From positions 62,001 through 126,000 of the forward strand of contig DASUYB010000103.1 in the NCBI GenBank assembly GCA_036377595.1: a DNA stretch of 64,000 nucleotides. The letters are read 5' to 3'. Below are positions 1-64,000 of the stretch, piece after piece (the first letter of the stretch is position 1; the number at the start of each line of letters is the position of its first letter). Source of the DNA: Longimicrobium sp. (lineage in GTDB: Bacteria > Gemmatimonadota > Gemmatimonadetes > Longimicrobiales > Longimicrobiaceae). The translations under genes and the position numbers were made by a program. A model generated the notes under the pieces. The model searched no databases. It was not told the DNA's origin and saw only the letters and a list, made by a program, of their open reading frames with translations.

Positions 1-63
1 ACAGGACCAAGACGACGTTCCGCCGGGCGATCATCTGCCCGGCGATTTCCTCGATCAAAGCCG
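1..63. other. Window edge, unassigned
   Basis: All three forward frames stay open through this short stretch, so it could be the 3' end of a gene that starts outside the window, but nothing in the translations is recognisable. It ends at the hairpin at 64-95. Confidence 0.3.
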
Positions 64-95
64 AAAACCCTCTCCAGCGCGCCGGAGAGGGTTTT
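64..95. terminator. Hairpin terminator
   Basis: A perfect 12-bp stem (64-75 with 84-95) closes an 8-nt loop. The arms begin with AAAA and end with TTTT, so it can work on either strand. It sits 22 bp past the stop of the minus-strand persulfide dioxygenase gene and probably ends that transcript, and possibly one entering from the left edge. Confidence 0.75.
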
Positions 96-116
96 CGCGT
101 TTCGGATCGAGATCGA

Positions 117-1553
117 TCAGACCGCGACCGGCACTTCGCGTTCGATGGGGCGGCCGGCACGGACCCACTCGGCGTAGTCGCCGGCGAGGTGGACGACGTC
201 GGTGAAGCCGCGCGCCTTGAGCAGCGCGGCTGCGATCCCTGCCCGCGCGCCGGTCTGGCAGTGGACGACCAGCGTACGGTCGCGCGGGAGCTCCCCGAGG
301 CGCTCGGGCAGGCGGCCCAGCGGCAGGTTCACCGCGCCGGGGAGGTGGCCGGGCTCGAACTCCGACGAGTTGCGCACGTCCACGATCTCCGCCGCGCCGG
401 CGGGGCGCAGGGCCTCCAGCTCGTCCGCGGAGATGTAGGGCACCGAGCCCGCGCGGCCGCTCTCGCGCACCGCGGCATCCACCGCCTCGGGGGAGAAGAA
501 GCCGGCGACGTCGTCGATGCCGATCATCGCCAGGTCGCGCACCGTCTCGGCCACGCTCTCGTCCTCGATCACCAGCCACACCGGGCGCCCGTACGGGACG
601 ATGGAGCCGGCCCAGGTGACGAACGACTTCCCCAGCGGCACGCTGAGCGTCCCCGGGACGTGGCGCGCGGCGAAGGCCTCGGCGCGGCGCGTGTCGAGCA
701 CCGTCTCGCCGGCGGCGGCGAGGGCGGCCAGCTGCGCGGCGGGAAGGCGGCGCGGCGCGCGGAAGCCGCCCAGCACGCGCGGCCCGTCGCGGTTCACCCG
801 CTTCATCTCCGCGAAGTACATGGGCGGCTCGGGCTGCCCGGCCAGCACCTCGCGCACGAACGCGTCCTCGTCGTCGGCCGCCAATCCCCAGTTGAACAGC
901 TTCTCGTAGCCCAGCGTGCTGGAGGGGACGGCGCCGAGCGCCTTGCCGCACGCCGAGCCGGCGCCGTGCGCGGGCCACAGCTGCACCCAGTCCGGAAGCG
1001 CGGCCTTGAAGCGCCGCAGCGAGGCGAACAGGGTGCGCGCGCCGGCCTCCATCGTTCCCGCGTAGTGGGCGGCGCGCTCCAGCAGGTCGGGGCGGCCGAC
1101 GTCGCCGACGAACACGAAGTCGCCGGTGAACACGCCCATGGGCCGGTCGGCGCCGGCGGTGTCGGTGACGACGAGGCAGACGTGCTCGGGGGTGTGCCCC
1201 GGGGTGTGCATCACGTCGATGCGCACGTTGCCGACCATGAAGCGCGACCCGTCCTCCATCAGCACGGCGCCCGCATCCTTCGCCCAGCGATAGCGCCACT
1301 CCTCGCCGCCCTCGGCGGAGAGGTAGGGCGTGGCGCCGGTGCAGCGGGCCAGCTCGCGCGCGCCGGAGACGAAGTCGGCGTGGATGTGCGTCTCGGCGAC
1401 GTGGGTGATGCGGAGCTTCTCGCGCGCGGCGGCGTCGAGGTACCGGCCGACGTCGCGGTTGGGATCGACGACCAGCGCCTCGCCGGTGGCGTCGCACCCC
1501 ACCAGCCAACTCGCGTGCGCCAGCTTCTCGTCGTAGAAACGCTTGAGGATCAT
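117..1553 (-). CDS. MBL-fold persulfide dioxygenase fused to rhodanese domains
   Basis: A 478-residue cytoplasmic protein. The N-terminal ~250 residues are a metallo-beta-lactamase fold of the ETHE1-like persulfide dioxygenase type: THIHADF metal motif near residue 58, HTPGHTPEH, FTGDFVFVGDVGRPDL and WPAHGAGSACG. Two rhodanese domains follow. The first has no obvious active cysteine; the second carries an active-site loop HCQTGARAG. By family, such proteins oxidise glutathione or protein persulfides to sulfite and move sulfane sulfur. The frame is open to 1913, but the extra N-terminus is Arg-rich and unlike the family, so ATG 1553 (MILKRFYDE) is chosen. It is the last minus-strand gene before the hairpin at 64-95. 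Confidence 0.88.
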   Translation of the reverse strand: MILKRFYDEKLAHASWLVGCDATGEALVVDPNRDVGRYLDAAAREKLRITHVAETHIHADFVSGARELARCTGATPYLSAEGGEEWRYRWAKDAGAVLMEDGSRFMVGNVRIDVMHTPGHTPEHVCLVVTDTAGADRPMGVFTGDFVFVGDVGRPDLLERAAHYAGTMEAGARTLFASLRRFKAALPDWVQLWPAHGAGSACGKALGAVPSSTLGYEKLFNWGLAADDEDAFVREVLAGQPEPPMYFAEMKRVNRDGPRVLGGFRAPRRLPAAQLAALAAAGETVLDTRRAEAFAARHVPGTLSVPLGKSFVTWAGSIVPYGRPVWLVIEDESVAETVRDLAMIGIDDVAGFFSPEAVDAAVRESGRAGSVPYISADELEALRPAGAAEIVDVRNSSEFEPGHLPGAVNLPLGRLPERLGELPRDRTLVVHCQTGARAGIAAALLKARGFTDVVHLAGDYAEWVRAGRPIEREVPVAV

Positions 1554-1723
1554 GGAGATGCAGGTCAATGGATCCCGTCGGCGCGCCATCGGCTCGCGGC
1601 GCGCGAAGAAGGTCTGCCCGCGCGCCGGTGCCGTCAAGTGCGCCGTGCGGACGGGAACGCCGCGGCGACCCGGCGTGCGCGATCCCGCCGCCTCACGTCC
1701 CGAAGCGGCGGGATCGCACGCGC

Positions 1724-1960
1724 TCAGACGGCGGCGAGCACCGGCGCCGGCTCGACCGCCAGCGCGTTGGCCACGCGCCGTACGCCCCACACGCGCCGCG
1801 CGGCCGTCTCCGCGGCATGCCGCCCCGCGACGGTGGGGACGGCGCCGGTGAGGGTGACGTCGCGGCCGCGCACCGTCACCGCGACCGTCGCGGGGTCGAT
1901 CTCCGGCTCCCACGCCAGCTCGTCGAGCACGTCGCGCTGGAGCTCGGCGGGCGTCCTCAT
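1724..1960 (-). CDS. BON domain protein
   Basis: A 78-residue protein consisting of one BON domain (bacterial OsmY and nodulation type): an N-terminal AELQRDVLDEL segment, VRGRDVTLTGAV and a closing VWGVRRVANAL. BON domains bind lipids or membranes and recur in stress proteins. Two ATGs are possible, 1966 and 1960. GGGAG directly abuts 1966 but lies 6 nt before 1960, so 1960 is preferred. No signal peptide is seen. It sits directly downstream of the universal stress gene (23 bp), so the two are probably cotranscribed. Confidence 0.8.
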   Translation of the reverse strand: MRTPAELQRDVLDELAWEPEIDPATVAVTVRGRDVTLTGAVPTVAGRHAAETAARRVWGVRRVANALAVEPAPVLAAV

Positions 1961-1983
1961 TCCCATCTCCCGCTCGTCCGCGC

Positions 1984-2955
1984 TCACAGCGCCAGCGCGG
2001 GCCGCGGCGCGATCTCCAACGCCGGCTCCGCCACGAGGCGCGGGGCGACGGCGACGGCCGCGCGCGGGACGACGAGGACGTTGCAGCAGGCGCCGCGCAG
2101 CGTGGCCGCCGCGGTGCTTCCCAGCGCCAGGCGCGAGAAGCCGGAGCGGCCGTGCGTCCCCAGCACGACCAGGTCGGCCTGCCACTCCTCGGCCTCGCGC
2201 ACCACCTCGCGCGCCACCTCGCCGAAGCGCACGCGCGGCTCGATGCGGGCGCCGCGCGGGCGCTCGGCGACGAACGCGCGCAGCTCGGCCTGTGCCTCCT
2301 CGCGGAGCGCGTCTTCCTTGAGCGGCGGCGGGAGGAGGACGTCGAACCACACCACCATCAGCGTGCGCAGCGCCAGCCGGTCGCCGAACAGCGCGACGGC
2401 GGTGTCGGCGCCGCGGTCGTGCAGCCGCGCGCTCTCGTGCGACAGGTCGGTGGTCAGCAGCACGCGGCGCACGGGCGCGGCGAACGGCTGGTGCACCACC
2501 AGCACGGGCACCGGCGAGCCGCGGATCACCCGGTCGGCCGTGGTCCCCAGCAGGTTGCGCCAGAACCGTCCCCGCCGCGTGGCGCCGACGACGATCAGCC
2601 CGGCGTGCTCACGCGAGGCGAGCTCCACCAGCGTGCGCCCGGGCGAGCCCTCGACGGAGTGGCAGCGGATGCGGTCGTAGCCGAATCGCGCGACCTGCGC
2701 CTCGAGCCGGGCCAGCACGTCGCGCCCGTAGCGGCCGCGCAGCTCCTCGTCCACGTACGGTACGTACTGGGCGTAGGCGGCCAGCACGGGCGTGGGGATC
2801 TCGTACACGTGCACCACGTGCAGCAGCGCGCCGAGCCCGCGCGCCAGCTCCACCGCGGGGGCCAGCACCGGGTCCTCGCCCGCGTGCGGATGCGCGGGGT
2901 CGTCGTGCGCCAGCGTGGCCACGCCGACCACGATGGTCCGGATGGATTCGGGCAT
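1984..2955 (-). CDS. Universal stress protein, two UspA domains
   Basis: A 323-residue protein with two tandem UspA domains. Both keep the ATP-binding signature G-x2-G-x9-G-S/T: GATRRG...LLGTT near residue 130 and GTHGRSG...LGSTA near residue 275. Tandem, ATP-binding Usp proteins are cytoplasmic stress and energy sensors. ATG 2955 is preceded by GGGAGGA with 5-nt spacing. The short downstream BON gene probably shares its transcript. The C-terminus ends in a Pro/Ala tail not needed for the fold. Confidence 0.87.
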   Translation of the reverse strand: MPESIRTIVVGVATLAHDDPAHPHAGEDPVLAPAVELARGLGALLHVVHVYEIPTPVLAAYAQYVPYVDEELRGRYGRDVLARLEAQVARFGYDRIRCHSVEGSPGRTLVELASREHAGLIVVGATRRGRFWRNLLGTTADRVIRGSPVPVLVVHQPFAAPVRRVLLTTDLSHESARLHDRGADTAVALFGDRLALRTLMVVWFDVLLPPPLKEDALREEAQAELRAFVAERPRGARIEPRVRFGEVAREVVREAEEWQADLVVLGTHGRSGFSRLALGSTAAATLRGACCNVLVVPRAAVAVAPRLVAEPALEIAPRPALAL

Positions 2956-3124
2956 GGGGTCCTCCCGCGTGCGTCGGTTGGGCGGGTGCGCTCGATCAGG
3001 GGCGCACGTCCGCATGCATCCCAAGGTTGCGGGCGGCGGGGAACGGCGGGTGTCGGGGGATGGCGGGCGGCGTGTCGGGGAGCGTCCGCATCGTCTCCCA
3101 ATGCGGCGGCCGGAAAACAGAAAG

Positions 3125-3201
3125 TCTCACACGGAGGGAACAGAGGAAACGGAGGACTGAACGATCAGTTTCTCCGTTTCCTCCGTTCCCTCCGTGTGAG
3201 A
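3125..3201. terminator. R1 operon-end palindrome
   Basis: Arms of about 30 nt (3125-3154 and 3172-3201) match with one mismatch around a 17-nt loop. The arms are built from iterated GGAGG(A)AAC-like units. T-rich tails (TTTCTTTT type) follow on both strands. It begins 30 nt past the stop of the minus-strand PAS kinase gene. Confidence 0.7.
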
Positions 3202-3232
3202 TTTCTTTTGGATCGGCTTGCTGACGGGGAAG

Positions 3233-4546
3233 TCAGTCCGTCGCGCGGGGGAGGGTGACGGTGAAGACGGAGCCCGTGCCCTCCTCGCTCCGGACCGTCA
3301 GGTCGCCGCCCATGGCGCGGGCCAGCTCGCGCGAGATGGCGAGCCCCAGCCCCGTCCCCTCGGCCGGGTGCGTCAGGCTGCGGCCCACCTGCACGAACGG
3401 CTCGAACACCTGGTCGATCTGGTCGGCGGGGATGCCGATCCCCGTGTCGCGGACGAGGATGCGCACGCGGTCGCCCTCGGCCTGGTGCTCCAGGGTGATA
3501 CGCCCGCCGGACTCGGTGAACTTGATGGCGTTGGAAAGGAGGTTGAGGAGGATCTGCTCCACCTTGGGCCCGTCGGCCAGCGCGGCGACGCCGGGTCCCT
3601 CGCGCACCTCCATCTCCACCCCCTTCCGCTCGGCCGAGACGGCCACCATCTGCGCCGCGGCGGCAATGGACTCGCGCAGGGGCACGGGATCGCGCGCGTA
3701 GGTGACCTCGCCCGCCTCGAGCCGGCTGAAGTTGAGGATGTCGTTGATCAGCCCCAGCAGGTGCTGCTGGTTGCGCTGCACCCGCTCCAGCGCGCTCTTC
3801 TGTCCGGGGGTGATGGGGCCGTGCACGCCCATCGCCAGCAGCTCGGCGTAGCCGCCGATGGCGTTCAGCGGCGTGCGCAGCTCGTGCGACATGGCGGCCA
3901 GGAACTCGCTCTTCATCCGGTTGGCCTCTTCGGCCTCGCGCTTCCGCTGGTCGAGCTCCTCGGCCTGCACCCGCAGCCGCTCGTTGAGCTCGGCCAGTTC
4001 GGTGGCGCGCTCCTCGGCCATCACCCGGCCCGTCTCCTCGGCGGCAAGGCGGCGGGCATCCTCCACCGCGCGCAGCTCGCCGGCGCGGCGCTCGGTCAGG
4101 TCGCGCGTGACCTTGGCGAAGCCCACCAGCTCGCCGCCCTCGCCGCGCAGCGCGGTGATCACCACGTTGGCCCAGAAGCGCGTGCCGTCCTTGCGCAGCC
4201 GCCACCCCTCGTCCTCGAAGCGGCCCTCCTCCTCGGCCACCTCCAGCTCCCACCACGGCTTGCGTGTGGCGATGTCCTCGGGGGGATAGAAGACGGAGAA
4301 GTGCTGCCCGATGATCTCGTCGGCCGTGTAGCCCTTGAAGCGCTGGGCGCCGGGGTTCCAGGTGAGGATGTGGCCGGTCTTGTCGAGCGCGAAGATGGCG
4401 TAGTCGCGGACGCTCTCGATCAGCAGGCGGTGCAGGTCCGCCAGCATGGTCGAGCCGTCGGACCCCTGCCGGTCGAGGGAGTCGGGGTCGAATCCCTCGT
4501 CGCCGGGAGTCCAGCCGGGAAGGTCCGATGGGGTGTTTTCCGACAT
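3233..4546 (-). CDS. PAS-domain sensor histidine kinase
   Basis: A 437-residue cytoplasmic kinase with no membrane segment. A PAS domain (about residues 35-150; WNPGAQRFKGYTADEIIG and FYPPEDI) is followed by a coiled coil (about 150-205) and a HisKA/HATPase_c core: H box SHELRTPLNAI, N box LLNLLSNAIKF, G1 DTGIGIP and G2 GTGLGLAIS. By family it autophosphorylates on the H-box histidine and passes phosphate to a response regulator, but none is encoded nearby. ATG 4546 (MSENTPSD) is chosen; its ribosome site is weak, and the frame is open further upstream with unlikely sequence. An R1 palindrome closes the gene. Confidence 0.85.
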   Translation of the reverse strand: MSENTPSDLPGWTPGDEGFDPDSLDRQGSDGSTMLADLHRLLIESVRDYAIFALDKTGHILTWNPGAQRFKGYTADEIIGQHFSVFYPPEDIATRKPWWELEVAEEEGRFEDEGWRLRKDGTRFWANVVITALRGEGGELVGFAKVTRDLTERRAGELRAVEDARRLAAEETGRVMAEERATELAELNERLRVQAEELDQRKREAEEANRMKSEFLAAMSHELRTPLNAIGGYAELLAMGVHGPITPGQKSALERVQRNQQHLLGLINDILNFSRLEAGEVTYARDPVPLRESIAAAAQMVAVSAERKGVEMEVREGPGVAALADGPKVEQILLNLLSNAIKFTESGGRITLEHQAEGDRVRILVRDTGIGIPADQIDQVFEPFVQVGRSLTHPAEGTGLGLAISRELARAMGGDLTVRSEEGTGSVFTVTLPRATD

Positions 4547-4708
4547 GGGCAAGTCGTGTCCGCCGTCCGCGACTCCGGGATCCCCGCGCAAACAGGAGCA
4601 TGGCACGCGACTCACGTGCCAGAAGATACGCGGTGTATCCCGTTCCAAACATTGTACATGTGCCGGAGCGGCGAGATCCTCCGGCCCCGGGCGCGCTGCC
4701 GTCGCTCC

Positions 4709-5944
4709 TCAGGCGCCGTACTTCTTCAGCCGGTGGGCGTGCGCCAGGAGCACCGGCATCAGGTCCTCCGCCAGGAGATGGCCCAGCCCGCCGCGCATGC
4801 ACGGCCGCTCGCCGAAGCTCGCCACCTCGTCGGGGCGCGCGGCGGCGGGCGCCCACACGAGGAGGGGGACGGGATGGAAGGAGTGCGCCCGCATCCGCGC
4901 CGGCGTGGAGTGGTCGCCGGTGACGCAGACCACGTCCGGGCGCAGCGCCAGGATCTCCGGGAGCGCCGCGTCCAGCGCCTCGATCGCCCCGCACTTGCGC
5001 GCGAAGTCGCCGTCCTCGCCGCTGCTGTCGGTGGGCTTGTGGTGCACGAAGAAGAAGTCGTGCTCGCCCCAGTGCCGCGCCAGCGCCGCCATCTGCTCGT
5101 CGATGGTGCTCCCCGCGTCCAGCACCGTCATCCCCACCAGCCGCGCGAGCCCGCGGTAGGTGGGATAGAGCGCCAGCGCCGCCGCGCTCACCCCGTACGC
5201 GTCCGCGAAGGACGGGAAGTGCGGGAGGGCGGAGAAGCCGCGCAGGAGCAGGTAGTTGGCCGGATGCTCGTCGCGCAGGACGTCGCGCGCCTGGCGCAGG
5301 AGGTCGGCGGCGGCGCGGGCGGTCCGCTGGCTCGGCGGGTCGTCGCCCTGCGGGTCGACGGGGCGGAGGCCGGTCTCCAGCGGATCGGTGTCGTTCACCC
5401 GGTCGCCCAGGCCGGGGGCGCGGAAGCGGACGGCCATGCGGTAGTCGCGCACCGGCTCCAGCGTCAGCTCCACGCCGGGGACGGAGACGGCGCCGCGCAG
5501 CTTCTCCACCAGCCGCGCGCATTCCTCGGTGGAAATGCGGCCGGCGCGGCGGTCGGCCACGGTGCCGTCGTCCGCCAGCGTGCAGAAGTTGCCGCGCACC
5601 GCCACGTCGCCGGGCCCCACCTCCATTCCGATCCCCAGCGCCTCGAGGATGCCGCGGCCGACGGGGTGGGCCACCGGATCGTAGCCGAAGAGCGCCAGGT
5701 GTCCCACGCCCGACCCCGGCGTGATCCCCGGCGCCACGGGCACGGAGAGGCCGACGGTCCCCTCCGCCGCCAGCCGGTCGAGGTTGGGCGTGGCGGCCGC
5801 CTCCAGCTCCGTCGGACCGCCGGGCTCCATCGGCAGTCCGCCCAGGCCGTCCATCACCACCAGCACGATCTTCGTCGGCGCGGGCTCCAGCAGCCCGTGC
5901 AGCAGCGCCTGCCCCGGCGTAAGAGGCACCCGTTCGTCGCTCAC
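4709..5944 (-). CDS. apgM: Cofactor-independent phosphoglycerate mutase, archaeal type
   Basis: A 411-residue alkaline-phosphatase superfamily enzyme that interconverts 3- and 2-phosphoglycerate in glycolysis and gluconeogenesis. Family signatures: VMDGLGG metal site near residue 31, the TPGSGVGHLALFGYDP catalytic serine loop near 74, HHKPTDSSGEDGD, and the C-terminal metal site GDHSTPARMRAHSFHPVP. The length fits the ApgM family rather than the ~510-residue GpmI type. The start is GTG 5944 (VSDERVPL), with GGAG 8 nt upstream; the frame is open above it but without family-like sequence. It is monocistronic as far as can be seen. Confidence 0.88.
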   Translation of the reverse strand: MSDERVPLTPGQALLHGLLEPAPTKIVLVVMDGLGGLPMEPGGPTELEAAATPNLDRLAAEGTVGLSVPVAPGITPGSGVGHLALFGYDPVAHPVGRGILEALGIGMEVGPGDVAVRGNFCTLADDGTVADRRAGRISTEECARLVEKLRGAVSVPGVELTLEPVRDYRMAVRFRAPGLGDRVNDTDPLETGLRPVDPQGDDPPSQRTARAAADLLRQARDVLRDEHPANYLLLRGFSALPHFPSFADAYGVSAAALALYPTYRGLARLVGMTVLDAGSTIDEQMAALARHWGEHDFFFVHHKPTDSSGEDGDFARKCGAIEALDAALPEILALRPDVVCVTGDHSTPARMRAHSFHPVPLLVWAPAAARPDEVASFGERPCMRGGLGHLLAEDLMPVLLAHAHRLKKYGA

Positions 5945-6231
5945 GCACCCGTCTCCGTCCGCGGTCCGGCCCCCCGATTTGCGAGAAGCGCGCCCGAAGG
6001 CGGCCGCATCGTGACGAACCGCCACGATCCGTCGAGTCGGACGCGAATCCATGTGCTCCCTTGCGATTCGGGTACGATCTCGATCGCGCGGACCCCGGGA
6101 GATTTCCCGCGGGTACACACGACCGTGGGCGCGACGCACCCGTTCCTCGTTGCGGTGCAAGGGGTTATCTTTCCGCCACGCCGGCCCTCCCTTCCGCCGG
6201 CCGTCAACTCCACCGGAATCAGAGACCACGA
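5945..6231. other. Divergent intergenic region
   Basis: 287 bp lie between divergently transcribed apgM and the DUF2939-like gene. A TATCTT hexamer at 6166-6171, inside the motif GGGGTTATCTT, is a candidate -10 box for the rightward gene. Its -35 partner is poor. Nothing else is recognisable. Confidence 0.35.
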
Positions 6232-6777
6232 ATGGCGAAGAAGAGAAGCGCGTTTTCGTCCCTGCTCATCCTGGCGGTGCTGTTCGGGGCGTTGTGGATG
6301 TACTTCACCCCGTACCTGGCGATGAGCCGCCTGCAGAAGGCCGCGAAGGAAGGCGACACCGAGACGCTGAACGAGCTCGTCGACTTCCCCGCGCTGCGCG
6401 AGAGCGTGAAGACCAACGTGCGCTCGGCCGTGGAGCACTCGGTGGGCCGCCGTGGCAACCCGCTGGGCGTGCTGGGCGGCCTGCTCGCCGGCGCGGTCGC
6501 CAGCCCGCTCGTGGACGCGTTCGTGACGCCCAGCGGCATCGCCGCGCTGACGCAGGGCGAACGCCCCGGCAGCCACCGCGACGGCCACTCGGACGCGCGC
6601 GTGCGGGTGAAGGACGTGAAGGTGAAGCGCGGCTACGAGGGCGTGGACCTGTTCGTGGTGCACTTCGTGGGCAAGAACGACGGCGCCGAGCGGATGGCGC
6701 TGCTGCTGCGCCGCGACGGCCTGATCCACTGGCGCCTGAGCGGCATCCGCCTCCCCGCCGCGCGGGACGCGAACTGA
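6232..6777 (+). CDS. DUF2939-like membrane-anchored protein
   Basis: A 181-residue protein with an N-terminal membrane anchor or signal (residues ~8-25, LLILAVLFGALWMYF) followed by a soluble domain matching the DUF2939 pattern: a conserved helix MSRLQKAAKEGDTETLNELV, a central Gly/Ala-rich turn (LGGLLAGAVASPLVDAF) and a C-terminal beta domain. Function of the family is unknown. ATG 6232 is chosen; upstream codons in frame do not resemble the family. A rho-independent terminator follows at 6807. Confidence 0.75.
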   Translation: MAKKRSAFSSLLILAVLFGALWMYFTPYLAMSRLQKAAKEGDTETLNELVDFPALRESVKTNVRSAVEHSVGRRGNPLGVLGGLLAGAVASPLVDAFVTPSGIAALTQGERPGSHRDGHSDARVRVKDVKVKRGYEGVDLFVVHFVGKNDGAERMALLLRRDGLIHWRLSGIRLPAARDAN

Positions 6778-6806
6778 TCCGCGGATCGGCGGAAGATCAC
6801 GAAATG

Positions 6807-6840
6807 CGCCCCGGCTCGACATGAGCCGGGGCGTTGTTGT
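6807..6840 (+). terminator. Rho-independent terminator
   Basis: A perfect 10-bp GC stem (6807-6816 with 6824-6833) has a 7-nt loop and is followed by TTGTTGT. It lies 29 nt past the stop of the DUF2939-like gene. Confidence 0.8.
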
Positions 6841-6878
6841 CTGCTCCTCATCTCGATTCTCCCAGACTGCGGGAGACA

Positions 6879-7087
6879 GGGGAGAACTCAGCGCGGCGAC
6901 GGGACTTGCGTGAGGGATGCGCGCCCGAAGGGCCGGGACGCCGCCGCGCGTGCACCATCGCCGGCAACCCGCGGAGATTCCGGGCGCGGCGGTGGCCCGG
7001 CGCGGTTGGGCACAGCGGTATCGTGCCCTACCGCGCGCGCAGCCCGGTTCCGCGTCTCGGCGCGGAACACGCCCGAATCCGCAGTTC
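6879..7087 (+). repeat. R3 element, copy 1
   Basis: About 209 bp shared with 59472-59683. It starts GGGGAGAACTCAG and ends GCAGTTCA. Three nested or serial hairpins can be drawn: a long stem around GCCGGGACGCCGCCGCGC, a GGGCAC/GTGCCC hairpin near 7010-7030, and an 8-bp hairpin at 7047-7054/7061-7068 whose pairs are compensated in copy 2. It lies about 165 bp upstream of the superoxide dismutase gene. Confidence 0.75.
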
Positions 7088-7252
7088 ATCACGCTCCGCG
7101 GTACAGCGCGCACCCTGTACGAACGGCCGGTGGCGAAAAATTCGCGATCGCCTACATTCACCGCGCAGAGCCTCTCGCACCGTTCGGAAAGACCGGTCCG
7201 TGTGGAGGTGCGGGGAGGGGAGTTGGACCTGAAACCCGATGGGAGGTGCATG

Positions 7253-7873
<621 letters not shown>

Positions 7874-7900
7874 ACGCTCTCCGCCCCGTTTTACATACAA

Positions 7901-7931
7901 CGCGCCCCCGCCGGCTACCGGAGGGGGCGCG
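7901..7931 (+). terminator. Hairpin terminator after sodA
   Basis: A 9-bp GC stem (7901-7909 with 7923-7931) lies 28 nt after the sodA stop. The downstream tract is only weakly T-rich (GTCGTTCATT). Confidence 0.55.
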
Positions 7932-8208
7932 TCGTTCATTATGGGGGCATGCGCAACCCGCCCGACACCCTGAGCCCCGTCGCCGCAATCCCGGCGGCGG
8001 GGCGCTCTGCTACCCGGCTCCGCAGCACGTCCGCGAATCCGTGGCGAGCGCTTGCGCGTGCGAGGGCGCCGGGACGATGTTGGCAGGCCGCCGCACGATT
8101 GGGGACCCGACGAGCGCCCACCCGTTCCGGAGAAACGCAAACGGCGCGCGGCGTGCCCAGCGGCATCGTCGCCGCACCATCGTCACCCGCAGACCACGGG
8201 AGAAGATC
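7932..8208. other. Leader region of orphan precursor gene
   Basis: Gene-free DNA between the sodA terminator and the orphan lanthipeptide precursor. No open frame with family resemblance is seen. It must hold the precursor's promoter, but no convincing -35/-10 pair was found. Confidence 0.3.
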
Positions 8209-8445
8209 ATGCGCAAGCTCACGCTCCATCTCGAAGCGTTGAACGTCGACTCGTTCGACACCGGCTCGGCCGAGGACCGGCGCGGCACCGTGCGCGGTCA
8301 CGACACGCGCGTCACCGAGTTCTGCGCCACGCCGTACTCGCCGTGCAAGCCGACGCAGGCCGCGGGGTGCCACACGTACACCTGCGCGCGCCACGACGAC
8401 GAGATTCCCGCCGCCATGGGCGAGCCGCAGCTGCCGCCGCAGTGA
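8209..8445 (+). CDS. Orphan lanthipeptide precursor (pinensin-like leader)
   Basis: A 78-residue peptide that shares the leader of the precursor array 25 kb away: MRKLTLHLEALNVDSF followed by GTVRGH at residues 26-31. The putative core holds four Cys (39, 46, 54, 59) with several Thr/Ser, then a 19-residue acidic/Pro tail without Cys. CGGGAGAAG precedes ATG 8209. No modification or transport gene is adjacent, so it probably depends on the locus at 27-43 kb. An R1 palindrome follows 14 nt after the stop. Confidence 0.75.
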   Translation: MRKLTLHLEALNVDSFDTGSAEDRRGTVRGHDTRVTEFCATPYSPCKPTQAAGCHTYTCARHDDEIPAAMGEPQLPPQ

Positions 8446-8458
8446 CCGGCATCGCTTG

Positions 8459-8532
8459 ATCTCACGCGGAGACGCGGAGACGCGGAGGAGCTTCCCAGCC
8501 ACCTCCGCGCCTCCGCGTCTCCGCGTGAGACT
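8459..8532. terminator. R1 operon-end palindrome
   Basis: Two ~30-nt arms (8459-8488 and 8502-8532) built of CGGAGACG units pair with few mismatches. It separates the convergent ends of the orphan precursor gene and the topoisomerase gene (9 nt from the latter's stop) and can serve both. Confidence 0.7.
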
Positions 8533-8540
8533 TCTTTCCT

Positions 8541-9551
8541 TCACCCCCACTTCTCCAGGAACCGCATCAGCGCGGCCTCCTCGGGATAGTAGCGGCCGGG
8601 GTTCGCGTCGTCGGGGCGCGGCGCCTCGCGCATCAGCGGCGCGATCGTCTTTCCCTGCAGGTAGCGGTCGAACACGGCGGGATGGATGTACGCGCTGCGG
8701 CAGACCGCGGGCGTGTTCCCCAGCTCCGTGGAGACCAGCTTGCACGCCAGCACCACGTTCTTCTTCGCCTCGCGCTCGTTCTTTGCCGGGCCCAGGTCCG
8801 CCAGGATGGTGGCCGCGCGCACGGTCCCGCCCCAGGTGCGGATGTCCTTGGAGGTGTAGCGCTCGCCCAGCAGCTCCTTGAGGTAGCGGTTCACGTCGGT
8901 CGCGGTGACGTTCCGCACCCTGCCGTCCTCGTCCACGTACTTGAACAGCCGCGGGCCGGGAAGCTTCATCACCTCGCGGATCACCTCCACCAGCGGCGTG
9001 CCGGCCACCACCTTGCGCGTGTCGATGGACTTCTTCCCGACGTAGCGGAAGAGCAGGTCGTCGCCTTGGATGGTGAGGTTCTTCCGGCGCAGCGTGGCGA
9101 TGCCGAAGGTCTTGTTCTTCACCGCGTACTTCTCGCTCCCCACGCGGAAGAAGCCGCGCTGCATCAGCCGGACGATCAGCGCCAGCACCTTGTCACGTCC
9201 CACGCCGGGCTGGCGGAGATGCGCCTCCGTGGCTTCGCGCAGGCGCGGGAGGTCGCGCGCGTAGTGGAGGAGGCGGCGGTACTTGCGGCGCGCACCCCTG
9301 GCCACGGCGTCGGGGTGATAGCGGTACTGCTTGCGCCCCGCCGCGTCGATCCCCCACGCCTGCACCTTGGCGCTGGCGTCGGCGGCCACGTGCACGTCGG
9401 TCCACGCGGGGGGGATGGCCAGCGCGCGGATGCGGGCCAGCGCGGCCTCGCTGCGCAACGGCTTCCCGTCCGCGCGCAGGTAGGTGAAGCCCTCCTCGGG
9501 CGTTCCCCTCCGCCTCCACCATCGCTCCGCCGCCGGCTTCCTGGTCGCCAT
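8541..9551 (-). CDS. DNA topoisomerase IB (poxvirus-like)
   Basis: A 336-residue monomeric type IB topoisomerase that relaxes supercoils through a 3'-phosphotyrosine link. The N-terminal clamp has YLRADGKPL and IPPAWTDV...KVQAWGIDAAGRKQYRYH. The catalytic domain has VGSEKYAVKNKTFGIATL, the KDIRTWGGT catalytic Arg, and CRSAYIHP with the nucleophile Tyr, preceded by Asn where vaccinia enzyme has His. The length fits bacterial members. The start at ATG 9551 keeps a short basic N-terminus. No partner gene is nearby. Confidence 0.9.
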   Translation of the reverse strand: MATRKPAAERWWRRRGTPEEGFTYLRADGKPLRSEAALARIRALAIPPAWTDVHVAADASAKVQAWGIDAAGRKQYRYHPDAVARGARRKYRRLLHYARDLPRLREATEAHLRQPGVGRDKVLALIVRLMQRGFFRVGSEKYAVKNKTFGIATLRRKNLTIQGDDLLFRYVGKKSIDTRKVVAGTPLVEVIREVMKLPGPRLFKYVDEDGRVRNVTATDVNRYLKELLGERYTSKDIRTWGGTVRAATILADLGPAKNEREAKKNVVLACKLVSTELGNTPAVCRSAYIHPAVFDRYLQGKTIAPLMREAPRPDDANPGRYYPEEAALMRFLEKWG

Positions 9552-9648
9552 GCGGCGCCAGCAGATACAAGGAATGTTCCGGGTTCTGCCCTTTGAGGAG
9601 CGCGAACTCGGGCTCTCCCGGCGGCTGAACCCGCAGCAACAACGACGA

Positions 9649-9675
9649 AAAGCCTCGCAAACCGCGCGAGGCTTT
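9649..9675. terminator. Hairpin terminator
   Basis: A perfect 10-bp stem AAAGCCTCGC/GCGAGGCTTT (9649-9658 with 9666-9675) and 7-nt loop, usable on both strands. It lies between the topoisomerase start and the end of the minus-strand lipoprotein gene. Confidence 0.65.
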
Positions 9676-9734
9676 CTGCATCGACCGCGATACTGGCGCG
9701 GGGAGCGACCGGATCGCCGGGATATGGTAAAAGC

Positions 9735-9768
9735 GGAGGACGCGGAGAATGATCTTCTCCGCGTCCTC
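9735..9768. terminator. Short R1-like palindrome
   Basis: A ~14-bp stem of CGGAGGACGCGGAGAA type with a 5-nt loop, 39 nt past the stop of the minus-strand lipoprotein gene. Composition and position match the R1 family, but it is half the usual size. Confidence 0.5.
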
Positions 9769-9806
9769 CTCGTCTCTGCCTGAGCCGTCGATCGATGCCG
9801 CGCGCT

Positions 9807-10415
9807 TCAGTCGTCCGGGCGGCGCGGCGCCAGCGTGTTGCGGATGCGCTCGAGCTCGGTGCGCAGGTCGCGGATGGTGTCGCCGCGCTCGGCCCAGGCG
9901 CGGCGCAGGCGGGCGATCTCGGCGGCCGTGGCGGCGTTCGGCGCGTTCTCGCCGGGTCCCTGCGGCGTCGGCCGCGTGGCGACCACGGCGGTGTCGCATG
10001 CCAGCGCCCCGCCGGCGCGCTCGGCGCAGGGCGCGCGCAGCGTGCGCACCAGGCGCAGCAGCGACGAGGCCTCGCGCCGGTAGCCGCCGCGCAGCGACTG
10101 GATCGAGTCGTCCGCCAGGTACATGGCCAGGTGCTGCTCGGCCAGCTGCGTGTTGGGCCCGGTGCGCGGGTCCAGGTTCAGCAGCCCCAGGAAGTAGCGC
10201 GCCTCATGCCCCTCGTGCGTCCGCGGATACTCGGTCGTGAGCCGCTGGTAGAGCGCCTGCGCCACCCGCACCGAGTCGCGCGAGTAGGCGTCGAACGCCT
10301 GCACCCACAGCCGCTGGCGCTCGGCGTCGCCGGGGCCGGACGAGCGCCGCCCGATACCCAGGGTGGCACAGGCGGCCAGCAGCGGCAGCGCGAGCAGAAG
10401 GCGCAGCGTCTTCAT
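9807..10415 (-). CDS. Lipoprotein with TPR-like helices
   Basis: A 202-residue predicted lipoprotein: signal peptide with lipobox LPLLAAC (Cys15), then helical sequence resembling tetratricopeptide segments (AFDAYSRDSVRVAQALYQRL; HEARYFLGLLNLD), and a C-terminal coiled coil (AAEIARLRRAWAERGDTIRDL). Its ATG overlaps the stop of the upstream histidine kinase in an ATGA, so translation is probably coupled and the protein is likely tied to that kinase at the envelope. The function is not known; regulation of kinase input is a guess from context. Confidence 0.7.
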   Translation of the reverse strand: MKTLRLLLALPLLAACATLGIGRRSSGPGDAERQRLWVQAFDAYSRDSVRVAQALYQRLTTEYPRTHEGHEARYFLGLLNLDPRTGPNTQLAEQHLAMYLADDSIQSLRGGYRREASSLLRLVRTLRAPCAERAGGALACDTAVVATRPTPQGPGENAPNAATAAEIARLRRAWAERGDTIRDLRTELERIRNTLAPRRPDD

Positions 10416-11935
10416 CGGCGTACGGCCACGGGATGGGGCTCGGCGGCGCGCGGGGCGGGCGGCCGCTCGGGAAGTGTCACCCGGAACATCGTCCCTTTTC
10501 CGACCTCGCTCTCTGCAGTGATCGTGCCCCCGTGGGCCTCCACGATCTCGCGCGCGATGGCCAGGCCGAGCCCCGATCCCACCGAGCGCGCCGCCGACCC
10601 GTCGACCTGGTAGAACTTCTCGAAGATTCGCGGCAGCTTGTCCGCCGGGATCCCCACGCCGGTGTCGCGCACCTCCACCCGGAAGCCGGCGCCGTCGCGC
10701 TCCGCCACGAGTGAGATGCGGCCGCCGTGCTCGGTGAACTTGAAGGCGTTGGAGAGAATGTTCCCCAGCACCTCGTTCAGCCGGTCGGCGTCGCCCTCGA
10801 TGTTGACCGGGACGTCGTCGGCCACGTGCACGGTGAAGTCGATCCCGTTCTGGAAGGCCAGCACGCGGAAGCCGCTGGTCAGCTCGTCCAGGAAGTCGCG
10901 CACGTTGATGCGGCGCAGCTCCAGCCGCCCGCCCCCCGCCTCGAAACGGGAGATGTCGAGCAGGCGGTGGACGAGACGGGTGAGGCGGTCCACCTGGTCG
11001 GAGACGGCCTCCAGCGTCTTCTTCTGCTGGTCGTTCACCTCGCCGTAGATGCCGTCGGCCAGCAGCGAGACGTAGCCGCGGATCACGCTCAGCGGCGTCT
11101 TGATCTCGTGGCTGGCCACCGACACGAACTCGGCCTTCAGCCGGTCGAGCTCGGTCAGCTGCTCCGTCATGGTCGAGAACGAGCGCGCCAGCTCGCCGAT
11201 CTCGTCCGAGCGCTCGGTGGGGATGTGCACGTCGGGCTCGAAGTCGCCCCCGGCCACGATCTTCATCCCCCGCCCCAGCTCGTCGATCGGCCGCAGCATC
11301 GCCCGCGTCATCAGGATCCCGATGACGATGGTCCACCCGAGGGCCAGCGCAAGGGCGATGAGTGTGGTGTTCCGCGACGTGTTGGCCAGCTCGGTCGCGC
11401 GCTGGAGACGCTGCTGGGCCTCCGCGTCGACCGCGTCCTCGATGGGCTTCAGCCGCTCGCCCATCCGGCTGTATGCGGGCGACACGATGCGGTTGCGGAA
11501 CTCGTTCTGCGCTTCGAGCGAGGGAAACGGCAGGTTCGAGAACTCCTGCCGGATGATCCGCTTCAGCATCGACCACTGCGCCTCGGCGTCGGCCACGGCC
11601 TGACGATACTCGGCGCCGTGGCTGCGAGCCTGGTCGCGGAGGATCCTGATGTCGCCGTCACCCCGCATCATGGCCGTATCGGCGGTCTGGCGCCACAACT
11701 CCGCCGTGTCGCGCGAGATGTTGATCAGCACCACCACGTTGTCGTCGGCCGACTGGAGCGCCTCGAGGTTCTTGCGCAGGCTGCCCACGGCCGACGTGGC
11801 CACGTTGTCGCGCAGCTGCAGGTCGCGGGCGATGCGGTGGACCGTGTTCAGCGAGAAGTACGCGTAGGCCGCGGGGATCGCGAGGATCACCGTGATCGCG
11901 ACCAGCGTCAGCACGATGCGCTGCCGGAGCCTCAT
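10412..11935 (-). CDS. HAMP-domain membrane sensor histidine kinase
   Basis: A 507-residue sensor kinase. TM1 spans about residues 7-27 and TM2 about 186-206, with a ~155-residue mainly helical periplasmic domain between them. A HAMP domain (TRAMLRPIDELGRGMKIVAGGDF) leads to HisKA (SHEIKTPLSVI) and HATPase_c (N box LGNILSNAFKF, G1 DTGVGIP, G2 GSGLGLAIA). By family it relays an envelope signal to a response regulator, none of which is adjacent. ATG 11935 has GGAG 9 nt upstream. The stop overlaps the next start (ATGA), coupling it to the lipoprotein gene. Confidence 0.88.
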   Translation of the reverse strand: MRLRQRIVLTLVAITVILAIPAAYAYFSLNTVHRIARDLQLRDNVATSAVGSLRKNLEALQSADDNVVVLINISRDTAELWRQTADTAMMRGDGDIRILRDQARSHGAEYRQAVADAEAQWSMLKRIIRQEFSNLPFPSLEAQNEFRNRIVSPAYSRMGERLKPIEDAVDAEAQQRLQRATELANTSRNTTLIALALALGWTIVIGILMTRAMLRPIDELGRGMKIVAGGDFEPDVHIPTERSDEIGELARSFSTMTEQLTELDRLKAEFVSVASHEIKTPLSVIRGYVSLLADGIYGEVNDQQKKTLEAVSDQVDRLTRLVHRLLDISRFEAGGGRLELRRINVRDFLDELTSGFRVLAFQNGIDFTVHVADDVPVNIEGDADRLNEVLGNILSNAFKFTEHGGRISLVAERDGAGFRVEVRDTGVGIPADKLPRIFEKFYQVDGSAARSVGSGLGLAIAREIVEAHGGTITAESEVGKGTMFRVTLPERPPAPRAAEPHPVAVRR

Positions 11936-12148
11936 CGCCCCATCTCCGGCGTAGGCGCGCGCGGAGACGGCGCGGCGGGGTGTGCCCGGCGCGCAAACAT
12001 CTGTTGTGTGGTCTCCTCGAACCCCGAAAGGGTCATCCGTCCGCCGAATCCGTCTGTGCGGGAGTCGCGCGTGCACCCGTGGGCGCGGGGGAGATTGACG
12101 GCACACGGGCGTCCGCCGTCACGCCCCGGGGGTGACGCAAGAGGCGTG

Positions 12149-12976
12149 TCACCCGTCCCCCCGCGCCGCGGTTCCGCCGCCCGCCCGCTCGCGCCGCTTG
12201 ACCTCGTCCCAGAGCCGGTCCAGCTCCTCCAGCGTGGCCTCGCCGAACACCACCCCGCGCTCCGCCGCCAGCGCCTCCACCGCGCCGAAGCGGCGCGCGA
12301 ACTTCTCGTTGGCGCGGGAAAGCGCGGAGGTGGGATGCGCGTCCGCCAGCCGCACCAGGTTCACCACCGCGAAGAGGAGGTCGCCCAGCTCCTCCTCCAG
12401 CCTGGCGAAGTCGCCCGCCTCCAACTCGTGGCCGACCTCGTCCACCTCCTCGCGCACCTTGTCCCAGGCGCCGCGCCAGTCGCTCCAGTCGAAGCCGAAC
12501 TCGGCCACGCGCGCCTGCACGCGGTAGGCGCGGGTCAGCGGGTCCAGCCCGCCGGGGACGGCGTCCAGGATGGCGTCGGCCGCGCCGCGCTCCGAGCGCT
12601 CGCGCGCCTTGATGGCGTCCCACGGCTCGTGAGGGCCGCCGTACAGGTGCGGGTGGCGTCGGCGCATCTTTTGCTCGACGCCGCGCACCACGTCTTCGCG
12701 GCCGAAGAGCCCCGCCTCCTCGGCCATCACGACCTGGAAGGCCACGTTCAGCAGCAGGTCGCCCAGCTCGTCGCGCAGCGCCGCGTGGTCGCCGGCGGCG
12801 ATGGCGCGGGCCGCCTCGTGCGCCTCCTCGAGCAGGTAGGGCTGCAGCGAGAGCGGGGTCTGCGCCGCGTCCCACGGGCAGCGCGCGCGGAGGAAGGCGG
12901 CCAGCGCCAGCGCGCGGTCCAGGACGCCGCCCGCGGGCGCGTCGGGGTGCGGGTTTTCGGCTTGCGACGGGCTCAC
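12149..12976 (-). CDS. mazG: Nucleoside triphosphate pyrophosphohydrolase MazG
   Basis: A 275-residue two-domain MazG that hydrolyses NTPs or dNTPs to NMP and PPi. Each half has the EExxE...ExxD metal motif: YLLEEAHEAARAI with RDELGDLLLNV, and VREEVDEVGHEL with LEEELGDLLFAV. RCPWDAAQT and the link GGLDPLTRAYRVQARVAEFGFDW are typical. GTG 12976 (VSPSQAEN) is preferred; a TTG at 13015 would overlap the divergent alr start. The gene is divergent from alr, and the two start codons lie 23 bp apart. Confidence 0.9.
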   Translation of the reverse strand: MSPSQAENPHPDAPAGGVLDRALALAAFLRARCPWDAAQTPLSLQPYLLEEAHEAARAIAAGDHAALRDELGDLLLNVAFQVVMAEEAGLFGREDVVRGVEQKMRRRHPHLYGGPHEPWDAIKARERSERGAADAILDAVPGGLDPLTRAYRVQARVAEFGFDWSDWRGAWDKVREEVDEVGHELEAGDFARLEEELGDLLFAVVNLVRLADAHPTSALSRANEKFARRFGAVEALAAERGVVFGEATLEELDRLWDEVKRRERAGGGTAARGDG

Positions 12977-12990
12977 AGGCGGCCTAGAAT
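12962..12990 (+). promoter_or_regulatory. Predicted sigma-70 promoter of alr
   Basis: TTGCGA (12962-12967), a 17-nt spacer and TAGAAT (12985-12990). The alr GTG is at 13000, so the transcript would begin at or within a few bases of the start codon. The -35 box lies inside the first codons of divergent mazG. Confidence 0.55.
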
Positions 12991-12999
12991 ACCGGTTTC

Positions 13000-14166
13000 G
13001 TGTCTGATCCGTCAACCGCGGTTTCGAGGGCCTGGGTCGAGGTGGACCTGGGCGCGCTGAAGGCCAACCTGCGCCGGGTGCGCGATGCCGCGCCCGGCGC
13101 GGGCATCGTTCCCATGCTGAAGGCCGACGCCTACGGGCTGGGGATGGCGCAGGTGCTCCGCGCGGTGCTGGCCGAGCTGGCGCCCGGCGGCGGCCCCTGG
13201 GCGCTCGGCACCGCCTCGGTGGCCGAGGGCGAGGCGCTCCGCGCGCTGGGGTGGGCAGGGCGCATCGTCGTCGTCACCCCCACGCCGCCGGGCGAGGAGC
13301 GCCGCGCCGCCGAGGCCGGGCTCACCCTCGCCGTCTCCGACCTCGACGCGCTGGACCGGTGGGCCGCGGCCGCCCGAGCGGCGTCGCGGCCCCTGTCGTT
13401 CCACGTGGAGATCGACACCGGGATGGGGCGCGCCGGCTTCCCCGTCGCCGGCGTCCGCGAGTGGGGTCCCGCCGTCGCGGAGCGGTCGGGGGATCTTATT
13501 GCGTGGGAAGGGTGTTTTACGCACTTCCATTCCGCGGACGAGCCGGACCTGGGCCCCACCGAGACCCAGGTTCGCCTGTTCCGGGAGGCGCTGGCGGCGC
13601 TTCCGCCGGTGCCGGAGGGCGCGCCGGAACGGGTGGTCCACTGCGCCAACAGCGCGGCGGCGCTCCGCCGCGGCGGCTACGGGATGGACCTGGTGCGCCC
13701 GGGGATCTTCCTCTATGGCGGCCGCGCCGGCCCGGGAACGGAGCCGGAGCCCGTGGCCGCCGTCCGCGCCCGGGTGGCGCGCGTGGCCGACGAGCCGCCC
13801 GGCGCCACCGTCGGCTACGGCGCGACGTACCGCGCCAGACGGGCCGAGCGCTGGGCCACGCTGTCGATCGGCTACGGCGACGGGCTCCGGCGCGCGCTGG
13901 CCACCGCCGGCGGCCAGGCGCTGCTGCACGGGCGCCGCGTGCCGATCGTGGGCCGCGTCTCGATGGACGTCACCGTGGTCGACGTGACGGACGTTCCCGA
14001 GGCGAGGGTGGGCGACGCGGCCACGCTGGTGGGGCGCGACGGCCCCGAGGAGATCCGGGTGGACGAGGTGGCCGCCCGGCTGGACACCATCAGCTACGAA
14101 ATACTGACCGGGCTGAGTCCGCGCCTGCCGCGCGTGTACCGCGACGGGCCCGGGCCGAACCCCTGA
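13000..14166 (+). CDS. alr: Alanine racemase
   Basis: A 388-residue PLP enzyme that makes D-alanine for peptidoglycan. The PLP lysine lies in PMLKADAYGLG near residue 39. EIDTGMGRAGF, HCANSAAALR and the catalytic-Tyr segment TLSIGYGDGLRR follow, then GRVSMDVTVVDVTD and the C-terminal ISYEILTGLSPRLPRVY. The length fits the family. Start is GTG 13000, with no ribosome site upstream and a strong promoter-like sequence ending 9 nt before it, suggesting leaderless translation. A secreted lipoprotein gene follows 12 bp after the stop. Confidence 0.93.
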   Translation: MSDPSTAVSRAWVEVDLGALKANLRRVRDAAPGAGIVPMLKADAYGLGMAQVLRAVLAELAPGGGPWALGTASVAEGEALRALGWAGRIVVVTPTPPGEERRAAEAGLTLAVSDLDALDRWAAAARAASRPLSFHVEIDTGMGRAGFPVAGVREWGPAVAERSGDLIAWEGCFTHFHSADEPDLGPTETQVRLFREALAALPPVPEGAPERVVHCANSAAALRRGGYGMDLVRPGIFLYGGRAGPGTEPEPVAAVRARVARVADEPPGATVGYGATYRARRAERWATLSIGYGDGLRRALATAGGQALLHGRRVPIVGRVSMDVTVVDVTDVPEARVGDAATLVGRDGPEEIRVDEVAARLDTISYEILTGLSPRLPRVYRDGPGPNP

Positions 14167-14178
14167 ACGCTGCACCGA

Positions 14179-15468
14179 ATGCCGTTTCCCAGACTTCCCG
14201 CGCGGGCCGCGCTCGCGCTCCTTCCCCTGCTGGCGGCCGCCGCCTGCAAGGACCAGACGCCCACCCTGACGGGCGACGAGTTCTTTCCCGGCGGCAGCCG
14301 CCCGGTGACGCTCGAGGCCATCATCCCCGCCGCGCAGTACCTGCAGACCATCGGCGCGTTCAGCGGCTACGAGAACGCGCGCACGCTGTCGGAGCAGGTG
14401 GTGGCCAACCAGTACCAGGGGGTGCTGAGCGCGCACGCGCTGCAGCGCTTCGACTTCCCCGACACGCTCACCTACTCGCAGAACGGCAACAGCCTGACCG
14501 ACACGCTGTACGGCGTGCGCAGCGCCAGGCTGGTGGTGTTCGTGGACTCGCTGGGAAGCCAGACCACCGGCACCACCACGCTGCAGGCGTTCGACCTGGC
14601 GCAGCGCTACGACGCGCTGACGGTGACCTGGGACTCGGCGTTCAACACCGACAGCGTGCACACGCTGTGGACCACGCCGGGCGGGACCACGGGGCCGCTG
14701 CTGGGGCAGGGCACGTACAACGCCGCCGCCAGCGACTCGGTGGTGATCAACATCGACTCGGTGTCGGCGGCGCGGATCCGCCCGGACTCGTTCCCCGGGA
14801 TCCTGCTGGCGGTGAACCCGGGGCGGCGGCTGCAGGTGGTGAGCTCGGTGCTGCGCCTGGCCGCGCGCCCCAGCAACGCCCCGCGCGACACCACCATCAC
14901 CGTGGAGATCGCCGCGGCCGAGCCGGCCTTCGTCTTCACCCCGCAGCCGCCGGTGCCGGCGGGAAGCTGGCTGGCGGGCGGGGTGGCGGCGGCGCGCACG
15001 CTCTTCACCGTGGACCTGGACCAGCCGCTCCCCGGCTGTCCGCCCACGCAGACCTGCGCCACGGTGAGCCTGAAGGACGTGGAGCTGAACCGCGTGTCGA
15101 TCCTGCTGAAGCCGCTGCCGCCGCCGGCCGGGTTCGACCCGCTGTCGCCGGTCACGCTCACGCTGTGGACGGTGGACGAGCCGGCGCTGGGGCGGCGCGC
15201 GCCGCTGCTGCAGCTGGCGCTGGACGCCGACCGGCCGGAAAACTCGTTCGTGAACCACGCGCCGGCCGACACCGTGGTGGAGCTGCCGATCACGCTGCTG
15301 GCGCGGCAGGCGGCGGCCGACGACAGCCTGCAGCGCTCGTTCGCGCTGCTGGGGCAGACGCCGCCGGTGCAGGGCCTGTCGTTCCGCACCTTCGGGATGG
15401 TGCGCTACGACCCGCTGCCGCGGCTCCGCATCGTGTACACGCTTCCCACCCGTCCGCAGCTTCCATGA
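14179..15468 (+). CDS. Predicted lipoprotein, unknown function
   Basis: A 429-residue protein with a signal peptide and lipobox LLAAAAC (Cys24). The rest is beta-rich with many Thr/Ser/Asp and no catalytic motif I recognise. One Cys pair (PGCPPTQTC, near residue 290) may form a disulfide. Its stop overlaps the start of the next gene (ATGA at 15465), so it is coupled to a predicted outer-membrane barrel protein. A role in the outer envelope with that partner is inference. Confidence 0.7.
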   Translation: MPFPRLPARAALALLPLLAAAACKDQTPTLTGDEFFPGGSRPVTLEAIIPAAQYLQTIGAFSGYENARTLSEQVVANQYQGVLSAHALQRFDFPDTLTYSQNGNSLTDTLYGVRSARLVVFVDSLGSQTTGTTTLQAFDLAQRYDALTVTWDSAFNTDSVHTLWTTPGGTTGPLLGQGTYNAAASDSVVINIDSVSAARIRPDSFPGILLAVNPGRRLQVVSSVLRLAARPSNAPRDTTITVEIAAAEPAFVFTPQPPVPAGSWLAGGVAAARTLFTVDLDQPLPGCPPTQTCATVSLKDVELNRVSILLKPLPPPAGFDPLSPVTLTLWTVDEPALGRRAPLLQLALDADRPENSFVNHAPADTVVELPITLLARQAAADDSLQRSFALLGQTPPVQGLSFRTFGMVRYDPLPRLRIVYTLPTRPQLP

Positions 15469-16619
15469 TCCGTCTCGTGTCGCGAGGGGCTGCCGCGGCG
15501 GCCCTCCTCTTTGCCCTGCCGGCGGCCGGGCAGAGCCTGCTGGCCAGCCGCGGGCTGGGCTATCCGCTGGAGCCCATCGACGCGCGGTCGCGCGCGCTGG
15601 GCGGCATCACCACGGGGCTGTCGGACCCGCTGCCGTCGCTGGTGAACCCGGCCACCGCGGCGGGGATTCCCGTCCCCGCGTTCCTGGTCACCTTCCAGCC
15701 CGACCACTACGACGCCACGGCGGGCGCGGTGCAGACCTCGGGGAGCACCGCGCGCTTCCCGCAGCTGCTGGGCGTGTTCCCCGTCTCCGGCCGCCTGGCG
15801 GTGCAGCTGGGCTATGGCTCGTACCTCGACCAGCACTGGCAGGTGGAGCAGAACGACTCCATCGACCTGAGCACCGGGCGCACGGCGGTGAACGACCGCT
15901 TCGTCTCGTCGGGCGGGGTGGCGCGCTTCCAGGGCGGGATCGGGTACCGGGTGACGGAGCGGCTGTCGGTGGGCGGGGCGCTCGACGTGTTCACCGGCGC
16001 GGCGCACGACAGCGTGGTGCGCACCATCACCGGGCTGCAGCCCGCCACCAGCGTGGTCACCTACACCTACTCGGGGATCGGCGCGGGCGCCGGCGCGCGC
16101 TTCCAGCCGCTGACCAACCTCAGCCTGTCCGCTGCGGTGCACGGCGGCGGGCACATCCGCGCCACCTCCGACTCCACCGGCACGGAGACGAAGGACTACA
16201 CCAACCCGCTGAGCGTGGACGCCGGCGCCAGCGCGCTGCTGCTGGGGAACACGATGCTCGTGGCGTCGGGCCACTGGGCGGGGTGGGGGAAGCTGAACGA
16301 CGAGCTGGCCTCCACCGGCGGCGCGCGCGACGCCGCCAGCGTGAGCGCGGGGGTGGAGTACCAGGGGTTCCAGCTCTTCCGCAAGGTGATGCCGCTGCGC
16401 GTGGGCGGGCGCTACGGCCAGCTCCCCTTCCGCTGGGCGGGGACGGGCTCGGAGTTCCCCACCGAGCGCGCGGTGACGGCGGGGCTGGGGTGGCGCTTCG
16501 GCGGCCGCGCGGCGCAGATCGACGCGGCGGCCGAGCGCGGCTGGCGCGGCGGCAGCGCCGCGGGGATCGACGAGCCGTACTGGCGCTTCGCCTTCTCGCT
16601 GCAGATCCTCGGGCGGTAG
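15465..16619 (+). CDS. Predicted outer-membrane beta-barrel protein
   Basis: A 384-residue protein with a cleavable signal (…LFALPAAGQS). The pattern of DARSRALGGITTGLSDPLPSLVNPATAA followed by alternating amphipathic strands resembles FadL/PorV-type barrels. The C-terminus ends in an aromatic/hydrophobic strand (FAFSLQILGR). It could be a transport channel or scaffold. It is translationally coupled to the preceding lipoprotein gene, so the two probably act together. The name of the family is a fold-level guess. Confidence 0.65.
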   Translation: MIRLVSRGAAAAALLFALPAAGQSLLASRGLGYPLEPIDARSRALGGITTGLSDPLPSLVNPATAAGIPVPAFLVTFQPDHYDATAGAVQTSGSTARFPQLLGVFPVSGRLAVQLGYGSYLDQHWQVEQNDSIDLSTGRTAVNDRFVSSGGVARFQGGIGYRVTERLSVGGALDVFTGAAHDSVVRTITGLQPATSVVTYTYSGIGAGAGARFQPLTNLSLSAAVHGGGHIRATSDSTGTETKDYTNPLSVDAGASALLLGNTMLVASGHWAGWGKLNDELASTGGARDAASVSAGVEYQGFQLFRKVMPLRVGGRYGQLPFRWAGTGSEFPTERAVTAGLGWRFGGRAAQIDAAAERGWRGGSAAGIDEPYWRFAFSLQILGR

Positions 16620-16713
16620 ACCTCCGGGCGGCGGATCGGTCTTCCGTCGCGGGATGAGAATCGACGCAGGGGATGAAGCTACCGGCGCGCCGCGAGATTC
16701 CGAGGACGTGACA

Positions 16714-16748
16714 AATCCCCCTTCCCAGGGCAGTTGGGAAGGGGGATT
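16714..16748 (+). terminator. Rho-independent terminator
   Basis: A perfect 14-bp stem (16714-16727 with 16735-16748), 7-nt loop. It closes the alr-lipoprotein-barrel operon about 95 nt after its last stop. The rest of 16620-16957 holds only the leader of the next gene. Confidence 0.75.
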
Positions 16749-16957
16749 GTCGTGGGGGTTATTGTTGTGGTGCTCCCACGACGGCATGTTGATGGGACGG
16801 CGTTGTCCGTGCCGGGCGATCCTCGCGCTCTCCGGCCCGTTCCTTGCCGCTCGGCCAAAGTGGCGAAACCTTTTGCGCCACGCGGGTTTATCAAGCACCA
16901 GCCGCGCCGCCGGGACCCCTCGGACCGGCGCCCGAAGCGATCCATTCCGGAGGCCTG

Positions 16958-18589
16958 ATGAAGCTCAAGCGGACCGTCGTTGCGCCCGCGCTCGTGGCCG
17001 GCGTCGCCCTGGTGTCGGGCGGCTGGCTGCTGCAGCAGGGGACGTCCGGCCAGGAAAGCGTGTTCCAGCGCGCGCGCCTCTTCGACGAGGTGCTGCACTA
17101 CGTGGAGACGCGCTACGTCGACGAGCACTCCGAGAGCGACCTCTACCAGAAGGCGATCGAGGGGATGCTGCAGGAGCTGGGCGACCCGCACACCGTGTTC
17201 ATGACGGCCGACGAGTACGCGCAGCTGCACCTGCAGACCAGCGGCGAGTACGGCGGGCTGGGGATCCAGATCGCCCCGCGCGAGGGGTACATCACCGCCG
17301 TGGGCGTCCTCCCCGGCACCCCCGCCGAGCGCGAGGGGATCCGCGTGGGCGACCAGTTGATCGAGATCGACGGCCGCGACGCCAAGGGGTGGACCGACGA
17401 CTACGCGGTGAAGGTGCTGCGCGGCGCCGTGGGCACGCCGGTGAAGCTCACCGTCCGCCGCGTGGGCGTGGACCAGCCGCTGCGCTTCACCATCACCCGC
17501 GAGGAGATCCACGTGCGCTCGGTGCCGTACGCCTACATGGCGGCGCCGGGGATCGGCTACGTGGACCTGCTGGTGTTCAGCCAGACGTCGACCGAGGAGC
17601 TGCGCGCCGCCATCGAGCGGCTGCGGAGCCAGGGCGCGCGCAAGCTGGTCTTCGACCTGCGCGGCAATCCCGGCGGGCTGCTGGACCAGGGCGTGGCGGT
17701 GTCGGACCTGTTCCTGCGCCGCGGCCAGGCCATCGTGGAGACGCGCGCGCGCAACCCGATGGAGAGCGAGACCTACCGCGCCAGCACCGACGAGGCGTAC
17801 GACATGCCGATGGTCGTCCTGGTCGACGGCTACAGCGCCAGCGCCGCGGAGATCGTGGCCGGCGCGCTGCAGGACCACGACCGCGCGCTGGTGCTGGGGT
17901 CGACGAGCTACGGCAAGGGCTCGGTGCAGTCGCTCTTCCGGCTCTCGGGCGGCAACTTCCTGAAGATGACCACGGGGAAGTGGTACACGCCCGTGGGCCG
18001 CTCCATCCAGAAGCCCTTCCGCCCCGGCGACGCTGGCGCGGACGCGGACGAGGACAGCACCGGCGCGGCGCCGGACACGACGTCGTCCGACACCACCAAG
18101 CGGCGGCCGTACCGCACCGACAGCGGCCGCACCGTGTTCGGCGGCGGCGGCATCGTCCCCGACCTGACGGTGCGCGACACCACCACGCTCGCGGAGCGGA
18201 CCTTCATCACCACCGTCTCCAAGAAGGCCAGCACCTTCAACGACGTGGTGATGCGCTACGCGCTGGAGTACAACCGCCGCACGCCCAACCTGACGCCGAC
18301 CTTCCAGGTGACGCCGGCGATGCGCCAGGAGCTGTACCAGCGGCTGCGCGCGGCCGGGGTGGAGGTCACGCCCGAGCAGTACGCGGGGGCGCAGCGCTGG
18401 CTCGACCGGCAGCTGGCCAACCAGATCGTGATCGCGCGCTTCGGGCAGCAGGCGGCCGCCCAGCGCAACGACGTGGACGACAAGGTGCTGCAGGAGGCCG
18501 TCCGCCTGCTGCAGGCCTCGCCCAACCAGGCGGCGCTCTTCCGCGCCGCCGAGCAGGCGCAGCGGGTCGCGCAGACGCAGGGCCGCTGA
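16958..18589 (+). CDS. C-terminal processing peptidase, S41 family
   Basis: A 543-residue protease of the Prc/CtpA family, anchored or exported by an N-terminal hydrophobic segment (residues 7-24). A PDZ domain (YGGLGIQIAPREGYITAVGV...GVRV-like core, about 95-175) precedes the peptidase domain with GYVDLLVFSQTSTEEL, RGNPGGLLDQ and the Ser-Lys dyad region VDGYSASAAEIVAGAL...GSTSYGKGSVQ. A Thr/Asp-rich insert near 365-390 is unusual. Such enzymes trim envelope proteins from exposed C-termini. GGAGG at 16949-16953 supports ATG 16958. Confidence 0.9.
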   Translation: MKLKRTVVAPALVAGVALVSGGWLLQQGTSGQESVFQRARLFDEVLHYVETRYVDEHSESDLYQKAIEGMLQELGDPHTVFMTADEYAQLHLQTSGEYGGLGIQIAPREGYITAVGVLPGTPAEREGIRVGDQLIEIDGRDAKGWTDDYAVKVLRGAVGTPVKLTVRRVGVDQPLRFTITREEIHVRSVPYAYMAAPGIGYVDLLVFSQTSTEELRAAIERLRSQGARKLVFDLRGNPGGLLDQGVAVSDLFLRRGQAIVETRARNPMESETYRASTDEAYDMPMVVLVDGYSASAAEIVAGALQDHDRALVLGSTSYGKGSVQSLFRLSGGNFLKMTTGKWYTPVGRSIQKPFRPGDAGADADEDSTGAAPDTTSSDTTKRRPYRTDSGRTVFGGGGIVPDLTVRDTTTLAERTFITTVSKKASTFNDVVMRYALEYNRRTPNLTPTFQVTPAMRQELYQRLRAAGVEVTPEQYAGAQRWLDRQLANQIVIARFGQQAAAQRNDVDDKVLQEAVRLLQASPNQAALFRAAEQAQRVAQTQGR

Positions 18590-18613
18590 TCCACGCGACA
18601 GGGGTGATGTGAC

Positions 18614-18653
18614 GAGCGGGGGAGGAGGCCGGAGCCGGCTTTCTCCCCCGCTC
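18614..18653 (+). terminator. Hairpin terminator after S41 peptidase
   Basis: An 11-bp stem GAGCGGGGGAG/CTCCCCCGCTC with an 18-nt loop, followed by ATTTCA, 24 nt past the stop. Confidence 0.65.
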
Positions 18654-18767
18654 GATTTCAGTGGACGATCGGCTGTGGGCGCTCCCGGCGGAGTGCCCTT
18701 TTTTGTTGCGCCGGGAAGCCGCTGTCCGCAACCGCTGGTGCGGCGGTGGCGGAATGCTGGCGATGCG

Positions 18768-18795
18768 TTGCCGTGCCGGGGGTGGGGATTATCTT
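18768..18795 (+). promoter_or_regulatory. Predicted sigma-70 promoter of asparaginase gene
   Basis: TTGCCG (18768-18773), 16-nt spacer, TATCTT (18790-18795), 27 nt before the ATG of the asparaginase gene. TTATCTT also recurs upstream of the DUF2939-like gene and the ABC transporter gene. Confidence 0.5.
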
Positions 18796-18822
18796 CACGC
18801 GTCCGCCGACCACGGGAGCCGC

Positions 18823-19836
18823 ATGGGCGAAGCGATGGATTGCACGGTCGAGGTCACGCGCGGGGCCGTCGTCGAGAGCCGCCACCGCATCCACGCCGCC
18901 GTGGTGGACGCGGACGGGCGGCTGCGCGCGTTCGCGGGCGACCCCGACCTCGTCACCTTCTTCCGCTCGGCCGCCAAGCCGCTGCAGGCGCTGCCTCTGG
19001 TCGAGGACGGCGCGTTCGACCGCTTCGGGCTGACGCTGGAGGAGCTGGCGCTCTGCTGCGGCTCGCACTCGGGAAGCGCGGAGCACACGCGCGTGGTGGC
19101 GGGGATCCTGGAGAAGGCGGCGGTCACGAGTGACGCGCTGGCGTGCGGGCCGCATCCGCCGTTCGACGACGAGGCGCGGCGCGCGCTCGCCGAGGCGCAC
19201 CTGGAGCCCGGGCGCGTGCACAACAACTGCTCGGGAAAGCACGCGGGGATGATGATGCTGGCCCGCGCGCGCGGCTGGGACCCGGCCGACTACCATCGCC
19301 CCGAGCACCCGGTGCAGCAGCGGATGCTGACCGAGATCTCGCGCTGGACGCGGATGCCGGTGGAGGCCGTGGCGCTGGCGACGGACGGGTGCGGCGTGGT
19401 CTGCTTCGCCCTTCCTTTGCGGCAGATGGCGCTCTCGTTCGCGGGGTTCGCGGCCGCCGTGCGCGCGGGCGAGCGCTCGCCCGCGCTGGTGTTCGAGGCG
19501 ATGACGGCGCACCCGGTGATGGTGGCGGGCGAGGGGCGCATCTGCACGGAGCTGATGCGGCAGGCGGCGGGGCGGCTCTTCGCCAAGGTGGGTGCGGAGG
19601 GCGTGTACTGCGTGGGCGTCCCCGGCGCGGAGCTGGGGATCGCGCTGAAGGTGGAGGACGGCGCGGCGCGCGCGGTCGCCCCCGCGATCCTCGGCATCCT
19701 GCGCGAGCTGGACCTGATCAGCGAGGACGACTTCGGCGCGCTGCACCACCACGCCTATCCCGAGCTGCTGAACACGCGCGGCGAGCCGGTGGGGCAGATC
19801 CGCCCGTCCATCTCCCTGCAGGTCCCGGATGCCTGA
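18823..19836 (+). CDS. Asparaginase, rhizobial (type II) family
   Basis: A 337-residue protein of the Rhizobium etli-type asparaginase family, which hydrolyses L-asparagine to aspartate and ammonia and is unrelated to the E. coli enzymes. Catalytic S-x-x-K is in FFRSAAKPLQALP (about residue 49), the second Ser in CCGSHSGSAEH, and the metal-site Cys/Lys/Cys pattern in NNCSGKHAG and TDGCG. ATG 18823 has GGGAG upstream. The next gene overlaps its 3' end by 8 nt, so both form an operon under the promoter at 18768. Confidence 0.85.
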   Translation: MGEAMDCTVEVTRGAVVESRHRIHAAVVDADGRLRAFAGDPDLVTFFRSAAKPLQALPLVEDGAFDRFGLTLEELALCCGSHSGSAEHTRVVAGILEKAAVTSDALACGPHPPFDDEARRALAEAHLEPGRVHNNCSGKHAGMMMLARARGWDPADYHRPEHPVQQRMLTEISRWTRMPVEAVALATDGCGVVCFALPLRQMALSFAGFAAAVRAGERSPALVFEAMTAHPVMVAGEGRICTELMRQAAGRLFAKVGAEGVYCVGVPGAELGIALKVEDGAARAVAPAILGILRELDLISEDDFGALHHHAYPELLNTRGEPVGQIRPSISLQVPDA

Positions 19837-20503
19837 GGCGGGGGACGACGCCCGCCGCGCGCTCCTCCGCGTAGCCGCGGCGCTGGGGACGCGCGACGCG
19901 GGCGTGGTGCGCCGGGCGCTGGAGAATGCGGTCGACGTCGCGGACGCGGCCGCCGTCGAGGAGGTGATCCTCCAGTCGCACCTGTTCGTCGGCTTCCCCG
20001 ACGCGCTGAACGCGCTGGCCGTCTGGCGCGAGGTCGGCGGCCGCCCCGCGCCGCCCGCGTCGGGCGAGGACGCGGCGCTGTGGGAACGGCGCGGCGAGGC
20101 GGTGTGCGAGGCCGTCTACGGCGCCAACTACCTCAAGCTGCGCGAGAACGTCCGCGCGCTGCACCCCGACTTCGAGGGGTGGATGGTCACCGGCGGCTAC
20201 GGGCGCGTGATCGGCCGCCCCGGGCTGGAGCTGCGGACGCGCGAGCTGTGCATCGCCGCGCTGCTGGCGGTCTGGAACGTGCCACGCCAGCTGCACTCGC
20301 ATCTCCGCGGCGCGCTGAACGCCGGCGCGGCCTTCGCCGAGGTCGACGAGGCGGTGGAGATCGCGTGCGCCTTCATCGCGTCTCCCGAAGCAGCCGCCCG
20401 GGTGCGGGCGCTGTGGGCGGAGATCCGCGCGAAGGCGGGCGCGGGCCAAGGTTCTCCCGCAATGCGGGCCGAGGCGCCGATCCGGGATCTGCCGGGCGAA
20501 TGA
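19829..20503 (+). CDS. AhpD-like / carboxymuconolactone decarboxylase family protein
   Basis: A 224-residue helical protein of the CMD/AhpD fold: ILQSHLFVGFPDALNALAVWREVG and RTRELCIAALLAVWNVPRQLHSHLRGALNAGA, the latter a double-helix motif with Cys and His but not the full AhpD CxxC. The substrate is unknown. The first codons overlap the asparaginase gene. The last few codons and the TGA lie inside the R2 repeat (20493 onward), so the natural C-terminus has probably been replaced by repeat sequence. Confidence 0.75.
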   Translation: MPEAGDDARRALLRVAAALGTRDAGVVRRALENAVDVADAAAVEEVILQSHLFVGFPDALNALAVWREVGGRPAPPASGEDAALWERRGEAVCEAVYGANYLKLRENVRALHPDFEGWMVTGGYGRVIGRPGLELRTRELCIAALLAVWNVPRQLHSHLRGALNAGAAFAEVDEAVEIACAFIASPEAAARVRALWAEIRAKAGAGQGSPAMRAEAPIRDLPGE

Positions 20504-20702
20504 ATTCGCGGCAACAACGACACGAAGTCCCCCGTCGGGGACTACCGGCTTCGGCTCGGACGATGGTTTGGTGCGCGTGGCAGGCCCCGGCTCGCGCGCA
20601 GAACTGCGGGGCGGGTCGCGTGCACGGCGGGCGCGGCCGCGCCGTCGGTCGTAGTCCGCGAAGGCGGACTTCGTGTGGTGGTTGCAGCGAATTCGTTCGC
20701 CC
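20493..20702. repeat. R2 palindromic element, copy 1
   Basis: About 210 bp. The ends are inverted copies: GGGCGAATGAATTCGCGGC on the left, and its near-complement ending at 20702. Just inside each end are short hairpins (AGTCCCC..GGGGACT and AGTCCGC..GCGGACT) beside ACACGAAG / CTTCGTGT. The left edge supplies the stop codon of the AhpD-like gene. Confidence 0.8.
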
Positions 20703-20807
20703 ACCCGCCGAATGGGCGTGAGGGCTGGCGGCCGCGAAGATGCAGCCTTGGGCGGGGGGATCATCATCATCCCCCCATGAATCGGTGGATGGAGAGGGCG
20801 GGGAGAC

Positions 20808-21836
20808 GTGTTTCTCGATTACGCGGAGATCCAGATCAAGGCGGGCGACGGCGGGCCGGGGGCATCCTCGTTCCGCCGCGAGTCGTTCGCACCCATGGGC
20901 GGCCCCGATGGCGGCGACGGCGGGCGCGGCGGCGACGTGGTGCTGCGCGCCGACGGGCAGATGTCGACCCTGCTCGACTACCGCTACCGCCAGCAGTACG
21001 CGGCGCCGAACGGGAAGAAGGGCGAGGGCTCCAACTCCACCGGCCGCAGCGGCGACGACCTCGTCCTCCGCGTGCCGCCGGGTACGCTGGTGCGCGACGT
21101 GGAGTCGGGCGAGATCATCGGCGAGCTGCTGGAGGACGGGCAGGAGCTGGTCGCCGCGCGGGGTGGGCGGGGGGGATGGGGGAACGCGCGCTTCGCCACG
21201 TCGACGAATCAGGCGCCGCGCCGCGCCGACCCCGGCCTGCCCGGCGAGGAGCGGCGGATCGCGCTGGAGCTGAAGCTGATCGCCGACGTGGGGCTGGTGG
21301 GCGAGCCGAACGCGGGGAAGTCGACCTTCCTCTCCGCCGTCTCCGCGGCGACGCCGAAGGTGGCCGACTATCCCTTCACCACGCTGACGCCGAACCTGGG
21401 CGTGGTGCAGCTCTCCGGGCACCGCACCTTCGTCGTCGCCGACATCCCCGGGATCATCGAGGGCGCGCACGAGGGGAAGGGGCTAGGGCACCAGTTCCTG
21501 CGCCACATCGAGCGCACCCGCACGCTGGCGCTGATGATCCCCGCCGACGCACTGGAGCCGCAGCAGGAGTACCAGCGGCTGATGGACGAGCTCCACGCGT
21601 ACTCCGGGGAGCTCGCCGCCAAGCCGCAGGTCGTCGTCTTCACCAAGGCCGACCTGCTGCCGCCGGAGTGGCCCGCGCCGCACGTGGACGCGCCGGGCGC
21701 GTGGGGGCAGTTCGTGATCTCGTCCGTCGCCCGGCAGGGGCTGGAGCCGCTGCTGGAGGGCCTGTGGCAGCACGCGGCGAAGGCGGTGGAGGAGGAGCGG
21801 GCGCACGAGGACGAGCCCGAGCCTTGGCGGCCCTGA
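20808..21836 (+). CDS. obgE: Obg family GTPase
   Basis: A 342-residue GTPase that acts in 50S ribosome maturation and stress control. The N-terminal glycine-rich Obg fold (about 1-160; GDGGPGASSFRRE, GGDGGRGGDV, GGRGGWGNARF) precedes the G domain with G1 GEPNAGKST, G3 DIPGIIEGAHEGKGLG and G4 TKAD. It lacks the optional C-terminal OCT domain. GTG 20808 is preceded by GGGAG. dprA starts 2 nt after the stop, so they are cotranscribed. Confidence 0.94.
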   Translation: MFLDYAEIQIKAGDGGPGASSFRRESFAPMGGPDGGDGGRGGDVVLRADGQMSTLLDYRYRQQYAAPNGKKGEGSNSTGRSGDDLVLRVPPGTLVRDVESGEIIGELLEDGQELVAARGGRGGWGNARFATSTNQAPRRADPGLPGEERRIALELKLIADVGLVGEPNAGKSTFLSAVSAATPKVADYPFTTLTPNLGVVQLSGHRTFVVADIPGIIEGAHEGKGLGHQFLRHIERTRTLALMIPADALEPQQEYQRLMDELHAYSGELAAKPQVVVFTKADLLPPEWPAPHVDAPGAWGQFVISSVARQGLEPLLEGLWQHAAKAVEEERAHEDEPEPWRP

Positions 21837-21838
21837 CC

Positions 21839-22978
21839 ATGCCGCTCTCCGCGTCCGCGCTGGAGCCCATCCTGCGCCTGGCCATCGTCGACGGCATCGG
21901 CCCGGCGCGGCTGTCGGTGCTCCTGGCGCGCTTCGGCTCGGCCGAGCGCGTGCTGGCGGCGCGCGAGGACGAGCTGGGCGCCGTCCCCGGATTCGGCCGC
22001 GAGTTCGTCAAGCGCCTGCGCGCCGCCGCGACCGACGAGGGTCTCCGCCGCACGCGCGCGGCGATGCAGCGGCTGCGCGACGTGGGCGCCGTCGCCATCA
22101 CCCCGGCCGACGCGGCGTATCCGGAGGCGTTCCGCACCCTTCCCGATCCCCCGTACCTGCTGTTCGCGATCGGCGACCTGGCGCTGCTGGAGGCGCCGGC
22201 GATCGGCGTGGTCGGCACGCGCTCGCCCACGGACTACGGGCGGCACACGGCGATCGCGCTCTCGGCGGACCTGGCGCGCGCGGGGCTGGCCATCGTCAGC
22301 GGGATGGCGCGGGGGATCGACAGCGCGGCGCACGCGGCGGCGCTGGACGCGGGCGGGACGACCATCGGCGTGCTGGGGCACGGCATCGACCGCGTGTATC
22401 CGCCGGAGAACGAGCGGCTGTTTGGCCGGGTGCGCGAGCGCGGGCTGCTGATCACCGAGCTGGCGCCGGGCGAGGAGCCGAACGCGGGGAACTTCCCCCG
22501 CCGCAACCGGCTGATCGCGGCGCTGAGCCTGGGCGTGCTGGTGGTGGAGATGGGGTCGAAGAGCGGCGCGCAGCACACGGTGTCGTACGCGCTGGAGCAG
22601 GGGAAGGACGTGTTCGCCGTCCCCGGCCAGATCGGCAGCCCGCAGAGCGCGGGGACGAACCAGCTGCTGAAGGAAGGCGCGCGGGTGGTCACCTCCGCGG
22701 CCGACATCCTCGAGGAGCTGCGCGGCGTGGGCCATGCGCTGGACGGCGCGCCGGGGCCCGCGTCGCCCGCGAACCCTGACGTGCCGCCGCCCCCGCCCGC
22801 AGACCTGGCGCCGGACGAGGCGAAGGTGTACGCCGCCCTCACCGGCGACGGCCGCCACGTGGACGACATCGCCGCGGACGCGGGGCTGGCGCCGAGCAAC
22901 GTCCTCGCGGCGCTGCTGGGGCTGGAGCTGCGCGGCGCCGCCGAGTCGCTGCCGGGAAAGCAGTTCAGGCGGAAGTGA
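21839..22978 (+). CDS. dprA: DNA processing protein DprA
   Basis: A 379-residue protein that loads RecA on incoming single-stranded DNA in transformation. An N-terminal helix-hairpin-helix region (VDGIGPARLSVLLARFGS; VPGFGREFVKRL) precedes the Rossmann-like DNA-binding core: GVVGTRSPTDYGR, SGMARGIDSAAHAAAL, GHGIDRVYPPEN, NFPRRNRLIAALS and SGAQHTVSYALEQGKDVFAVPG. A Pro-rich linker leads to a C-terminal winged helix (LAPDEAKVYAALTGDG). It is 2 nt behind obgE. An R2 repeat begins 26 nt past its stop. Confidence 0.93.
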   Translation: MPLSASALEPILRLAIVDGIGPARLSVLLARFGSAERVLAAREDELGAVPGFGREFVKRLRAAATDEGLRRTRAAMQRLRDVGAVAITPADAAYPEAFRTLPDPPYLLFAIGDLALLEAPAIGVVGTRSPTDYGRHTAIALSADLARAGLAIVSGMARGIDSAAHAAALDAGGTTIGVLGHGIDRVYPPENERLFGRVRERGLLITELAPGEEPNAGNFPRRNRLIAALSLGVLVVEMGSKSGAQHTVSYALEQGKDVFAVPGQIGSPQSAGTNQLLKEGARVVTSAADILEELRGVGHALDGAPGPASPANPDVPPPPPADLAPDEAKVYAALTGDGRHVDDIAADAGLAPSNVLAALLGLELRGAAESLPGKQFRRK

Positions 22979-23003
22979 GAGATTCTCCGGCTGAAGTGAG
23001 GGA

Positions 23004-23207
23004 GGGCGAATAAATTCGCAGCAACAACCACACGAAGTCCCCCTGCGGGGACTACCGGCTTTGGCTCGGATCATGATTCGGGGCACGCGACGGGCTCTCG
23101 ATCACACCAACCGAAGCTTGTCGCGCGCACCGATGCCGCGGCAGCACCGTCGGTCGTAGTCCGCGAAGGCGGACTTCGTGTAGTTGTTGCAGCGAATTCA
23201 TTCGCCC
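23004..23207. repeat. R2 palindromic element, copy 2
   Basis: About 204 bp with the same ends and inner hairpins as copy 1. Here the left edge reads GGGCGAATAAATTCGC and the inner loop of the AGTCCCC hairpin differs (CTGC against CGTC). The central ~100 bp is only partly conserved. It lies between dprA and the sirtuin gene. Confidence 0.8.
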
Positions 23208-23224
23208 CCAACAACACCGGCGAG

Positions 23225-24031
23225 ATGCTGGAAGCACAGAACCGCATGGCGGGATCATCTACCGTGAATGCCGGGATGGATCGCGCGGCGGAGTGGCTGG
23301 CGGGGGCGGAGCGCGTGCTCGTCTCGACCGGCGCGGGGATGTCGCGCGAGAGCGGGATCCCCACCTTCCGCGACGCGATGGAAGGGCTGTGGGCGCAGTA
23401 CGATCCGCAGGAGCTGGCCACGGAGCGCGGCTTCCGGAAGAACCCGCGGCGGGTGTGGAGCTGGTACGCGTGGCGGCGCCGGAAGATCGCGGAGGCGGTG
23501 CCGCATCCCGGCTACCACGCGCTGGTGGAGATGGAATCCATCGTCCCGTCGCTGACGATCGTCACGCAGAACGTCGACGGGCTGCACGCGCGGGCCGGCT
23601 CGCGCGATGTGATCGAGCTGCACGGCAACATCCATCGCGTGAAGTGCCTGGACCGGCATCACCCGTTCGACGGCGAGCCGCCCGACGACGGCGCGGAGGA
23701 GAGCGATCCGCCGCCCTGCCCGGTCTGCGGATCGCCGCTGCGGCCCGACGTGGTGTGGTTCGGCGAGATGCTGCCCGAGGCGGCGACGGAGCGCGCGTGG
23801 CGCCTCGCCGGCGAATGCGACGCGCTGCTGCTGGTGGGTACGTCGGGGACGGTGTGGCCCGCGGCGGAGCTGCCGCACGTGGCGCGGCGGGCCGGCGCGC
23901 GGGTGATCGAGGTCAATCCGCAGCCGAGCGAGCTGACGGAGGTGGCCAGCGTCTATTTGCAGGGCGCGGCCGGCGAGGTGCTGCCGCGCCTGGCGGCGGC
24001 CATGGCGGAATGGAAACGGGGCGGAGGATGA
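23225..24031 (+). CDS. cobB: Sir2-family NAD-dependent deacylase
   Basis: A 268-residue sirtuin that removes acyl groups from lysine with NAD. Motifs: STGAGMSRESGIPTFR, TQNVDGLHARAGS, catalytic His in ELHGN. SWYAWRR carries the Tyr/Arg pair typical of desuccinylase-type (class III) sirtuins. The zinc site is odd: CPVC is intact, but the first pair is reduced to one Cys (VKCLDRHH), with His-His nearby. Starts at 23246 and 23276 are also possible; 23276 (MDRAAEW) best matches family length. Its stop overlaps the carbonic anhydrase start (ATGA). Confidence 0.87.
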   Translation: MLEAQNRMAGSSTVNAGMDRAAEWLAGAERVLVSTGAGMSRESGIPTFRDAMEGLWAQYDPQELATERGFRKNPRRVWSWYAWRRRKIAEAVPHPGYHALVEMESIVPSLTIVTQNVDGLHARAGSRDVIELHGNIHRVKCLDRHHPFDGEPPDDGAEESDPPPCPVCGSPLRPDVVWFGEMLPEAATERAWRLAGECDALLLVGTSGTVWPAAELPHVARRAGARVIEVNPQPSELTEVASVYLQGAAGEVLPRLAAAMAEWKRGGG

Positions 24032-24624
24032 GCGGAATCGACCACCTGATTGACAATAACCGGGCGTGGGCGCGGCGGACGGCCGAGCGCGACCCCGAGT
24101 TCTTTCCCACGCTGGCGCGGCAGCAGTCGCCCGAGTACCTGTGGATCGGCTGCTCGGACAGCCGCGTGCCGGCCAACGAGATCGTGGGGCTGCTGCCGGG
24201 CGAGCTGTTCGTGCACCGCAACGTGGCCAACGTGGTGGTGCACACCGACCTCAACTGCCTGTCGGTGATGCAGTTCGCCGTGGACGTGCTGAAGGTGAAG
24301 CACATCCTGGTGGTGGGCCACTACGGGTGCGGCGGCGTGCAGGCGGCGCTCGAGGACCGGCGCTTCGGGCTGATCGACAACTGGCTGCGGCACGTGCAGG
24401 ACGTGGCGCACGCGCACCGTGCCGAGCTCGATGCCATCCCCGACGCGGCCGAGCGGCTGGCGCGGCTGTGCGAGCTGAACGTGGTGGAGCAGGTGCAGAG
24501 CGTCTGCCGGACCACGATCGTGCAGGACGCGTGGGAGCGCGGGCAGGACCTGACCGTGCACGGCTGGATCTACGGCATCGCCGACGGCATGGTGCGCGAC
24601 CTGGGTGTGTCGCGCAACGCGTGA
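24028..24624 (+). CDS. can: Beta-carbonic anhydrase
   Basis: A 198-residue beta-class carbonic anhydrase interconverting CO2 and bicarbonate in the cytoplasm. Zinc ligands and the catalytic dyad are in WIGCSDSRVPANEIVGL (Cys with Asp/Arg) and VVGHYGCGGVQAAL (His, Cys). VHRNVANVV and HGWIYGIADGMVRDLGV are family marks. GGAGG directly precedes ATG 24028, which overlaps the sirtuin stop. A terminator follows. Confidence 0.93.
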   Translation: MSGIDHLIDNNRAWARRTAERDPEFFPTLARQQSPEYLWIGCSDSRVPANEIVGLLPGELFVHRNVANVVVHTDLNCLSVMQFAVDVLKVKHILVVGHYGCGGVQAALEDRRFGLIDNWLRHVQDVAHAHRAELDAIPDAAERLARLCELNVVEQVQSVCRTTIVQDAWERGQDLTVHGWIYGIADGMVRDLGVSRNA

Positions 24625-25169
24625 GTCATCGGCTGGGGACGACGCCGCGGCCGCTCGCAGGCCGCGGCGGCGCTTTTCGTTGCGATTGTAATCTTCTTCG
24701 GCCTGCAAGCTCTTGCGCAGATGCTGATTACGGTCTGGCCGGCCCTCAGGATGACGTCAGCGCGGGATGTGACGTATGATCCGCATCGCCGCGCGCGTGC
24801 ACCCCGCGCCGCCAGGTCGGCCAGCGTGATGGCGCCGAGCCACTCGAGCAGCAGCGCCTCGGCGTCGCGGAGGAACCCGTCCAGCACGCCCGACACGGCC
24901 GCCTCGATCCGGCACTCCGAGCGGCCGCCCGCGAAGTCGACCGCGAACAGCAGCCGCTCGCCGAGCGCGGCACATACCTCGCCGAGCGTCACCTCCGCGG
25001 GGTCGCGGGCCAGCGTCCAGCCGCCGCCGTGGCCGGCCGCCGAGGCCACCAGCCCGACCTGCCGCAGCCCCGCGAGCGTGCGCCGGATCACGACGGGGTT
25101 GGTGTGGATGCAGGCGGCCAGCTGCTCCGACGTCATCGGCGCCGGACGCTCGGCCAGGTGCGCCAGCAC
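24570..25169 (-). CDS. Rrf2-like transcription regulator, ends uncertain
   Basis: The first ~115 residues form an Rrf2-type winged helix: MTSEQLAACIHTNPVVIRRTLAGL, GLVASAAGHGGGWTLARDPAEVTLGEV. The family's Fe-S cysteines are mostly absent. Both ends are odd. The family's N-terminal helix continues in frame upstream of GTG 25169 (TNSGVALRVLAHLA), but with TGG where ATG is expected and no good start further up. The C-terminus runs on for ~70 unrelated residues through the R5 repeat and the can terminator into the can 3' end. It may be a decaying gene or have a noncanonical start. Confidence 0.55.
   Translation of the reverse strand: MLAHLAERPAPMTSEQLAACIHTNPVVIRRTLAGLRQVGLVASAAGHGGGWTLARDPAEVTLGEVCAALGERLLFAVDFAGGRSECRIEAAVSGVLDGFLRDAEALLLEWLGAITLADLAARGARARRCGSYVTSRADVILRAGQTVISICARACRPKKITIATKSAAAACERPRRRPQPMTHALRDTPRSRTMPSAMP
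24643..24669 (+). terminator. Rho-independent terminator
   Basis: A perfect 10-bp stem CGCCGCGGCC/GGCCGCGGCG, 7-nt loop, followed by GCGCTTTT. Confidence 0.75.
24699..24755. repeat. R5 repeat, copy 1
   Basis: A ~57-bp sequence beginning CGGCCTGCAAGC and containing GATTACGG and CCTCAGGATG. It matches 44608-44667 with about ten differences. It encodes part of the extended C-terminus of the overlapping minus-strand Rrf2-like frame. Confidence 0.65.
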
Positions 25170-25274
25170 GCGCAGCGCGACCCCGCTGTTCGTCGGCCAC
25201 GGTTGACGCCCGCCGTCGCGCGCCGCACACTCTCCACGATCCCGATCCCCATCTCCCGCTGATCAGATCCAGCG

Positions 25275-26561
25275 ATGACGCGCTCGCACCGACTCCTCAC
25301 CATCGCCGCTGCGGCGACGGCGCTCGCCACATCCTCGGTCGCCGCGCAGCAGGAACGTGCGGGCGCGCAGCCGGCGGACGAGCGCTATCCCACGCGCTGG
25401 TCGCCGCGGACGGCGAGCGCGCCGGCGGTGCGCGACGCGCTGGCGTGGATCGAGGCGAACTTCCCGGCGCAGGTGCAGGAGTGGGTGCGCATCACGCAGA
25501 TCCCCGCGCAGTCCACGCACGAGCAGCAGCGCGCCGCCTACGTGGCCGAACAGATGCGCGCCGAAGGGATGGAGGTGTCGATCGACTCCATCGGCAACGT
25601 CACCGGCCGGCGGCGCGGCGAGGGCGGTGGCCCGACGATCGTCTTCGCGCCGCACATGGACACGGTGCACCCGATGGACACCGACGTGGCCGTGCGCGTG
25701 GACGGCGGCATCCTGCGCGCGCCCGGCGTGTTCGACAACTCCGCGTCGGTGGCCGACATGCTGGCGGTGGTGCGCGCGCTGAACCGCGCGCGCGTGCGCA
25801 CCCGCGGCGACCTGGTGGTGGTGGCCACGGTGCAGGAGGAGTTGGGACTGAGGGGGATGGACTGGTGGCTCGCGCACAACCCGCGGCCCGACATGGTCGT
25901 CGCGGTCGACGGCGGGCTGGGGCCGGTGAGCTACGGCGCGCTGGGGATCTACTGGACCCGCTACCGCTTCACCGGCGAGGGGAGCCACACCAACTCGTCC
26001 ACCGGCAAGCCGCACCCCGCGCACGCGCTGGCCGATGCGATCCGGTCCATCTACGAGCTGCGTATCCCCGAGGGCCGCGGCGGCGCCGTGTACAACGTGG
26101 GGATGGTGGGCGGAGGCCAGGTGTTCAACGCCATCCCGCAGGACGTCTGGTTCACCGTGGACCTGCGCTCGGTGAACCCCGCGCTCCTCGACTCGCTCGA
26201 CGCGGAGATCAACGCGCGGGTGCAGCGCGCCGCCGAGGCGAACCGCGTGCAGTGGTCGAAGGAGCAGGTGCAGCACCAGCGCGCCGCGGGAACGGAGGAG
26301 ATGCTGCGCGACCGACGCGCCCATCCGCTGGTGCAGACCGCGCTGGACGTGCACCGCTTCCTGGGCATCCCCACGCGCGCGGAGGCCAGCGGGTCGACGG
26401 ACTCGAACATGGCGGTAACGCGCGGCATCCCCTCCATCTCCGTGGGCCGCGCGCGCGGCGGCGACCAGCACACGCTCGGCGAGTGGGCCGAGCGCGACAC
26501 CGCCCTTCCCGCCACGAAGATGCTCCTGCTGCTGGCGGTGAGTCTGGCGGGGTTGAGGTAA
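25275..26561 (+). CDS. Secreted M20-family metallopeptidase
   Basis: A 428-residue M20 (peptidase T/dipeptidase-like) enzyme with an N-terminal signal peptide (residues 1-24, SSVAAQQ). Zinc-site motifs: APHMDTVHP, the FDNSASVADML segment, catalytic VQEELGLRG, VDGGLG and the C-terminal GRARGGDQHTLGEW. A dimerisation insert (GIYWTRYRFTGEGSHTNSS) is present. By family it cleaves short peptides or related amides; the substrate is unknown. It is monocistronic, divergent from the Rrf2-like gene, with an R2 fragment and R4 palindromes downstream. Confidence 0.82.
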   Translation: MTRSHRLLTIAAAATALATSSVAAQQERAGAQPADERYPTRWSPRTASAPAVRDALAWIEANFPAQVQEWVRITQIPAQSTHEQQRAAYVAEQMRAEGMEVSIDSIGNVTGRRRGEGGGPTIVFAPHMDTVHPMDTDVAVRVDGGILRAPGVFDNSASVADMLAVVRALNRARVRTRGDLVVVATVQEELGLRGMDWWLAHNPRPDMVVAVDGGLGPVSYGALGIYWTRYRFTGEGSHTNSSTGKPHPAHALADAIRSIYELRIPEGRGGAVYNVGMVGGGQVFNAIPQDVWFTVDLRSVNPALLDSLDAEINARVQRAAEANRVQWSKEQVQHQRAAGTEEMLRDRRAHPLVQTALDVHRFLGIPTRAEASGSTDSNMAVTRGIPSISVGRARGGDQHTLGEWAERDTALPATKMLLLLAVSLAGLR

Positions 26562-26598
26562 GGAGTTGCGGGACCGGGGCTTCGGTCGGGTATTGCCG

Positions 26599-26703
26599 GG
26601 CGAATGAATTCACGGCAACAACAGCACAAAGTCGCTGCGCGACTGCGGTCGCGACATCTGTTCACGAGGGAACCCCAGTCGCCGCCGCAGGTGTAGTTGC
26701 AGT
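26599..26703. repeat. R2 element fragment, copy 4
   Basis: The left edge (GGGCGAATGAATTCACGGC, then AACAACAGCACAAAGTC) matches R2, with a different inner hairpin (GTCGCTGCGCGAC). The right side keeps only a trace (GTGTAGTTGCAG) before R4 sequence takes over. Confidence 0.6.
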
Positions 26704-26842
26704 TCTCCCCTCCCCTGCGCAGCGGGGGAGGGGGGAGGGGGCTGCCCATGGCGGGCAGGAACTCTCCTTGGCGAGCCGTCGTCCGTCCCCAGGCTGAGGT
26801 CTCCCCCTCCCCCAGTCGGTTTTGGGGGAGGGGGCTGGGGGG
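26702..26842. repeat. R4 G-rich palindromes
   Basis: Two C/G-rich units: 26702-26743 (GTTCTCCCCTCCCCTGCGCA type, the inverse of 59435-59480) and 26803-26842 (CCCTCCCCCAGTCGGTTTTG type, also at 44687 and 48285). Each forms a GGGGGAGG-rich hairpin. No gene is seen between 26562 and 27240. Confidence 0.65.
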
Positions 26843-27019
26843 AGAGGGCCTCCGCGGCGGCGGCCGCGCCGACCGTCGTGCACACGTCCGGGATGCCGTC
26901 CCGCACGGTCCGGCGCCGCACCCGCTCCCTTAAGCTCATCTCGCGTATGGCCCGCGTCCGCCCCTGATCTCCATGCCGCGAACGGCCGCAGGGGCGGGTC
27001 AAAGTGTCGGCTCGGGTAC

Positions 27020-27049
27020 TTGCATGGTTTTGCGCGGCGGGGTTATCAT
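27020..27049 (+). promoter_or_regulatory. Candidate promoter of the lanthipeptide locus
   Basis: TTGCAT (27020-27025), 18-nt spacer, TATCAT (27044-27049), giving a leader of roughly 185 nt before the LanB ATG. It is the best -35/-10 pair seen in 26850-27240. Confidence 0.4.
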
Positions 27050-27240
27050 CGCAGACCGCCGTGCTTTTTCGGACACGCCGGACCCCACGCGCCGCGCTGG
27101 ATTCGCGGCCGGCGCGGGGCTCGCCGTCTCCACCATGCACGGCCCGGCTGAAGCGTAATCGGCGGCGGCGGAGCGGCAGTGCCCGCTCCTCTTCCCGCCG
27201 ATTCCCGCAGATCCACCCGCTCACGAGAGCCGCCGCACCC

Positions 27241-30200
27241 ATGATGGAATCCTGGCAGGATGGCCGGTCCGAGCCCGGCGAGTGGCTGGGCACGCGCTTC
27301 GTCTGCCGCGTGTCCGGCGCGCCCGCCGACTACGTGGACGACCTGCGCGCCGCGCGCACCCTGGACCTCCTCGGCCGGCTGCACGAGGTCGACGCGCGCC
27401 TCCACGACGAGCGCGAATCGCTCTCCGCGCTCCTCTTCCGCGCCATCGGCGCCGCCACGGAAAAGCCCGTCCGCAACCGCCTGATCACCCTCAAGCGCGA
27501 GCTCTACAACCTCCGCCCGCTCGCCGCGGCGAAGATCGACGACGCGGTGGCCGCGCTCGACGCCGCCGACGCGGGGCAGGTGCGCGCGTTCGCCGCGCTG
27601 CTGGAGGAGCGCGGGCGCGTCGAGGGCGAGCTGAAGCAGGCGTACGGCAGCGAGACGCCCGAGCTGCGCCGCCGCTTCCGCGCGCTGCTGGACGATGTCG
27701 ACTTCCGCAAGGGGCTGATGATCTCCTCCCGCTCGCTCTACGGCTCCCTCGACCGCTGGGGCCAGGCCGCGGCGACGGGCGGGGCGGAGCTGGGGGGGAA
27801 AGAGGAGAAGACGGAGCGCGGGCTGCTGCGCTACTACACGCGCATGGCCATGAAGGCCACGCCCTTCGCCACCTTCTGCGCCATCATCCCCGGCGCCTTC
27901 GTCGACGAGGACGCGTTCGAGGGCGAGGGCGAGTTCCGCTTCGACCGCAGTCCGCGCGAGAAGCGCTCGTTCGTCCGCATCAACAAGTTCATCTACGGCC
28001 TGCTCTTCGATCACCTCAAGACCAGGCCGGTCTTCCGCCGCGCGCTCCACGTCGAGCTGAACCCCACCCTGCGCGAGGAGAACGGGCGGCTGGTGTTCCT
28101 CACCGCCATCGAGGCGCGCGAGGTGTTCCAGCGGCTGGCCAACAACGAGGTGCTGGAGCTGATCACCGGCTCGTACCACGGGCTGGGCAAGCCCACGCTG
28201 GGCGAGCTGATCGCCGCGCTCTCGTCCGATCCGCAGATCGAGGCCACGCCCGAGGAGGCCGAGGCCTATCTCGACAAGCTGATCGAGATCGGCTTCCTGC
28301 GCTTCCACACCGGCATCCGCGAGCAGGACGCGGACTGGGACCTCCCCTTCCGCGAGCTGCTCGACGCGATCGACGACGAGCACGCCACGATCTCGTCCGA
28401 GCTCCTCGCCCGCCTCCGCGAGGTGGTCGAGCGCTACACCGACGCCGACGTCGACGAGCGCGCGCGGATGATCGAGGAGATGCACGCGCTGCTGAACGAC
28501 GCCATCGAGAAGATGGAGGTGCAGCAGCGCCTGCGCCGCGACATGCCGTTCTACGAAGACGCCACCTCGCCCGCCCGCGCCGAGGTGCCGCTGACGCCCG
28601 CCGTCCGCCGCACCTTCGACACCTGGGCCGAGTGGGTGCGCCTGACCAGCCGCGTCAGCTGGCCGCGCGGCGAGCAGGCCACCATGCGGCACTTCTTCGA
28701 CACCTTCTATCCCGAGGGCCGCCGCAGCGTCCCCCTCCTGGTGTTCTACGAGGACTTCTACCGCGAGCACTTCAAGTCGCACGTGGAGAAGGAGGCCAAG
28801 ATCCGCGGCGGCGTGCAGGACGAGGAGCTGAAGGGGTACAACGTGGGCAACCCCTTCGACCTGGACTTCGTCACCCGCCTGGGCGCCGCCCGCGACCGGC
28901 TGGGCGAGGTCATCCGCGAGAAGTGGCAGGCCGCGCCCGAGGCCGAGGAGCTCGTCTTCACCGCCGAGGAGGTGGAGGAGGCGCTGTCGGGGGTGGAGAA
29001 CACCTCCACCGTCTGCCGCTCGATGGGCGCGTTCGCCTGCCTGGTTCCCGGCGAGGCGCCGAAGCTGGTGCTGCAGGGGGGCAGCTACACGGCGGGGTTC
29101 GGGAAGTACTTCTCCCGCTTCCTGTACATGCTCCCCGACGACGTGCAGGAGCAGGTGCGGCGCGAGAACGAGAGCCTGACCGACGAGTACCTGGCGGAGA
29201 TCTGCGGCGACGCGCAGTTCAACGCCAACCTCCATCCGCCGCTGCTGCGCTGGGAGATCAGCTATCCCACCGGCGAGAGCGGCGCGGCCGAGGAGCAGCT
29301 GAAGAGCAGCGAGATCATGGTCGAGACGGACCCGGAGGACGCGACCACGCTCCGCCTCGTCCACGGGCCCACGGGACGCCGCGTGATCCCCGTGGACCTC
29401 GGCTTCCTGAACCCGCGGATGCGGCCGCCGCTCTACCAGCTGATCTCGCGCTTCACCCCGCCGGCCATGTTCGGCCCGCCGATCCCCGAGTCGCCCGAGC
29501 GCCGTCCCCCGCCCAAGCCGAAGGAGGAGGGCGACGCCGTCCCCGCGGCTCAGGGAGATGCGGCTGCCGCGGAGGGAGATCCCGTCGCGGTCGCCGAGGC
29601 GCCGGCGCAGGAGGAGCAGGCGCACCCCGCCGAGGGCGCGCCCGGCGCGCAGGCCGTCGCCGTCCCCGCCGCGGATGGCGATGCGGCCGCGGAGGCGCAG
29701 CCCGCGGGTGACGCGAAGCCAGTGGGCGAGGCGACGTCCGCCGAGACGCCGCCGCCGCCCGCGCCGAAGATCCAGGTGCGGCCGCGCATCGTCTACGGCG
29801 ACTCGCTGGTCCTCGCCCGCCGCCGCTGGTCGGTGCCGGGGGCGCTCTTCCCGCAGCGCGAGCCGCACGAGAGCGCCGCCGACTTCTTCCTGCGCGCCAA
29901 CCGCTGGCGCCTCGAGGCGGGGATCCCCGAGACGGTGTACGTGCGCATCAACCCGCTCCCCGAGCCGCAGCCGCAGAAGCCCGGGCAGCCGGCCGACGCC
30001 GCCGCGCAGGCCGAGGCCGAGGAGCAGCAGGCGCAGGCCGCCGCCGCCGCGGGCGAGGTCCCCGGCTACGAGGCCGCCGAGCACGCCGCGGAAGAGGAGC
30101 ACGAGGCCGAGGCGCCCGAAGCGGCGGCCGAGGGCGAGGCTGCGGCTGCGGAGGGCGAGGACGCCGCGGAGGGGGAGAAGAAGCCCGCCAAGCCGCGCAC

Positions 30201-30468
30201 CGCCGGCTCGCGCGACCTGCACAAGCCGCAGTTCATGGACTTCGGCAACCCGCTCCTGGTCGGTCTCCTCGGGAAGATGGCGGCCAACCTCAAGGCCTAC
30301 AGCGCCGTCTTCGAGGAGCGCCTTCCCGCGCGCGAGGCGCTGCCGCGGCACGACGGCGACCGCTACGCCACCGAGGTGGTCGTGCAGCTCTACTATCCGT
30401 CGGGCACCCTGACCGACGACGCGAACGCCCGCACCGCCGAGGAGGACCATGCTGCCGCCGTGGCCTGA
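27241..30468 (+). CDS. Lanthipeptide dehydratase, glutamylation part (split LanB)
   Basis: A 1075-residue class I dehydratase N-terminal protein (Lant_dehydr_N type). By family it uses glutamyl-tRNA to glutamylate Ser/Thr of precursor peptides. Recognisable are YYTRMAMKATPFATFCAI (near residue 200), RINKFIYGLLFDHL, SMGAFACLVPG, and the C-terminal KPQFMDFGNPLLVGLL block. Two low-complexity Ala/Glu/Pro/Gln inserts (about residues 755-843 and 905-988) split the C-terminal third around VRPRIVYGDSLVLARRRW. The elimination domain is a separate gene overlapping by 20 nt. ATG 27241 or 27244; the ribosome site is weak. Confidence 0.88.
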   Translation: MMESWQDGRSEPGEWLGTRFVCRVSGAPADYVDDLRAARTLDLLGRLHEVDARLHDERESLSALLFRAIGAATEKPVRNRLITLKRELYNLRPLAAAKIDDAVAALDAADAGQVRAFAALLEERGRVEGELKQAYGSETPELRRRFRALLDDVDFRKGLMISSRSLYGSLDRWGQAAATGGAELGGKEEKTERGLLRYYTRMAMKATPFATFCAIIPGAFVDEDAFEGEGEFRFDRSPREKRSFVRINKFIYGLLFDHLKTRPVFRRALHVELNPTLREENGRLVFLTAIEAREVFQRLANNEVLELITGSYHGLGKPTLGELIAALSSDPQIEATPEEAEAYLDKLIEIGFLRFHTGIREQDADWDLPFRELLDAIDDEHATISSELLARLREVVERYTDADVDERARMIEEMHALLNDAIEKMEVQQRLRRDMPFYEDATSPARAEVPLTPAVRRTFDTWAEWVRLTSRVSWPRGEQATMRHFFDTFYPEGRRSVPLLVFYEDFYREHFKSHVEKEAKIRGGVQDEELKGYNVGNPFDLDFVTRLGAARDRLGEVIREKWQAAPEAEELVFTAEEVEEALSGVENTSTVCRSMGAFACLVPGEAPKLVLQGGSYTAGFGKYFSRFLYMLPDDVQEQVRRENESLTDEYLAEICGDAQFNANLHPPLLRWEISYPTGESGAAEEQLKSSEIMVETDPEDATTLRLVHGPTGRRVIPVDLGFLNPRMRPPLYQLISRFTPPAMFGPPIPESPERRPPPKPKEEGDAVPAAQGDAAAAEGDPVAVAEAPAQEEQAHPAEGAPGAQAVAVPAADGDAAAEAQPAGDAKPVGEATSAETPPPPAPKIQVRPRIVYGDSLVLARRRWSVPGALFPQREPHESAADFFLRANRWRLEAGIPETVYVRINPLPEPQPQKPGQPADAAAQAEAEEQQAQAAAAAGEVPGYEAAEHAAEEEHEAEAPEAAAEGEAAAAEGEDAAEGEKKPAKPRTAGSRDLHKPQFMDFGNPLLVGLLGKMAANLKAYSAVFEERLPAREALPRHDGDRYATEVVVQLYYPSGTLTDDANARTAEEDHAAAVA

Positions 30469-31480
30469 GGACAGCCGCTGGCTGGCGGTGCACCTCTTCT
30501 TCAACCACCCGCCGGGGATCTACACGGTGGAGTGCGACCGCATCGTGCTGGACGTGACGGAGCCGTTCGTCCGCCGCTTCCAGCGCGAGGGGTGGGGCGA
30601 CGGGTACTTCTTCATCCGCTACAGCGAGCACGGCCCGCACGTCCGCCTCCGCCTCCACGGGCGCGAGGACGTCCTCGAGGGCACCGTCTGGCCCGCGCTG
30701 CAGGAGCACGTGCGGTCGATGTATCCGGACGTCTCCTTCGAGAAGCCCGACATCCCCGCCTACGGCACGCCCCTGGAGGTGCCCGAGGGCGAGCCGCTGA
30801 AGGTGACGCACGCCGCGCGTATCGAGTACGAGCCCGAGACCGAGCGCTACGGCGGCCCCGAGGGGGTGCGCCTGGCGGAGCGCTTCTTCGAGATCAGCAG
30901 CGAGGCCGCGTTCGCGCTGGTCGCCCGCACCGGCGCCGAGCGCTCGTCGCGCCTGGGAAAGGGGCTGCTGACGATGGTGGAGATGGCGCACGTGCTCACC
31001 CGCGGCAGCCGCGAGGTGGCGGTGCGCTGGATGGACCAGTACAACACCGGCTACCTCCGCGGCGTGGCCCGCGACGAGGAGGGGCGGCAGGCGTGGCTGG
31101 GCGCCTTCGACAGCGGCTACGACGCGCAGGCCGAAACGCTGGGCGAGTACGTGGAGGAGGTGTGGAGCCGGATGAACGAGGGCGAGGCGCTCTCCGACGC
31201 GCTCGACCTCTACCGCGACGGGCTGATCGAGGTGCGCGGCCTGTTCGACGAGCTGTTCGAGCAGCGCAAGCTGGGGCGCACCCCCGAGCCGTACACCGAG
31301 CGGGAGATGGCGGTCACCTCCATCTGCTCGTCGTACCTGCACATGATGAACAACCGCCTGGGGATCACCATCCAGGAAGAGAGCTACCTGGCGTACCTGA
31401 TCAAGCGCACCCTCGAGCGCGAGGCGCCGCCGCGCGAGGCCGAAGACGAGGCCGCCGAGCCCGCCGCGGCCGAGGGCTGA
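30449..31480 (+). CDS. Lanthipeptide dehydratase, elimination part (split LanB C-terminal)
   Basis: A 343-residue protein of the SpaB_C / thiopeptide-type biosynthesis family. In class I systems this domain removes glutamate from glutamylated Ser/Thr to give Dha/Dhb. Seen: WLAVHLFFNHPPGIYTVECDR at the N-terminus, GDGYFFIRYSEHGPHVRLRL, YGGPEGVRLAERFFEISSEAA, and SYLHMMNNRLGI. The last ~20 residues are acidic/Ala-rich. It overlaps the glutamylation gene by 20 nt and is 7 nt ahead of the cyclase gene, so all three form one transcript. Confidence 0.88.
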   Translation: MLPPWPEDSRWLAVHLFFNHPPGIYTVECDRIVLDVTEPFVRRFQREGWGDGYFFIRYSEHGPHVRLRLHGREDVLEGTVWPALQEHVRSMYPDVSFEKPDIPAYGTPLEVPEGEPLKVTHAARIEYEPETERYGGPEGVRLAERFFEISSEAAFALVARTGAERSSRLGKGLLTMVEMAHVLTRGSREVAVRWMDQYNTGYLRGVARDEEGRQAWLGAFDSGYDAQAETLGEYVEEVWSRMNEGEALSDALDLYRDGLIEVRGLFDELFEQRKLGRTPEPYTEREMAVTSICSSYLHMMNNRLGITIQEESYLAYLIKRTLEREAPPREAEDEAAEPAAAEG

Positions 31481-31487
31481 CCCCACG

Positions 31488-33602
31488 ATGAACGCCCGGC
31501 CCGCCGCGGAGGCGGGCCGCACACCCGCAGAGCGAGACGACACGATGGAGCATTCCCCCCACGTTCCCGCGGCCGAGCCCGGCACGCAGGCGTTCTTCCT
31601 GGAGGTGGCCGAGCGCATCGGCCGGCGCGTGGCCGCCGCCGCCGAGTGGCAGGGCGACGGCCGCTGCACGTGGACGATCATGGCGCCCGACCGCGACCGC
31701 CCCGAGCTGCGCACCGCCAAGCCGTCCACCGCCAGCGGCACCCTGTACGAGGGGACGAGCGGGATCGCGCTCTTCCTGGCCGAGCTGTGGAACGCCACCG
31801 GGCGGAGCGACGACGCGCTGGCCCGCGCCGCCGAGGGCGCCATCCTCTTCGCCATGGACGAGGCGAAGGAGCTTCCCGAGCCCTCGTTCGGCTTCCACGG
31901 CGGGCGCGTGGGGATCGCCTACGCCGCCGCGGCGGTGGGGCGCACGCTGGGCCGGCCGGAGCTGCTGCGGATGGCCGACGAGGTGCTGCGCCCCGCCGCC
32001 GGGCAGGAGCGGCAGGACCGCGGGCTCGACGTGATCGGCGGCGGCGGCGGCGCGGTGCAGGCGCTGGTGTGCCTGGCGCAGTGGCTGGACGACGCCGAGC
32101 TGCCGATGGCGATGGCCCGGGCGCTGGGCGAGCACCTGGTGGCCGCGGCCGAGCACGAGCCGGGCGGGTGGTGCTGGGGGACCATGCGCGGCTCGTCGCT
32201 GCGCCACCTCTGCGGCTACGCGCACGGCTCCGCCGGCGTGGGCCACGCGCTCCTCGAGCTGTACCTGGCGACGGGCGACAGCCGCTACCGCTACGCGATG
32301 GAGCAGGCGTTCCTGTACGAGAACCAGTTCTTCAACCCCGAGAGCTCGAACTGGCCGGACCTGCGCCACAACGAGCTGGGCGAGTACCTGTACGCCAACC
32401 GCCAGGAAGAGCTGAAGCAGCGGCTGCTGGGCGGCGACCCCCTGCCGCCGCAGGACTTCCGCTACATGGCCGCGTGGTGCCACGGCGGGCCGGGGATCGG
32501 GCTCAGCCGCCTGCGCGCCTGGCAGACGCTGGGCGAGCCGCGCTGGCTGGAAGACGCGAAGGCGGCCATTGTCGCGACCGACGCCTCGCTGGCGGACCCG
32601 CGGATGAACTACTCGCTCTGCCACGGCCGCGGCGGCAACGCCGAGACCATGATCGTGGGCGCGGAGGTCCTGGACGACGCGTCGCTCCTCGACCGCCCCA
32701 GGCAGGCGGCGATGGAGGGGTGGGAAGCGTACGAGTCGCAGGGGATCCCCTGGCCGTGCGGGACGATGCAGGGTGCCAGCGACCCCGGGCTGCTGCTGGG
32801 CGAGGCGGGGATCGGCTACTGGTTCCTCCGCTTGGCGCGGCCGGAGACGCCGTCGGTGCTCGTCGTCACCCCGCCGGACGAGACGCGCGTGGCCGACGAC
32901 GGCGGCGCCGGCTACCGCGAGCTGCGCGACGAGACGGTGCGCGAGCACTTCGGCCGCTCGCTGGCGCTGTTCGAAGGGTTGGGCGAGGGCGGCGCGGCCG
33001 AGCTGGCGCCGGTGCGCGCGCCCGGCCAGCCGCCGCGCTCCGACGTGGACGCCGCGTTCGAGGCGATCTCCGCGCGCGTGCAGGCGCAGGGCGACCCCGC
33101 GCGCCGCGAGCTGCTGGAAGACGCGTTCCGGCTGGACCGCGAGCGCTACGACCTGTCGCGCGCGATGACCGACTTCACCGAGGAGTTCCTGGAGAACCTG
33201 GTGCGCACGCCCGAGGACGAGGTGCGCTGGCCGGAGGCGCGCTTCGGCCTGAGCCCGCGCGCGCGGGTGGTGCACGGCCAGTGGGACTGGGACGAGTGGC
33301 TCGAGGCGGAGCCCGACGAGCGCGGCGAGCCGGAGGAGGCGGATGTCTTCTACCTGCTGCAGGCCACGGGCGCGCGGGTGAACGTGCGCCGGCTGAGCCC
33401 CTTCGCCGCGCTGGTGCTGCAGGCGGTGGAGACGCCCGCCACGGTCGACGAGGTGGTCGACCGCGTGCAGGAGTCCATCTCCACCGACGGCGAGGGGCCG
33501 AGCCGCGAGTGGCTGGAAGACCGCGTGACCGAGCAGCTGCGCCAGGCCTACCGCGCCGCCTTCGTGGGCGCCGAGAACGGCGTCACCGCCGGCGCGGCTT
33601 GA
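31488..33602 (+). CDS. LanC-like lanthionine cyclase with C-terminal extension
   Basis: A 704-residue protein. Residues ~80-460 are a LanC toroid: GTLYEGTSGIALFLAELW, FGFHGGRVGIAYAAAA, YAHGSAGVGHALLELY. Zinc ligands are Cys331 (WCHGGPGIG) and Cys378-His379 (SLCHGRGGN), so cyclase activity (adding Cys thiols to Dha/Dhb) is expected. About 235 further residues have no LanC counterpart. The last ~80 (RRLSPFAALVLQAVETPATVDEVVDRV onward, in short segments) look like a small winged-helix or PqqD-like domain; that is a guess. ATG 31488 or 31545 could be the start. Confidence 0.87.
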   Translation: MNARPAAEAGRTPAERDDTMEHSPHVPAAEPGTQAFFLEVAERIGRRVAAAAEWQGDGRCTWTIMAPDRDRPELRTAKPSTASGTLYEGTSGIALFLAELWNATGRSDDALARAAEGAILFAMDEAKELPEPSFGFHGGRVGIAYAAAAVGRTLGRPELLRMADEVLRPAAGQERQDRGLDVIGGGGGAVQALVCLAQWLDDAELPMAMARALGEHLVAAAEHEPGGWCWGTMRGSSLRHLCGYAHGSAGVGHALLELYLATGDSRYRYAMEQAFLYENQFFNPESSNWPDLRHNELGEYLYANRQEELKQRLLGGDPLPPQDFRYMAAWCHGGPGIGLSRLRAWQTLGEPRWLEDAKAAIVATDASLADPRMNYSLCHGRGGNAETMIVGAEVLDDASLLDRPRQAAMEGWEAYESQGIPWPCGTMQGASDPGLLLGEAGIGYWFLRLARPETPSVLVVTPPDETRVADDGGAGYRELRDETVREHFGRSLALFEGLGEGGAAELAPVRAPGQPPRSDVDAAFEAISARVQAQGDPARRELLEDAFRLDRERYDLSRAMTDFTEEFLENLVRTPEDEVRWPEARFGLSPRARVVHGQWDWDEWLEAEPDERGEPEEADVFYLLQATGARVNVRRLSPFAALVLQAVETPATVDEVVDRVQESISTDGEGPSREWLEDRVTEQLRQAYRAAFVGAENGVTAGAA

Positions 33603-33693
33603 CCCGGGACTCTTTGCAGCAGACGGGAAAGATAGCGATTCCGGCCGCACCCGGCGTCCGGCTGGTCATGGAACCACGAATGGTGAGGAAGTG

Positions 33694-33885
33694 ATGAAGA
33701 AGCTCAAGCTCCAGCTGGAAGAGCTGGACGTGCAATCGTTCCGGGTCGACGGGGTGATCCTGGCCGAAGCGGGTACGGTGCGCGGGCATGCGGTCACGCG
33801 CCTCGATACCTGCCAGGCGAGCTGCGGACCCACCGCGTGCTCCGATCCCCTCTCGTGCGCGCAGCAGACCTGCTTCTGCGGCTGA
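33694..33885 (+). CDS. Lanthipeptide precursor A1
   Basis: 63 residues. Leader MKKLKLQLEELDVQSF, then GTVRGH at 27-32. The core has six Cys (40, 44, 49, 55, 60, 62) with Thr/Ser before most of them and ends CFCG. GAGGA at 33685-33689 supports ATG 33694. It pairs closely with the next gene in Cys spacing (C-x3-C-x4-C-x5-C). Confidence 0.85.
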   Translation: MKKLKLQLEELDVQSFRVDGVILAEAGTVRGHAVTRLDTCQASCGPTACSDPLSCAQQTCFCG

Positions 33886-33970
33886 GCCCGGACGCTTGCG
33901 GTCACGCGCCATCATTGACCCGGCCCGTGCCTGCCCGGCACAGGGACGGACACAACCCGTGGAGTGAACG

Positions 33971-34159
33971 ATGAAGAAGCTGAAGCTGGACCTGGCTGCG
34001 CTCGGCGTGGAGTCGTTCGCCGCGGACGCCGCCTCGCGCGCGGAGATGGGGACCGTGGAGGCGCAGGTGACCTCGATCAACGGCACCTGCGTGGTGAGCT
34101 GCTACCACACGGCGTGCATCGCGCAGGCCACCTGCGGCTCCACCTGCGAGTGCGGCTGA
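33971..34159 (+). CDS. Lanthipeptide precursor A2
   Basis: 62 residues. Leader MKKLKLDLAALGVESF and GTVEAQ motif. The core starts NGTCVVSCYHTAC and ends STCECG, with six Cys in nearly the same spacing as A1, so the two are recent duplicates. GGAG lies 7 nt before ATG 33971. It is the last precursor before the interruption at 34.2-36.6 kb. Confidence 0.85.
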   Translation: MKKLKLDLAALGVESFAADAASRAEMGTVEAQVTSINGTCVVSCYHTACIAQATCGSTCECG

Positions 34160-34200
34160 GCGCAGACGCCTCCACGCGTGCCGGGGCGATGCGGGGAAGT

Positions 34201-34290
34201 GCGCTGAGTATCGCGGATTTTTGAAAAAGGGGATGATTCTCCATCCGCGCAGAAATCAGGCGTGCTCGTCATCCCCCGATCGAATCGGTT
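34201..34290 (+). repeat. R6 repeat, copy A
   Basis: About 90 bp, starting GCGCTGAGTATCGCGG and ending near CCCGATCGAATCGGTT. It recurs in inverted orientation at 38621-38713, so the pair brackets the interruption and the second precursor group. Outer blocks are near-identical, the middle is diverged. Confidence 0.6.
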
Positions 34291-34373
34291 GAGATCGCTG
34301 GCTGTGCGAGCGTGTTGGTGACGCGGATCACGTCGCCCAACCTCCCGCGCCCGCGGTAGCGCAGAACTGGCGC

Positions 34374-34436
34374 AGCAAAAGTACATCGCCGCCCTCGTGC
34401 TCGTCCGAAGCACGAGGGCGGCGATGTACTTTTGCT
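34374..34436. terminator. 28-bp perfect hairpin
   Basis: A perfect 28-bp inverted repeat (34374-34401 with 34409-34436) with a 7-nt loop. The arms start AGCAAAAGTACATCG and end CGATGTACTTTTGCT, so each strand has a T-run at the 3' foot. It stands between precursor A2 and the convergent minus-strand gene. Confidence 0.7.
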
Positions 34437-34536
34437 TGTATCCGGCGACTCCAGCCCCGACGCAGCCGAGCGTCAAAGAGCGGGGCGAGGTGATCGCCTC
34501 CATCGCCGGAGCGGGGCTCGTTGCGACCGGCCGTGA

Positions 34537-35595
34537 CTACCGCAGCCCTGCGAGCCAGTTTGCCCAGGCTGCCGCGTCATCGCCCAGGTCCTGTCCGGAG
34601 ACCTGCACGAGGAACCCGCGCGTAGTCTCCCTCAGGAACGGTTCCGCGGCCCCCAGGTGGGCCAGCACGAGATCTCCGTTGCCGTTTCCCAGAAGTTCGA
34701 CAGCCAGCCCGGGAGACACGTGTGTCGTACGGAGCACATCCAGCGTCTGAGCGAAGGCGAATACGTTGGTTCCTGCCAGCAGGGCTCGAATGGAGGCTGC
34801 TGCCGGCCGCCAGTCGACCGTCGGGACGTGACGCTGCGTCATCGATCGCAGCACCTGGATGGCGGTTGCGGCAACCGCACCTCGCGAGGAGCGCTGCGCA
34901 TCCATCAGCGCCCACCATGCCGGCTCGTGCTCGGCGAAGTTGCCCAGAAGCGCGACCGCAACCGCAAGGTTCGCGGAGTTCCCATCCGTCGCGAGCACCC
35001 ACAGCGCCTCCTCGAGGTCACGCGTCGAACGGTGCGCGTCGAGAAACGCCCAGACCCGCCGGACGTCCGCCGAATCTCCGCGCGCCGGGCGCAGCGCAGC
35101 CCGCTCCGCGGCCTCGTTTCCCGCGCGGTGCACGTCGACCAGCGAAACGGCGGTGAGAAACGCCGGATTGCGCGCGCGGAAGAGCGAATCCACCTCGCGC
35201 CATCCGGGTCGATCCGAGCTAGAGTCCGGCCGCTCCACCCGCAGCCTCACCCGTGCCGAGTCCGCGGGCTCCACCAGCGTCACCACGATGTGCCGGTGCC
35301 CGTCGCGGATGAATTCCGCCGAGCTGGCGGACGGGAACCCGATCGCCTCCAGGACCACCGCGCACTGCCCCAGCGGGGCGCCGGGGGCCTTCACGGCCAT
35401 GGTGTCCCGGATCATCTGCACCGTCCACCGCCTCAGCCCGATGAACTCTATGTCCGGCGTCGTGTCCGGAGCCGCCTGGGCACGAGCCGCGCCGGCCATC
35501 GCCGCGAGCAGCAGCATGCTTGCAGCGACGGCGCGCGGCAACAGGGTCAGCGGCGTCCGGAGCCAGTTGCGGCCTTGGGCGAGAAGCCGGATCAC
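34537..35595 (-). CDS. Secreted HEAT-like repeat protein, unknown function
   Basis: A 352-residue protein with an N-terminal hydrophobic signal (VAASMLLLAAMAGAARAQ). The second half has helical repeats of HEAT-like character (LEEALWVLATDGNSANLAVAV; WWALMDAQRSSRGAVAATAI; FAQTLDVLRTTHVSPGLAVEL). GTG 35595 is chosen because it overlaps the stop of the upstream frame (GTGA) and puts the signal near the start. It is antisense to the lanthipeptide operon and interrupts the precursor array; no link to lanthipeptides is evident. Confidence 0.6.
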   Translation of the reverse strand: MIRLLAQGRNWLRTPLTLLPRAVAASMLLLAAMAGAARAQAAPDTTPDIEFIGLRRWTVQMIRDTMAVKAPGAPLGQCAVVLEAIGFPSASSAEFIRDGHRHIVVTLVEPADSARVRLRVERPDSSSDRPGWREVDSLFRARNPAFLTAVSLVDVHRAGNEAAERAALRPARGDSADVRRVWAFLDAHRSTRDLEEALWVLATDGNSANLAVAVALLGNFAEHEPAWWALMDAQRSSRGAVAATAIQVLRSMTQRHVPTVDWRPAAASIRALLAGTNVFAFAQTLDVLRTTHVSPGLAVELLGNGNGDLVLAHLGAAEPFLRETTRGFLVQVSGQDLGDDAAAWANWLAGLR

Positions 35596-35768
35596 GGAAG
35601 GCGGCGTCCGTGCGGGCGCAGGAGCGCCCGGTGCGGATACGGATCGTTGTAGACGACGTACAGGCCGCCGTTTCCCCAGGCAATGTCGTCCGCTACCCGG
35701 GGCAGCAGGTAGCTCCCGAGATATCGCCCGTCGCGCGTCACGGCGCCGCTGTTCCGTAACGGCACAAG
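35592..35768 (-). pseudogene. 3' remnant of an unidentified gene
   Basis: About 58 codons after the IS5-like start read DGRYLGSYLLPRVADDIAWG...LYVVYNDPYP and end in a normal TGA that overlaps the start of the next gene. The style (GRYLGSYLLP) is reminiscent of the last blade of secreted six-bladed propeller proteins, but this is only an impression. The 5' part appears replaced by transposon sequence. Confidence 0.4.
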
Positions 35769-35870
35769 CCCTTGCGGTGCCTCCGACAGGTCTGTCAGGG
35801 CCAGACACGGTGCGACGAAGGTCCATTCCTCGTCGCTGACATCAGTCGGGTACTTTTTGCGATTCGACAT
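35769..35870 (-). mobile_element. IS5-type transposase N-terminal remnant
   Basis: The first ~34 codons of the frame starting at ATG 35870 (RKKYPTDVSDEEWTFVAPCL, then ALTDLSEAPQ) match the conserved N-terminus of IS5-group transposases (PxDVSDEEWAFVAPYL...DAPQ pattern). The frame then runs on without any DDE-domain sequence. No terminal repeats were identified. It is a relic of an insertion, not an active element. Confidence 0.65.
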
Positions 35871-36651
35871 GCATCGAATCTAACACGAGATGTACAGAGT
35901 GCATAACAGCCCTCCACCACGGTGAGTTTCGCGGGAGTGGACTCGCCCACTCCAATCCGTGCGTCCACCACCCGGGAAACGGCCTCCACTCGGAACGTGA
36001 GAGGCCGGTGCAGCGCTAATGCGTCTCCAAACGTCCGTCGCGGTAGCAAAGCCGGATCGAATCCGGTAGATGGACCGCTGCCTACATGCTCGTCGTAACG
36101 CGTGGGCGCGGCGCTGTCATTTGCGTGTATCTGCGCGCGCTTCTGGGCCAATCCGCATCCCGGATGATCCCAACTGCGACATCAGGTGGGCGCAGCGGAG
36201 ACATCATCTCCGAAAGACTTGGCAACCTCCGATCGATGGCCTAAACTAAACGCCCGCCCGATTCGTGGGTGACCGGGACGCGGTCGCGGAAAGGGGATGG
36301 AGATGCAGTCGATCTCCGCTCGTTTTCGGCCGCTGGTGATGGGGATGAGTCACACCGGGTGCGTGAAGGGCCGCACCTCGCAGCAGGGGACAAGCCGATG
36401 AGCGCGATCTCGATCCAGACCGGCCGCACCTGCGCGTGTCGCGATGGCGAGCGCGCCTGTCGTGCCGTGGCTGGGCGAAGCTGACGGTTTCGGGTGGGCC
36501 GCATCCCTCGCGAGGGGAGATGCGGCCCGCCGTCGTTGCAGTGCCCCCGGACGTGCGACGGGTTCACCACGATACCCCGGAGCACTGCCGACCACCGGCG
36601 GACGCGCGCCCGCGCGGCCGCACCCTGTCAACACCGGCCAGGAGGACGGAC
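35871..36651. other. Gene-free stretch inside the precursor array
   Basis: 781 bp with no frame showing a recognisable protein. It has somewhat lower GC than its surroundings near 35870-36250 and irregular codon patterns. It probably holds the remainder of the inserted segment and, near its right end, the leader of the second precursor group (AGGAGG at 36640). Confidence 0.4.
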
Positions 36652-36900
36652 ATGCGCAAGCTCAGACTGGACCTGGATCAGCTCGAGGTCGACTCGTTCC
36701 GCACCGGCGAGGCGTACGGCGTGGGAACCATCCAGGCGCATTCCGACAGCGACGTCGAGGTGTGCCTGCAGCCGGGGGACGACCAGGTCGCCATCACGGT
36801 GCCCGTCACCTGGGCCAAGACGTGCGACACCTGCCCGGGCCTGTACACCTGCAATCTCTCGTGCATTCGCACGGAACCCGGCTGCACCACCTGCACCTGA
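36652..36900 (+). CDS. Lanthipeptide precursor B1
   Basis: 82 residues. Leader MRKLRLDLDQLEVDSF, GTIQAH motif. The core has seven Cys and shares a (D)xVAIT...WxKTC block with the precursor at 37181. It ends PGCTTCT. AGGAGG at 36640-36645 gives an excellent ribosome site. It is the first gene of the second precursor group. Confidence 0.85.
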   Translation: MRKLRLDLDQLEVDSFRTGEAYGVGTIQAHSDSDVEVCLQPGDDQVAITVPVTWAKTCDTCPGLYTCNLSCIRTEPGCTTCT

Positions 36901-36945
36901 GGCCGCGCCCGGTCCGGTCGACCCTGGATCTAAGGGGAGGGTGAG

Positions 36946-37113
36946 ATGAAGAAGCTGAGCCTGGACCTGGACCGCCTCGCCGTCGACTCGTTCGCGGTGG
37001 ACGCCGGCGGCGGCGGGGGGACGGTGGCCGCGCACGAGGCGGTGACGCAGGCGCACTCGTGCTACGACACGGTCTGCTGCCCCGTCACCCGCTACCGCAC
37101 CTGCACCTGCTGA
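36946..37113 (+). CDS. Lanthipeptide precursor C1
   Basis: 55 residues, too short for most gene callers. Leader MKKLSLDLDRLAVDSF, then a Gly5 run and GTVAAH. The core is HSCYDTVCCPVTRYRTCTC with five Cys. The HSCxxTxCCPxT block is shared with the precursor at 38399. GGGGAGG at 36934-36940 precedes ATG 36946. Confidence 0.85.
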   Translation: MKKLSLDLDRLAVDSFAVDAGGGGGTVAAHEAVTQAHSCYDTVCCPVTRYRTCTC

Positions 37114-37120
37114 CCGGCGG

Positions 37121-37141
37121 GCCGCGGCGGTTCGCCGCGGC
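37121..37141 (+). terminator. Hairpin between precursor genes
   Basis: A 9-bp stem GCCGCGGCG/CGCCGCGGC with a 3-nt loop, 7 nt after the stop of precursor C1, no T-run. It may act as an attenuator or mRNA-stabilising hairpin. Confidence 0.4.
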
Positions 37142-37180
37142 GCGCCGTGTTCATCACCTCGACCCGGGGGAGTACGTACG

Positions 37181-37450
37181 ATGAAGAAGCTCAGGCTGAA
37201 TCTGGAGCAGCTCGCGGTCGACGCGTTCGAAACCGGTGAGGCGCGGGGGCTGGGCACCGTGCGCGCGCGGGAGAGCGACCCCGACCTCTGCGTCGCGCAG
37301 CCCATCGACGACGGCGAGGTGGCCATCACCGCCACGCTGTGGAAGACCTGTCCGAACACCTGCGCCTTCACCTGCCAGGGCGACACCTGCTACATCACCT
37401 GCGTGACGGGGTGCAGCTGCCGGACGATGCCCTGCGACACCTGCGCCTGA
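37181..37450 (+). CDS. Lanthipeptide precursor B2
   Basis: 89 residues, the longest of the set. Leader MKKLRLNLEQLAVDAF, GTVRAR motif. The core contains EVAITATLWKTCPNTC and a dense Cys/Thr C-terminus ending PCDTCA, with ten Cys in all. It is related to B1 and B3 by the VAI/LxxxxxWKTC block. GGGGGAG at 37166-37172 supports ATG 37181. Confidence 0.85.
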   Translation: MKKLRLNLEQLAVDAFETGEARGLGTVRARESDPDLCVAQPIDDGEVAITATLWKTCPNTCAFTCQGDTCYITCVTGCSCRTMPCDTCA

Positions 37451-37461
37451 GCGGAGGAGCG

Positions 37462-37710
37462 ATGCGGAGGAAGATGAAGCTCGACGTCGGCGCGCTCTCC
37501 GTCGACACCTTCACGCTCGACGACGCGCCGTCGGCGGGCGGCACCGTGCGCGGGCACGACAGCGACGAGGTGGCGCTGATCCCCACCACCGACTGGAAGA
37601 CCTGCCGCTGCACCAACCAGCCGGACACCTGCGGAGACCTGTGCTCCAACCCGTGCCCGGTGTACACCGACGGCTGCGCGCCGCCGCGCGACCCGATCAT
37701 CATCGTCTGA
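37462..37710 (+). CDS. Lanthipeptide precursor B3
   Basis: 82 residues. Leader MRRKMKLDVGALSVDTF, GTVRGHDSDEVALIP, then TDWKTCRCTNQPDTC. It has six Cys and a Cys-free tail PPRDPIIIV, which resembles the long Cys-free tail of the orphan peptide at 8209. GGAGG 4 nt before ATG 37462; ATG 37474 is an alternative. It follows B2 after 11 nt. Confidence 0.83.
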   Translation: MRRKMKLDVGALSVDTFTLDDAPSAGGTVRGHDSDEVALIPTTDWKTCRCTNQPDTCGDLCSNPCPVYTDGCAPPRDPIIIV

Positions 37711-37738
37711 GCCGGCGCCGGCCTCCGGCGCCGTTTCG

Positions 37739-37775
37739 CGCGCGGAGCCGCGGTCACGTGCCGCGGCTCCGCGCG
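37739..37775 (+). terminator. 15-bp hairpin in the precursor array
   Basis: A perfect 15-bp stem (37739-37753 with 37761-37775), loop TCACGTG, followed by AGTCCTCTC. It divides precursors B1-B3 and C1 from the following ones and could reduce read-through. Confidence 0.55.
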
Positions 37776-37809
37776 AGTCCTCTCATCCCCAGCGGGAGAA
37801 GATCGACCG

Positions 37810-37959
37810 ATGCCCAAGCTGAAGCTGGACCTCGAAGCCATCGCCGTGGAGAGCTTCGACGCCGACGCCGCCGGCCCGGCGCGCGACGCCCTGAGCGGGC
37901 ACCCCTGCTCCGCCATCGACGCGTGCCCGTCGCGCCTGTGCGCCACGTCGCTCTGCTGA
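37810..37959 (+). CDS. Lanthipeptide precursor D1
   Basis: 49 residues, the shortest. Leader MPKLKLDLEAIAVESF; the GTV motif is missing (DALSGHP in its place). The core is CSAIDACPSRLCATSLC with four Cys. It shares CSAIDACPS with the next gene. GGGAGAA precedes ATG 37810 by 9 nt. Confidence 0.82.
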   Translation: MPKLKLDLEAIAVESFDADAAGPARDALSGHPCSAIDACPSRLCATSLC

Positions 37960-38000
37960 GCGGCGCGATCACCAACCCTTCCCACCAGAGGAGCAAGACG

Positions 38001-38174
38001 ATGGAGAAGCTGAGACTCGACCTCGACGCGATCGCCGTGGAGAGCTTCGACGTGGCCGATGTTCGCGACGAGCGCGGCACCGTGCTGGGCAACGACTTCG
38101 TCAGCGGGCGCCGCTGCTCGGCCATCGACGCGTGCCCGTCGGCGCGCGGCTGCACCGAGATCTCGCCCTGCTGA
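38001..38174 (+). CDS. Lanthipeptide precursor D2
   Basis: 57 residues. Leader MEKLRLDLDAIAVESF, GTVLGN motif. The core is CSAIDACPSARGCTEISPC with four Cys. It is a clear paralogue of D1 and D3. GAGGAG lies upstream of ATG 38001. Confidence 0.85.
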   Translation: MEKLRLDLDAIAVESFDVADVRDERGTVLGNDFVSGRRCSAIDACPSARGCTEISPC

Positions 38175-38205
38175 GCCCACGGATCTCCAGACCAGGAGGC
38201 ACACC

Positions 38206-38358
38206 ATGGAGAAGCTGAAGCTGGACGTGGACGCCGTTTCGGTGGAGTCGTTCGACCCCCGGACGGCCCCCCCCGCCGCGCTCGAGGACATCCTGCGCCC
38301 CTCGCGCCTCGACGCATGCCCGTCGTCGCGCGGCTGCACCGAGATCACGTCCTGCTGA
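38206..38358 (+). CDS. Lanthipeptide precursor D3
   Basis: 50 residues. Leader MEKLKLDVDAVSVESF; no GTV motif (AALEDILRPSR). The core is LDACPSSRGCTEITSC with three Cys, so the first Cys of the D-type core is lost. AGGAGG at 38194-38199. Confidence 0.83.
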   Translation: MEKLKLDVDAVSVESFDPRTAPPAALEDILRPSRLDACPSSRGCTEITSC

Positions 38359-38398
38359 CGGGACGCGAAACCTTTCCCATCCCACGAGGAGTACAACC

Positions 38399-38563
38399 AT
38401 GCAGAAGCTGACGCTCGACGTGGCCGAGCTGCGCGTCGAATCGTTCGCCGCGGGCGAGTCCGCCGGCGAGGGCACCGTGCACGGCGCCGAGGCCACCCCC
38501 GGCCACTCGTGCCTGCGCACCGCGTGCTGCCCCGACACCTTCCAGCCGGGCTGCACCGGCTGA
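38399..38563 (+). CDS. Lanthipeptide precursor C2
   Basis: 54 residues. Leader MQKLTLDVAELRVESF, GTVHGA motif. The core PGHSCLRTACCPDTFQ ends in PGCTG, with four Cys, and is paralogous to C1 (HSCxxTxCCPxT). CGAGGA precedes ATG 38399 by 8 nt. It is the last precursor and is followed by a strong hairpin. Confidence 0.83.
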   Translation: MQKLTLDVAELRVESFAAGESAGEGTVHGAEATPGHSCLRTACCPDTFQPGCTG

Positions 38564-38571
38564 CGCGCTCC

Positions 38572-38614
38572 CCGGCTCCGGCGGCGGATCCTGCGGGTCC
38601 GCCGCCGGGGCCGG
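38572..38614 (+). terminator. Hairpin after the precursor array
   Basis: A 17-bp stem (38572-38588 with 38598-38614, one G-U pair) and 9-nt loop, 8 nt past the last precursor stop. No T-run follows, so it may stabilise or end the precursor mRNA. Confidence 0.55.
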
Positions 38615-38620
38615 CATCCT

Positions 38621-38713
38621 GGACCGATTCGATCGAGGGAAATCGTCACAGGCCGCTTCACGGGCGGCCGGCCGGGATCACCCCTCGATCGAAAAATCCG
38701 AGATACTCAGCGC
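38621..38713 (-). repeat. R6 repeat, copy B (inverted)
   Basis: The reverse complement of this stretch aligns with 34201-34290: same GCGCTGAGTAT..CGGATTTTT block at one end and CGATCGAATCGGT block at the other. The middle ~50 bp differs. The remaining DNA to 39084 has no gene; TATCTT at 38983-38988 is a possible -10 box for the exporter gene. Confidence 0.6.
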
Positions 38714-39084
38714 ATGCCGGACCGGCGGCCCCGGACCCGCTGCTCCCCGGCGAGCACGAGGGGACTTCGCGTCCGCAGCGATGTCCCATTTCTCATGTAA
38801 GATGGCCGCTTCCGTGCGCGGGGTAGATCGGCTCGTGGAGGCGCGAGGGTCCGCTTCGGCCAGCGCCGCGCGTTCTTGTAAGGGGATGTTGGGACACGTC
38901 GTGGGAGGACTCACGGATTCCGCCGAGAAATCCGCCACACCACGCTGCGACCTACCCTGTCGCGTGAACCGGGGAATGCTGTTATCTTGAGAACCTGACC
39001 GCAAAAGAGGGATCGCCCCACCGCGGTCCGTCCCTGGCTCCCGGCACATGGCCGCGGGCCCGCACCCCCAGCGATGTACCTTAC

Positions 39085-40896
39085 ATGCCCCCGTCCCAGC
39101 ACGCGGAGATCCCGCCGCTTCGAGAGGCGTTCCAGCAGTTCCTCAGGCTGCTGCGGCTCATCCGCCGCTACTGGGGGCCGCTGGGCAAGGGGATCGCGCT
39201 CGGACTCGTGCTGGGGCTGCTGGGGATGGTCACGCCGTACCTGTCCAAGCTGCTGATCGACGAGGTGTATCCCACCCGCAACCTCACCCTCATGGAGGTG
39301 CTGGTCGCGGGGATCCTGGCGGTTTCGGTGGCGTCGGCGGTGATGTCGGCCATCCGCACCTACTTCACCTCCTACACCACCAACCACCTCTCCAACGCCA
39401 CCTCGCTCCTCTTCTTCAACCACCTGCAGCACCTGCGCACGCGCTTCTTCGACGAGCACCGCGTGGGCGAGATCGTGTCGCGCTTCGCCGACGTGCGCAA
39501 CTCGCTGAACAGCGTGAGCCGCGTGTTCGAGACGCTGTTCGTGAACGGCGTGTACCTGATCCTGGTGCCGCCCTTCCTGTTCGTGCTGCAGTGGAAGCTG
39601 GCCATCGTCTCGCTGATCACCATCCCCCTGACGGTGGCCATCACCACCGCGTCGGCCCGGCTGCTGCGGCGCTTCTGGAAGAAGAGCGCCGAGGCGTACG
39701 CCGACCTGGGCGCCTACCAGGTGGAGGTGCTGAGCCATATCCGCACGCTCAAGGTGATGGCCATGGAGCACGCCGTGTACGGGCGTGCCCGCGACCAGAT
39801 CCAGCAGGCGCTGCAGGTGCAGCTCAAGGCCAACGCGTGGAGCCAGGTGTTCACCACCATCACCGCGGTGGTGCGCGCGCTGGGGACGGCGGTGTTCACC
39901 TGGTACGGGTGGACGCTGATCGTGCAGGGCGACATGTCGCTGGGCGACTACATCGCCTTCACCGCCTACATGGGGTACCTGTACAACCCGCTCCAGCAGA
40001 TCACCGGGCTGTTCTCCGACTTCCAGCAGACCGCGGTGAACCTGGGGCGCATGTTCGAGTACCTCGACAAGCCGGTGGAGCAGGACCCGGCCGGCGCCTA
40101 CGAGCCGCACGGCCCCATCGAGCACCAGATCGAGGGCGACGTCCGCCTGCGCGACCTGTCCTTCGGCTACACCGAGGAAAAGCGCGTCATCCACGACGTG
40201 ACCCTGCACTTCCCGCGCGGCGGCGTGACGGCCATCGTGGGCCCCAGCGGCGCGGGGAAGAGCAGCCTGCTGCGCCTGATCACGCGCATGGAGGACCCGG
40301 ACGCGGGGCAGGTGTTCGTGGACGGCGTGCCCGTGACCTCGATGTCGATGAGCGACCTGCGGCGCCAGGTGAGCGTGGTGTGGCAGGAGTTCTCGCTGAT
40401 GCAGGGCACCATCTGGGAGAACCTGACGCTGGGCGCCGAGCGCGTGACCCGCGCCGAGGTCGACGACGCGGTGCGGCTCTGCCGGCTCGACTCGCTGGTG
40501 GCCGACCTGCCCAAGGGCTACGACACCAGCGTGGCCGAGTGGGGCGCCACCCTCTCGGGCGGGCAGCGGCAGCGGATGGCGCTGGCCCGCGCGCTGATCC
40601 GCGACACGCCGGTGCTGCTCCTCGACGAGGCCACCAGCAACATCGACATGCAGACCGAGACGGAGATCCTGCGCGACCTCTTCCAGCGGCTGCAGGGGAA
40701 GACCATCATCTTCGTGACCCACCGCGTGCAGACCGCCGCGCTGGCCGACCAGATCTGCGTGATCGAGGCGGGGCGCGTGGCCGGGGTGGGCACGCACGCG
40801 GAGCTTTACCGCGACAACGAGACCTACCGCCTGCTGCACGGCGGCGGCAACGTGGAAGAGGTGCGGCGCCTGCGCGCCGTCCCGCAGACGGTCTGA
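39085..40896 (+). CDS. ABC exporter, fused membrane and ATPase domains
   Basis: A 603-residue half-transporter. Six membrane helices (about residues 35-310) precede an ATPase with Walker A GPSGAGKSS (~387), signature LSGGQRQR (~490), Walker B VLLLDEAT (~509) and the H-loop TH. It lacks the N-terminal C39 peptidase domain of bacteriocin exporters, so leader removal must come from another enzyme. With the HlyD-type adaptor next to it, it probably exports the lanthipeptides. ATG 39085 has no clear ribosome site. Confidence 0.88.
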   Translation: MPPSQHAEIPPLREAFQQFLRLLRLIRRYWGPLGKGIALGLVLGLLGMVTPYLSKLLIDEVYPTRNLTLMEVLVAGILAVSVASAVMSAIRTYFTSYTTNHLSNATSLLFFNHLQHLRTRFFDEHRVGEIVSRFADVRNSLNSVSRVFETLFVNGVYLILVPPFLFVLQWKLAIVSLITIPLTVAITTASARLLRRFWKKSAEAYADLGAYQVEVLSHIRTLKVMAMEHAVYGRARDQIQQALQVQLKANAWSQVFTTITAVVRALGTAVFTWYGWTLIVQGDMSLGDYIAFTAYMGYLYNPLQQITGLFSDFQQTAVNLGRMFEYLDKPVEQDPAGAYEPHGPIEHQIEGDVRLRDLSFGYTEEKRVIHDVTLHFPRGGVTAIVGPSGAGKSSLLRLITRMEDPDAGQVFVDGVPVTSMSMSDLRRQVSVVWQEFSLMQGTIWENLTLGAERVTRAEVDDAVRLCRLDSLVADLPKGYDTSVAEWGATLSGGQRQRMALARALIRDTPVLLLDEATSNIDMQTETEILRDLFQRLQGKTIIFVTHRVQTAALADQICVIEAGRVAGVGTHAELYRDNETYRLLHGGGNVEEVRRLRAVPQTV

Positions 40897-40994
40897 TCCC
40901 GGACCTTCCGGCATCCCGACGTGAGACGTGATCCCAGCGCGCGCGCCCCGCTGCCGGCGGCGCGCGCGCACCACGAGACGACCCGAGCACCAGC

Positions 40995-42215
40995 ATGAGC
41001 CCCATCCCCAAGAAGGCCGGGCCCGATCCCGACGTGATCCCGCTGCGGCTTCCCGAGATTCCCGACGAGGGGCAGCCCGGCTCGCGCTTCGTCCGCCGCT
41101 CGGTGGGGATGACGCTGACGCTGGTGGCGCTCCTGGCGGCCACCGCGTTCCTGGTGGCGTCGATCGTGAGGATGGACGTGACGGTGAAGGCGGCCGGCGT
41201 GCTGGAGCCCGTGGGCCTCTACCCGGTGCGCGCGCTGGAGGGCGGCCCGGTGCGCGAGGTGCTGGTGCAGACCGGCGACACCGTCCATCGCGGCCAGGTG
41301 CTGGTCCGCATGGACACGGTGGAGCTCAGCTCGTCGCTGGCCCAGCTCGAGGCGCAGCTGCGCGCGGCCGAGATCGACCGCCAGCGCAGCGCCACCGCCG
41401 ACCCGCTGCAGCGCGAGCAGAACCTCCAGCGCGCCGCCCAGACCCGCCAGCGGCTCGCGGCCGCGATGGCCACCCTCCGCCAGCGGATGGTGGAGTACGA
41501 CCTGGGGACCAACGCCGATTCGCTCCTGGCCGCCTACGTGCCGGGGACGCACGTGACGCTCGACCAGGCGGTCAGCGAGGTGCGCAGCGCCCAGGCCGAG
41601 CTGCGCGTGTCGGGCGCCGAGGGCGGGCTGCAGGAGCTGTCGCGCTTCGACCGCGAGAAGCTGGGGACGCAGATGGACCAGCTGCGCGCGCAGATCGCCG
41701 CGGTGCGGGCGCGGCTGGGCAAGCTGACCATCGCCGCGCCGGTGGACGGGGTGGTGCTGACCGAGCAGCTGGAGCGGCTGAACGGCGCCTTCGTGCGCGA
41801 GGGCGAGCAGCTGATGGAGCTGGGGGGGACGACGCAGTGGCGGGTGCAGCTGAACGTCAGCGAGCGCGACGTGCACAAGATCCACGTGGGCGACTCGGTG
41901 AAGGTGGAGCTTCCCGCCTTCGACCAGTCCGAACGCCAGCTGCTGGGCGGGCGGGTGGACTACGTGGCCCCCGAGCCGCTGGCGCTGCAGGGGGCGCAGG
42001 CCGGCGCGGGCGGGCAGCAGCCGGGCGCGGCGGCGGGCGGGCAGGCGGGGCCGGGCGTCTACCGCATCACCGCCACGCTGGAACGCTCGCAGCTGGAGAA
42101 GATGGGCATCGAAAACTTCCGCCGGGGGTATTCGGTGCAGGGGAACGTGATCACCAAGAGCGGACGCATCATCACGCTGCTATGGAACTACCTGACCGAG
42201 AAGCTGGGGAAGTGA
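40995..42215 (+). CDS. HlyD-family periplasmic adaptor
   Basis: A 406-residue membrane fusion protein. One membrane anchor (about residues 38-58), a lipoyl-like beta domain (AGVLEPVGLYPVRALEGG, VLVQTGDTVHRGQVLVRMD), a coiled-coil hairpin (~105-240), the second lipoyl half (LTIAAPVDGVVL) and a beta-barrel with a Gly/Ala/Gln-rich loop (~330-350). By family it bridges the ABC exporter to an outer-membrane channel; no TolC-like gene is nearby. The next gene overlaps its 3' end. Confidence 0.87.
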   Translation: MSPIPKKAGPDPDVIPLRLPEIPDEGQPGSRFVRRSVGMTLTLVALLAATAFLVASIVRMDVTVKAAGVLEPVGLYPVRALEGGPVREVLVQTGDTVHRGQVLVRMDTVELSSSLAQLEAQLRAAEIDRQRSATADPLQREQNLQRAAQTRQRLAAAMATLRQRMVEYDLGTNADSLLAAYVPGTHVTLDQAVSEVRSAQAELRVSGAEGGLQELSRFDREKLGTQMDQLRAQIAAVRARLGKLTIAAPVDGVVLTEQLERLNGAFVREGEQLMELGGTTQWRVQLNVSERDVHKIHVGDSVKVELPAFDQSERQLLGGRVDYVAPEPLALQGAQAGAGGQQPGAAAGGQAGPGVYRITATLERSQLEKMGIENFRRGYSVQGNVITKSGRIITLLWNYLTEKLGK

Positions 42216-43333
42216 CCGACGGGGCACGCTTCGGGCCGCCCGCGCCCTTCGATCCGCCGGAGTGGGTGGCCGACGGGCTGGGGCGGCCCACGGGACGCGG
42301 GCTGCTCGTCGGGGTGATCGACAGCGGGTGGGACCGCAACTGCGACGATCCGCGCGTCCTTCCGGGGATCGGACTGGTCGACCCCGAGGACGACCTGGCC
42401 ATGCTGCGCACCGACGACGACCACGACCGCGTGGGCCACGGCACGGCGTGCATCCACCAGATCCTGCGCATCGCCCCGGATGCCCAGGTCGTGCCCATCC
42501 GCGTGTTCGGGCGCGACCTGGAGACCAGCCCGGGAACGCTGCAGGCGGGGATCCTGTACGCCATCGAGCGCGGCGTGAACGTGGTGAACCTGAGCCTGGG
42601 AACCACCCTCGAGGGCACGCTGCAGCCGCTGTACATCGCGTGCGAGAAGGCGCGGCAGCAGGGGATCATCGTGGTGGCCGCGGGGCACAACTCCAAGGAC
42701 TGGAGCTACCCGGCCATCTTCGAGCCGGTGATCGGCGTGTCGGCGGGGCGCTTCGGGTCGCCGTACGAGTACCGCTACCTGCACGACGAGGCGATGGAGT
42801 GCCAGGCGTGGGGGGTGGAGCAGCCGGTGATCTGGCTGCGCGGCGAGCAGCAGATCAAGCACGGCACCAGCTTCGCGGCGCCGAACATCACCGGGATCGT
42901 GTGCCTGCTGATGGAGCGCCATCCCGGCGCCGGGCTCGAGGAGATCCGCGAGCTGCTGCCGCAGTACGCCCTCGAGGTGGTCTCCGCCCCCGCCGAGGAG
43001 AAGCCGAAGCGCCGGCCGCGTGCGAAGGCGGCGGCCGCCAAGTCCAAGGCGGCGAAGAAGCCGTCGCGGAAGAAGGGCGAGGCGGCGGAGGCCAAGGCGC
43101 CGGCGCCCCGCCGTTCCCGCCGCAAGGCTGCCGCGGAGGTGGTGGAGACTCCCGCGCCCACCGCGTCCGACAACGGCGCCAAGCCGCGCCGCCCGCGCGC
43201 GAAGGCCGCGACCGCCGCCAGGCCCGCGGCGAAGAAGCGTCCGGTGAAGAAGGACGAGGCGGCGGAGGCGAAGAAGGACGAGCCGGCGGAGACGAAGCCC
43301 CGGCGCCGCCGGCGAACGCCCGCGGCGGTGTAG
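42212..43333 (+). CDS. Cytosolic subtilisin-like protease with basic tail
   Basis: A 373-residue S8 peptidase. Triad: Asp37 (VIDSGWDRN), His76 (VGHGTAC) and Ser220 (HGTSFAAPN); oxyanion Asn in AAGHNSKD. No signal peptide or propeptide is seen. After residue ~255 comes a ~120-residue Lys/Ala/Pro/Arg tail (KKPSRKKGEAAEAKAP, PRRRRRTPAAV), like histone H1-type bacterial proteins. GTG 42212 overlaps the HlyD stop (GTGA); ATG 42182 is an alternative. Position and lack of C39 in the exporter suggest it removes precursor leaders; this is inference. Confidence 0.83.
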   Translation: MTDGARFGPPAPFDPPEWVADGLGRPTGRGLLVGVIDSGWDRNCDDPRVLPGIGLVDPEDDLAMLRTDDDHDRVGHGTACIHQILRIAPDAQVVPIRVFGRDLETSPGTLQAGILYAIERGVNVVNLSLGTTLEGTLQPLYIACEKARQQGIIVVAAGHNSKDWSYPAIFEPVIGVSAGRFGSPYEYRYLHDEAMECQAWGVEQPVIWLRGEQQIKHGTSFAAPNITGIVCLLMERHPGAGLEEIRELLPQYALEVVSAPAEEKPKRRPRAKAAAAKSKAAKKPSRKKGEAAEAKAPAPRRSRRKAAAEVVETPAPTASDNGAKPRRPRAKAATAARPAAKKRPVKKDEAAEAKKDEPAETKPRRRRRTPAAV

Positions 43334-43342
43334 ACTGTCTTT

Positions 43343-43410
43343 GGGCTCACGCAGAGTCAGCAGGGTCAGCAGAGAACAAACTGCTGGCCCTGCTGACTCT
43401 GCGTGAGCCC
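43343..43410. terminator. R1 operon-end palindrome
   Basis: 30-nt arms (43343-43372 and 43381-43410) with one mismatch and an 8-nt loop, built of CAGCAGGGTCAG units, followed by TTTCTTTT. It starts 10 nt past the protease stop and closes the lanthipeptide locus. Confidence 0.75.
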
Positions 43411-43444
43411 TTTCTTTTCGTGGGACGGAAGGAAGAAAGAAGGG

Positions 43445-43516
43445 CTCTCACAGAGGGCACAGAGGTCACGGAGGAATTCGTTTTTTCCTCTGTGACCTCT
43501 GTGCCCTCCGTGAGAG
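43445..43516. terminator. R1 operon-end palindrome
   Basis: 30-nt arms (43445-43474 and 43487-43516) around a T-rich loop. It lies 6 nt from the stop of the last gene of the minus-strand sigma operon. With the neighbouring palindrome it forms a back-to-back terminator pair. Confidence 0.7.
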
Positions 43517-43521
43517 AAAAA

Positions 43522-43617
43522 TCACCGGCGGAGGGTGAGCCAGACGAAGGCGACGATCACCAGCGCCTCGACCAGCGCGGCGGCGAGGATCGCGTTGCGG
43601 GTGACGCGGGCGCTCAT
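43522..43617 (-). CDS. Small single-pass membrane protein
   Basis: 31 residues: MSARVTRNAILAAALVEALV, then a hydrophobic span ending WLTLRR. One membrane helix, basic ends. Its ATG overlaps the stop of the upstream gene (ATGA), which supports it as real despite its size. It is the third gene of the sigma-factor operon; function unknown, perhaps a small regulator of the membrane partner. Confidence 0.55.
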   Translation of the reverse strand: MSARVTRNAILAAALVEALVIVAFVWLTLRR

Positions 43618-43904
43618 CGCGGCGCTCCCGCGTGCGCCAGCTCCAGCGCGGCCAGGATGCGCGCGCCGGTGCGGCTGACGTGCGCGCCGAGCGCCGCCAA
43701 CCCCAGCGCCAGCGTGGAGTAGACGAGCACCGCGGACACGAGCAGGAGCAGGTGCGTGCGGTCGTGCAGGTCCGCCAGCAGCAGGAAGGCGAGCAGCAGG
43801 ATCGCCTCGACCAGCACGGCGCCCGCCAGGCTCAGCTTGAACCACCGCTCGCGGCGGTCGATCTCGTCCAGCGCGGATCTGCGAATGCGGTCCAGGTCGC
43901 TCAT
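43614..43904 (-). CDS. Two-helix membrane protein, possible anti-sigma partner
   Basis: 96 residues. A charged N-terminus (MSDLDRIRRSALDEIDRRER) precedes two strong membrane helices (about 24-44 and 53-75) and a short cytosolic C-terminus. Its start overlaps the sigma factor stop (ATGA). Position and membrane topology fit a regulator of the ECF sigma factor, but it is shorter than classical anti-sigma factors and lacks a visible zinc motif, so the role is inferred only from context. Confidence 0.6.
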   Translation of the reverse strand: MSDLDRIRRSALDEIDRRERWFKLSLAGAVLVEAILLLAFLLLADLHDRTHLLLLVSAVLVYSTLALGLAALGAHVSRTGARILAALELAHAGAPR

Positions 43905-44470
43905 GGGGTTCCTCGTTCGATGGAAGTGGGGCCGGCGTCCAGCGCCCGGCGCAGCGCGCGGAGGCCGTAGGCGAGCCGCGACTTGGCGGTGCCGGCGGAG
44001 ATGCCGAGCACGGCCGCGGTTTCGGCGAGGGTGAGCTCCTGCAGGTAGTGGAGGTCCAGCACCGCCCGGCTGGCCGGCGACACTGCCGCCATCGATTCGC
44101 GCAGCCGCGCCGCCAGCGCCGGGTCGATGCGCTCCGGCGGCTCGGGCGCGGGGGCGTGCTCCAGTGCCGCGTCGTCCGCCCAGCGCTCGCGCAGCCGGCG
44201 CTCGCGGCGGGCGTGCCTCATCGCTGCCCGCGCCGCGATGCGGAACGCCCACGGGCGGAACAGCGCCGGCTCGCGCAGCCATCGCAGCTTCCGCCAGATC
44301 CGCACGAACACCTCCTGCAGCACGTCGTCCGCCAGCGCGCGGTCGCCCACCACGCTGGTGACGAAGCCGTGCAGCGGCGCCTGCACTCCGGCCAGCAGCG
44401 CCTCGAACGCGGCCCGGTCGCCGGCCTGTGCCCTCAGCACCTGGAAGCTCTCGCGGGTGTCGCGCTGCAT
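43901..44470 (-). CDS. ECF-type RNA polymerase sigma factor
   Basis: A 189-residue sigma-70 family factor with region 2 (GFVTSVVGDRALADDVLQEV, FVRIWRKL, FRIAARAAMRHARRERRLRE) and region 4 (SPASRAVLDLHYLQELTLAE, TAAVLGISAGTAKSRLAYGL). The spacing fits extracytoplasmic-function factors. It heads a three-gene operon with two small membrane proteins, all ATGA-coupled. Start ATG 44470; a weak ribosome site precedes it. Targets are not known. Confidence 0.87.
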   Translation of the reverse strand: MQRDTRESFQVLRAQAGDRAAFEALLAGVQAPLHGFVTSVVGDRALADDVLQEVFVRIWRKLRWLREPALFRPWAFRIAARAAMRHARRERRLRERWADDAALEHAPAPEPPERIDPALAARLRESMAAVSPASRAVLDLHYLQELTLAETAAVLGISAGTAKSRLAYGLRALRRALDAGPTSIERGTP

Positions 44471-44607
44471 GGTCTGGAGATGCGGTGCGGGTGGCGTCTC
44501 TACCCTCGCGCTGGTAGAGAGCCCTCGGGGCGGGCCAGGTGTTCGAATTGGGGAAGATGCTTGTGCGTCCGACCAGGATCGCGTGCTGACACGGCCACAG
44601 ATCCCTG

Positions 44608-44667
44608 CGGCCTGCAAGCTGTTGTGCAGACGCCGATTACGGGCTGGCTGGCCTCAGGATGGCGTCG
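44608..44667. repeat. R5 repeat, copy 2
   Basis: Starts GCGGCCTGCAAGCTGTTG and carries GATTACGGG and CCTCAGGATGG. It matches 24699-24755 and continues directly into R4 sequence on the right. Confidence 0.65.
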
Positions 44668-44686
44668 GGCGGTGAGTTGAGAATCA

Positions 44687-44740
44687 CCCTCCCCCCAGTC
44701 GGTTTTGGGGGGAGGGTCGCGCGAAGCGCGGGGTGGGGGG
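44687..44740. repeat. R4 palindrome
   Basis: CCCTCCCCCCAGTCGGTTTT, its complement GGGGGGAGGG, then a second hairpin GCGCGAAGCGC and a G-run. The reverse complement of the whole unit is found at 48285-48342. Confidence 0.7.
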
Positions 44741-44815
44741 CCAAGGATGCCGCGGCCGCACGCCCGTCCGCCCAGCGCTCCATCATCAGCCCGCGCGCAC
44801 TCAGCACTCAGCACT

Positions 44816-47356
44816 TCACGCCTCGACCGGCACCGTGAACGTGAACTCGCTTCCTCTCCCCGGCGTGCTGCGGACGGTGATGTCGCCGCCCATCAAGCGC
44901 GCGAGCTGGCGGGCGACGCTGAGGCCCAGCCCCGAGCCGCCGTGCTCGCGGATCAGCCCCTGCTCGGCCTGCCAGAAAGGCTCGAAGATCCGCTCCAGCT
45001 GGTCGGGATAGATCCCCATCCCCGTGTCGCCCACCACGAACGCAGCCGCGTCGCCGTCCCTCCGCGCCTCCAGCGTCGCCTTCCCCCGGTCGGTGAACTT
45101 CACCGCGTTCCCCAGCAGGTTGGTGAGCACCTGCCGCACCTTCCGCCCGTCGGCCACCAGGGTGAAGTCCGGGTCCGGTCCGCGCACCTCGAACCCGATC
45201 CCCCGCTCCAGCGCCAGCGGCTCCACCAGGGCGGCGACCTCCTCCACCAGCGCGGAGACGGCCACCGGCGCGGCGCGGACCTCCTCCTGCCCCGCCTCGA
45301 TCCGCGCGAAGGTCAGGATCTCGTCGATCAGCTCCAGCAGGTGGCGCGCGGCGCTCTGCATCCGCCCCACCTGCGGCGCCAGCGGCTCCGGCAGCGCGGC
45401 GGGAATCCCCATCAGGAAGAGGTCCGTGTAGCCCAGGATGGCGTTCAGCGGCGTGCGCAGCTCGTGGCTCATCACCGCCAGGAAGTCGTTCTTGGCGCGG
45501 TTGGCCTCCAGCGCCCGCTGGTACAGCCGCGCGTTGTCCACCGCGAACGCCGCGCGGCGCGCCAGCTCCTCCGCGCGCTCCAGCTCCACGTCGTCGTAGC
45601 GCCTGCCCGACGTCGTCGCGCAGAGCAGGATAGAGCCCAGCACGCGGCCGCGGGCCACCAGCGGGACGGCCATGTACGCGCGCACGCCCAGCTCGCGGAC
45701 GGTGTCTTCCGGCTGCAGCTCGGCCACGCCCGGCGGCGCCGCGCCGTCGTTCACCACCAGCGGGTGCGCGGTGCGCATCACCACCGCCACGGGGTCGGAG
45801 GAGACGAGGCTGGGGGTGAAGTCCAGCAGGCGGCGCGCGGCGGCGTCCTGCGCGGCGTCGGCGTTGGCGGCGTCGACGCGCTCGATCCTGCCCTCGTCCA
45901 GCACGTCGATCACGCACACGTCCGCCATCACGGGCACGGCCAGGCGGGCTACGCGCCGCAGCGTCTCGGTGTAGTCGAGCGACGAGGAAAGCACCGTTCC
46001 CGCGTCGGCCAGGAAGCGCTGCTGGTCGCCCGCCTCGCGCAGCTCGGTGATGTCGATGCACGAGCCGATGTAGCCGGCGAGCGCGCCCTCGGCGGTGACG
46101 AGGGGGAAGCCGTGGTCGAGGACCGCGCGATACTCGCCGTCGTGGCGGCGCAGGCGGTACTCCATGCGGAACTCGCGCCGCGCCTCGAAGCTGGAGAGGT
46201 AGAGGGTCATGCACCGCTGGTAGTCGTCCGGGTGCACGCCGTCGGCCCAGCCGTTCCCCAGCTCGTCGTCGATCCCCCGCCCGGTGAACTCCAGCCAGGG
46301 GCGGTTCACCCAGTCGAAGAGCGCGTCGGGCCCCGCCGTCCACATCATCACCGGCGCGCTGTCGGCCATGGTGCGGAAGCGCGCCTCGCTCTGGCGCAGC
46401 GCGGCGGCGGCCTCGCGCTGGGCGGTCACGTCGTCGATCGTCACCACCACGCCGTCGCCCTGGGCGTGCAGCGGCGCGGCGCTCACCCGCAGCGCCACCC
46501 GCCGGCCGCCGCGCGTGAGCTCCACCTCGTCGCCGAGGACCGTCTCGCCCGTCCGCAGCACGCGCCCCGCGGGCCCCTCCTCCAGCGGGAGGGGAGCGTC
46601 GCCGCGGAAGGCCGCCAGCCGCGGGTCGCCGCGGTGCATCGTCACCAGCTCCTCGCGCGGGATGCCCAGGACGCGCGCCGCCGCCTGGTTGGCGAAGGTG
46701 ATGCGGCCGTCGGACGCGACCAGGAGCACCCCCTCGGCCATCGTCTCCAGGATCTGCCGCAGCCGGTCGCCCGCACGCTGCGTCTCGCCGTGCGCCGCCT
46801 CCAGGCGCTCGTGCGCGGCCTCGACCCCCCGGCGCAGCGCCTCGGACTCGTCGATCTGCTGCTGCAGCTCCTCGTTCAGCGACTGCATCTCCTCGGCCTG
46901 CACCTCCAGCTCCACCGCCTGCTCCTGGAGCTGCCCGGCCAGCTGCGCCGCCTCGGCCGCCTCGCGCTCGGCCCGGCGGCGCGCGTCGATCAGGCGCTGG
47001 TTCAGCACGCTGGCGATGTATCCCGCCGCGACGAAGAACCCCAGCTTCACCGCCTCGCCCGGCCCGCGCACGCTGAGCGGGTCGCCGGGGGAGAGGAAGA
47101 AGAGGTCGACGGCGACGACGGAAAGGATGCTGGCCACGATGCCGGGCCCCAGCCCGCCGTACCACGCGGCCAGGACCACGGCGAAGAGGAAGACGACGAG
47201 GAAGTTGGGCGCGATCCACGGCCGCAGCAGCGCGCAGAAGCCCGCCGCGGCGGCGACGGTGACGAGCGCCGCCGCGTACCGGGCGGCGACATGCGGCGCA
47301 TCCGCGCGGAGATCGGCGGGAGGATCCTGCCTGGAGCCGTGGGTCGCGAGCTGCAC
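44816..47356 (-). CDS. PAS/GAF hybrid sensor histidine kinase with DUF4118-like membrane region
   Basis: About 846 residues. N-terminal membrane region (four helices, ~25-125) resembles the KdpD-type DUF4118 domain. A coiled coil, PAS (ILETMAEGVLLVASDGRITF), a second PAS (DSAPVMMWTAGPDALFDWVN...HPDDYQ), a GAF domain (~470-620) and HisKA (SHELRTPLNAILGY)/HATPase_c (LTNLLGNAVKF, DTGMGI, GSGLGLSVA) follow. GTG 47356 is a provisional start. The frame is open to 47539, but that start lies in an R1 palindrome and its sequence is unlike the family. No response regulator is adjacent. Confidence 0.82.
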   Translation of the reverse strand: MQLATHGSRQDPPADLRADAPHVAARYAAALVTVAAAAGFCALLRPWIAPNFLVVFLFAVVLAAWYGGLGPGIVASILSVVAVDLFFLSPGDPLSVRGPGEAVKLGFFVAAGYIASVLNQRLIDARRRAEREAAEAAQLAGQLQEQAVELEVQAEEMQSLNEELQQQIDESEALRRGVEAAHERLEAAHGETQRAGDRLRQILETMAEGVLLVASDGRITFANQAAARVLGIPREELVTMHRGDPRLAAFRGDAPLPLEEGPAGRVLRTGETVLGDEVELTRGGRRVALRVSAAPLHAQGDGVVVTIDDVTAQREAAAALRQSEARFRTMADSAPVMMWTAGPDALFDWVNRPWLEFTGRGIDDELGNGWADGVHPDDYQRCMTLYLSSFEARREFRMEYRLRRHDGEYRAVLDHGFPLVTAEGALAGYIGSCIDITELREAGDQQRFLADAGTVLSSSLDYTETLRRVARLAVPVMADVCVIDVLDEGRIERVDAANADAAQDAAARRLLDFTPSLVSSDPVAVVMRTAHPLVVNDGAAPPGVAELQPEDTVRELGVRAYMAVPLVARGRVLGSILLCATTSGRRYDDVELERAEELARRAAFAVDNARLYQRALEANRAKNDFLAVMSHELRTPLNAILGYTDLFLMGIPAALPEPLAPQVGRMQSAARHLLELIDEILTFARIEAGQEEVRAAPVAVSALVEEVAALVEPLALERGIGFEVRGPDPDFTLVADGRKVRQVLTNLLGNAVKFTDRGKATLEARRDGDAAAFVVGDTGMGIYPDQLERIFEPFWQAEQGLIREHGGSGLGLSVARQLARLMGGDITVRSTPGRGSEFTFTVPVEA

Positions 47357-47531
47357 CGCGCGTGTCTGGATGGGGTTGCGATGTGCGCGCGAATCAATCC
47401 GGGTCCACCTGGTGGACCCGCGCCGGAGAAGCCCGGTGGAGGATGCAAGTTTCGGACACCTTCCGGCCGCCCGCCGATTCAGCGAAAGCCGGATTTCCTC
47501 CTCTGTCGCAGACCGGCCGATTGCGAAAAAG

Positions 47532-47610
47532 AATCTCACGCAGAGCAGCAGAGGCAGCAGAGGAACTGCGTGATAGTCCTCTGCGACCTCTGCGGCCTCT
47601 GCGTGAGATT
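47532..47610. terminator. R1 operon-end palindrome
   Basis: Imperfect ~33-nt arms of CAGAGGCAGCAGAGG type (47532-47564 and 47577-47610) with T-rich feet on both strands. It lies 15 nt from the stop of the minus-strand MarR-like gene. Confidence 0.65.
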
Positions 47611-47624
47611 TTGTTTCTGGAGAG

Positions 47625-48098
47625 TCAGGACTGCGCCGGCTCGCGGACGGCTTCGAGGAGCTCGATCAGGGTGCCGAGGCGCTCCGCGCCGAGATGGGAG
47701 AGCTGGCGCAGGTGCATCCGCTCGATCTCCGCGTCCAGCGGGGCGATGGCCTCGCGCCCGGCGGGGGTGATGCGCGTCCACACCACGCGGCGGTCCTCGG
47801 TGCAGCGCCAGCGCTCGGCCAGCCCGCGCTTCTCCAGCCGGTCCAGCAGCCGGGTGACGTCGGGGTCGCGCGTGATCATCCGGTCGCTGACATCGCCCGC
47901 CGTCAGCCCCTTCTCACCCGCGCCGCGCAGGATGCGCAGCACGTTGTACTGCGTGGGCGTCAGGTCGTGGCGCTTCAGGACGTCGGACAAGCCCTGGACA
48001 AGGACGTTCGCCGTACGCTGCACGTTGAGGTACGCCTCTTCCTCGAGCGTCTCGATCGGGCGGTTCTGCCTGATTTCCTGCTGGAGCTTGCCGGGCAC
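47625..48098 (-). CDS. MarR-family transcription regulator
   Basis: 157 residues. Winged helix: LTPTQYNVLRILRGAGEKGL, TAGDVSDRMITRDPDVTRLL, then RLEKRGLAERWRCTEDRRVV and WTRITPAGREAI. MarR proteins act as dimeric repressors relieved by small ligands or oxidants. GTG 48098 (VPGKLQQEIRQNRP) is chosen because AGGAGG lies 4 nt upstream; the frame is open to 48164. The target is unknown; it could control itself or the kinase gene downstream of it. Confidence 0.87.
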   Translation of the reverse strand: MPGKLQQEIRQNRPIETLEEEAYLNVQRTANVLVQGLSDVLKRHDLTPTQYNVLRILRGAGEKGLTAGDVSDRMITRDPDVTRLLDRLEKRGLAERWRCTEDRRVVWTRITPAGREAIAPLDAEIERMHLRQLSHLGAERLGTLIELLEAVREPAQS

Positions 48099-48284
48099 GG
48101 GGCCTCCTGGACGCCGCGTTGTTTCGTTTGGCCCGACGATAGACGGCGGAACGGGTGAAGTCAACGAATTCGGTTCGAAATGATGGGAACCCGACCATTC
48201 GTGGCATCTCCGCCCGCGTCTTTCCCTCTACGCGATCCCACTCACGCGCGGTGGGATGGATCGCGTGCATGCCGCGGCATCCCG

Positions 48285-48342
48285 CCCCCCTCCCCGCGCT
48301 TCGCGCGACCCTCCCCCCAAAACCGACTGGGGGGAGGGTGGG
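48285..48342. repeat. R4 palindrome (inverted copy)
   Basis: The reverse complement of 44687-44740: C-run, GCGCTTCGCGC, CCCTCCCCCCAAAACCGACT, GGGGGGAGGG. The rest of 48099-48434 holds the terminator at 48358 and the upstream region of the MarR gene. Confidence 0.7.
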
Positions 48343-48357
48343 TAACGGACGCATCGA

Positions 48358-48400
48358 AACGGCTCGCCGCCACCCGGTTTCGGGGAGGCGGCGAGCCGTT
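48358..48400. terminator. Hairpin terminator
   Basis: A perfect 14-bp stem AACGGCTCGCCGCC/GGCGGCGAGCCGTT with 15-nt loop, 34 nt past the stop of the minus-strand VIT/vWA gene. Confidence 0.7.
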
Positions 48401-48434
48401 CATCCATCTCCTGTCGAGCCGTTTCGATCGCCCG

Positions 48435-50696
48435 CTACGGCTGGGGCGCCGCGCGGACGCGGTAGATGCGGCCGTCCACCAGCACCGCCACCTGCTGCCC
48501 CAGCGCGAAGTAGCGGCCCAGCGCAGGCACCCGCTGCAGCAGCGCGAAATACTCGTCGGTGCCGAACGTCACCGTCGTCTCGGGAAGGTGGGCGTGGTTG
48601 TCGCGCGGGATGGCCGCGTCGGTCCACACCCCGTCGCGCAGGTAGAAGGTCTTGTCGCCCACGTGCTGGGCGTTCGCCGCGGCGGCGCCCTCCGCGCCCA
48701 CCGTGGCGGCCTCCTGCATCCGGCGCGTGGTCACGCTCTGCGCCACGGCCGCGCGCCCGGTCGTCGCCTGCGCGTCCATCGGCATGGTCGGCGGAGGCGG
48801 CGGAGGCGGGGGTGGCGGGGGCGCCGATGGCGGCGGGGCGCCGTTGTAGCCGCCGGACGCCGACCCGCGGATCCGCACCTGGTCGCGCACGGGCTGCGGC
48901 ACGGGCCGCGGCCGATCCTCCGCGACGGCGCCGGGCTCCAGCGCGAGGAACGACGTGTACGGCGTCACGATGCCGTAGCGCGTCCCCAGCTCCACGATCT
49001 CGTCGCGCAGCTCCTTCTGCTCTCCGTTGCTGCGGATCTGCTCCATCAGCCATCCCACCCGCCGGGTCGCCCAGAGACGCGGCAGCCAGTCGTTGGCCTC
49101 CGCCCGCAGCGGGAAGCGCTGGCCGGGATAGGTGAAGGTGCGCATCGGCGAGCCCGAGCCGCTCAGGCGGATGGCCACGTCGCGCAGCTCCGTGTCGTTG
49201 CGGTAGCGTCCGACGAGGGCGAGCTGCGTCCCCCGGAACAGGTCCGGCAACGAGCGGGGATAGACGAGGTCGGTGCGCACCGGGCCCATGTCCACCCGCA
49301 CGTCGGTCAGCACCGGGTGGTTCACCTTGTCGAAGAAGGCGCCCACCTTCACCTCCAGGTCCTCGCGCGGCTCCACGTAGTCCGACGTGCCGCCGTTCTC
49401 CGCGGCCACCCGGTCCAGCAGGCGCGTGTTGACGTCGTAGCCCACGCCGAAGGTGAACAGCCGCACGCCGCCGCGCCGCGCCCGCCGCGTGTTCTCCAGG
49501 ATCGCGGCGACGGAGGTGTCGCCCACGGTGGGCAGACCGTCGGTGAGGAAGACGAGCAGCCGCGGGCGCGTGGATTGGCGGGGGAACTGCTCCATCGCCT
49601 GCACCAGCGCGTCGTTGATGTTCGTCCCCCCCGCGGGGCGGAGGCCGGAGACGAACTCCGTCCCGCGGCGCCGGCCGGCGTCGGTCGCGGCGATCAGCCC
49701 CGTCTCCATCAGCCGCGTGTCGCCCGAGAAGGCGATCACGTTGAAGCGGTCGCCCGGGTTCAGCCCGCGGATCCCGTACTCCAGCGCGCGCCGCGCCTTG
49801 TCGATCTTCCCCTCCTCGCTCATCGACCCGGAGACGTCGAGAACGAAAACCACGTCCTTGGCCGCGTACTCCTGCGCGTGCACGGTGGTGGGCGGGGAGA
49901 TGAGGAGGAGGTAGTAGCCGTCCTTCCCCGCCTCGCGGTAGGTGAAGAGCGAGAGGCCGATCTCGCTGGGGCTGGGCGCCCAGAAGAGCTGGAAGTCGCG
50001 CCGCTCGCCCTGTCGCGCGCTCTCGAAGCTCACGCGCACGCGGCGGTCGCCGTCGCCGCGGCGGACGTCCACGGCGTGGCTGGGCGAGTAGACGGTGCGC
50101 ATGGGCTGCTGCGCGCGGATCTCCACCGTGCCGGAGACGCGCTCCACCGGGCTGGCGTTGCGGCCGATCCCCAGCGGATAGCGGTAGCCCACCGTGCCGC
50201 CCTCGGCCTGCAGCACCTGCGTGTAGGTGAGCTCCAGCTTCTTCGTCGACCGCGGGTTGATGGGGAAGATGCTGGCCTGGAACAGGTCCTCGCCCGCGTA
50301 CTCCAGCAGCCCGGGATCGCGGCGGCGCCGCACGATTCCGTCGTAGATGCGGCGCGCCTCCTCGCGCGGGCGCACCTCGCCGGCCAGCCGCCTGTCGCCG
50401 TCCCAGATGGCGAAGTCGGTGACGCTGGCGCCGCGGGGGATGGGGAAGAAATAGGTGCCCTCGAGCGTGGCGCCGGTCTCGTTGCGGAACACCTGCGTCA
50501 CGTGCGTGGTGGCCACCTGCCCCTCGATGGTGGTCTCGATGGCCACCGATTCGATGGGAAGGCCGATGCGCCCCGACGGCGGCACCCACGGCGTGCGGCA
50601 GTCGCGGCATTCGGGGACGATGATGCCCTGCGCGCCGAGCGGCGGCGCGGCGGCCAGCAGGAGCGCGGCGGCGGAGAGGAGGCGTTGGATTCGCAT
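48435..50696 (-). CDS. Secreted VIT and von Willebrand A domain protein
   Basis: 753 residues. Signal peptide (LLSAAALLLAAAPPLGAQG), then a VIT domain (SVAIETTIEGQVATTHVTQV, FPIPRGASVTDFAIWDGDR), and a von Willebrand A domain with an intact metal site (FVLDVSGSMSEEG; LTDGLPTVG). A Pro-run and Gln/Ala linker (~600-640) lead to a C-terminal domain DKTFYLRDGVWTDAAI. Family members resemble inter-alpha-trypsin inhibitor heavy chains; the bacterial role is unknown, possibly envelope adhesion or assembly. ATG 50696 (MRIQRLL) gives the signal peptide. Confidence 0.87.
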   Translation of the reverse strand: MRIQRLLSAAALLLAAAPPLGAQGIIVPECRDCRTPWVPPSGRIGLPIESVAIETTIEGQVATTHVTQVFRNETGATLEGTYFFPIPRGASVTDFAIWDGDRRLAGEVRPREEARRIYDGIVRRRRDPGLLEYAGEDLFQASIFPINPRSTKKLELTYTQVLQAEGGTVGYRYPLGIGRNASPVERVSGTVEIRAQQPMRTVYSPSHAVDVRRGDGDRRVRVSFESARQGERRDFQLFWAPSPSEIGLSLFTYREAGKDGYYLLLISPPTTVHAQEYAAKDVVFVLDVSGSMSEEGKIDKARRALEYGIRGLNPGDRFNVIAFSGDTRLMETGLIAATDAGRRRGTEFVSGLRPAGGTNINDALVQAMEQFPRQSTRPRLLVFLTDGLPTVGDTSVAAILENTRRARRGGVRLFTFGVGYDVNTRLLDRVAAENGGTSDYVEPREDLEVKVGAFFDKVNHPVLTDVRVDMGPVRTDLVYPRSLPDLFRGTQLALVGRYRNDTELRDVAIRLSGSGSPMRTFTYPGQRFPLRAEANDWLPRLWATRRVGWLMEQIRSNGEQKELRDEIVELGTRYGIVTPYTSFLALEPGAVAEDRPRPVPQPVRDQVRIRGSASGGYNGAPPPSAPPPPPPPPPPPTMPMDAQATTGRAAVAQSVTTRRMQEAATVGAEGAAAANAQHVGDKTFYLRDGVWTDAAIPRDNHAHLPETTVTFGTDEYFALLQRVPALGRYFALGQQVAVLVDGRIYRVRAAPQP

Positions 50697-50914
50697 GGGG
50701 ATGGGCTCCACGAGGAAGGATGGTCCTCGGGCTGGTACCCGCGCCGGGGACGGTAGAGTTCCGTCCACACCGCGCACGAGCGGTTCCGCAGGTGGAACGC
50801 GCGACGAGACGGCGTTCTGTCCGCTAAGTATTTAGCATCATGGGAGATGAGGGGAGATGAGGGATCCCGGGTGAGAGACATTCTGCAGGCCGCGGCGCTG
50901 TGGCCCTCACCCGT

Positions 50915-50963
50915 AAATCTGGAAGGGCCGACACATAACCCTCGTGTCGGCCCTTCCAGATTT
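50915..50963. terminator. 20-bp perfect hairpin
   Basis: Arms 50915-50934 and 50944-50963 pair perfectly; the feet are AAATCT and AGATTT, so both strands get a short T-run. It lies in the 428-bp gap between the divergent VIT/vWA and DUF1800 genes, where nothing else is recognisable. Its place in a divergent region makes a simple terminator role doubtful. Confidence 0.55.
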
Positions 50964-51124
50964 TCGACCTCTCCCGACAGCAGGAGAGGTGAACTGCAAC
51001 TCAGCGTGGAGGTTGGCTTTCGTTCCGCGGGACGGCCCAACGCCATCGCCCCATCCGCTGTACTGCCTTCCATGGCGCCGATGCGACCGGCGCCGTCGCG
51101 ATCCGCCTCACCCGCGGCACCACC

Positions 51125-53167
<2,043 letters not shown>

Positions 53168-53173
53168 AAGCGG

Positions 53174-53309
53174 TGCGAAAGTGCGACAGTGCGAGAGTGC
53201 GAGAGTGCGAGAGTGCGAAAGTAAACCGGCGCGGAATCCCGGAATTCGCACGCAAACGAAACGCACTCACGCACTTTCGCACCCTCGCACTTTCGCACTT
53301 TCGCACTTT
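53174..53309. repeat. R1-position palindrome made of 8-bp tandem units
   Basis: Six GTGCGAAA/GTGCGAGA-type octamers at 53174-53222, and complementary CGCACTTT-type octamers at 53256-53309, so the two arrays can fold on each other. It begins 4-7 nt past the DUF1800 stop and lies just ahead of the DUF1501 gene. Confidence 0.7.
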
Positions 53310-53332
53310 CGATCCGGCGCAGGAGCCTCGAA

Positions 53333-54643
53333 ATGGACCCGATCAACCGGCGCGTGTTCCTGAAGGGCGGCGCCATGGCACTGCTGGCGCTGGCCCGGCC
53401 GCCCGAATTCCTGGCGCGCTCGCTGCTGGCCGAGTCGCGCGCCGCCGCGCGGAAGAAGACGCTGATCTGCATCTTCCAGCGCGGCGCGGCCGACGGGCTC
53501 AGCATGGTCGTCCCCTTCGGCGATCCGGCGTACTACGCGGCGCGGCGCTCCATCGCCATCGCCGACCCGGCGCGGCGGGGGGCGCGGGGCGCGCTGGACC
53601 TGGACGGCCACTTCGGGCTCCATCCCTCGCTCGAGCCGCTGCTGGAGCTGTATCGCCGCCGCGAGCTGGCCATCGTCCACGCGGCCGGATCGCCCAACCC
53701 CTCGCGCTCGCACTTCGAGGCGCAGGACATCATGGAGACGGCGTCGCCCGACCGACGTTCGAGCGACGGGTGGCTGAACCGCGTGCTGCGCGAGACCGAC
53801 TGCGCCGAATGTGCAGGCCGCACGCTGGCCGATCCGCACGCGCACGCGGCCGACCACGCCGCGGGACAGGCGGCGCTCCGCGGCGTGGCGATGGGGGCCG
53901 AGCTCCCGCTCTCGCTGCGCGGCACGGCGCCGGCGCTGGCCATCGCCGACCTGGACCGCTTCGGCGTGGCCGGCGGGCACGACCCGTCGCTGGCCGGCAC
54001 CTTCGCGCGGATGTACGGCAACGAGCACGGCGACCGGGTGAGCGGCGCCGCGGGCGAGGGGCTGGACGCGGCCGAGCTGCTGAAGCGCATCGACCCCGCA
54101 CGCTACGAGCCCGCGGCCGGCGCGCGCTATCCGGGCACGGACTTCGGCCGCTCGCTGCGCCAGATCGCCCAGCTGGTGAAGGCGGAGGTGGGCGTCGAGG
54201 TGGCCTTCGCGGACTTGGGGGGATGGGACACGCACGTGGCGCAGGGCGGCGCCGACGGGCAGCTCGCCCGGCGCTTGGCCGAGCTGGCGCAGGGCCTCCG
54301 CGCGCTGCACGACGACCTGGGCGAGCGCATGCGCGACGTGGTGATCCTGACCATGAGCGAGTTCGGCCGCACGGTCGCGGAGAACGGCTCCGGCGGCACC
54401 GACCACGGCCACGCCAACTGCATGTTCGTGATCGGTGGCGACGTGCGCGGCGGCCGCGTGCTGGGCGACTGGCCCGGCCTGGCGCCCGGCCAGCTGCACG
54501 AGGGGCGCGACCTGAAGGTGACGACGGACTTCCGCGACGTGTTCGCCGAGGTGGCGGGGAAGCACCTGGGCGCCACGCACCTGGAGCGCGTGTTCCCCGG
54601 CTTCGAGGCCAGCCCCGCGCGCTTTCGCGGCGTCCTGGGCTGA
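53333..54643 (+). CDS. DUF1501 protein with Tat signal
   Basis: 436 residues. The N-terminus NRRVFLKGGAMALLALARPP is a twin-arginine signal. The body has the DUF1501 (sulfatase/phosphatase-like) pattern: LICIFQRGAADGLSMVVPFG, HAAGSPNPSRSHFEAQDIME, DLGGWDTHVAQGG, LTMSEFGRTVAENGSGGTDH and GHANCMFVIGGDVRGG. Metal-ligand-like Asp/His are kept. It is exported folded; the substrate is unknown. It lies downstream of the DUF1800 gene on the same strand, the usual pairing. Confidence 0.87.
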   Translation: MDPINRRVFLKGGAMALLALARPPEFLARSLLAESRAAARKKTLICIFQRGAADGLSMVVPFGDPAYYAARRSIAIADPARRGARGALDLDGHFGLHPSLEPLLELYRRRELAIVHAAGSPNPSRSHFEAQDIMETASPDRRSSDGWLNRVLRETDCAECAGRTLADPHAHAADHAAGQAALRGVAMGAELPLSLRGTAPALAIADLDRFGVAGGHDPSLAGTFARMYGNEHGDRVSGAAGEGLDAAELLKRIDPARYEPAAGARYPGTDFGRSLRQIAQLVKAEVGVEVAFADLGGWDTHVAQGGADGQLARRLAELAQGLRALHDDLGERMRDVVILTMSEFGRTVAENGSGGTDHGHANCMFVIGGDVRGGRVLGDWPGLAPGQLHEGRDLKVTTDFRDVFAEVAGKHLGATHLERVFPGFEASPARFRGVLG

Positions 54644-54663
54644 TCCGTAGAGAAAAGAAGGGG

Positions 54664-54745
54664 TTCACACGGAGGGAACGGAGGTAACGGAGGAACTCAC
54701 CGTTCGCGCGGCTTCCTCCGTTCCCTCCGTTTCCTCCGTGTGAGA
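54664..54745. terminator. R1 operon-end palindrome
   Basis: ~31-nt arms (54664-54695 and 54713-54745) of GGAGGGAACGGAGG units. It sits 21 nt after DUF1501 and 18 nt from the stop of the convergent HTH gene. Confidence 0.7.
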
Positions 54746-54762
54746 CCCCGGTCTGCTGGAGA

Positions 54763-55161
54763 TCACCCCCCGCCTTCGGCCTGCGCGCGCAGCTGCCTGC
54801 GCAGCACCTCCACCCACGCGGGGCGGGGGACGCCGCACTGCTCGTAGATCCCCTCCAGCTTGTCGAGCATCTCCACGCCGGCGGCGGGGCGCAGGTAGGC
54901 GGGTACCGCGCCCAGCATCTGGTCCACCAGGAAGCGCGCGGCGTCCACCGTCAGCCCCGAGCCGCCGCGCGCGGACTGCTCCACGTACCACGCGCGCAGC
55001 TTGGCCAGCGTCTTCCCGTACGGCACCACGTTGCCGGTGACCAGGTTGTACACTCCGCCGTGGCTCATCTTCACCTCGGCGGCCACCTGCCGCACGGAAG
55101 TCAGTTCCACGCGCCTGCGCAGCGCTTCGCGCAGGAGCTCGATCTCGGCGTCTCGGTCCAC
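54763..55161 (-). CDS. HTH DNA-binding protein, unknown role
   Basis: 132 residues. The N-terminal half has a helix-turn-helix (SVRQVAAEVKMSHGGVYNLV, then TGNVVPYGKTLAKLRAWYVE) of lambda-repressor-like character. The second half is helical with no known motif. GTG 55161 is the start; the ribosome site is weak. It has no operon partner. A regulatory role is likely, its target unknown. Confidence 0.65.
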   Translation of the reverse strand: MDRDAEIELLREALRRRVELTSVRQVAAEVKMSHGGVYNLVTGNVVPYGKTLAKLRAWYVEQSARGGSGLTVDAARFLVDQMLGAVPAYLRPAAGVEMLDKLEGIYEQCGVPRPAWVEVLRRQLRAQAEGGG

Positions 55162-55400
55162 CTGGGCCGTCCCGGCAAGGTTTGGCGGTCCTGTCCAGTC
55201 GGCAGAGAGTTGCCAAATTGGACGTGAACGGGACCTACCTTACGCGCATCGGGCCGTCGGAACAAGGGCATTTTGCACATGAAAGTCTCCGCAGCGCACG
55301 GTTCTGGGGCAAACATGGACACCTTTGCGCATCATCTGTCGGAAACGAGAGGGGGCGCCCCCTTCGGAGCGCCCCCCTCGCATCACCCAATCTCCCTTGC
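55162..55400. other. Intergenic region with terminator
   Basis: Non-coding stretch between two minus-strand genes. A GC hairpin at 55349-55379 (GAGGGGGCGC pairing with GCGCCCCCTC apart from one extra C) lies 22 nt before the DUF2059-like stop and is its terminator. No other gene is seen. Confidence 0.5.
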
Positions 55401-55868
55401 TCAGGGTCGGGCGCCGGCGCGCGCGGAGAGGTGCTGGCGGATCATCTCCTGCAGCTCGGGCATGTGCTCGCGCACCGCACGCTCGCCCAGCGCGGCGCCC
55501 TGCTGCATCAGCGAGGGCGTAGCGCGCGCCAGCTTCTGGCCCACGGGGGTGCGGTAGAACTCCGCCATCTCGCGCAGCTCGGCCTCGCTGAAGGTGTTGG
55601 CGTACATGTCCGCGTAGTCGGCCTTCAGGTTGTCCCAGCTCATGTAGCGCGCGAAGAACTCGCGCAGCACCGACTCCATCCCCCGCAGCCGCGGGTCGCC
55701 CTGCAGCTGCACCTGCAGCGCGGTGTTCAGCGACGCCTCCAGCGCCTGCGGCACGCGCATGGCCACCAGCACGTCCATCGCCGCCATGCGGTGGCTGGGC
55801 GAGCGCTGCGCCGCCGCCCCGCCCGCCGCCAGCGCGACGAGGGCGAGCGCCAGCAGGATCTTCTTCAT
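55401..55868 (-). CDS. DUF2059-like secreted protein
   Basis: 155 residues with a signal peptide (ILLALALVALAAGGAAAQ). The body is a DUF2059-type helical domain: FFARYMSWDNLKADYADMYA, NTFSEAELREMAEFYRTPVG, QKLARATPSLMQQG. DUF2059 proteins are periplasmic and of unknown function. ATG 55868 has GGAG 7 nt upstream. A GC hairpin follows the stop. Confidence 0.82.
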   Translation of the reverse strand: MKKILLALALVALAAGGAAAQRSPSHRMAAMDVLVAMRVPQALEASLNTALQVQLQGDPRLRGMESVLREFFARYMSWDNLKADYADMYANTFSEAELREMAEFYRTPVGQKLARATPSLMQQGAALGERAVREHMPELQEMIRQHLSARAGARP

Positions 55869-56023
55869 GCGGAACTCCGTCGTTTGCAGGGAGATGGCGA
55901 TGCCGTCCGCGCGAAAGAACGCCTCCCGCCGCGCGGCGCGCAAGCGGGAGGCGTCGTCACGCCAGGAGCGCGACGAGTCGTGCCGGGGATCCTGAAACGT
56001 CGTTGGGGTTTCCGGGATCCATG

Positions 56024-56047
56024 ATTTCACACGGAGGACACGGAGCC
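56024..56047. repeat. Single R1 arm
   Basis: ATTTCACACGGAGGACACGG resembles one arm of the R1 palindromes but has no complementary partner nearby. It begins 16 nt from the stop of the minus-strand orphan precursor. Confidence 0.5.
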
Positions 56048-56062
56048 CGCATCCGCAGTGCG

Positions 56063-56272
56063 TCAGATGCAGCCGGCGTAGCAGGTGAACTGCTCCACCC
56101 GGGTGTCGATCTCGCAGACACACCCGTCCTCGGACATGCTCTCGCACCCCCCGGCGCAGTTCGAGTAGATCGAGCCCTGCCCGCGTACGGTCCCACGCTG
56201 TCTCGCCTCGATGCCTTCGGTGGCGAACTCCTCGACCTTCAGCGCGTCGACGTCCAGCTTCAGCTTGTGCAT
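56063..56272 (-). CDS. Orphan lanthipeptide precursor (pinensin-like leader)
   Basis: 69 residues. Leader MHKLKLDVDALKVEEF and GTVRGQ (27-32) as in the precursor array 18 kb away. The core has six Cys (39, 43, 51, 53, 64, 68) with Ser/Thr, ending TCYAGCI. GGAGG 5 nt before ATG 56272 is a strong ribosome site. No biosynthetic gene is nearby, so it would need the enzymes of the main locus. It does not fit any of the four core groups of the array. Confidence 0.75.
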   Translation of the reverse strand: MHKLKLDVDALKVEEFATEGIEARQRGTVRGQGSIYSNCAGGCESMSEDGCVCEIDTRVEQFTCYAGCI

Positions 56273-56438
56273 CGAACCTCCAGTGCGTGGATGGGAACGC
56301 ACCGCGCCAACCGCCCCGGGACGGTCGTTTCTGCGTACGGTTACGTCCTGAAAGATGCGCAATTATCCGAATTTCGCAAGATCACGCGCACATTGTGGCG
56401 GAACAAGCGCAGGGAACAGCATTCGGGTGGCGCCCTGA

Positions 56439-56804
56439 TCAGCCCTGTTCCGCCAACCAGTCCAGCGCCTGCTCGCGGGTGTCGAACGCGGGGATCTTGC
56501 GGCGGGTGAACAGGAGCACGGCCTGGTAGGCGATGCGGTGCAGCCCGCCCATCCCCACGATGGCGCTGGCCCTGACGTACGGCCCGTTGTGCGCCGCCAG
56601 CTCCTTCATCGCCTGCAGCACCGCCGAGTTGTAGCGCGCGTCCTTCACATCCGTCAGCACCAGCAGCGAGTGCGGGGGATGCTGCGCCACCACCGACTTC
56701 GAGTGCTCGATGGTGGCGATGGCCTGCTCGGGGTTCTGGATGCCGGAGTAGTCGAGCAGGAGAATGCGTTTCCCGCGGTGGTCGATGAACCGGGTGCGCT
56801 CCAT
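56439..56804 (-). CDS. STAS/SpoIIAA-like small protein
   Basis: 121 residues: RTRFIDHRGKRILLLDYSGI, HSLLVLTDVKDARYNSAVLQ, FTRRKIPAFDTREQALDWLA. The alternating beta/alpha pattern is like SpoIIAA-like (STAS-related) domains. These are often found in environmental bacteria with unknown partners. No signal peptide. GGAG precedes ATG 56804. Function unknown. Confidence 0.7.
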   Translation of the reverse strand: MERTRFIDHRGKRILLLDYSGIQNPEQAIATIEHSKSVVAQHPPHSLLVLTDVKDARYNSAVLQAMKELAAHNGPYVRASAIVGMGGLHRIAYQAVLLFTRRKIPAFDTREQALDWLAEQG

Positions 56805-56943
56805 GGGGTGTGTCTCCGAACCGGATGGGTCTGGCTGAAACTGCAGAGGAGATCTGCGGAGGTGATGGAATGTTGCGCCCGGCCCGCGTCGGGCGCCAGC
56901 CCTCGCGATGAAGCGGCCATGGAGATGGGAGACAACAGAAAGA

Positions 56944-57023
56944 GTCTCACGCGGAGACGCGGAGGCGCGGAGAACTCACCGCCGGACTGAGTTCCTCCGC
57001 GCCTCCGCGTCTCCGCGTGAGAA
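56944..57023. terminator. R1 operon-end palindrome
   Basis: ~30-nt arms (56944-56973 and 56993-57023) of CGGAGACGCGGAGG units with T-rich feet, 9 nt from the stop of the minus-strand protein kinase gene. Confidence 0.7.
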
Positions 57024-57031
57024 CGATTCCG

Positions 57032-58111
57032 TTATCTCGTGATGGTGTCGCTGCGCCGCTCGACGGGCGCGTTCTCGGGCCAGAGGCGGTGCCGTCCCTT
57101 GAGCATGGGCGCCAGCGCTGCCAGCATCCCGCTCACCGTCTGGAAGCGCTTGGAGGGGTCGCGCAGCAGCGCGCGCAGGATCAGCTTCTCCAGCTCGGGG
57201 GTGACCTGCGAGTTGCGCTGCCGCGGCGGCACCACGTCGTGCGAGAGCTGGGGATAGCGCGTGTTCAGCTCGCGCGTGGTCAGGTTGCGCGGCGCGCCGT
57301 CGGGGTCCACGGGGGCGAGCGCCGTCTTCGGCTCGAAGTCGTCGTCCTCGTCGTCGTACCAGAAGTCCTCGTCCTCGTCTTCCTCGATCTCCTCCGTGGG
57401 CCACTTGCCCGTCAGCAGCTCGTAGAGGAGCGCGCCCAGCCCGTATACGTCCGTCGCTGTGGTCAGCGGCTCGCGCAGCACCTGCTCGGGGGCCATGTAC
57501 GGCGCCGTTCCCAGCCGGTCGCCGGGGCGGCGCGCCTCCTTCCCCAGCGGCCACACCACGTCGAAGTCCAGGAGAACGGGGATGCCCTCGCGGAGATGCA
57601 CGTTGCCGGGCTTCAGGTCGCGGTACAGCCAGCCGCAGCGGTGGAGATAGTGGATCGCCGCGCCCACGTGCATGGTGGCGCGGATGGCGTCGGGAACATG
57701 CAGGCGGCGCTTGGGGAGGCTCTCCAGCACGTCGAAGAGCGAAGGACCGGCAAGATATTCCATCAGGAGATAATGCCGCCCGTCCGAGTCGCCCGTGCCG
57801 AACACCTGCACGATGTTGGGGTGGCGAACCCGGCCCAGCACGCGCTCCTCCTTGCGCAGCGAGGTGGGGAGGCGGCGGTTCCGGATGTGCTCGGGGGCCA
57901 CCATCTTGGCGGTCAGCGCGCACCAGTGGCGGTTGCTCCACACCTGGTAGAGCTCGGTCATGCGGCCACGTGCCAGGTGGCCGATCACCGTCAGCTCGCC
58001 CACGCGGTCGCCGACGGCCAGCGAGAACTCGGCCTTGGGCCGCGCCGGGTCGTGCTCCCACCGGCGCGCGGCCACCAGTCCCTGGTACCGCGGCTTTGCC
58101 ACTGCCGCCAT
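57032..58111 (-). CDS. Ser/Thr protein kinase
   Basis: 359 residues, soluble. Kinase fold: glycine loop IGHLARGRMTELYQV, Lys in ALTAKMVAPE, catalytic loop LYRDLKPGNVHL (Tyr for the usual His), metal motif LLDFDVV (Asp for the usual Gly), APE region GTAPYMAPEQV. An acidic insert EEIEEDEDEDFWYDDEDDD lies near residue 240. The C-terminal part (HDVVPPRQRNSQVTPELEKL) closes the domain. It has no sensor or membrane part. GGGAGG 7 nt before ATG 58111. An R1 palindrome ends it. Confidence 0.87.
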   Translation of the reverse strand: MAAVAKPRYQGLVAARRWEHDPARPKAEFSLAVGDRVGELTVIGHLARGRMTELYQVWSNRHWCALTAKMVAPEHIRNRRLPTSLRKEERVLGRVRHPNIVQVFGTGDSDGRHYLLMEYLAGPSLFDVLESLPKRRLHVPDAIRATMHVGAAIHYLHRCGWLYRDLKPGNVHLREGIPVLLDFDVVWPLGKEARRPGDRLGTAPYMAPEQVLREPLTTATDVYGLGALLYELLTGKWPTEEIEEDEDEDFWYDDEDDDFEPKTALAPVDPDGAPRNLTTRELNTRYPQLSHDVVPPRQRNSQVTPELEKLILRALLRDPSKRFQTVSGMLAALAPMLKGRHRLWPENAPVERRSDTITR

Positions 58112-58364
58112 TCGGTTGCCTCCCAACAGGTTGCGCCTCCGGTGAGCCCGGACGCGTGAAAAGCCGCGCCAATCCTCTACATCCCTACGCAACGGGCGTA
58201 CCCCGCGCGGAACCCTGGCGTTTCCGGAGGGTAGCGGATTATGCTGGAAACCGGTCCCCTCCATCCTCCGCGCGCCCGGTCCCGGGTCGTGACGTTCGCC
58301 CTTCCGCCTTCGTCCACCCCCGGGATCCCTCGCGATCCGCGCGAGGAGCAGGGACCCGATCTTC

Positions 58365-58808
58365 ATGAGGTGCCAGATGCAGCGCATCCACGCGGCCGGA
58401 TGCCTGGTGCTGTCGGTGCTCGCGCTGGGCGCGGCGCCGCTCCGTGCCGGGCAGGAGTGGACCCCGCCGTCGCGGCAGATGCCGCAGATGCCCTCGGCGG
58501 GGGAGCTGGACGGGGGGTGGAAGGGATCGCTGGGGGGATGGTTCAACGGCGTGGGGGTGCCGCTCGACCAGGTGCGGGCGAGCGGCGAGGGCGGCGGCGC
58601 GCGGCCGCGCTTCGTGCGCTTCACCGGGCAGATGCGGCCGGTGGAGGCGTGGAGCGACCGCAACGGCGACGGGCGCGCCGACATGATCGAGGTGTTCCGC
58701 GACGGTACACGGGTGTACCAGCTCGTGGACGCCGACTACGACGGCACGGCCAACGTGCTGCGCGTCTACGAGAGCAGCGGCGCGCTGGCCCGCGAGCAGC
58801 GCTACTAG
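58365..58808 (+). CDS. Small secreted protein with EF-hand-like loops
   Basis: 147 residues. Signal peptide (GCLVLSVLALGAAPLRAGQ). Two Asp-rich loops DRNGDGRADMIE and DADYDGTANVLR look like calcium-binding repeats as in VCBS/dockerin-like proteins. The function is unknown. ATG 58365 is chosen with ATG 58377 as an alternative. It is divergent from the kinase gene, leaving 253 bp with no recognisable feature between them. Confidence 0.65.
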   Translation: MRCQMQRIHAAGCLVLSVLALGAAPLRAGQEWTPPSRQMPQMPSAGELDGGWKGSLGGWFNGVGVPLDQVRASGEGGGARPRFVRFTGQMRPVEAWSDRNGDGRADMIEVFRDGTRVYQLVDADYDGTANVLRVYESSGALAREQRY

Positions 58809-58851
58809 CCCCCGCCCGCCGGGGCGGCCGGACCCGTCCGCCCCGCGCCCC

Positions 58852-59289
58852 GTGAGCGACTCCGACCTCCTGGCCGCATACCTCGCCACCGTCTGGTCCG
58901 TGGATGGACCGGACGGCGCGCTCGAGGTGCGGCCGGGCCGCATCGCGCCGCCCCCGCTTCGTCCGTCGGCGATCGTCACCGCCTACAACCCGGCCTCGCA
59001 GCCGCGCCCCGCGGAGGAGAATGACCGCGCGGACGCCGATCTGCGCGCCCGCATCGCCGCGGCGGGGGCGGAGCCGTGGCGCACCCTCGCGCGCGGGACG
59101 GGGGACGACGCCGGCGCGTGGGACGAGCCGGGGTGGCTGATCCGCGGCGACGTGCGCGGCCTCGCCGTCGCGCTGGGCGCGGAGTTCGGCCAGAACGCGA
59201 TCGTGTGGATCGACGCCGCGGGAGACGTCGCCATCGTGGTCACGCGAGACGGGTTTTGCCGGACGGCGGTGGGCGAGGTGGTTCGGTAG
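58852..59289 (+). CDS. DUF3293-like protein
   Basis: 145 residues. The patterns AIVTAYNPASQPRPAEENDR, GWLIRGDVRGLAVALGAEFG and QNAIVWIDAAGDVAIVVT fit DUF3293, a cytoplasmic family of unknown function. Start GTG 58852. It follows the EF-hand-like gene after 43 bp. Confidence 0.7.
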   Translation: MSDSDLLAAYLATVWSVDGPDGALEVRPGRIAPPPLRPSAIVTAYNPASQPRPAEENDRADADLRARIAAAGAEPWRTLARGTGDDAGAWDEPGWLIRGDVRGLAVALGAEFGQNAIVWIDAAGDVAIVVTRDGFCRTAVGEVVR

Positions 59290-59434
59290 ATTGTTTGCCC
59301 TCGCGCGGCTCACCGGCACGCCCGCTCCATCGCGCCCTCCCCGGCTCGCCTGAGGCTCGCCACCCCTCCCGTACCGGGCGGGGTAGGGGGAGGACATCGG
59401 CGTGGGTGGCAGGGATTCGCGCGGCCGCAGGCGG

Positions 59435-59480
59435 GCCCCCTCCCCCGGCCCCTCCCCCGCTGCGCAGGGGAGGGGAGAAC
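59435..59480. repeat. R4 palindrome joined to R3
   Basis: CCCCCTCCCCCGGCCCCTCC, then CCGCTGCGCAGGGGAGGGGA. The reverse complement occurs at 26702-26743. Its right edge runs into the R3 element, so the two families are found as a mosaic. Confidence 0.65.
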
Positions 59481-59683
59481 TCAGTGCGGGGGCGGGACTT
59501 CGCGTGAGGGATGCGCGCCCGAAGGGCCGGGACGCCGCCGCGCGTGACGAGATGCCGATGATCCGCGCGGATGCTCGGCGCGGCGGTGGCCCGGCGCGGT
59601 TGGGCACAGTTGTTTCGTGCCCTACCGCGCGCGCAGCCCGTTTTGGCGTCTCCGCGCCAAACACGCCCAGATCCTGCAGTTCA
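59472..59683 (+). repeat. R3 element, copy 2
   Basis: About 212 bp matching 6879-7087. The third hairpin (59642-59648 with 59655-59661) has different bases from copy 1 but keeps full pairing. It ends 44 bp before the acuB-like ATG. Confidence 0.75.
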
Positions 59684-59727
59684 AGTCAGTTCGCCGTAAT
59701 CGACCGAAATCGGATCGACATAGAGAG

Positions 59728-60399
59728 ATGCTGGTCAAGAACCGCATGACCGCGGAACCCGTGACCGTGACGCCGGAGGACTCGCTGGCGCACGCGCTGC
59801 GGCTCACGCGCGAGCACCGCGTCCGCCACCTGCCCGTCGTCCTGAACGGCGAGCTGGTGGGGATCCTGTCGGACCGCGACATCCGCACGGCCATGCCGTC
59901 GCCCATCGAGGTGCCGGACCCCGAGCGCGCCACCATGCTCGAGCGCACGCCGGTGGAGCGGGTGATGACGCGCGAGGTGATCACCGCCGGCCCGTTCGAC
60001 GCGGTGGAGGACGCGGCCGAGCAGATCTGCCGCCACCGCATCGGCTGCCTGCCGGTGGTCGACGCGCACAATCGCCTCCTGGGGTTGATCACCGAGACCG
60101 ACGTGGTCACCGCGTTCGCCGAGGTGCTGGCGGCGGGCGGGCCGTCGTCTCGCCTCGAAGTCTCCGTCGCCGACCGGCCGGGAGAGCTGGCGCGGCTGCT
60201 GGCCATCATCGGCGGCGAGCTGAAGCTGAATGTGACCTCGCTGATGGTGCTTCCCGACGGCGAGGACGGGCGCAAGACGGCCATCCTCCACATCGCCACC
60301 ATCGACCCGCGCGAGGCCATCGAGGCGCTGGAGCGCGCGGGCGCGAAAGTGGGCTGGCCCTCGCTGGAGGCGGATCTCAGGAAGGGGATGGAGGCGTGA
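59728..60399 (+). CDS. acuB: CBS-domain protein with ACT domain, AcuB-like
   Basis: 223 residues. Two CBS motifs (MTAEPVTVTPEDSLAHALRL, RHLPVVLNGELVGILSDRDI; MTREVITAGPFDAVEDAAEQ, GCLPVVDAHNRLLGLITETD) bind adenine nucleotides in the family. A C-terminal ACT domain (LEVSVADRPGELARLLAIIG) follows. The order CBS-CBS-ACT and the acuC gene overlapping the stop (GTGA) support AcuB. In Bacillus AcuB takes part in control of acetyl-CoA synthetase. Its ribosome site AGAGAG is modest. Confidence 0.83.
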   Translation: MLVKNRMTAEPVTVTPEDSLAHALRLTREHRVRHLPVVLNGELVGILSDRDIRTAMPSPIEVPDPERATMLERTPVERVMTREVITAGPFDAVEDAAEQICRHRIGCLPVVDAHNRLLGLITETDVVTAFAEVLAAGGPSSRLEVSVADRPGELARLLAIIGGELKLNVTSLMVLPDGEDGRKTAILHIATIDPREAIEALERAGAKVGWPSLEADLRKGMEA

Positions 60400-61580
60400 C
60401 CGGGCACCGCACCGCGCTGATCTGGGACCCGGAGGTCACCCGCTACTTCTTCCGCCCCGACCACCCGTTCAACCCGAAGCGGCTGGAGCTCACCGTCTCA
60501 CTGATCGAGGCGATGGGGCTCGCCGGCGGCGACCAGACGCCCATCGTCGCGCCCCGCCCGGCGACGGACGAGGAGCTGCTGCGCGTCCACTCGCGCGAGT
60601 ACGTCGACGCGGTGAAGCGCTTCAGCGCGGAGGGCGCGGACACCTCCGACGCGTGGCAGTGGGGGCTGGGGACGGACGACACGCCGGTCTTCCCGGGGAT
60701 GCACGACGTGACCGCGCTGGTCTGCGGGGGGACGATCCTGGCGGCGGAGATGGTGATGAGCGGCGAGGTCACCCGCGCGTTCAACGTCTGCGGGGGACTG
60801 CACCACGCACATCGCTCGCGCGGCAGCGGGTTCTGCGTCTACAGCGACCTGTCCGCCGCCATCGCCTGGATCCGCGAGGCGCACGGTGCGCGGGTGATGT
60901 ACATCGACTACGACGCCCACCACGGCGACGGGGTGCAGGGGATCTTCTACCGCGACCCCGAGGTACTGACCCTCTCCGTGCACGAGTCGGGGCGATACCT
61001 CTTCCCCGGCACCGGCTTCGTGGACGAGCTGGGCGACGGCGACGGCTACGGCTACTCGCTGAACCTGCCGCTGGAGGCGTTCACCGAGGACGGCTCCTGG
61101 ATCTCCATCCAGCAGAAGCTCATCCCCGAGGTCGCCGAGGCCTTCCGCCCCGACGTGATCGTGCTGCAGAACGGCTGCGACGGCCACGTGCTCGACCCGC
61201 TCACCCATCTCCGCGCCACCACGAAGCTGTACGAGGAGACGGTGAGGCTGGTCTGCGAGGTGGCGGACCGCGTCTGTGAGGGCCGCGTGGTGGCCACGGG
61301 CGGCGGGGGATACGCGGTGTGGAGCGTGGTCCCCCGCGCTTGGACCCTGGTCTGGGCGGGATTGAGCGGGCAGCCGGCACCGGACGCGATTCCCCGCGAA
61401 TGGCTGGAGCGCTGGCAGGGGGAGAGCCCGGAGCTCCTCCCCGAGCGCCTGCGCGACGGCGAGGGCGCGTACCCGCCCGTCCCCCGGCGCGAGGAGATCG
61501 AGGCCACGAACCGCCGCACCTTCGAGTCGCTGCGCCGGCAGGCGTATCCGCTGCTGCGCGGCTGGGGGCTGGGGTTCTGA
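60396..61580 (+). CDS. acuC: Acetoin utilisation-type deacetylase AcuC
   Basis: 394 residues, a class I histone-deacetylase-like enzyme. Motifs: GGLHHAHRSRGSGFCVYSDL (His-His dyad), IDYDAHHGDGVQGIFY (Zn Asp/His), SVHESGRYLFPGTG, and QNGCDGHVLDPLTHL (third Asp), GGGGYAV with the catalytic Tyr. By family it removes acetyl groups from lysine, e.g. on acetyl-CoA synthetase. GTG 60396 overlaps the acuB stop. It lies between acuB and an acetyltransferase gene. Confidence 0.9.
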   Translation: MTGHRTALIWDPEVTRYFFRPDHPFNPKRLELTVSLIEAMGLAGGDQTPIVAPRPATDEELLRVHSREYVDAVKRFSAEGADTSDAWQWGLGTDDTPVFPGMHDVTALVCGGTILAAEMVMSGEVTRAFNVCGGLHHAHRSRGSGFCVYSDLSAAIAWIREAHGARVMYIDYDAHHGDGVQGIFYRDPEVLTLSVHESGRYLFPGTGFVDELGDGDGYGYSLNLPLEAFTEDGSWISIQQKLIPEVAEAFRPDVIVLQNGCDGHVLDPLTHLRATTKLYEETVRLVCEVADRVCEGRVVATGGGGYAVWSVVPRAWTLVWAGLSGQPAPDAIPREWLERWQGESPELLPERLRDGEGAYPPVPRREEIEATNRRTFESLRRQAYPLLRGWGLGF

Positions 61581-61582
61581 CC

Positions 61583-62113
61583 ATGCAGGCCGCCCTCGCC
61601 GCCCACCCCGTGCCCGCCCTGTTTCCCCTTCTCCCCGCCACCCTGCGCGACAAGGAAGGCCGCGTGTTCACCGTACGGGAGCTGCGCCCCGAAGACCGCG
61701 CCGCGCTCGCCCAGTTCTACGACGCGTTCGACCCCAAGCGCGCCGCGCAGGGGCTGCCGCCGGAAGGCGAGGTGCGGATCGCGCGCTGGCTGGACCAGGT
61801 GCTGCCGAACGGGACGCACCTGGCCGTCGAGCGCGACGGCCACCTCGTGGGCCACGCCATGCTCCTGCCGACGGAGAAGGAGGGGGTGCACGAGTACGCC
61901 ATCTTCCTGGCGCGCGAGGTCCGCGGCCAGGGCGTGGGCACGCAGGTGAACCACCTTTCCGTGGAGGTCGCGCGGGCGATGGAGCTGCGCGGGCTCTGGC
62001 TCTCCGTGGAGCCGCACAACCGCCCCGCGCTGCGCAGCTACGAGAAGGCGGGGTTCCGCTTCGTCCCCGGCACCGTCTACTCGCCCGAGGTGGAGATGGA
62101 GCTGGCGCTGTAG
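61583..62113 (+). CDS. GNAT acetyltransferase, possible AcuA counterpart
   Basis: 176 residues. GNAT fold: HLAVERDGHLVGHAMLLPTE, acetyl-CoA loop FLAREVRGQGVGTQVNHL, SVEPHNRPALRSYEKAGFRF. It starts 2 nt after acuC. In Bacillus AcuA acetylates acetyl-CoA synthetase and AcuC reverses this. The acuB-acuC-GNAT order here suggests the same regulatory pair, although the sequence alone does not identify AcuA. Confidence 0.8.
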   Translation: MQAALAAHPVPALFPLLPATLRDKEGRVFTVRELRPEDRAALAQFYDAFDPKRAAQGLPPEGEVRIARWLDQVLPNGTHLAVERDGHLVGHAMLLPTEKEGVHEYAIFLAREVRGQGVGTQVNHLSVEVARAMELRGLWLSVEPHNRPALRSYEKAGFRFVPGTVYSPEVEMELAL

Positions 62114-62263
62114 GGCCGTTCCCCTTCCGTCCATCTCCGGACACATGCGCCCGCCACTTCCCGATTGCGGAAGGGCGGGCGCTGCGCTTATGCTGGCCCG
62201 CGTTTTGATTTGCCCCGTGCGAGCGTTGTTTCCGCAGTCCGGTCCCTAACGCGGAGCCCCACC

Positions 62264-64000
62264 TTGAAGCGAATCGTCCACTTCGCGGCGCTGCTCGGCG
62301 CCGTCCTCGTTTCGGCGTGCGCGCCCGTGGCCGAGCCGATCGTGGCGCCGGTGCCGCGCGGCGCGGCGGGCGACACGGCCGCGCGCCCGCTGCTGCAGCC
62401 GGTGCCGGTGATCCCCGAGTTCTCGGCGGCCGTGCAGCGCGGCACCCGCAGCACCACCGGCGCGCCCGGGCCGCGCTACTGGCAGCAGCGCCAGCGCTAC
62501 AGCATCGAGGCGCGGGTGTCGCCCGACTCGCTCAGGGTCAGCGGGCGCGAGCGGGTGGTGTACATCAACCGCTCGCCCGACGCCATGCGCTTCGTGGTGC
62601 TGAACCTCTACCAGAACCTGTTCCGCAGCATCACCGGCGGGCTGAACATGACCCGGGTGGCGGCGCAGGGGCAGGAGATGGCGAAGCTCACCGCCGCGCA
62701 GAAGGAGCAGAACCTGGCGGGGGTGAACGTCTCCACCGGCTGGTACGAGGATGGGACGCTGGGGCGCATCTACCTCCCGCGCCCGCTGGCCTCGGGCGAC
62801 AGCGCGGTGTTCGAGTTCGAGTGGAGCTTCCGCGTGCCGCCGCTGACGGCGCCGCGCACCGGCTTCGAGGACGCGCTGGGCGGGCGGGTGCTGCAGGTGG
62901 CGCAGTGGTATCCCCAGATCGCCGTGTACGACGACGTGATGGGCCCCGACGTGACGGGGTACACCGGGAACGCCGAGTTCTACCTGGACTACGGCGACTT
63001 CGACTACTCCATCACCGCGCCCACGGGATGGCTGGTGGCGGCCACGGGGGTGCTGCAGAACCCCGAGCAGGTGCTGACGCCCGAGGTGCGGCAGCGGCTC
63101 GCGCAGGCCATGCAGCAGGACTCTCCCGTGCGCGTGGTCGGCCAGCAGAACATCGGGCGGGGGACGGTGCAGGGGACCAACGGGATGGTGACCTGGCGCT
63201 TCCGCGCGGAGAACGTGCGCGACGTGGCGTGGGCCACCAGCAACCGCTACTTCTGGGACGCCACCCGCGGCGCCATCCCGCAGGCGGGCGGGGCGACGAA
63301 GTTCATCCCCGTGTACTGCTTCTACCGCCCCGGCGCGCCGTTCTGGGACCGCGGCGTGCGCCACGGCGACCACGCCATCGAGTTCCTCTCGCGCGAGCAG
63401 GTGCCGTACCTCTATCCGCAGATCACGGTCACCGAGGGGCCGATCTACGGGATGGAGTACCCGATGATCGTGTTCGTCGGACGCCCCACGCAGGGCGAGA
63501 AGGACCTGTACGCGGTGATCGCGCACGAGGTGGGGCACGAGTGGTTCCCGATGATGGTGGGGGGCGACGAGGCGGTGGCGGTGTGGATGGACGAGGGGAT
63601 CAACACCTACCAGGAATCGCTGGCCTTCAACGACTACTGGCGCGGCACCGACCACTTCAACGAGCAGCGCGGCTTCTACATTCCCGTGGCCGGCAAGCGC
63701 GGCGACGCGCCGCTGATGCGCAACGGCGAGTCGCTCGACAACGAGACGCTGGGGATCGCGGGCTACTACAAGCCCGGGCTGGTGATGCGCGCGCTCCGTG
63801 CCGCCCTGGGCGACGACGTGTTCCACCGCGCCATGCGCACCTACATGGACGAGTGGATGCTGAAGCACCCGTATCCGTGGGACTTCTTCAACACCTTCGA
63901 GCGGGTGTCGGGGCGCGACCTGGACTGGTTCTGGTATCCGTGGTTCTTCACCAACGCCACGCTCGACCTGGCGCTGGGCACGGTGACGCCGGCCGCGGGG
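62264..64000 (+). CDS. M1-family metallopeptidase lipoprotein, cut by window end
   Basis: 579 codons visible, no stop before the edge. Starts at TTG 62264, with GGAG 8 nt upstream; signal peptide and lipobox LLGAVLVSAC (Cys19). M1 features: GMEYP in the place of GAMEN (near residue 400), zinc motif HEVGHEWFPMMVGGDEAVAV with the third ligand in WMDEGINTYQE, and a downstream catalytic Tyr candidate YYKPG. By family it is a zinc aminopeptidase, here anchored at the envelope. It follows the acuB-acuC-GNAT operon after 150 bp. Confidence 0.88.
   Translation, partial: MKRIVHFAALLGAVLVSACAPVAEPIVAPVPRGAAGDTAARPLLQPVPVIPEFSAAVQRGTRSTTGAPGPRYWQQRQRYSIEARVSPDSLRVSGRERVVYINRSPDAMRFVVLNLYQNLFRSITGGLNMTRVAAQGQEMAKLTAAQKEQNLAGVNVSTGWYEDGTLGRIYLPRPLASGDSAVFEFEWSFRVPPLTAPRTGFEDALGGRVLQVAQWYPQIAVYDDVMGPDVTGYTGNAEFYLDYGDFDYSITAPTGWLVAATGVLQNPEQVLTPEVRQRLAQAMQQDSPVRVVGQQNIGRGTVQGTNGMVTWRFRAENVRDVAWATSNRYFWDATRGAIPQAGGATKFIPVYCFYRPGAPFWDRGVRHGDHAIEFLSREQVPYLYPQITVTEGPIYGMEYPMIVFVGRPTQGEKDLYAVIAHEVGHEWFPMMVGGDEAVAVWMDEGINTYQESLAFNDYWRGTDHFNEQRGFYIPVAGKRGDAPLMRNGESLDNETLGIAGYYKPGLVMRALRAALGDDVFHRAMRTYMDEWMLKHPYPWDFFNTFERVSGRDLDWFWYPWFFTNATLDLALGTVTPAAG

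Follow-up and report, generated by a model that had tools for sequence, protein, structure and literature searches.

The window analysed here is a 64,000-nucleotide stretch of DNA from a Longimicrobium sp. genome (G000), in which the gene under study, P0001, encodes a small orphan precursor peptide on the minus strand (Table 1). The peptide consists of the leader MHKLKLDVDALKVEEFATEGIEARQRGTVRGQ followed by the core GSIYSNCAGGCESMSEDGCVCEIDTRVEQFTCYAGCI. The leader, which opens with MHKLKLDVDALKVEEF and closes with GTVRGQ, spans residues 1-32, contains no Cys, and features three boxes: LxLD at residues 4-7, VEEF at 13-16, and GTVRGQ at 27-32. The core comprises residues 33-69 (37 aa) and contains six Cys, four Ser, and two Thr. 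A first-pass annotation, made before any database search, had described a minus-strand peptide at this position with a leader, GTVRGQ and six Cys, which held exactly, and an excellent ribosome site, which held in the form of a GGAGG motif 4 nt from the ATG. P0001 is solitary between two genes of its own strand: upstream, a SpoIIAA-like gene (56439-56804) that scores under the Pfam cut-off, and downstream, a gene for a DUF2059 protein. Its distance to the LanC gene of the window is ~22.5 kb. The annotation had also placed P0001 13 kb downstream, which held when counting from the end of the enzyme and export cluster (43333), and had mentioned two flanking orphans, the other of which is most likely the precursor gene at 8209-8445 (+).

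Table 1. Features of the window discussed in the text, in order of position.
Feature	Position	Strand	Basis or remark
Second orphan precursor	8209..8445	+	Leader profile match
LanB glutamylation part, separate polypeptide	27238..30468	+	PF04738, 141 bits, over cut-off; frame open from 27004
LanB elimination part, separate polypeptide	30449..31480	+	PF14028, 146 bits, over cut-off
LanC cyclase with C-terminal TglI/NGO1945-like domain	31488..33602	+	PF05147, 173 bits
RRE-like subdomain of LanC extension (predicted)	33237..33581	+	AlphaFold model and structural alignments
Precursor array, part one	33694..34159	+	Leader profile; 2 genes (33694-33885, 33971-34159)
Precursor array, part two	36652..38563	+	Leader profile; 8 genes
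ABC exporter	39085..40896	+	Pfam hits, without peptidase C39 domain
HlyD-type adaptor	40995..42215	+	Domain search
Subtilase, candidate leader peptidase	42182..43333	+	PF00082; QhpE-like, 127 bits
Long G+C-rich hairpin 3' of P0001	55920..55954	-	81 nt folded, z -4.1
Orphan precursor peptide gene P0001	56063..56272	-	69 aa
Shine-Dalgarno-like GGAGG of P0001	56277..56281	-	Ends 4 nt ahead of ATG
Upstream element TTGCGCATCTTTCAGG, 16 nt	56347..56362	-	1 mismatch to copy at C83 paralogue; near-copy in G002

We also examined the sequences that flank P0001. The TTGCGCATCTTTCAGG element has no copy at ≤4 mismatches upstream of any of the other 224 precursors (300 nt searched for each), and it was rejected as a promoter common to all precursors, with a match within one mismatch at just P0001 and its paralogue on contig C83 among 226 upstream regions. 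A search for a common promoter by k-mer enrichment (124 first genes) yielded weak words only, mostly of G+C type. Scanning for consensus promoters and terminators revealed no sigma-70-like promoter upstream of P0001, and the hairpin between P0001 and the next gene, which is terminator-like with a weak U tract, was absent from the output of that scan. Near-perfect intergenic hairpin repeats occur elsewhere in the window (56929-57038, 43343-43410, and 43445-43516), one of them with CTCACGCGGAG arms, and related copies are present on contig C83.

The six enzyme and export proteins in Table 1 form a hub that meets the sequence criteria of a class I lanthipeptide system: both LanB domains, a separate LanC, and precursors with a leader and a Ser/Thr/Cys core. 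LanC contains both a WCHG and an LCHG motif, which we take to be its zinc ligands. All six hub proteins were matched together in a single stretch of G003, G009, and G015. The precursor array is interrupted by ~2.5 kb (34160-36650) that include a small ORF at 35592-35870 (-), the start of which resembles a fragment of an IS transposase. Within G000, PF14028 occurs at two places only, PF04738 at three loci (the window, contig C98, and C1, where the match is weaker), and PF05147 at three loci (the window, C98, and a weak one on C145). The third LanB-like protein (C1:12835-14748) and the third LanC-like protein (C145:62836-63825) have no leader-type precursors in the 20-kb stretches around their genes. 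Contig C98 holds a second complete set of LanB, LanC, exporter, and subtilase (C98:12886-24095; L116, L117) with two precursors of its own, in which the leader has RTF in place of ESF and lacks the full GTV motif, and one of which repeats C-[ST]-x-C in its core. A cluster-bound precursor similar to those of C98 is found in G007.

P0001 is one member of a large and scattered family. As a query against G000, it gave 142 matching places at E≤10 from 150 scored candidates. A profile built from 40 leaders, with the consensus MxKLxLDxDxLxVESFxTxxxxxxRGTVxGH, matched all of the 150 candidates scored, out of 431, at E≤1.7e-7. Using a leader HMM trained on 112 leaders from the same genome, we scanned 94 stretches (1.57 of 7.20 Mb) that were picked around matches and include all 150 scored places. 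At ≥10 bits the scan returned 226 ORFs and 2 shuffled decoys, and at ≥15 bits it returned 223 ORFs and no decoy, which sets a lower bound of 223 precursors in G000. P0001 is not a chance ORF, because it has 142 matches in the genome and homologues in two other genomes, and because the 226 ORFs stand against 2 decoys. A loose pattern detects an LxLD-like leader box in 223 of the 226, and the box is exact in 111; LxLD is a variant of the FxLD box, which is the recognition sequence for lanthipeptide RREs (PMC12710340). A Shine-Dalgarno-like motif occurs at -20 to -4 in 203 of the 226 precursors, compared with 29 at -60 to -44.

The 226 precursors are distributed over 106 sites on 61 contigs, and 65 of them are single genes. 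Eighteen are on the same contig as an enzyme set. The first-pass annotation had named a genome-wide count of the leader as a check, and the outcome is at least 223 precursors, few of them near the enzymes: a LanB/LanC set lies within 10 kb of just 12 of the 226. The assembly comprises 208 contigs and has an estimated contamination of 4.83%, but the orphans were not created by broken contigs, because 106 of the 226 lie at least 10 kb from either contig end on contigs without an enzyme set. The densest array, with 24 precursor genes, occupies an 11.7-kb contig without a LanB/LanC match (C20:1-11724; L030), and several of its cores have counterparts among arrays of G001 and G003.

We next consider the cores, which were analysed in the 191 precursors that could be divided at GTVxG (35 of the 226 could not). 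Every one of these cores contains at least two Cys (median 6, maximum 25), Ser plus Thr equal or outnumber Cys in 186 of them, and the 191 leaders hold seven Cys in total. Random pairs are 32% identical in their cores, compared with 29% for shuffled cores, and 47% identical in their leaders. Across all 226 precursors, Ser/Thr is found at position -1 of Cys 606 times (294 expected, z 23.7) and at position -5 550 times (262 expected, z 18.5), and a Cys-Cys spacing of 4 is enriched (z 14.0). The resulting grammar, [ST]Cxx[ST]C, is compatible with ring formation, as inferred from sequence alone. The annotation had claimed that the core of P0001 fits none of four groups within the array, which also held: over shuffles, it reaches z≤2.9 when compared with the remaining 11 window precursors and ≤1.0 against the 10 array members, and z=14 against the C83 paralogue.

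Absence of the leader from related genomes had been put forward as an observation that would refute a shared leader tag. We compared the occurrence of the leader (profile E≤1e-6) with that of the LanB elimination domain (PF14028, E≤0.001), and both were present in the identical 9 of 31 relatives and the identical 10 of 21 family genomes. Among the 33 distinct genomes pooled from these samples, which are not mutually independent, 10 have both and 23 have neither, with zero exceptions, so the leader is not missing but occurs in exactly those genomes with the domain. Leader numbers, with PF14028 copies in parentheses, are at least 150 in G000 (2), at least 150 in G003 (1), 132 in G001 (1), 69 in G009 (2), 54 in G014 (5), 39 in G015 (1), 15 in G008 (2), 11 in G002 (1), 5 in G031 (1), and 1 in G007 (1). 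A phylum sample of 298 genomes, with at most 27 candidates scored per genome, gave PF14028 in 9 of 9 leader genomes and no leader in 281 of 281 genomes that lack PF14028. Eight of the 17 genomes with PF14028 in this sample have no leader. In six of these eight, the domain sits in an open frame of 1067-1176 aa that likely encodes a fused LanB of another type, and one match is a fragment (G061). G090, which encodes a separate 315-aa PF14028 frame and has no leader at E≤1e-6, contradicts a strict rule.

The aligned LanB elimination domains fall into two types. Those of the window type, from eight genomes, are 47-82% identical, whereas those of C98 and G007 are 43% identical to each other and 31-41% identical to the rest (G007 to the window, 33%). 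The eight genomes with the window type carry from 11 to at least 150 leaders, whereas G007, which has the other type only, carries one leader, without GTV. In G007, G186, and G188, the match to the LanB domain is ~0.2-3.4 kb away from a lone leader gene, which suggests by inference that a clustered single precursor is ancestral and that scattering is derived.

Conservation of cores between species was assessed in G001 and G003, each sampled in 21 stretches, 20 of them around leader matches, that contain 71 and 72 precursors, respectively. Cores that match a G000 core above every shuffled control number 58 of 72 in G003 and 24 of 71 in G001. Reciprocal best pairs (37 with G003 and 16 with G001) were picked by core score, which biases them toward conserved cores. 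Their dN/dS values for leader and core are 0.50 and 0.43 in the 37 pairs and 0.66 and 0.60 in the 16 pairs. Core Cys are retained at 254 of 263 and 126 of 133 positions, compared with 673 of 1004 and 254 of 463 for non-Cys residues, with Ser and Thr excluded. None of the cores are identical, as recent copying would leave behind. Taken together, the core matches, the dN/dS values, and the retention of Cys indicate that cores are diverse inside a genome and individually conserved across species.

P0001 itself has full-length homologues (E≤1e-9) in 3 of 31 genomes, which are its own, G002, and G015, and G000 carries two copies of this family, P0001 and the paralogue on C83. All six Cys of P0001 have counterparts in the C83, G002, and G015 homologues, and an insert in the C83/G015 form adds a seventh. 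The dN/dS values from these four homologues alone were too noisy for use. Around the G002, G015, and C83 homologues, none of eight proteins neighbouring P0001 was matched (tblastn E≤1e-4), such that the peptide alone was matched. DNA similarity around P0001 ends near the gene, extending over 237 bp with G002 and 292 bp with G015, and C83 and G015 share 308 bp plus one extra 78-bp piece upstream. The unshared neighbours, the extent of the DNA similarity, and the 16-nt upstream element fit a P0001 gene that travels solo with its leader. The precursor copies of two different genera (L024, at C83:39967-40200, and L227:534-767) have a low dS of 0.13-0.21 over few sites, and the LanB domains of the two genomes are 55% identical, which together hint at horizontal transfer of a single gene.

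The LanC of the window carries an extension (~32910-33581) that may be relevant to how the leader is read. An AlphaFold model from 8 sequences has a pLDDT of 81.7, and over both of its domains it aligns with a TglHI chain (Z 13.2 for 207 residues, rmsd 5.3) and with NGO1945 (Z 11.4 for 190 residues, rmsd 5.1). TglI and NGO1945 are partners of MNIO enzymes, and NGO1945 combines a DUF2063 with a domain of the RRE type (PMC12452194). The RRE-like subdomain aligns with TbiB1 with leader (Z 6.7), PqqD (6.2), MibB (6.1), and NisB (5.2), and other winged helices score comparably; the PF05402 match on the extension is weak (E 0.083). The model predicts an RRE-like fold for the extension, and any binding of the leader by it is inferred. 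It adjoins LanB in loci of Gemmatimonadetes, Acidobacteria, Ignavibacteriales, and Melioribacteraceae, and it was undetected (tblastn E≤1e-3) in Bacteroidota loci, C98, and G007, although non-detection is not proof of absence.

What these analyses show is that P0001 is a gene of a numerous and scattered leader family, that an enzyme set is present, that leader and LanB elimination domain co-occur across genomes, that cores are conserved and follow a grammar of Cys and Ser/Thr, and that the LanC extension has a predicted RRE-like fold. We consider it likely (probability roughly 0.83) that P0001 is the precursor of a class I lanthipeptide modified in trans and that most of the more than 220 precursors, for which no transcript, peptide, or product data exist, are processed by the window set. 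In the proposed mechanism, P0001 would be transcribed from its own unit, outside the enzyme cluster, and its leader, KLxLD..L.V[ED][ST]F...GTVxG, would be recognised both by the split LanB, through its RRE, and by LanC, through its RRE-bearing extension, the two enzymes being encoded at 27-34 kb. LanB would then dehydrate Ser/Thr of the core, and LanC would close thioether rings onto Cys. The product would be exported by the ABC/HlyD pair, and the leader would be cut off near GTVxG by the subtilase. Transcription, binding, dehydration, cyclisation, the site of cleavage, export, and the choice between the window and C98 sets are inferred from sequence alone. If most precursors do share one set, the leader would be a portable address, and a new core would require no new enzyme. 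The first-pass annotation had proposed such a portable tag for one enzyme set, which is supported, although the tag function itself is inferred in the absence of transcription or modification data. A bolder reading, which we consider as likely to fail as to hold, is that one or two class I LanB/LanC sets, with a cyclase that has acquired a leader reader resembling MNIO partners, yield more than 200 different lanthipeptides per cell from single leader-core cassettes that are mobile within the genome and between species, with each core selected for its own target. If so, leader and RRE would constitute an address system open to any newly arrived gene.

The alternative that survives best, though we regard it as unlikely, is that the C98 set, or both sets, modifies P0001 rather than the window set alone. 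In its favour, C98 encodes a LanB, LanC, exporter, and subtilase of a similar general kind, and two GTV-leader precursors lie ~10 kb from that set on the same contig. However, the precursors inside the C98 set have the deviant leader described above, G007 has a C98-type LanB only and a single leader without GTV, and G001 and G003 each combine a single PF14028 copy of the window type with at least 132 leaders. We find it very improbable that the orphans are decayed or silent duplicates shed from the array and out of use. Some precursors are short or lack GTVxG (the 35 indivisible ones), and expression data are lacking, but the dN/dS of 0.43-0.66 is a purifying pattern with 254 of 263 Cys retained, the Shine-Dalgarno-like motif is correctly placed in 203 of 226 precursors, and cores are common to several species without being identical. 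Less probable still is the possibility that these are disulfide-rich or metal-binding small proteins whose common N-terminus is no RiPP leader, for which speak the Cys-rich cores (up to 25 Cys) and the resemblance of the LanC extension to MNIO partner proteins (the targets of MNIO enzymes are mostly Cys residues in RiPPs, and some of these RiPPs bind metal; PMC12452194), but against which stand the co-occurrence of leader and LanB, the placement of Ser/Thr at -1 and -5 of Cys, the ten copies within the enzyme cluster, and an N-terminus without a hydrophobic signal stretch.

Modification in trans by the window set, our preferred reading, resembles the prochlorosin system (ProcA/SyncA with ProcM/SyncM) in that a shared leader precedes diverse cores, genes are single or in tandem, and few synthetases act in trans. 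In contrast to the prochlorosins, which depend on class II LanM enzymes and Nif11-family leaders in picocyanobacteria, the G000 system has a class I split LanB with LanC, a different leader, a subtilase, an exporter without C39, and no fewer than 223 precursors, with cores that are found again in other species. No Nif11-family hit was obtained in Pfam or NCBIfam for 41 precursors, and the LanM criterion is unmet, as the hub is LanB plus LanC. The highest precursor counts per genome that we found for prochlorosins and synechococsins are 83 and 79 (PMC10783134), and the G000 number is ~2.7 times the largest published count that we found (83).

The system also resembles the pinensins of Bacteroidota (NF038180), with which it shares a split LanB and a LanM-like LanC (PMC7268733), in the window next to the precursor array, and a related leader. 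Against NF038180 (cut-off 24 bits), P0001 gave no hit at E≤1, two of six other window precursors scored 13.6 and 12.8 bits, and 19 of 41 (a random 40 of the 226 plus P0001) hit at E≤1, with a best E of 1.5e-6. Elsewhere, NF038180 scored 36.3 bits at a Melioribacteraceae locus, 26.5 at an acidobacterial one, and 24.8 in Gemmatimonadetes. The G000 leaders are related to the pinensin leader and are not NF038180 members by the cut-off test. Unlike pinensins, they end in GTVxG rather than GG, their genes extend beyond the cluster, and the LanC extension was undetected in the Bacteroidota loci. That extension aligns to the two-part fold of MNIO partners (TglI, NGO1945/HvfC; DUF2063 plus RRE) but is fused to a lanthionine cyclase, and none of the six hub proteins is an MNIO enzyme, the hub being all that this statement covers. 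The best NCBIfam hit of the hub subtilase is of the QhpE type, but its 127 bits are below the cut-off of 165. The system in G000 is thus likely a class I, pinensin-related, trans-acting one with a very large number of precursors, which operates like the prochlorosins.

Class I lanthipeptide enzymes are usually found clustered with a single precursor or a handful of them. A genome note on Longimicrobium terrae reports three lanthipeptide clusters and does not mention scattered precursors. We found no description of such a repertoire in the open-licence PubMed Central literature searched, including passages of PMC8692599, PMC9248904, PMC11251773, PMC7470986, and PMC12328550. If our reading is true, mining such genomes by cluster overlooks more than 90% of their products, and a class I system acting on more than 200 natural substrates in one genome would represent a ready-made, naturally tested, broad-substrate toolkit for ring formation, among the largest peptide-ring factories described. 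The fusion of LanC to a TglI/NGO1945-like reader suggests a structural reason for this substrate tolerance. Furthermore, the conservation of single cores across species makes it possible to test why one cell maintains such a large number of peptides.
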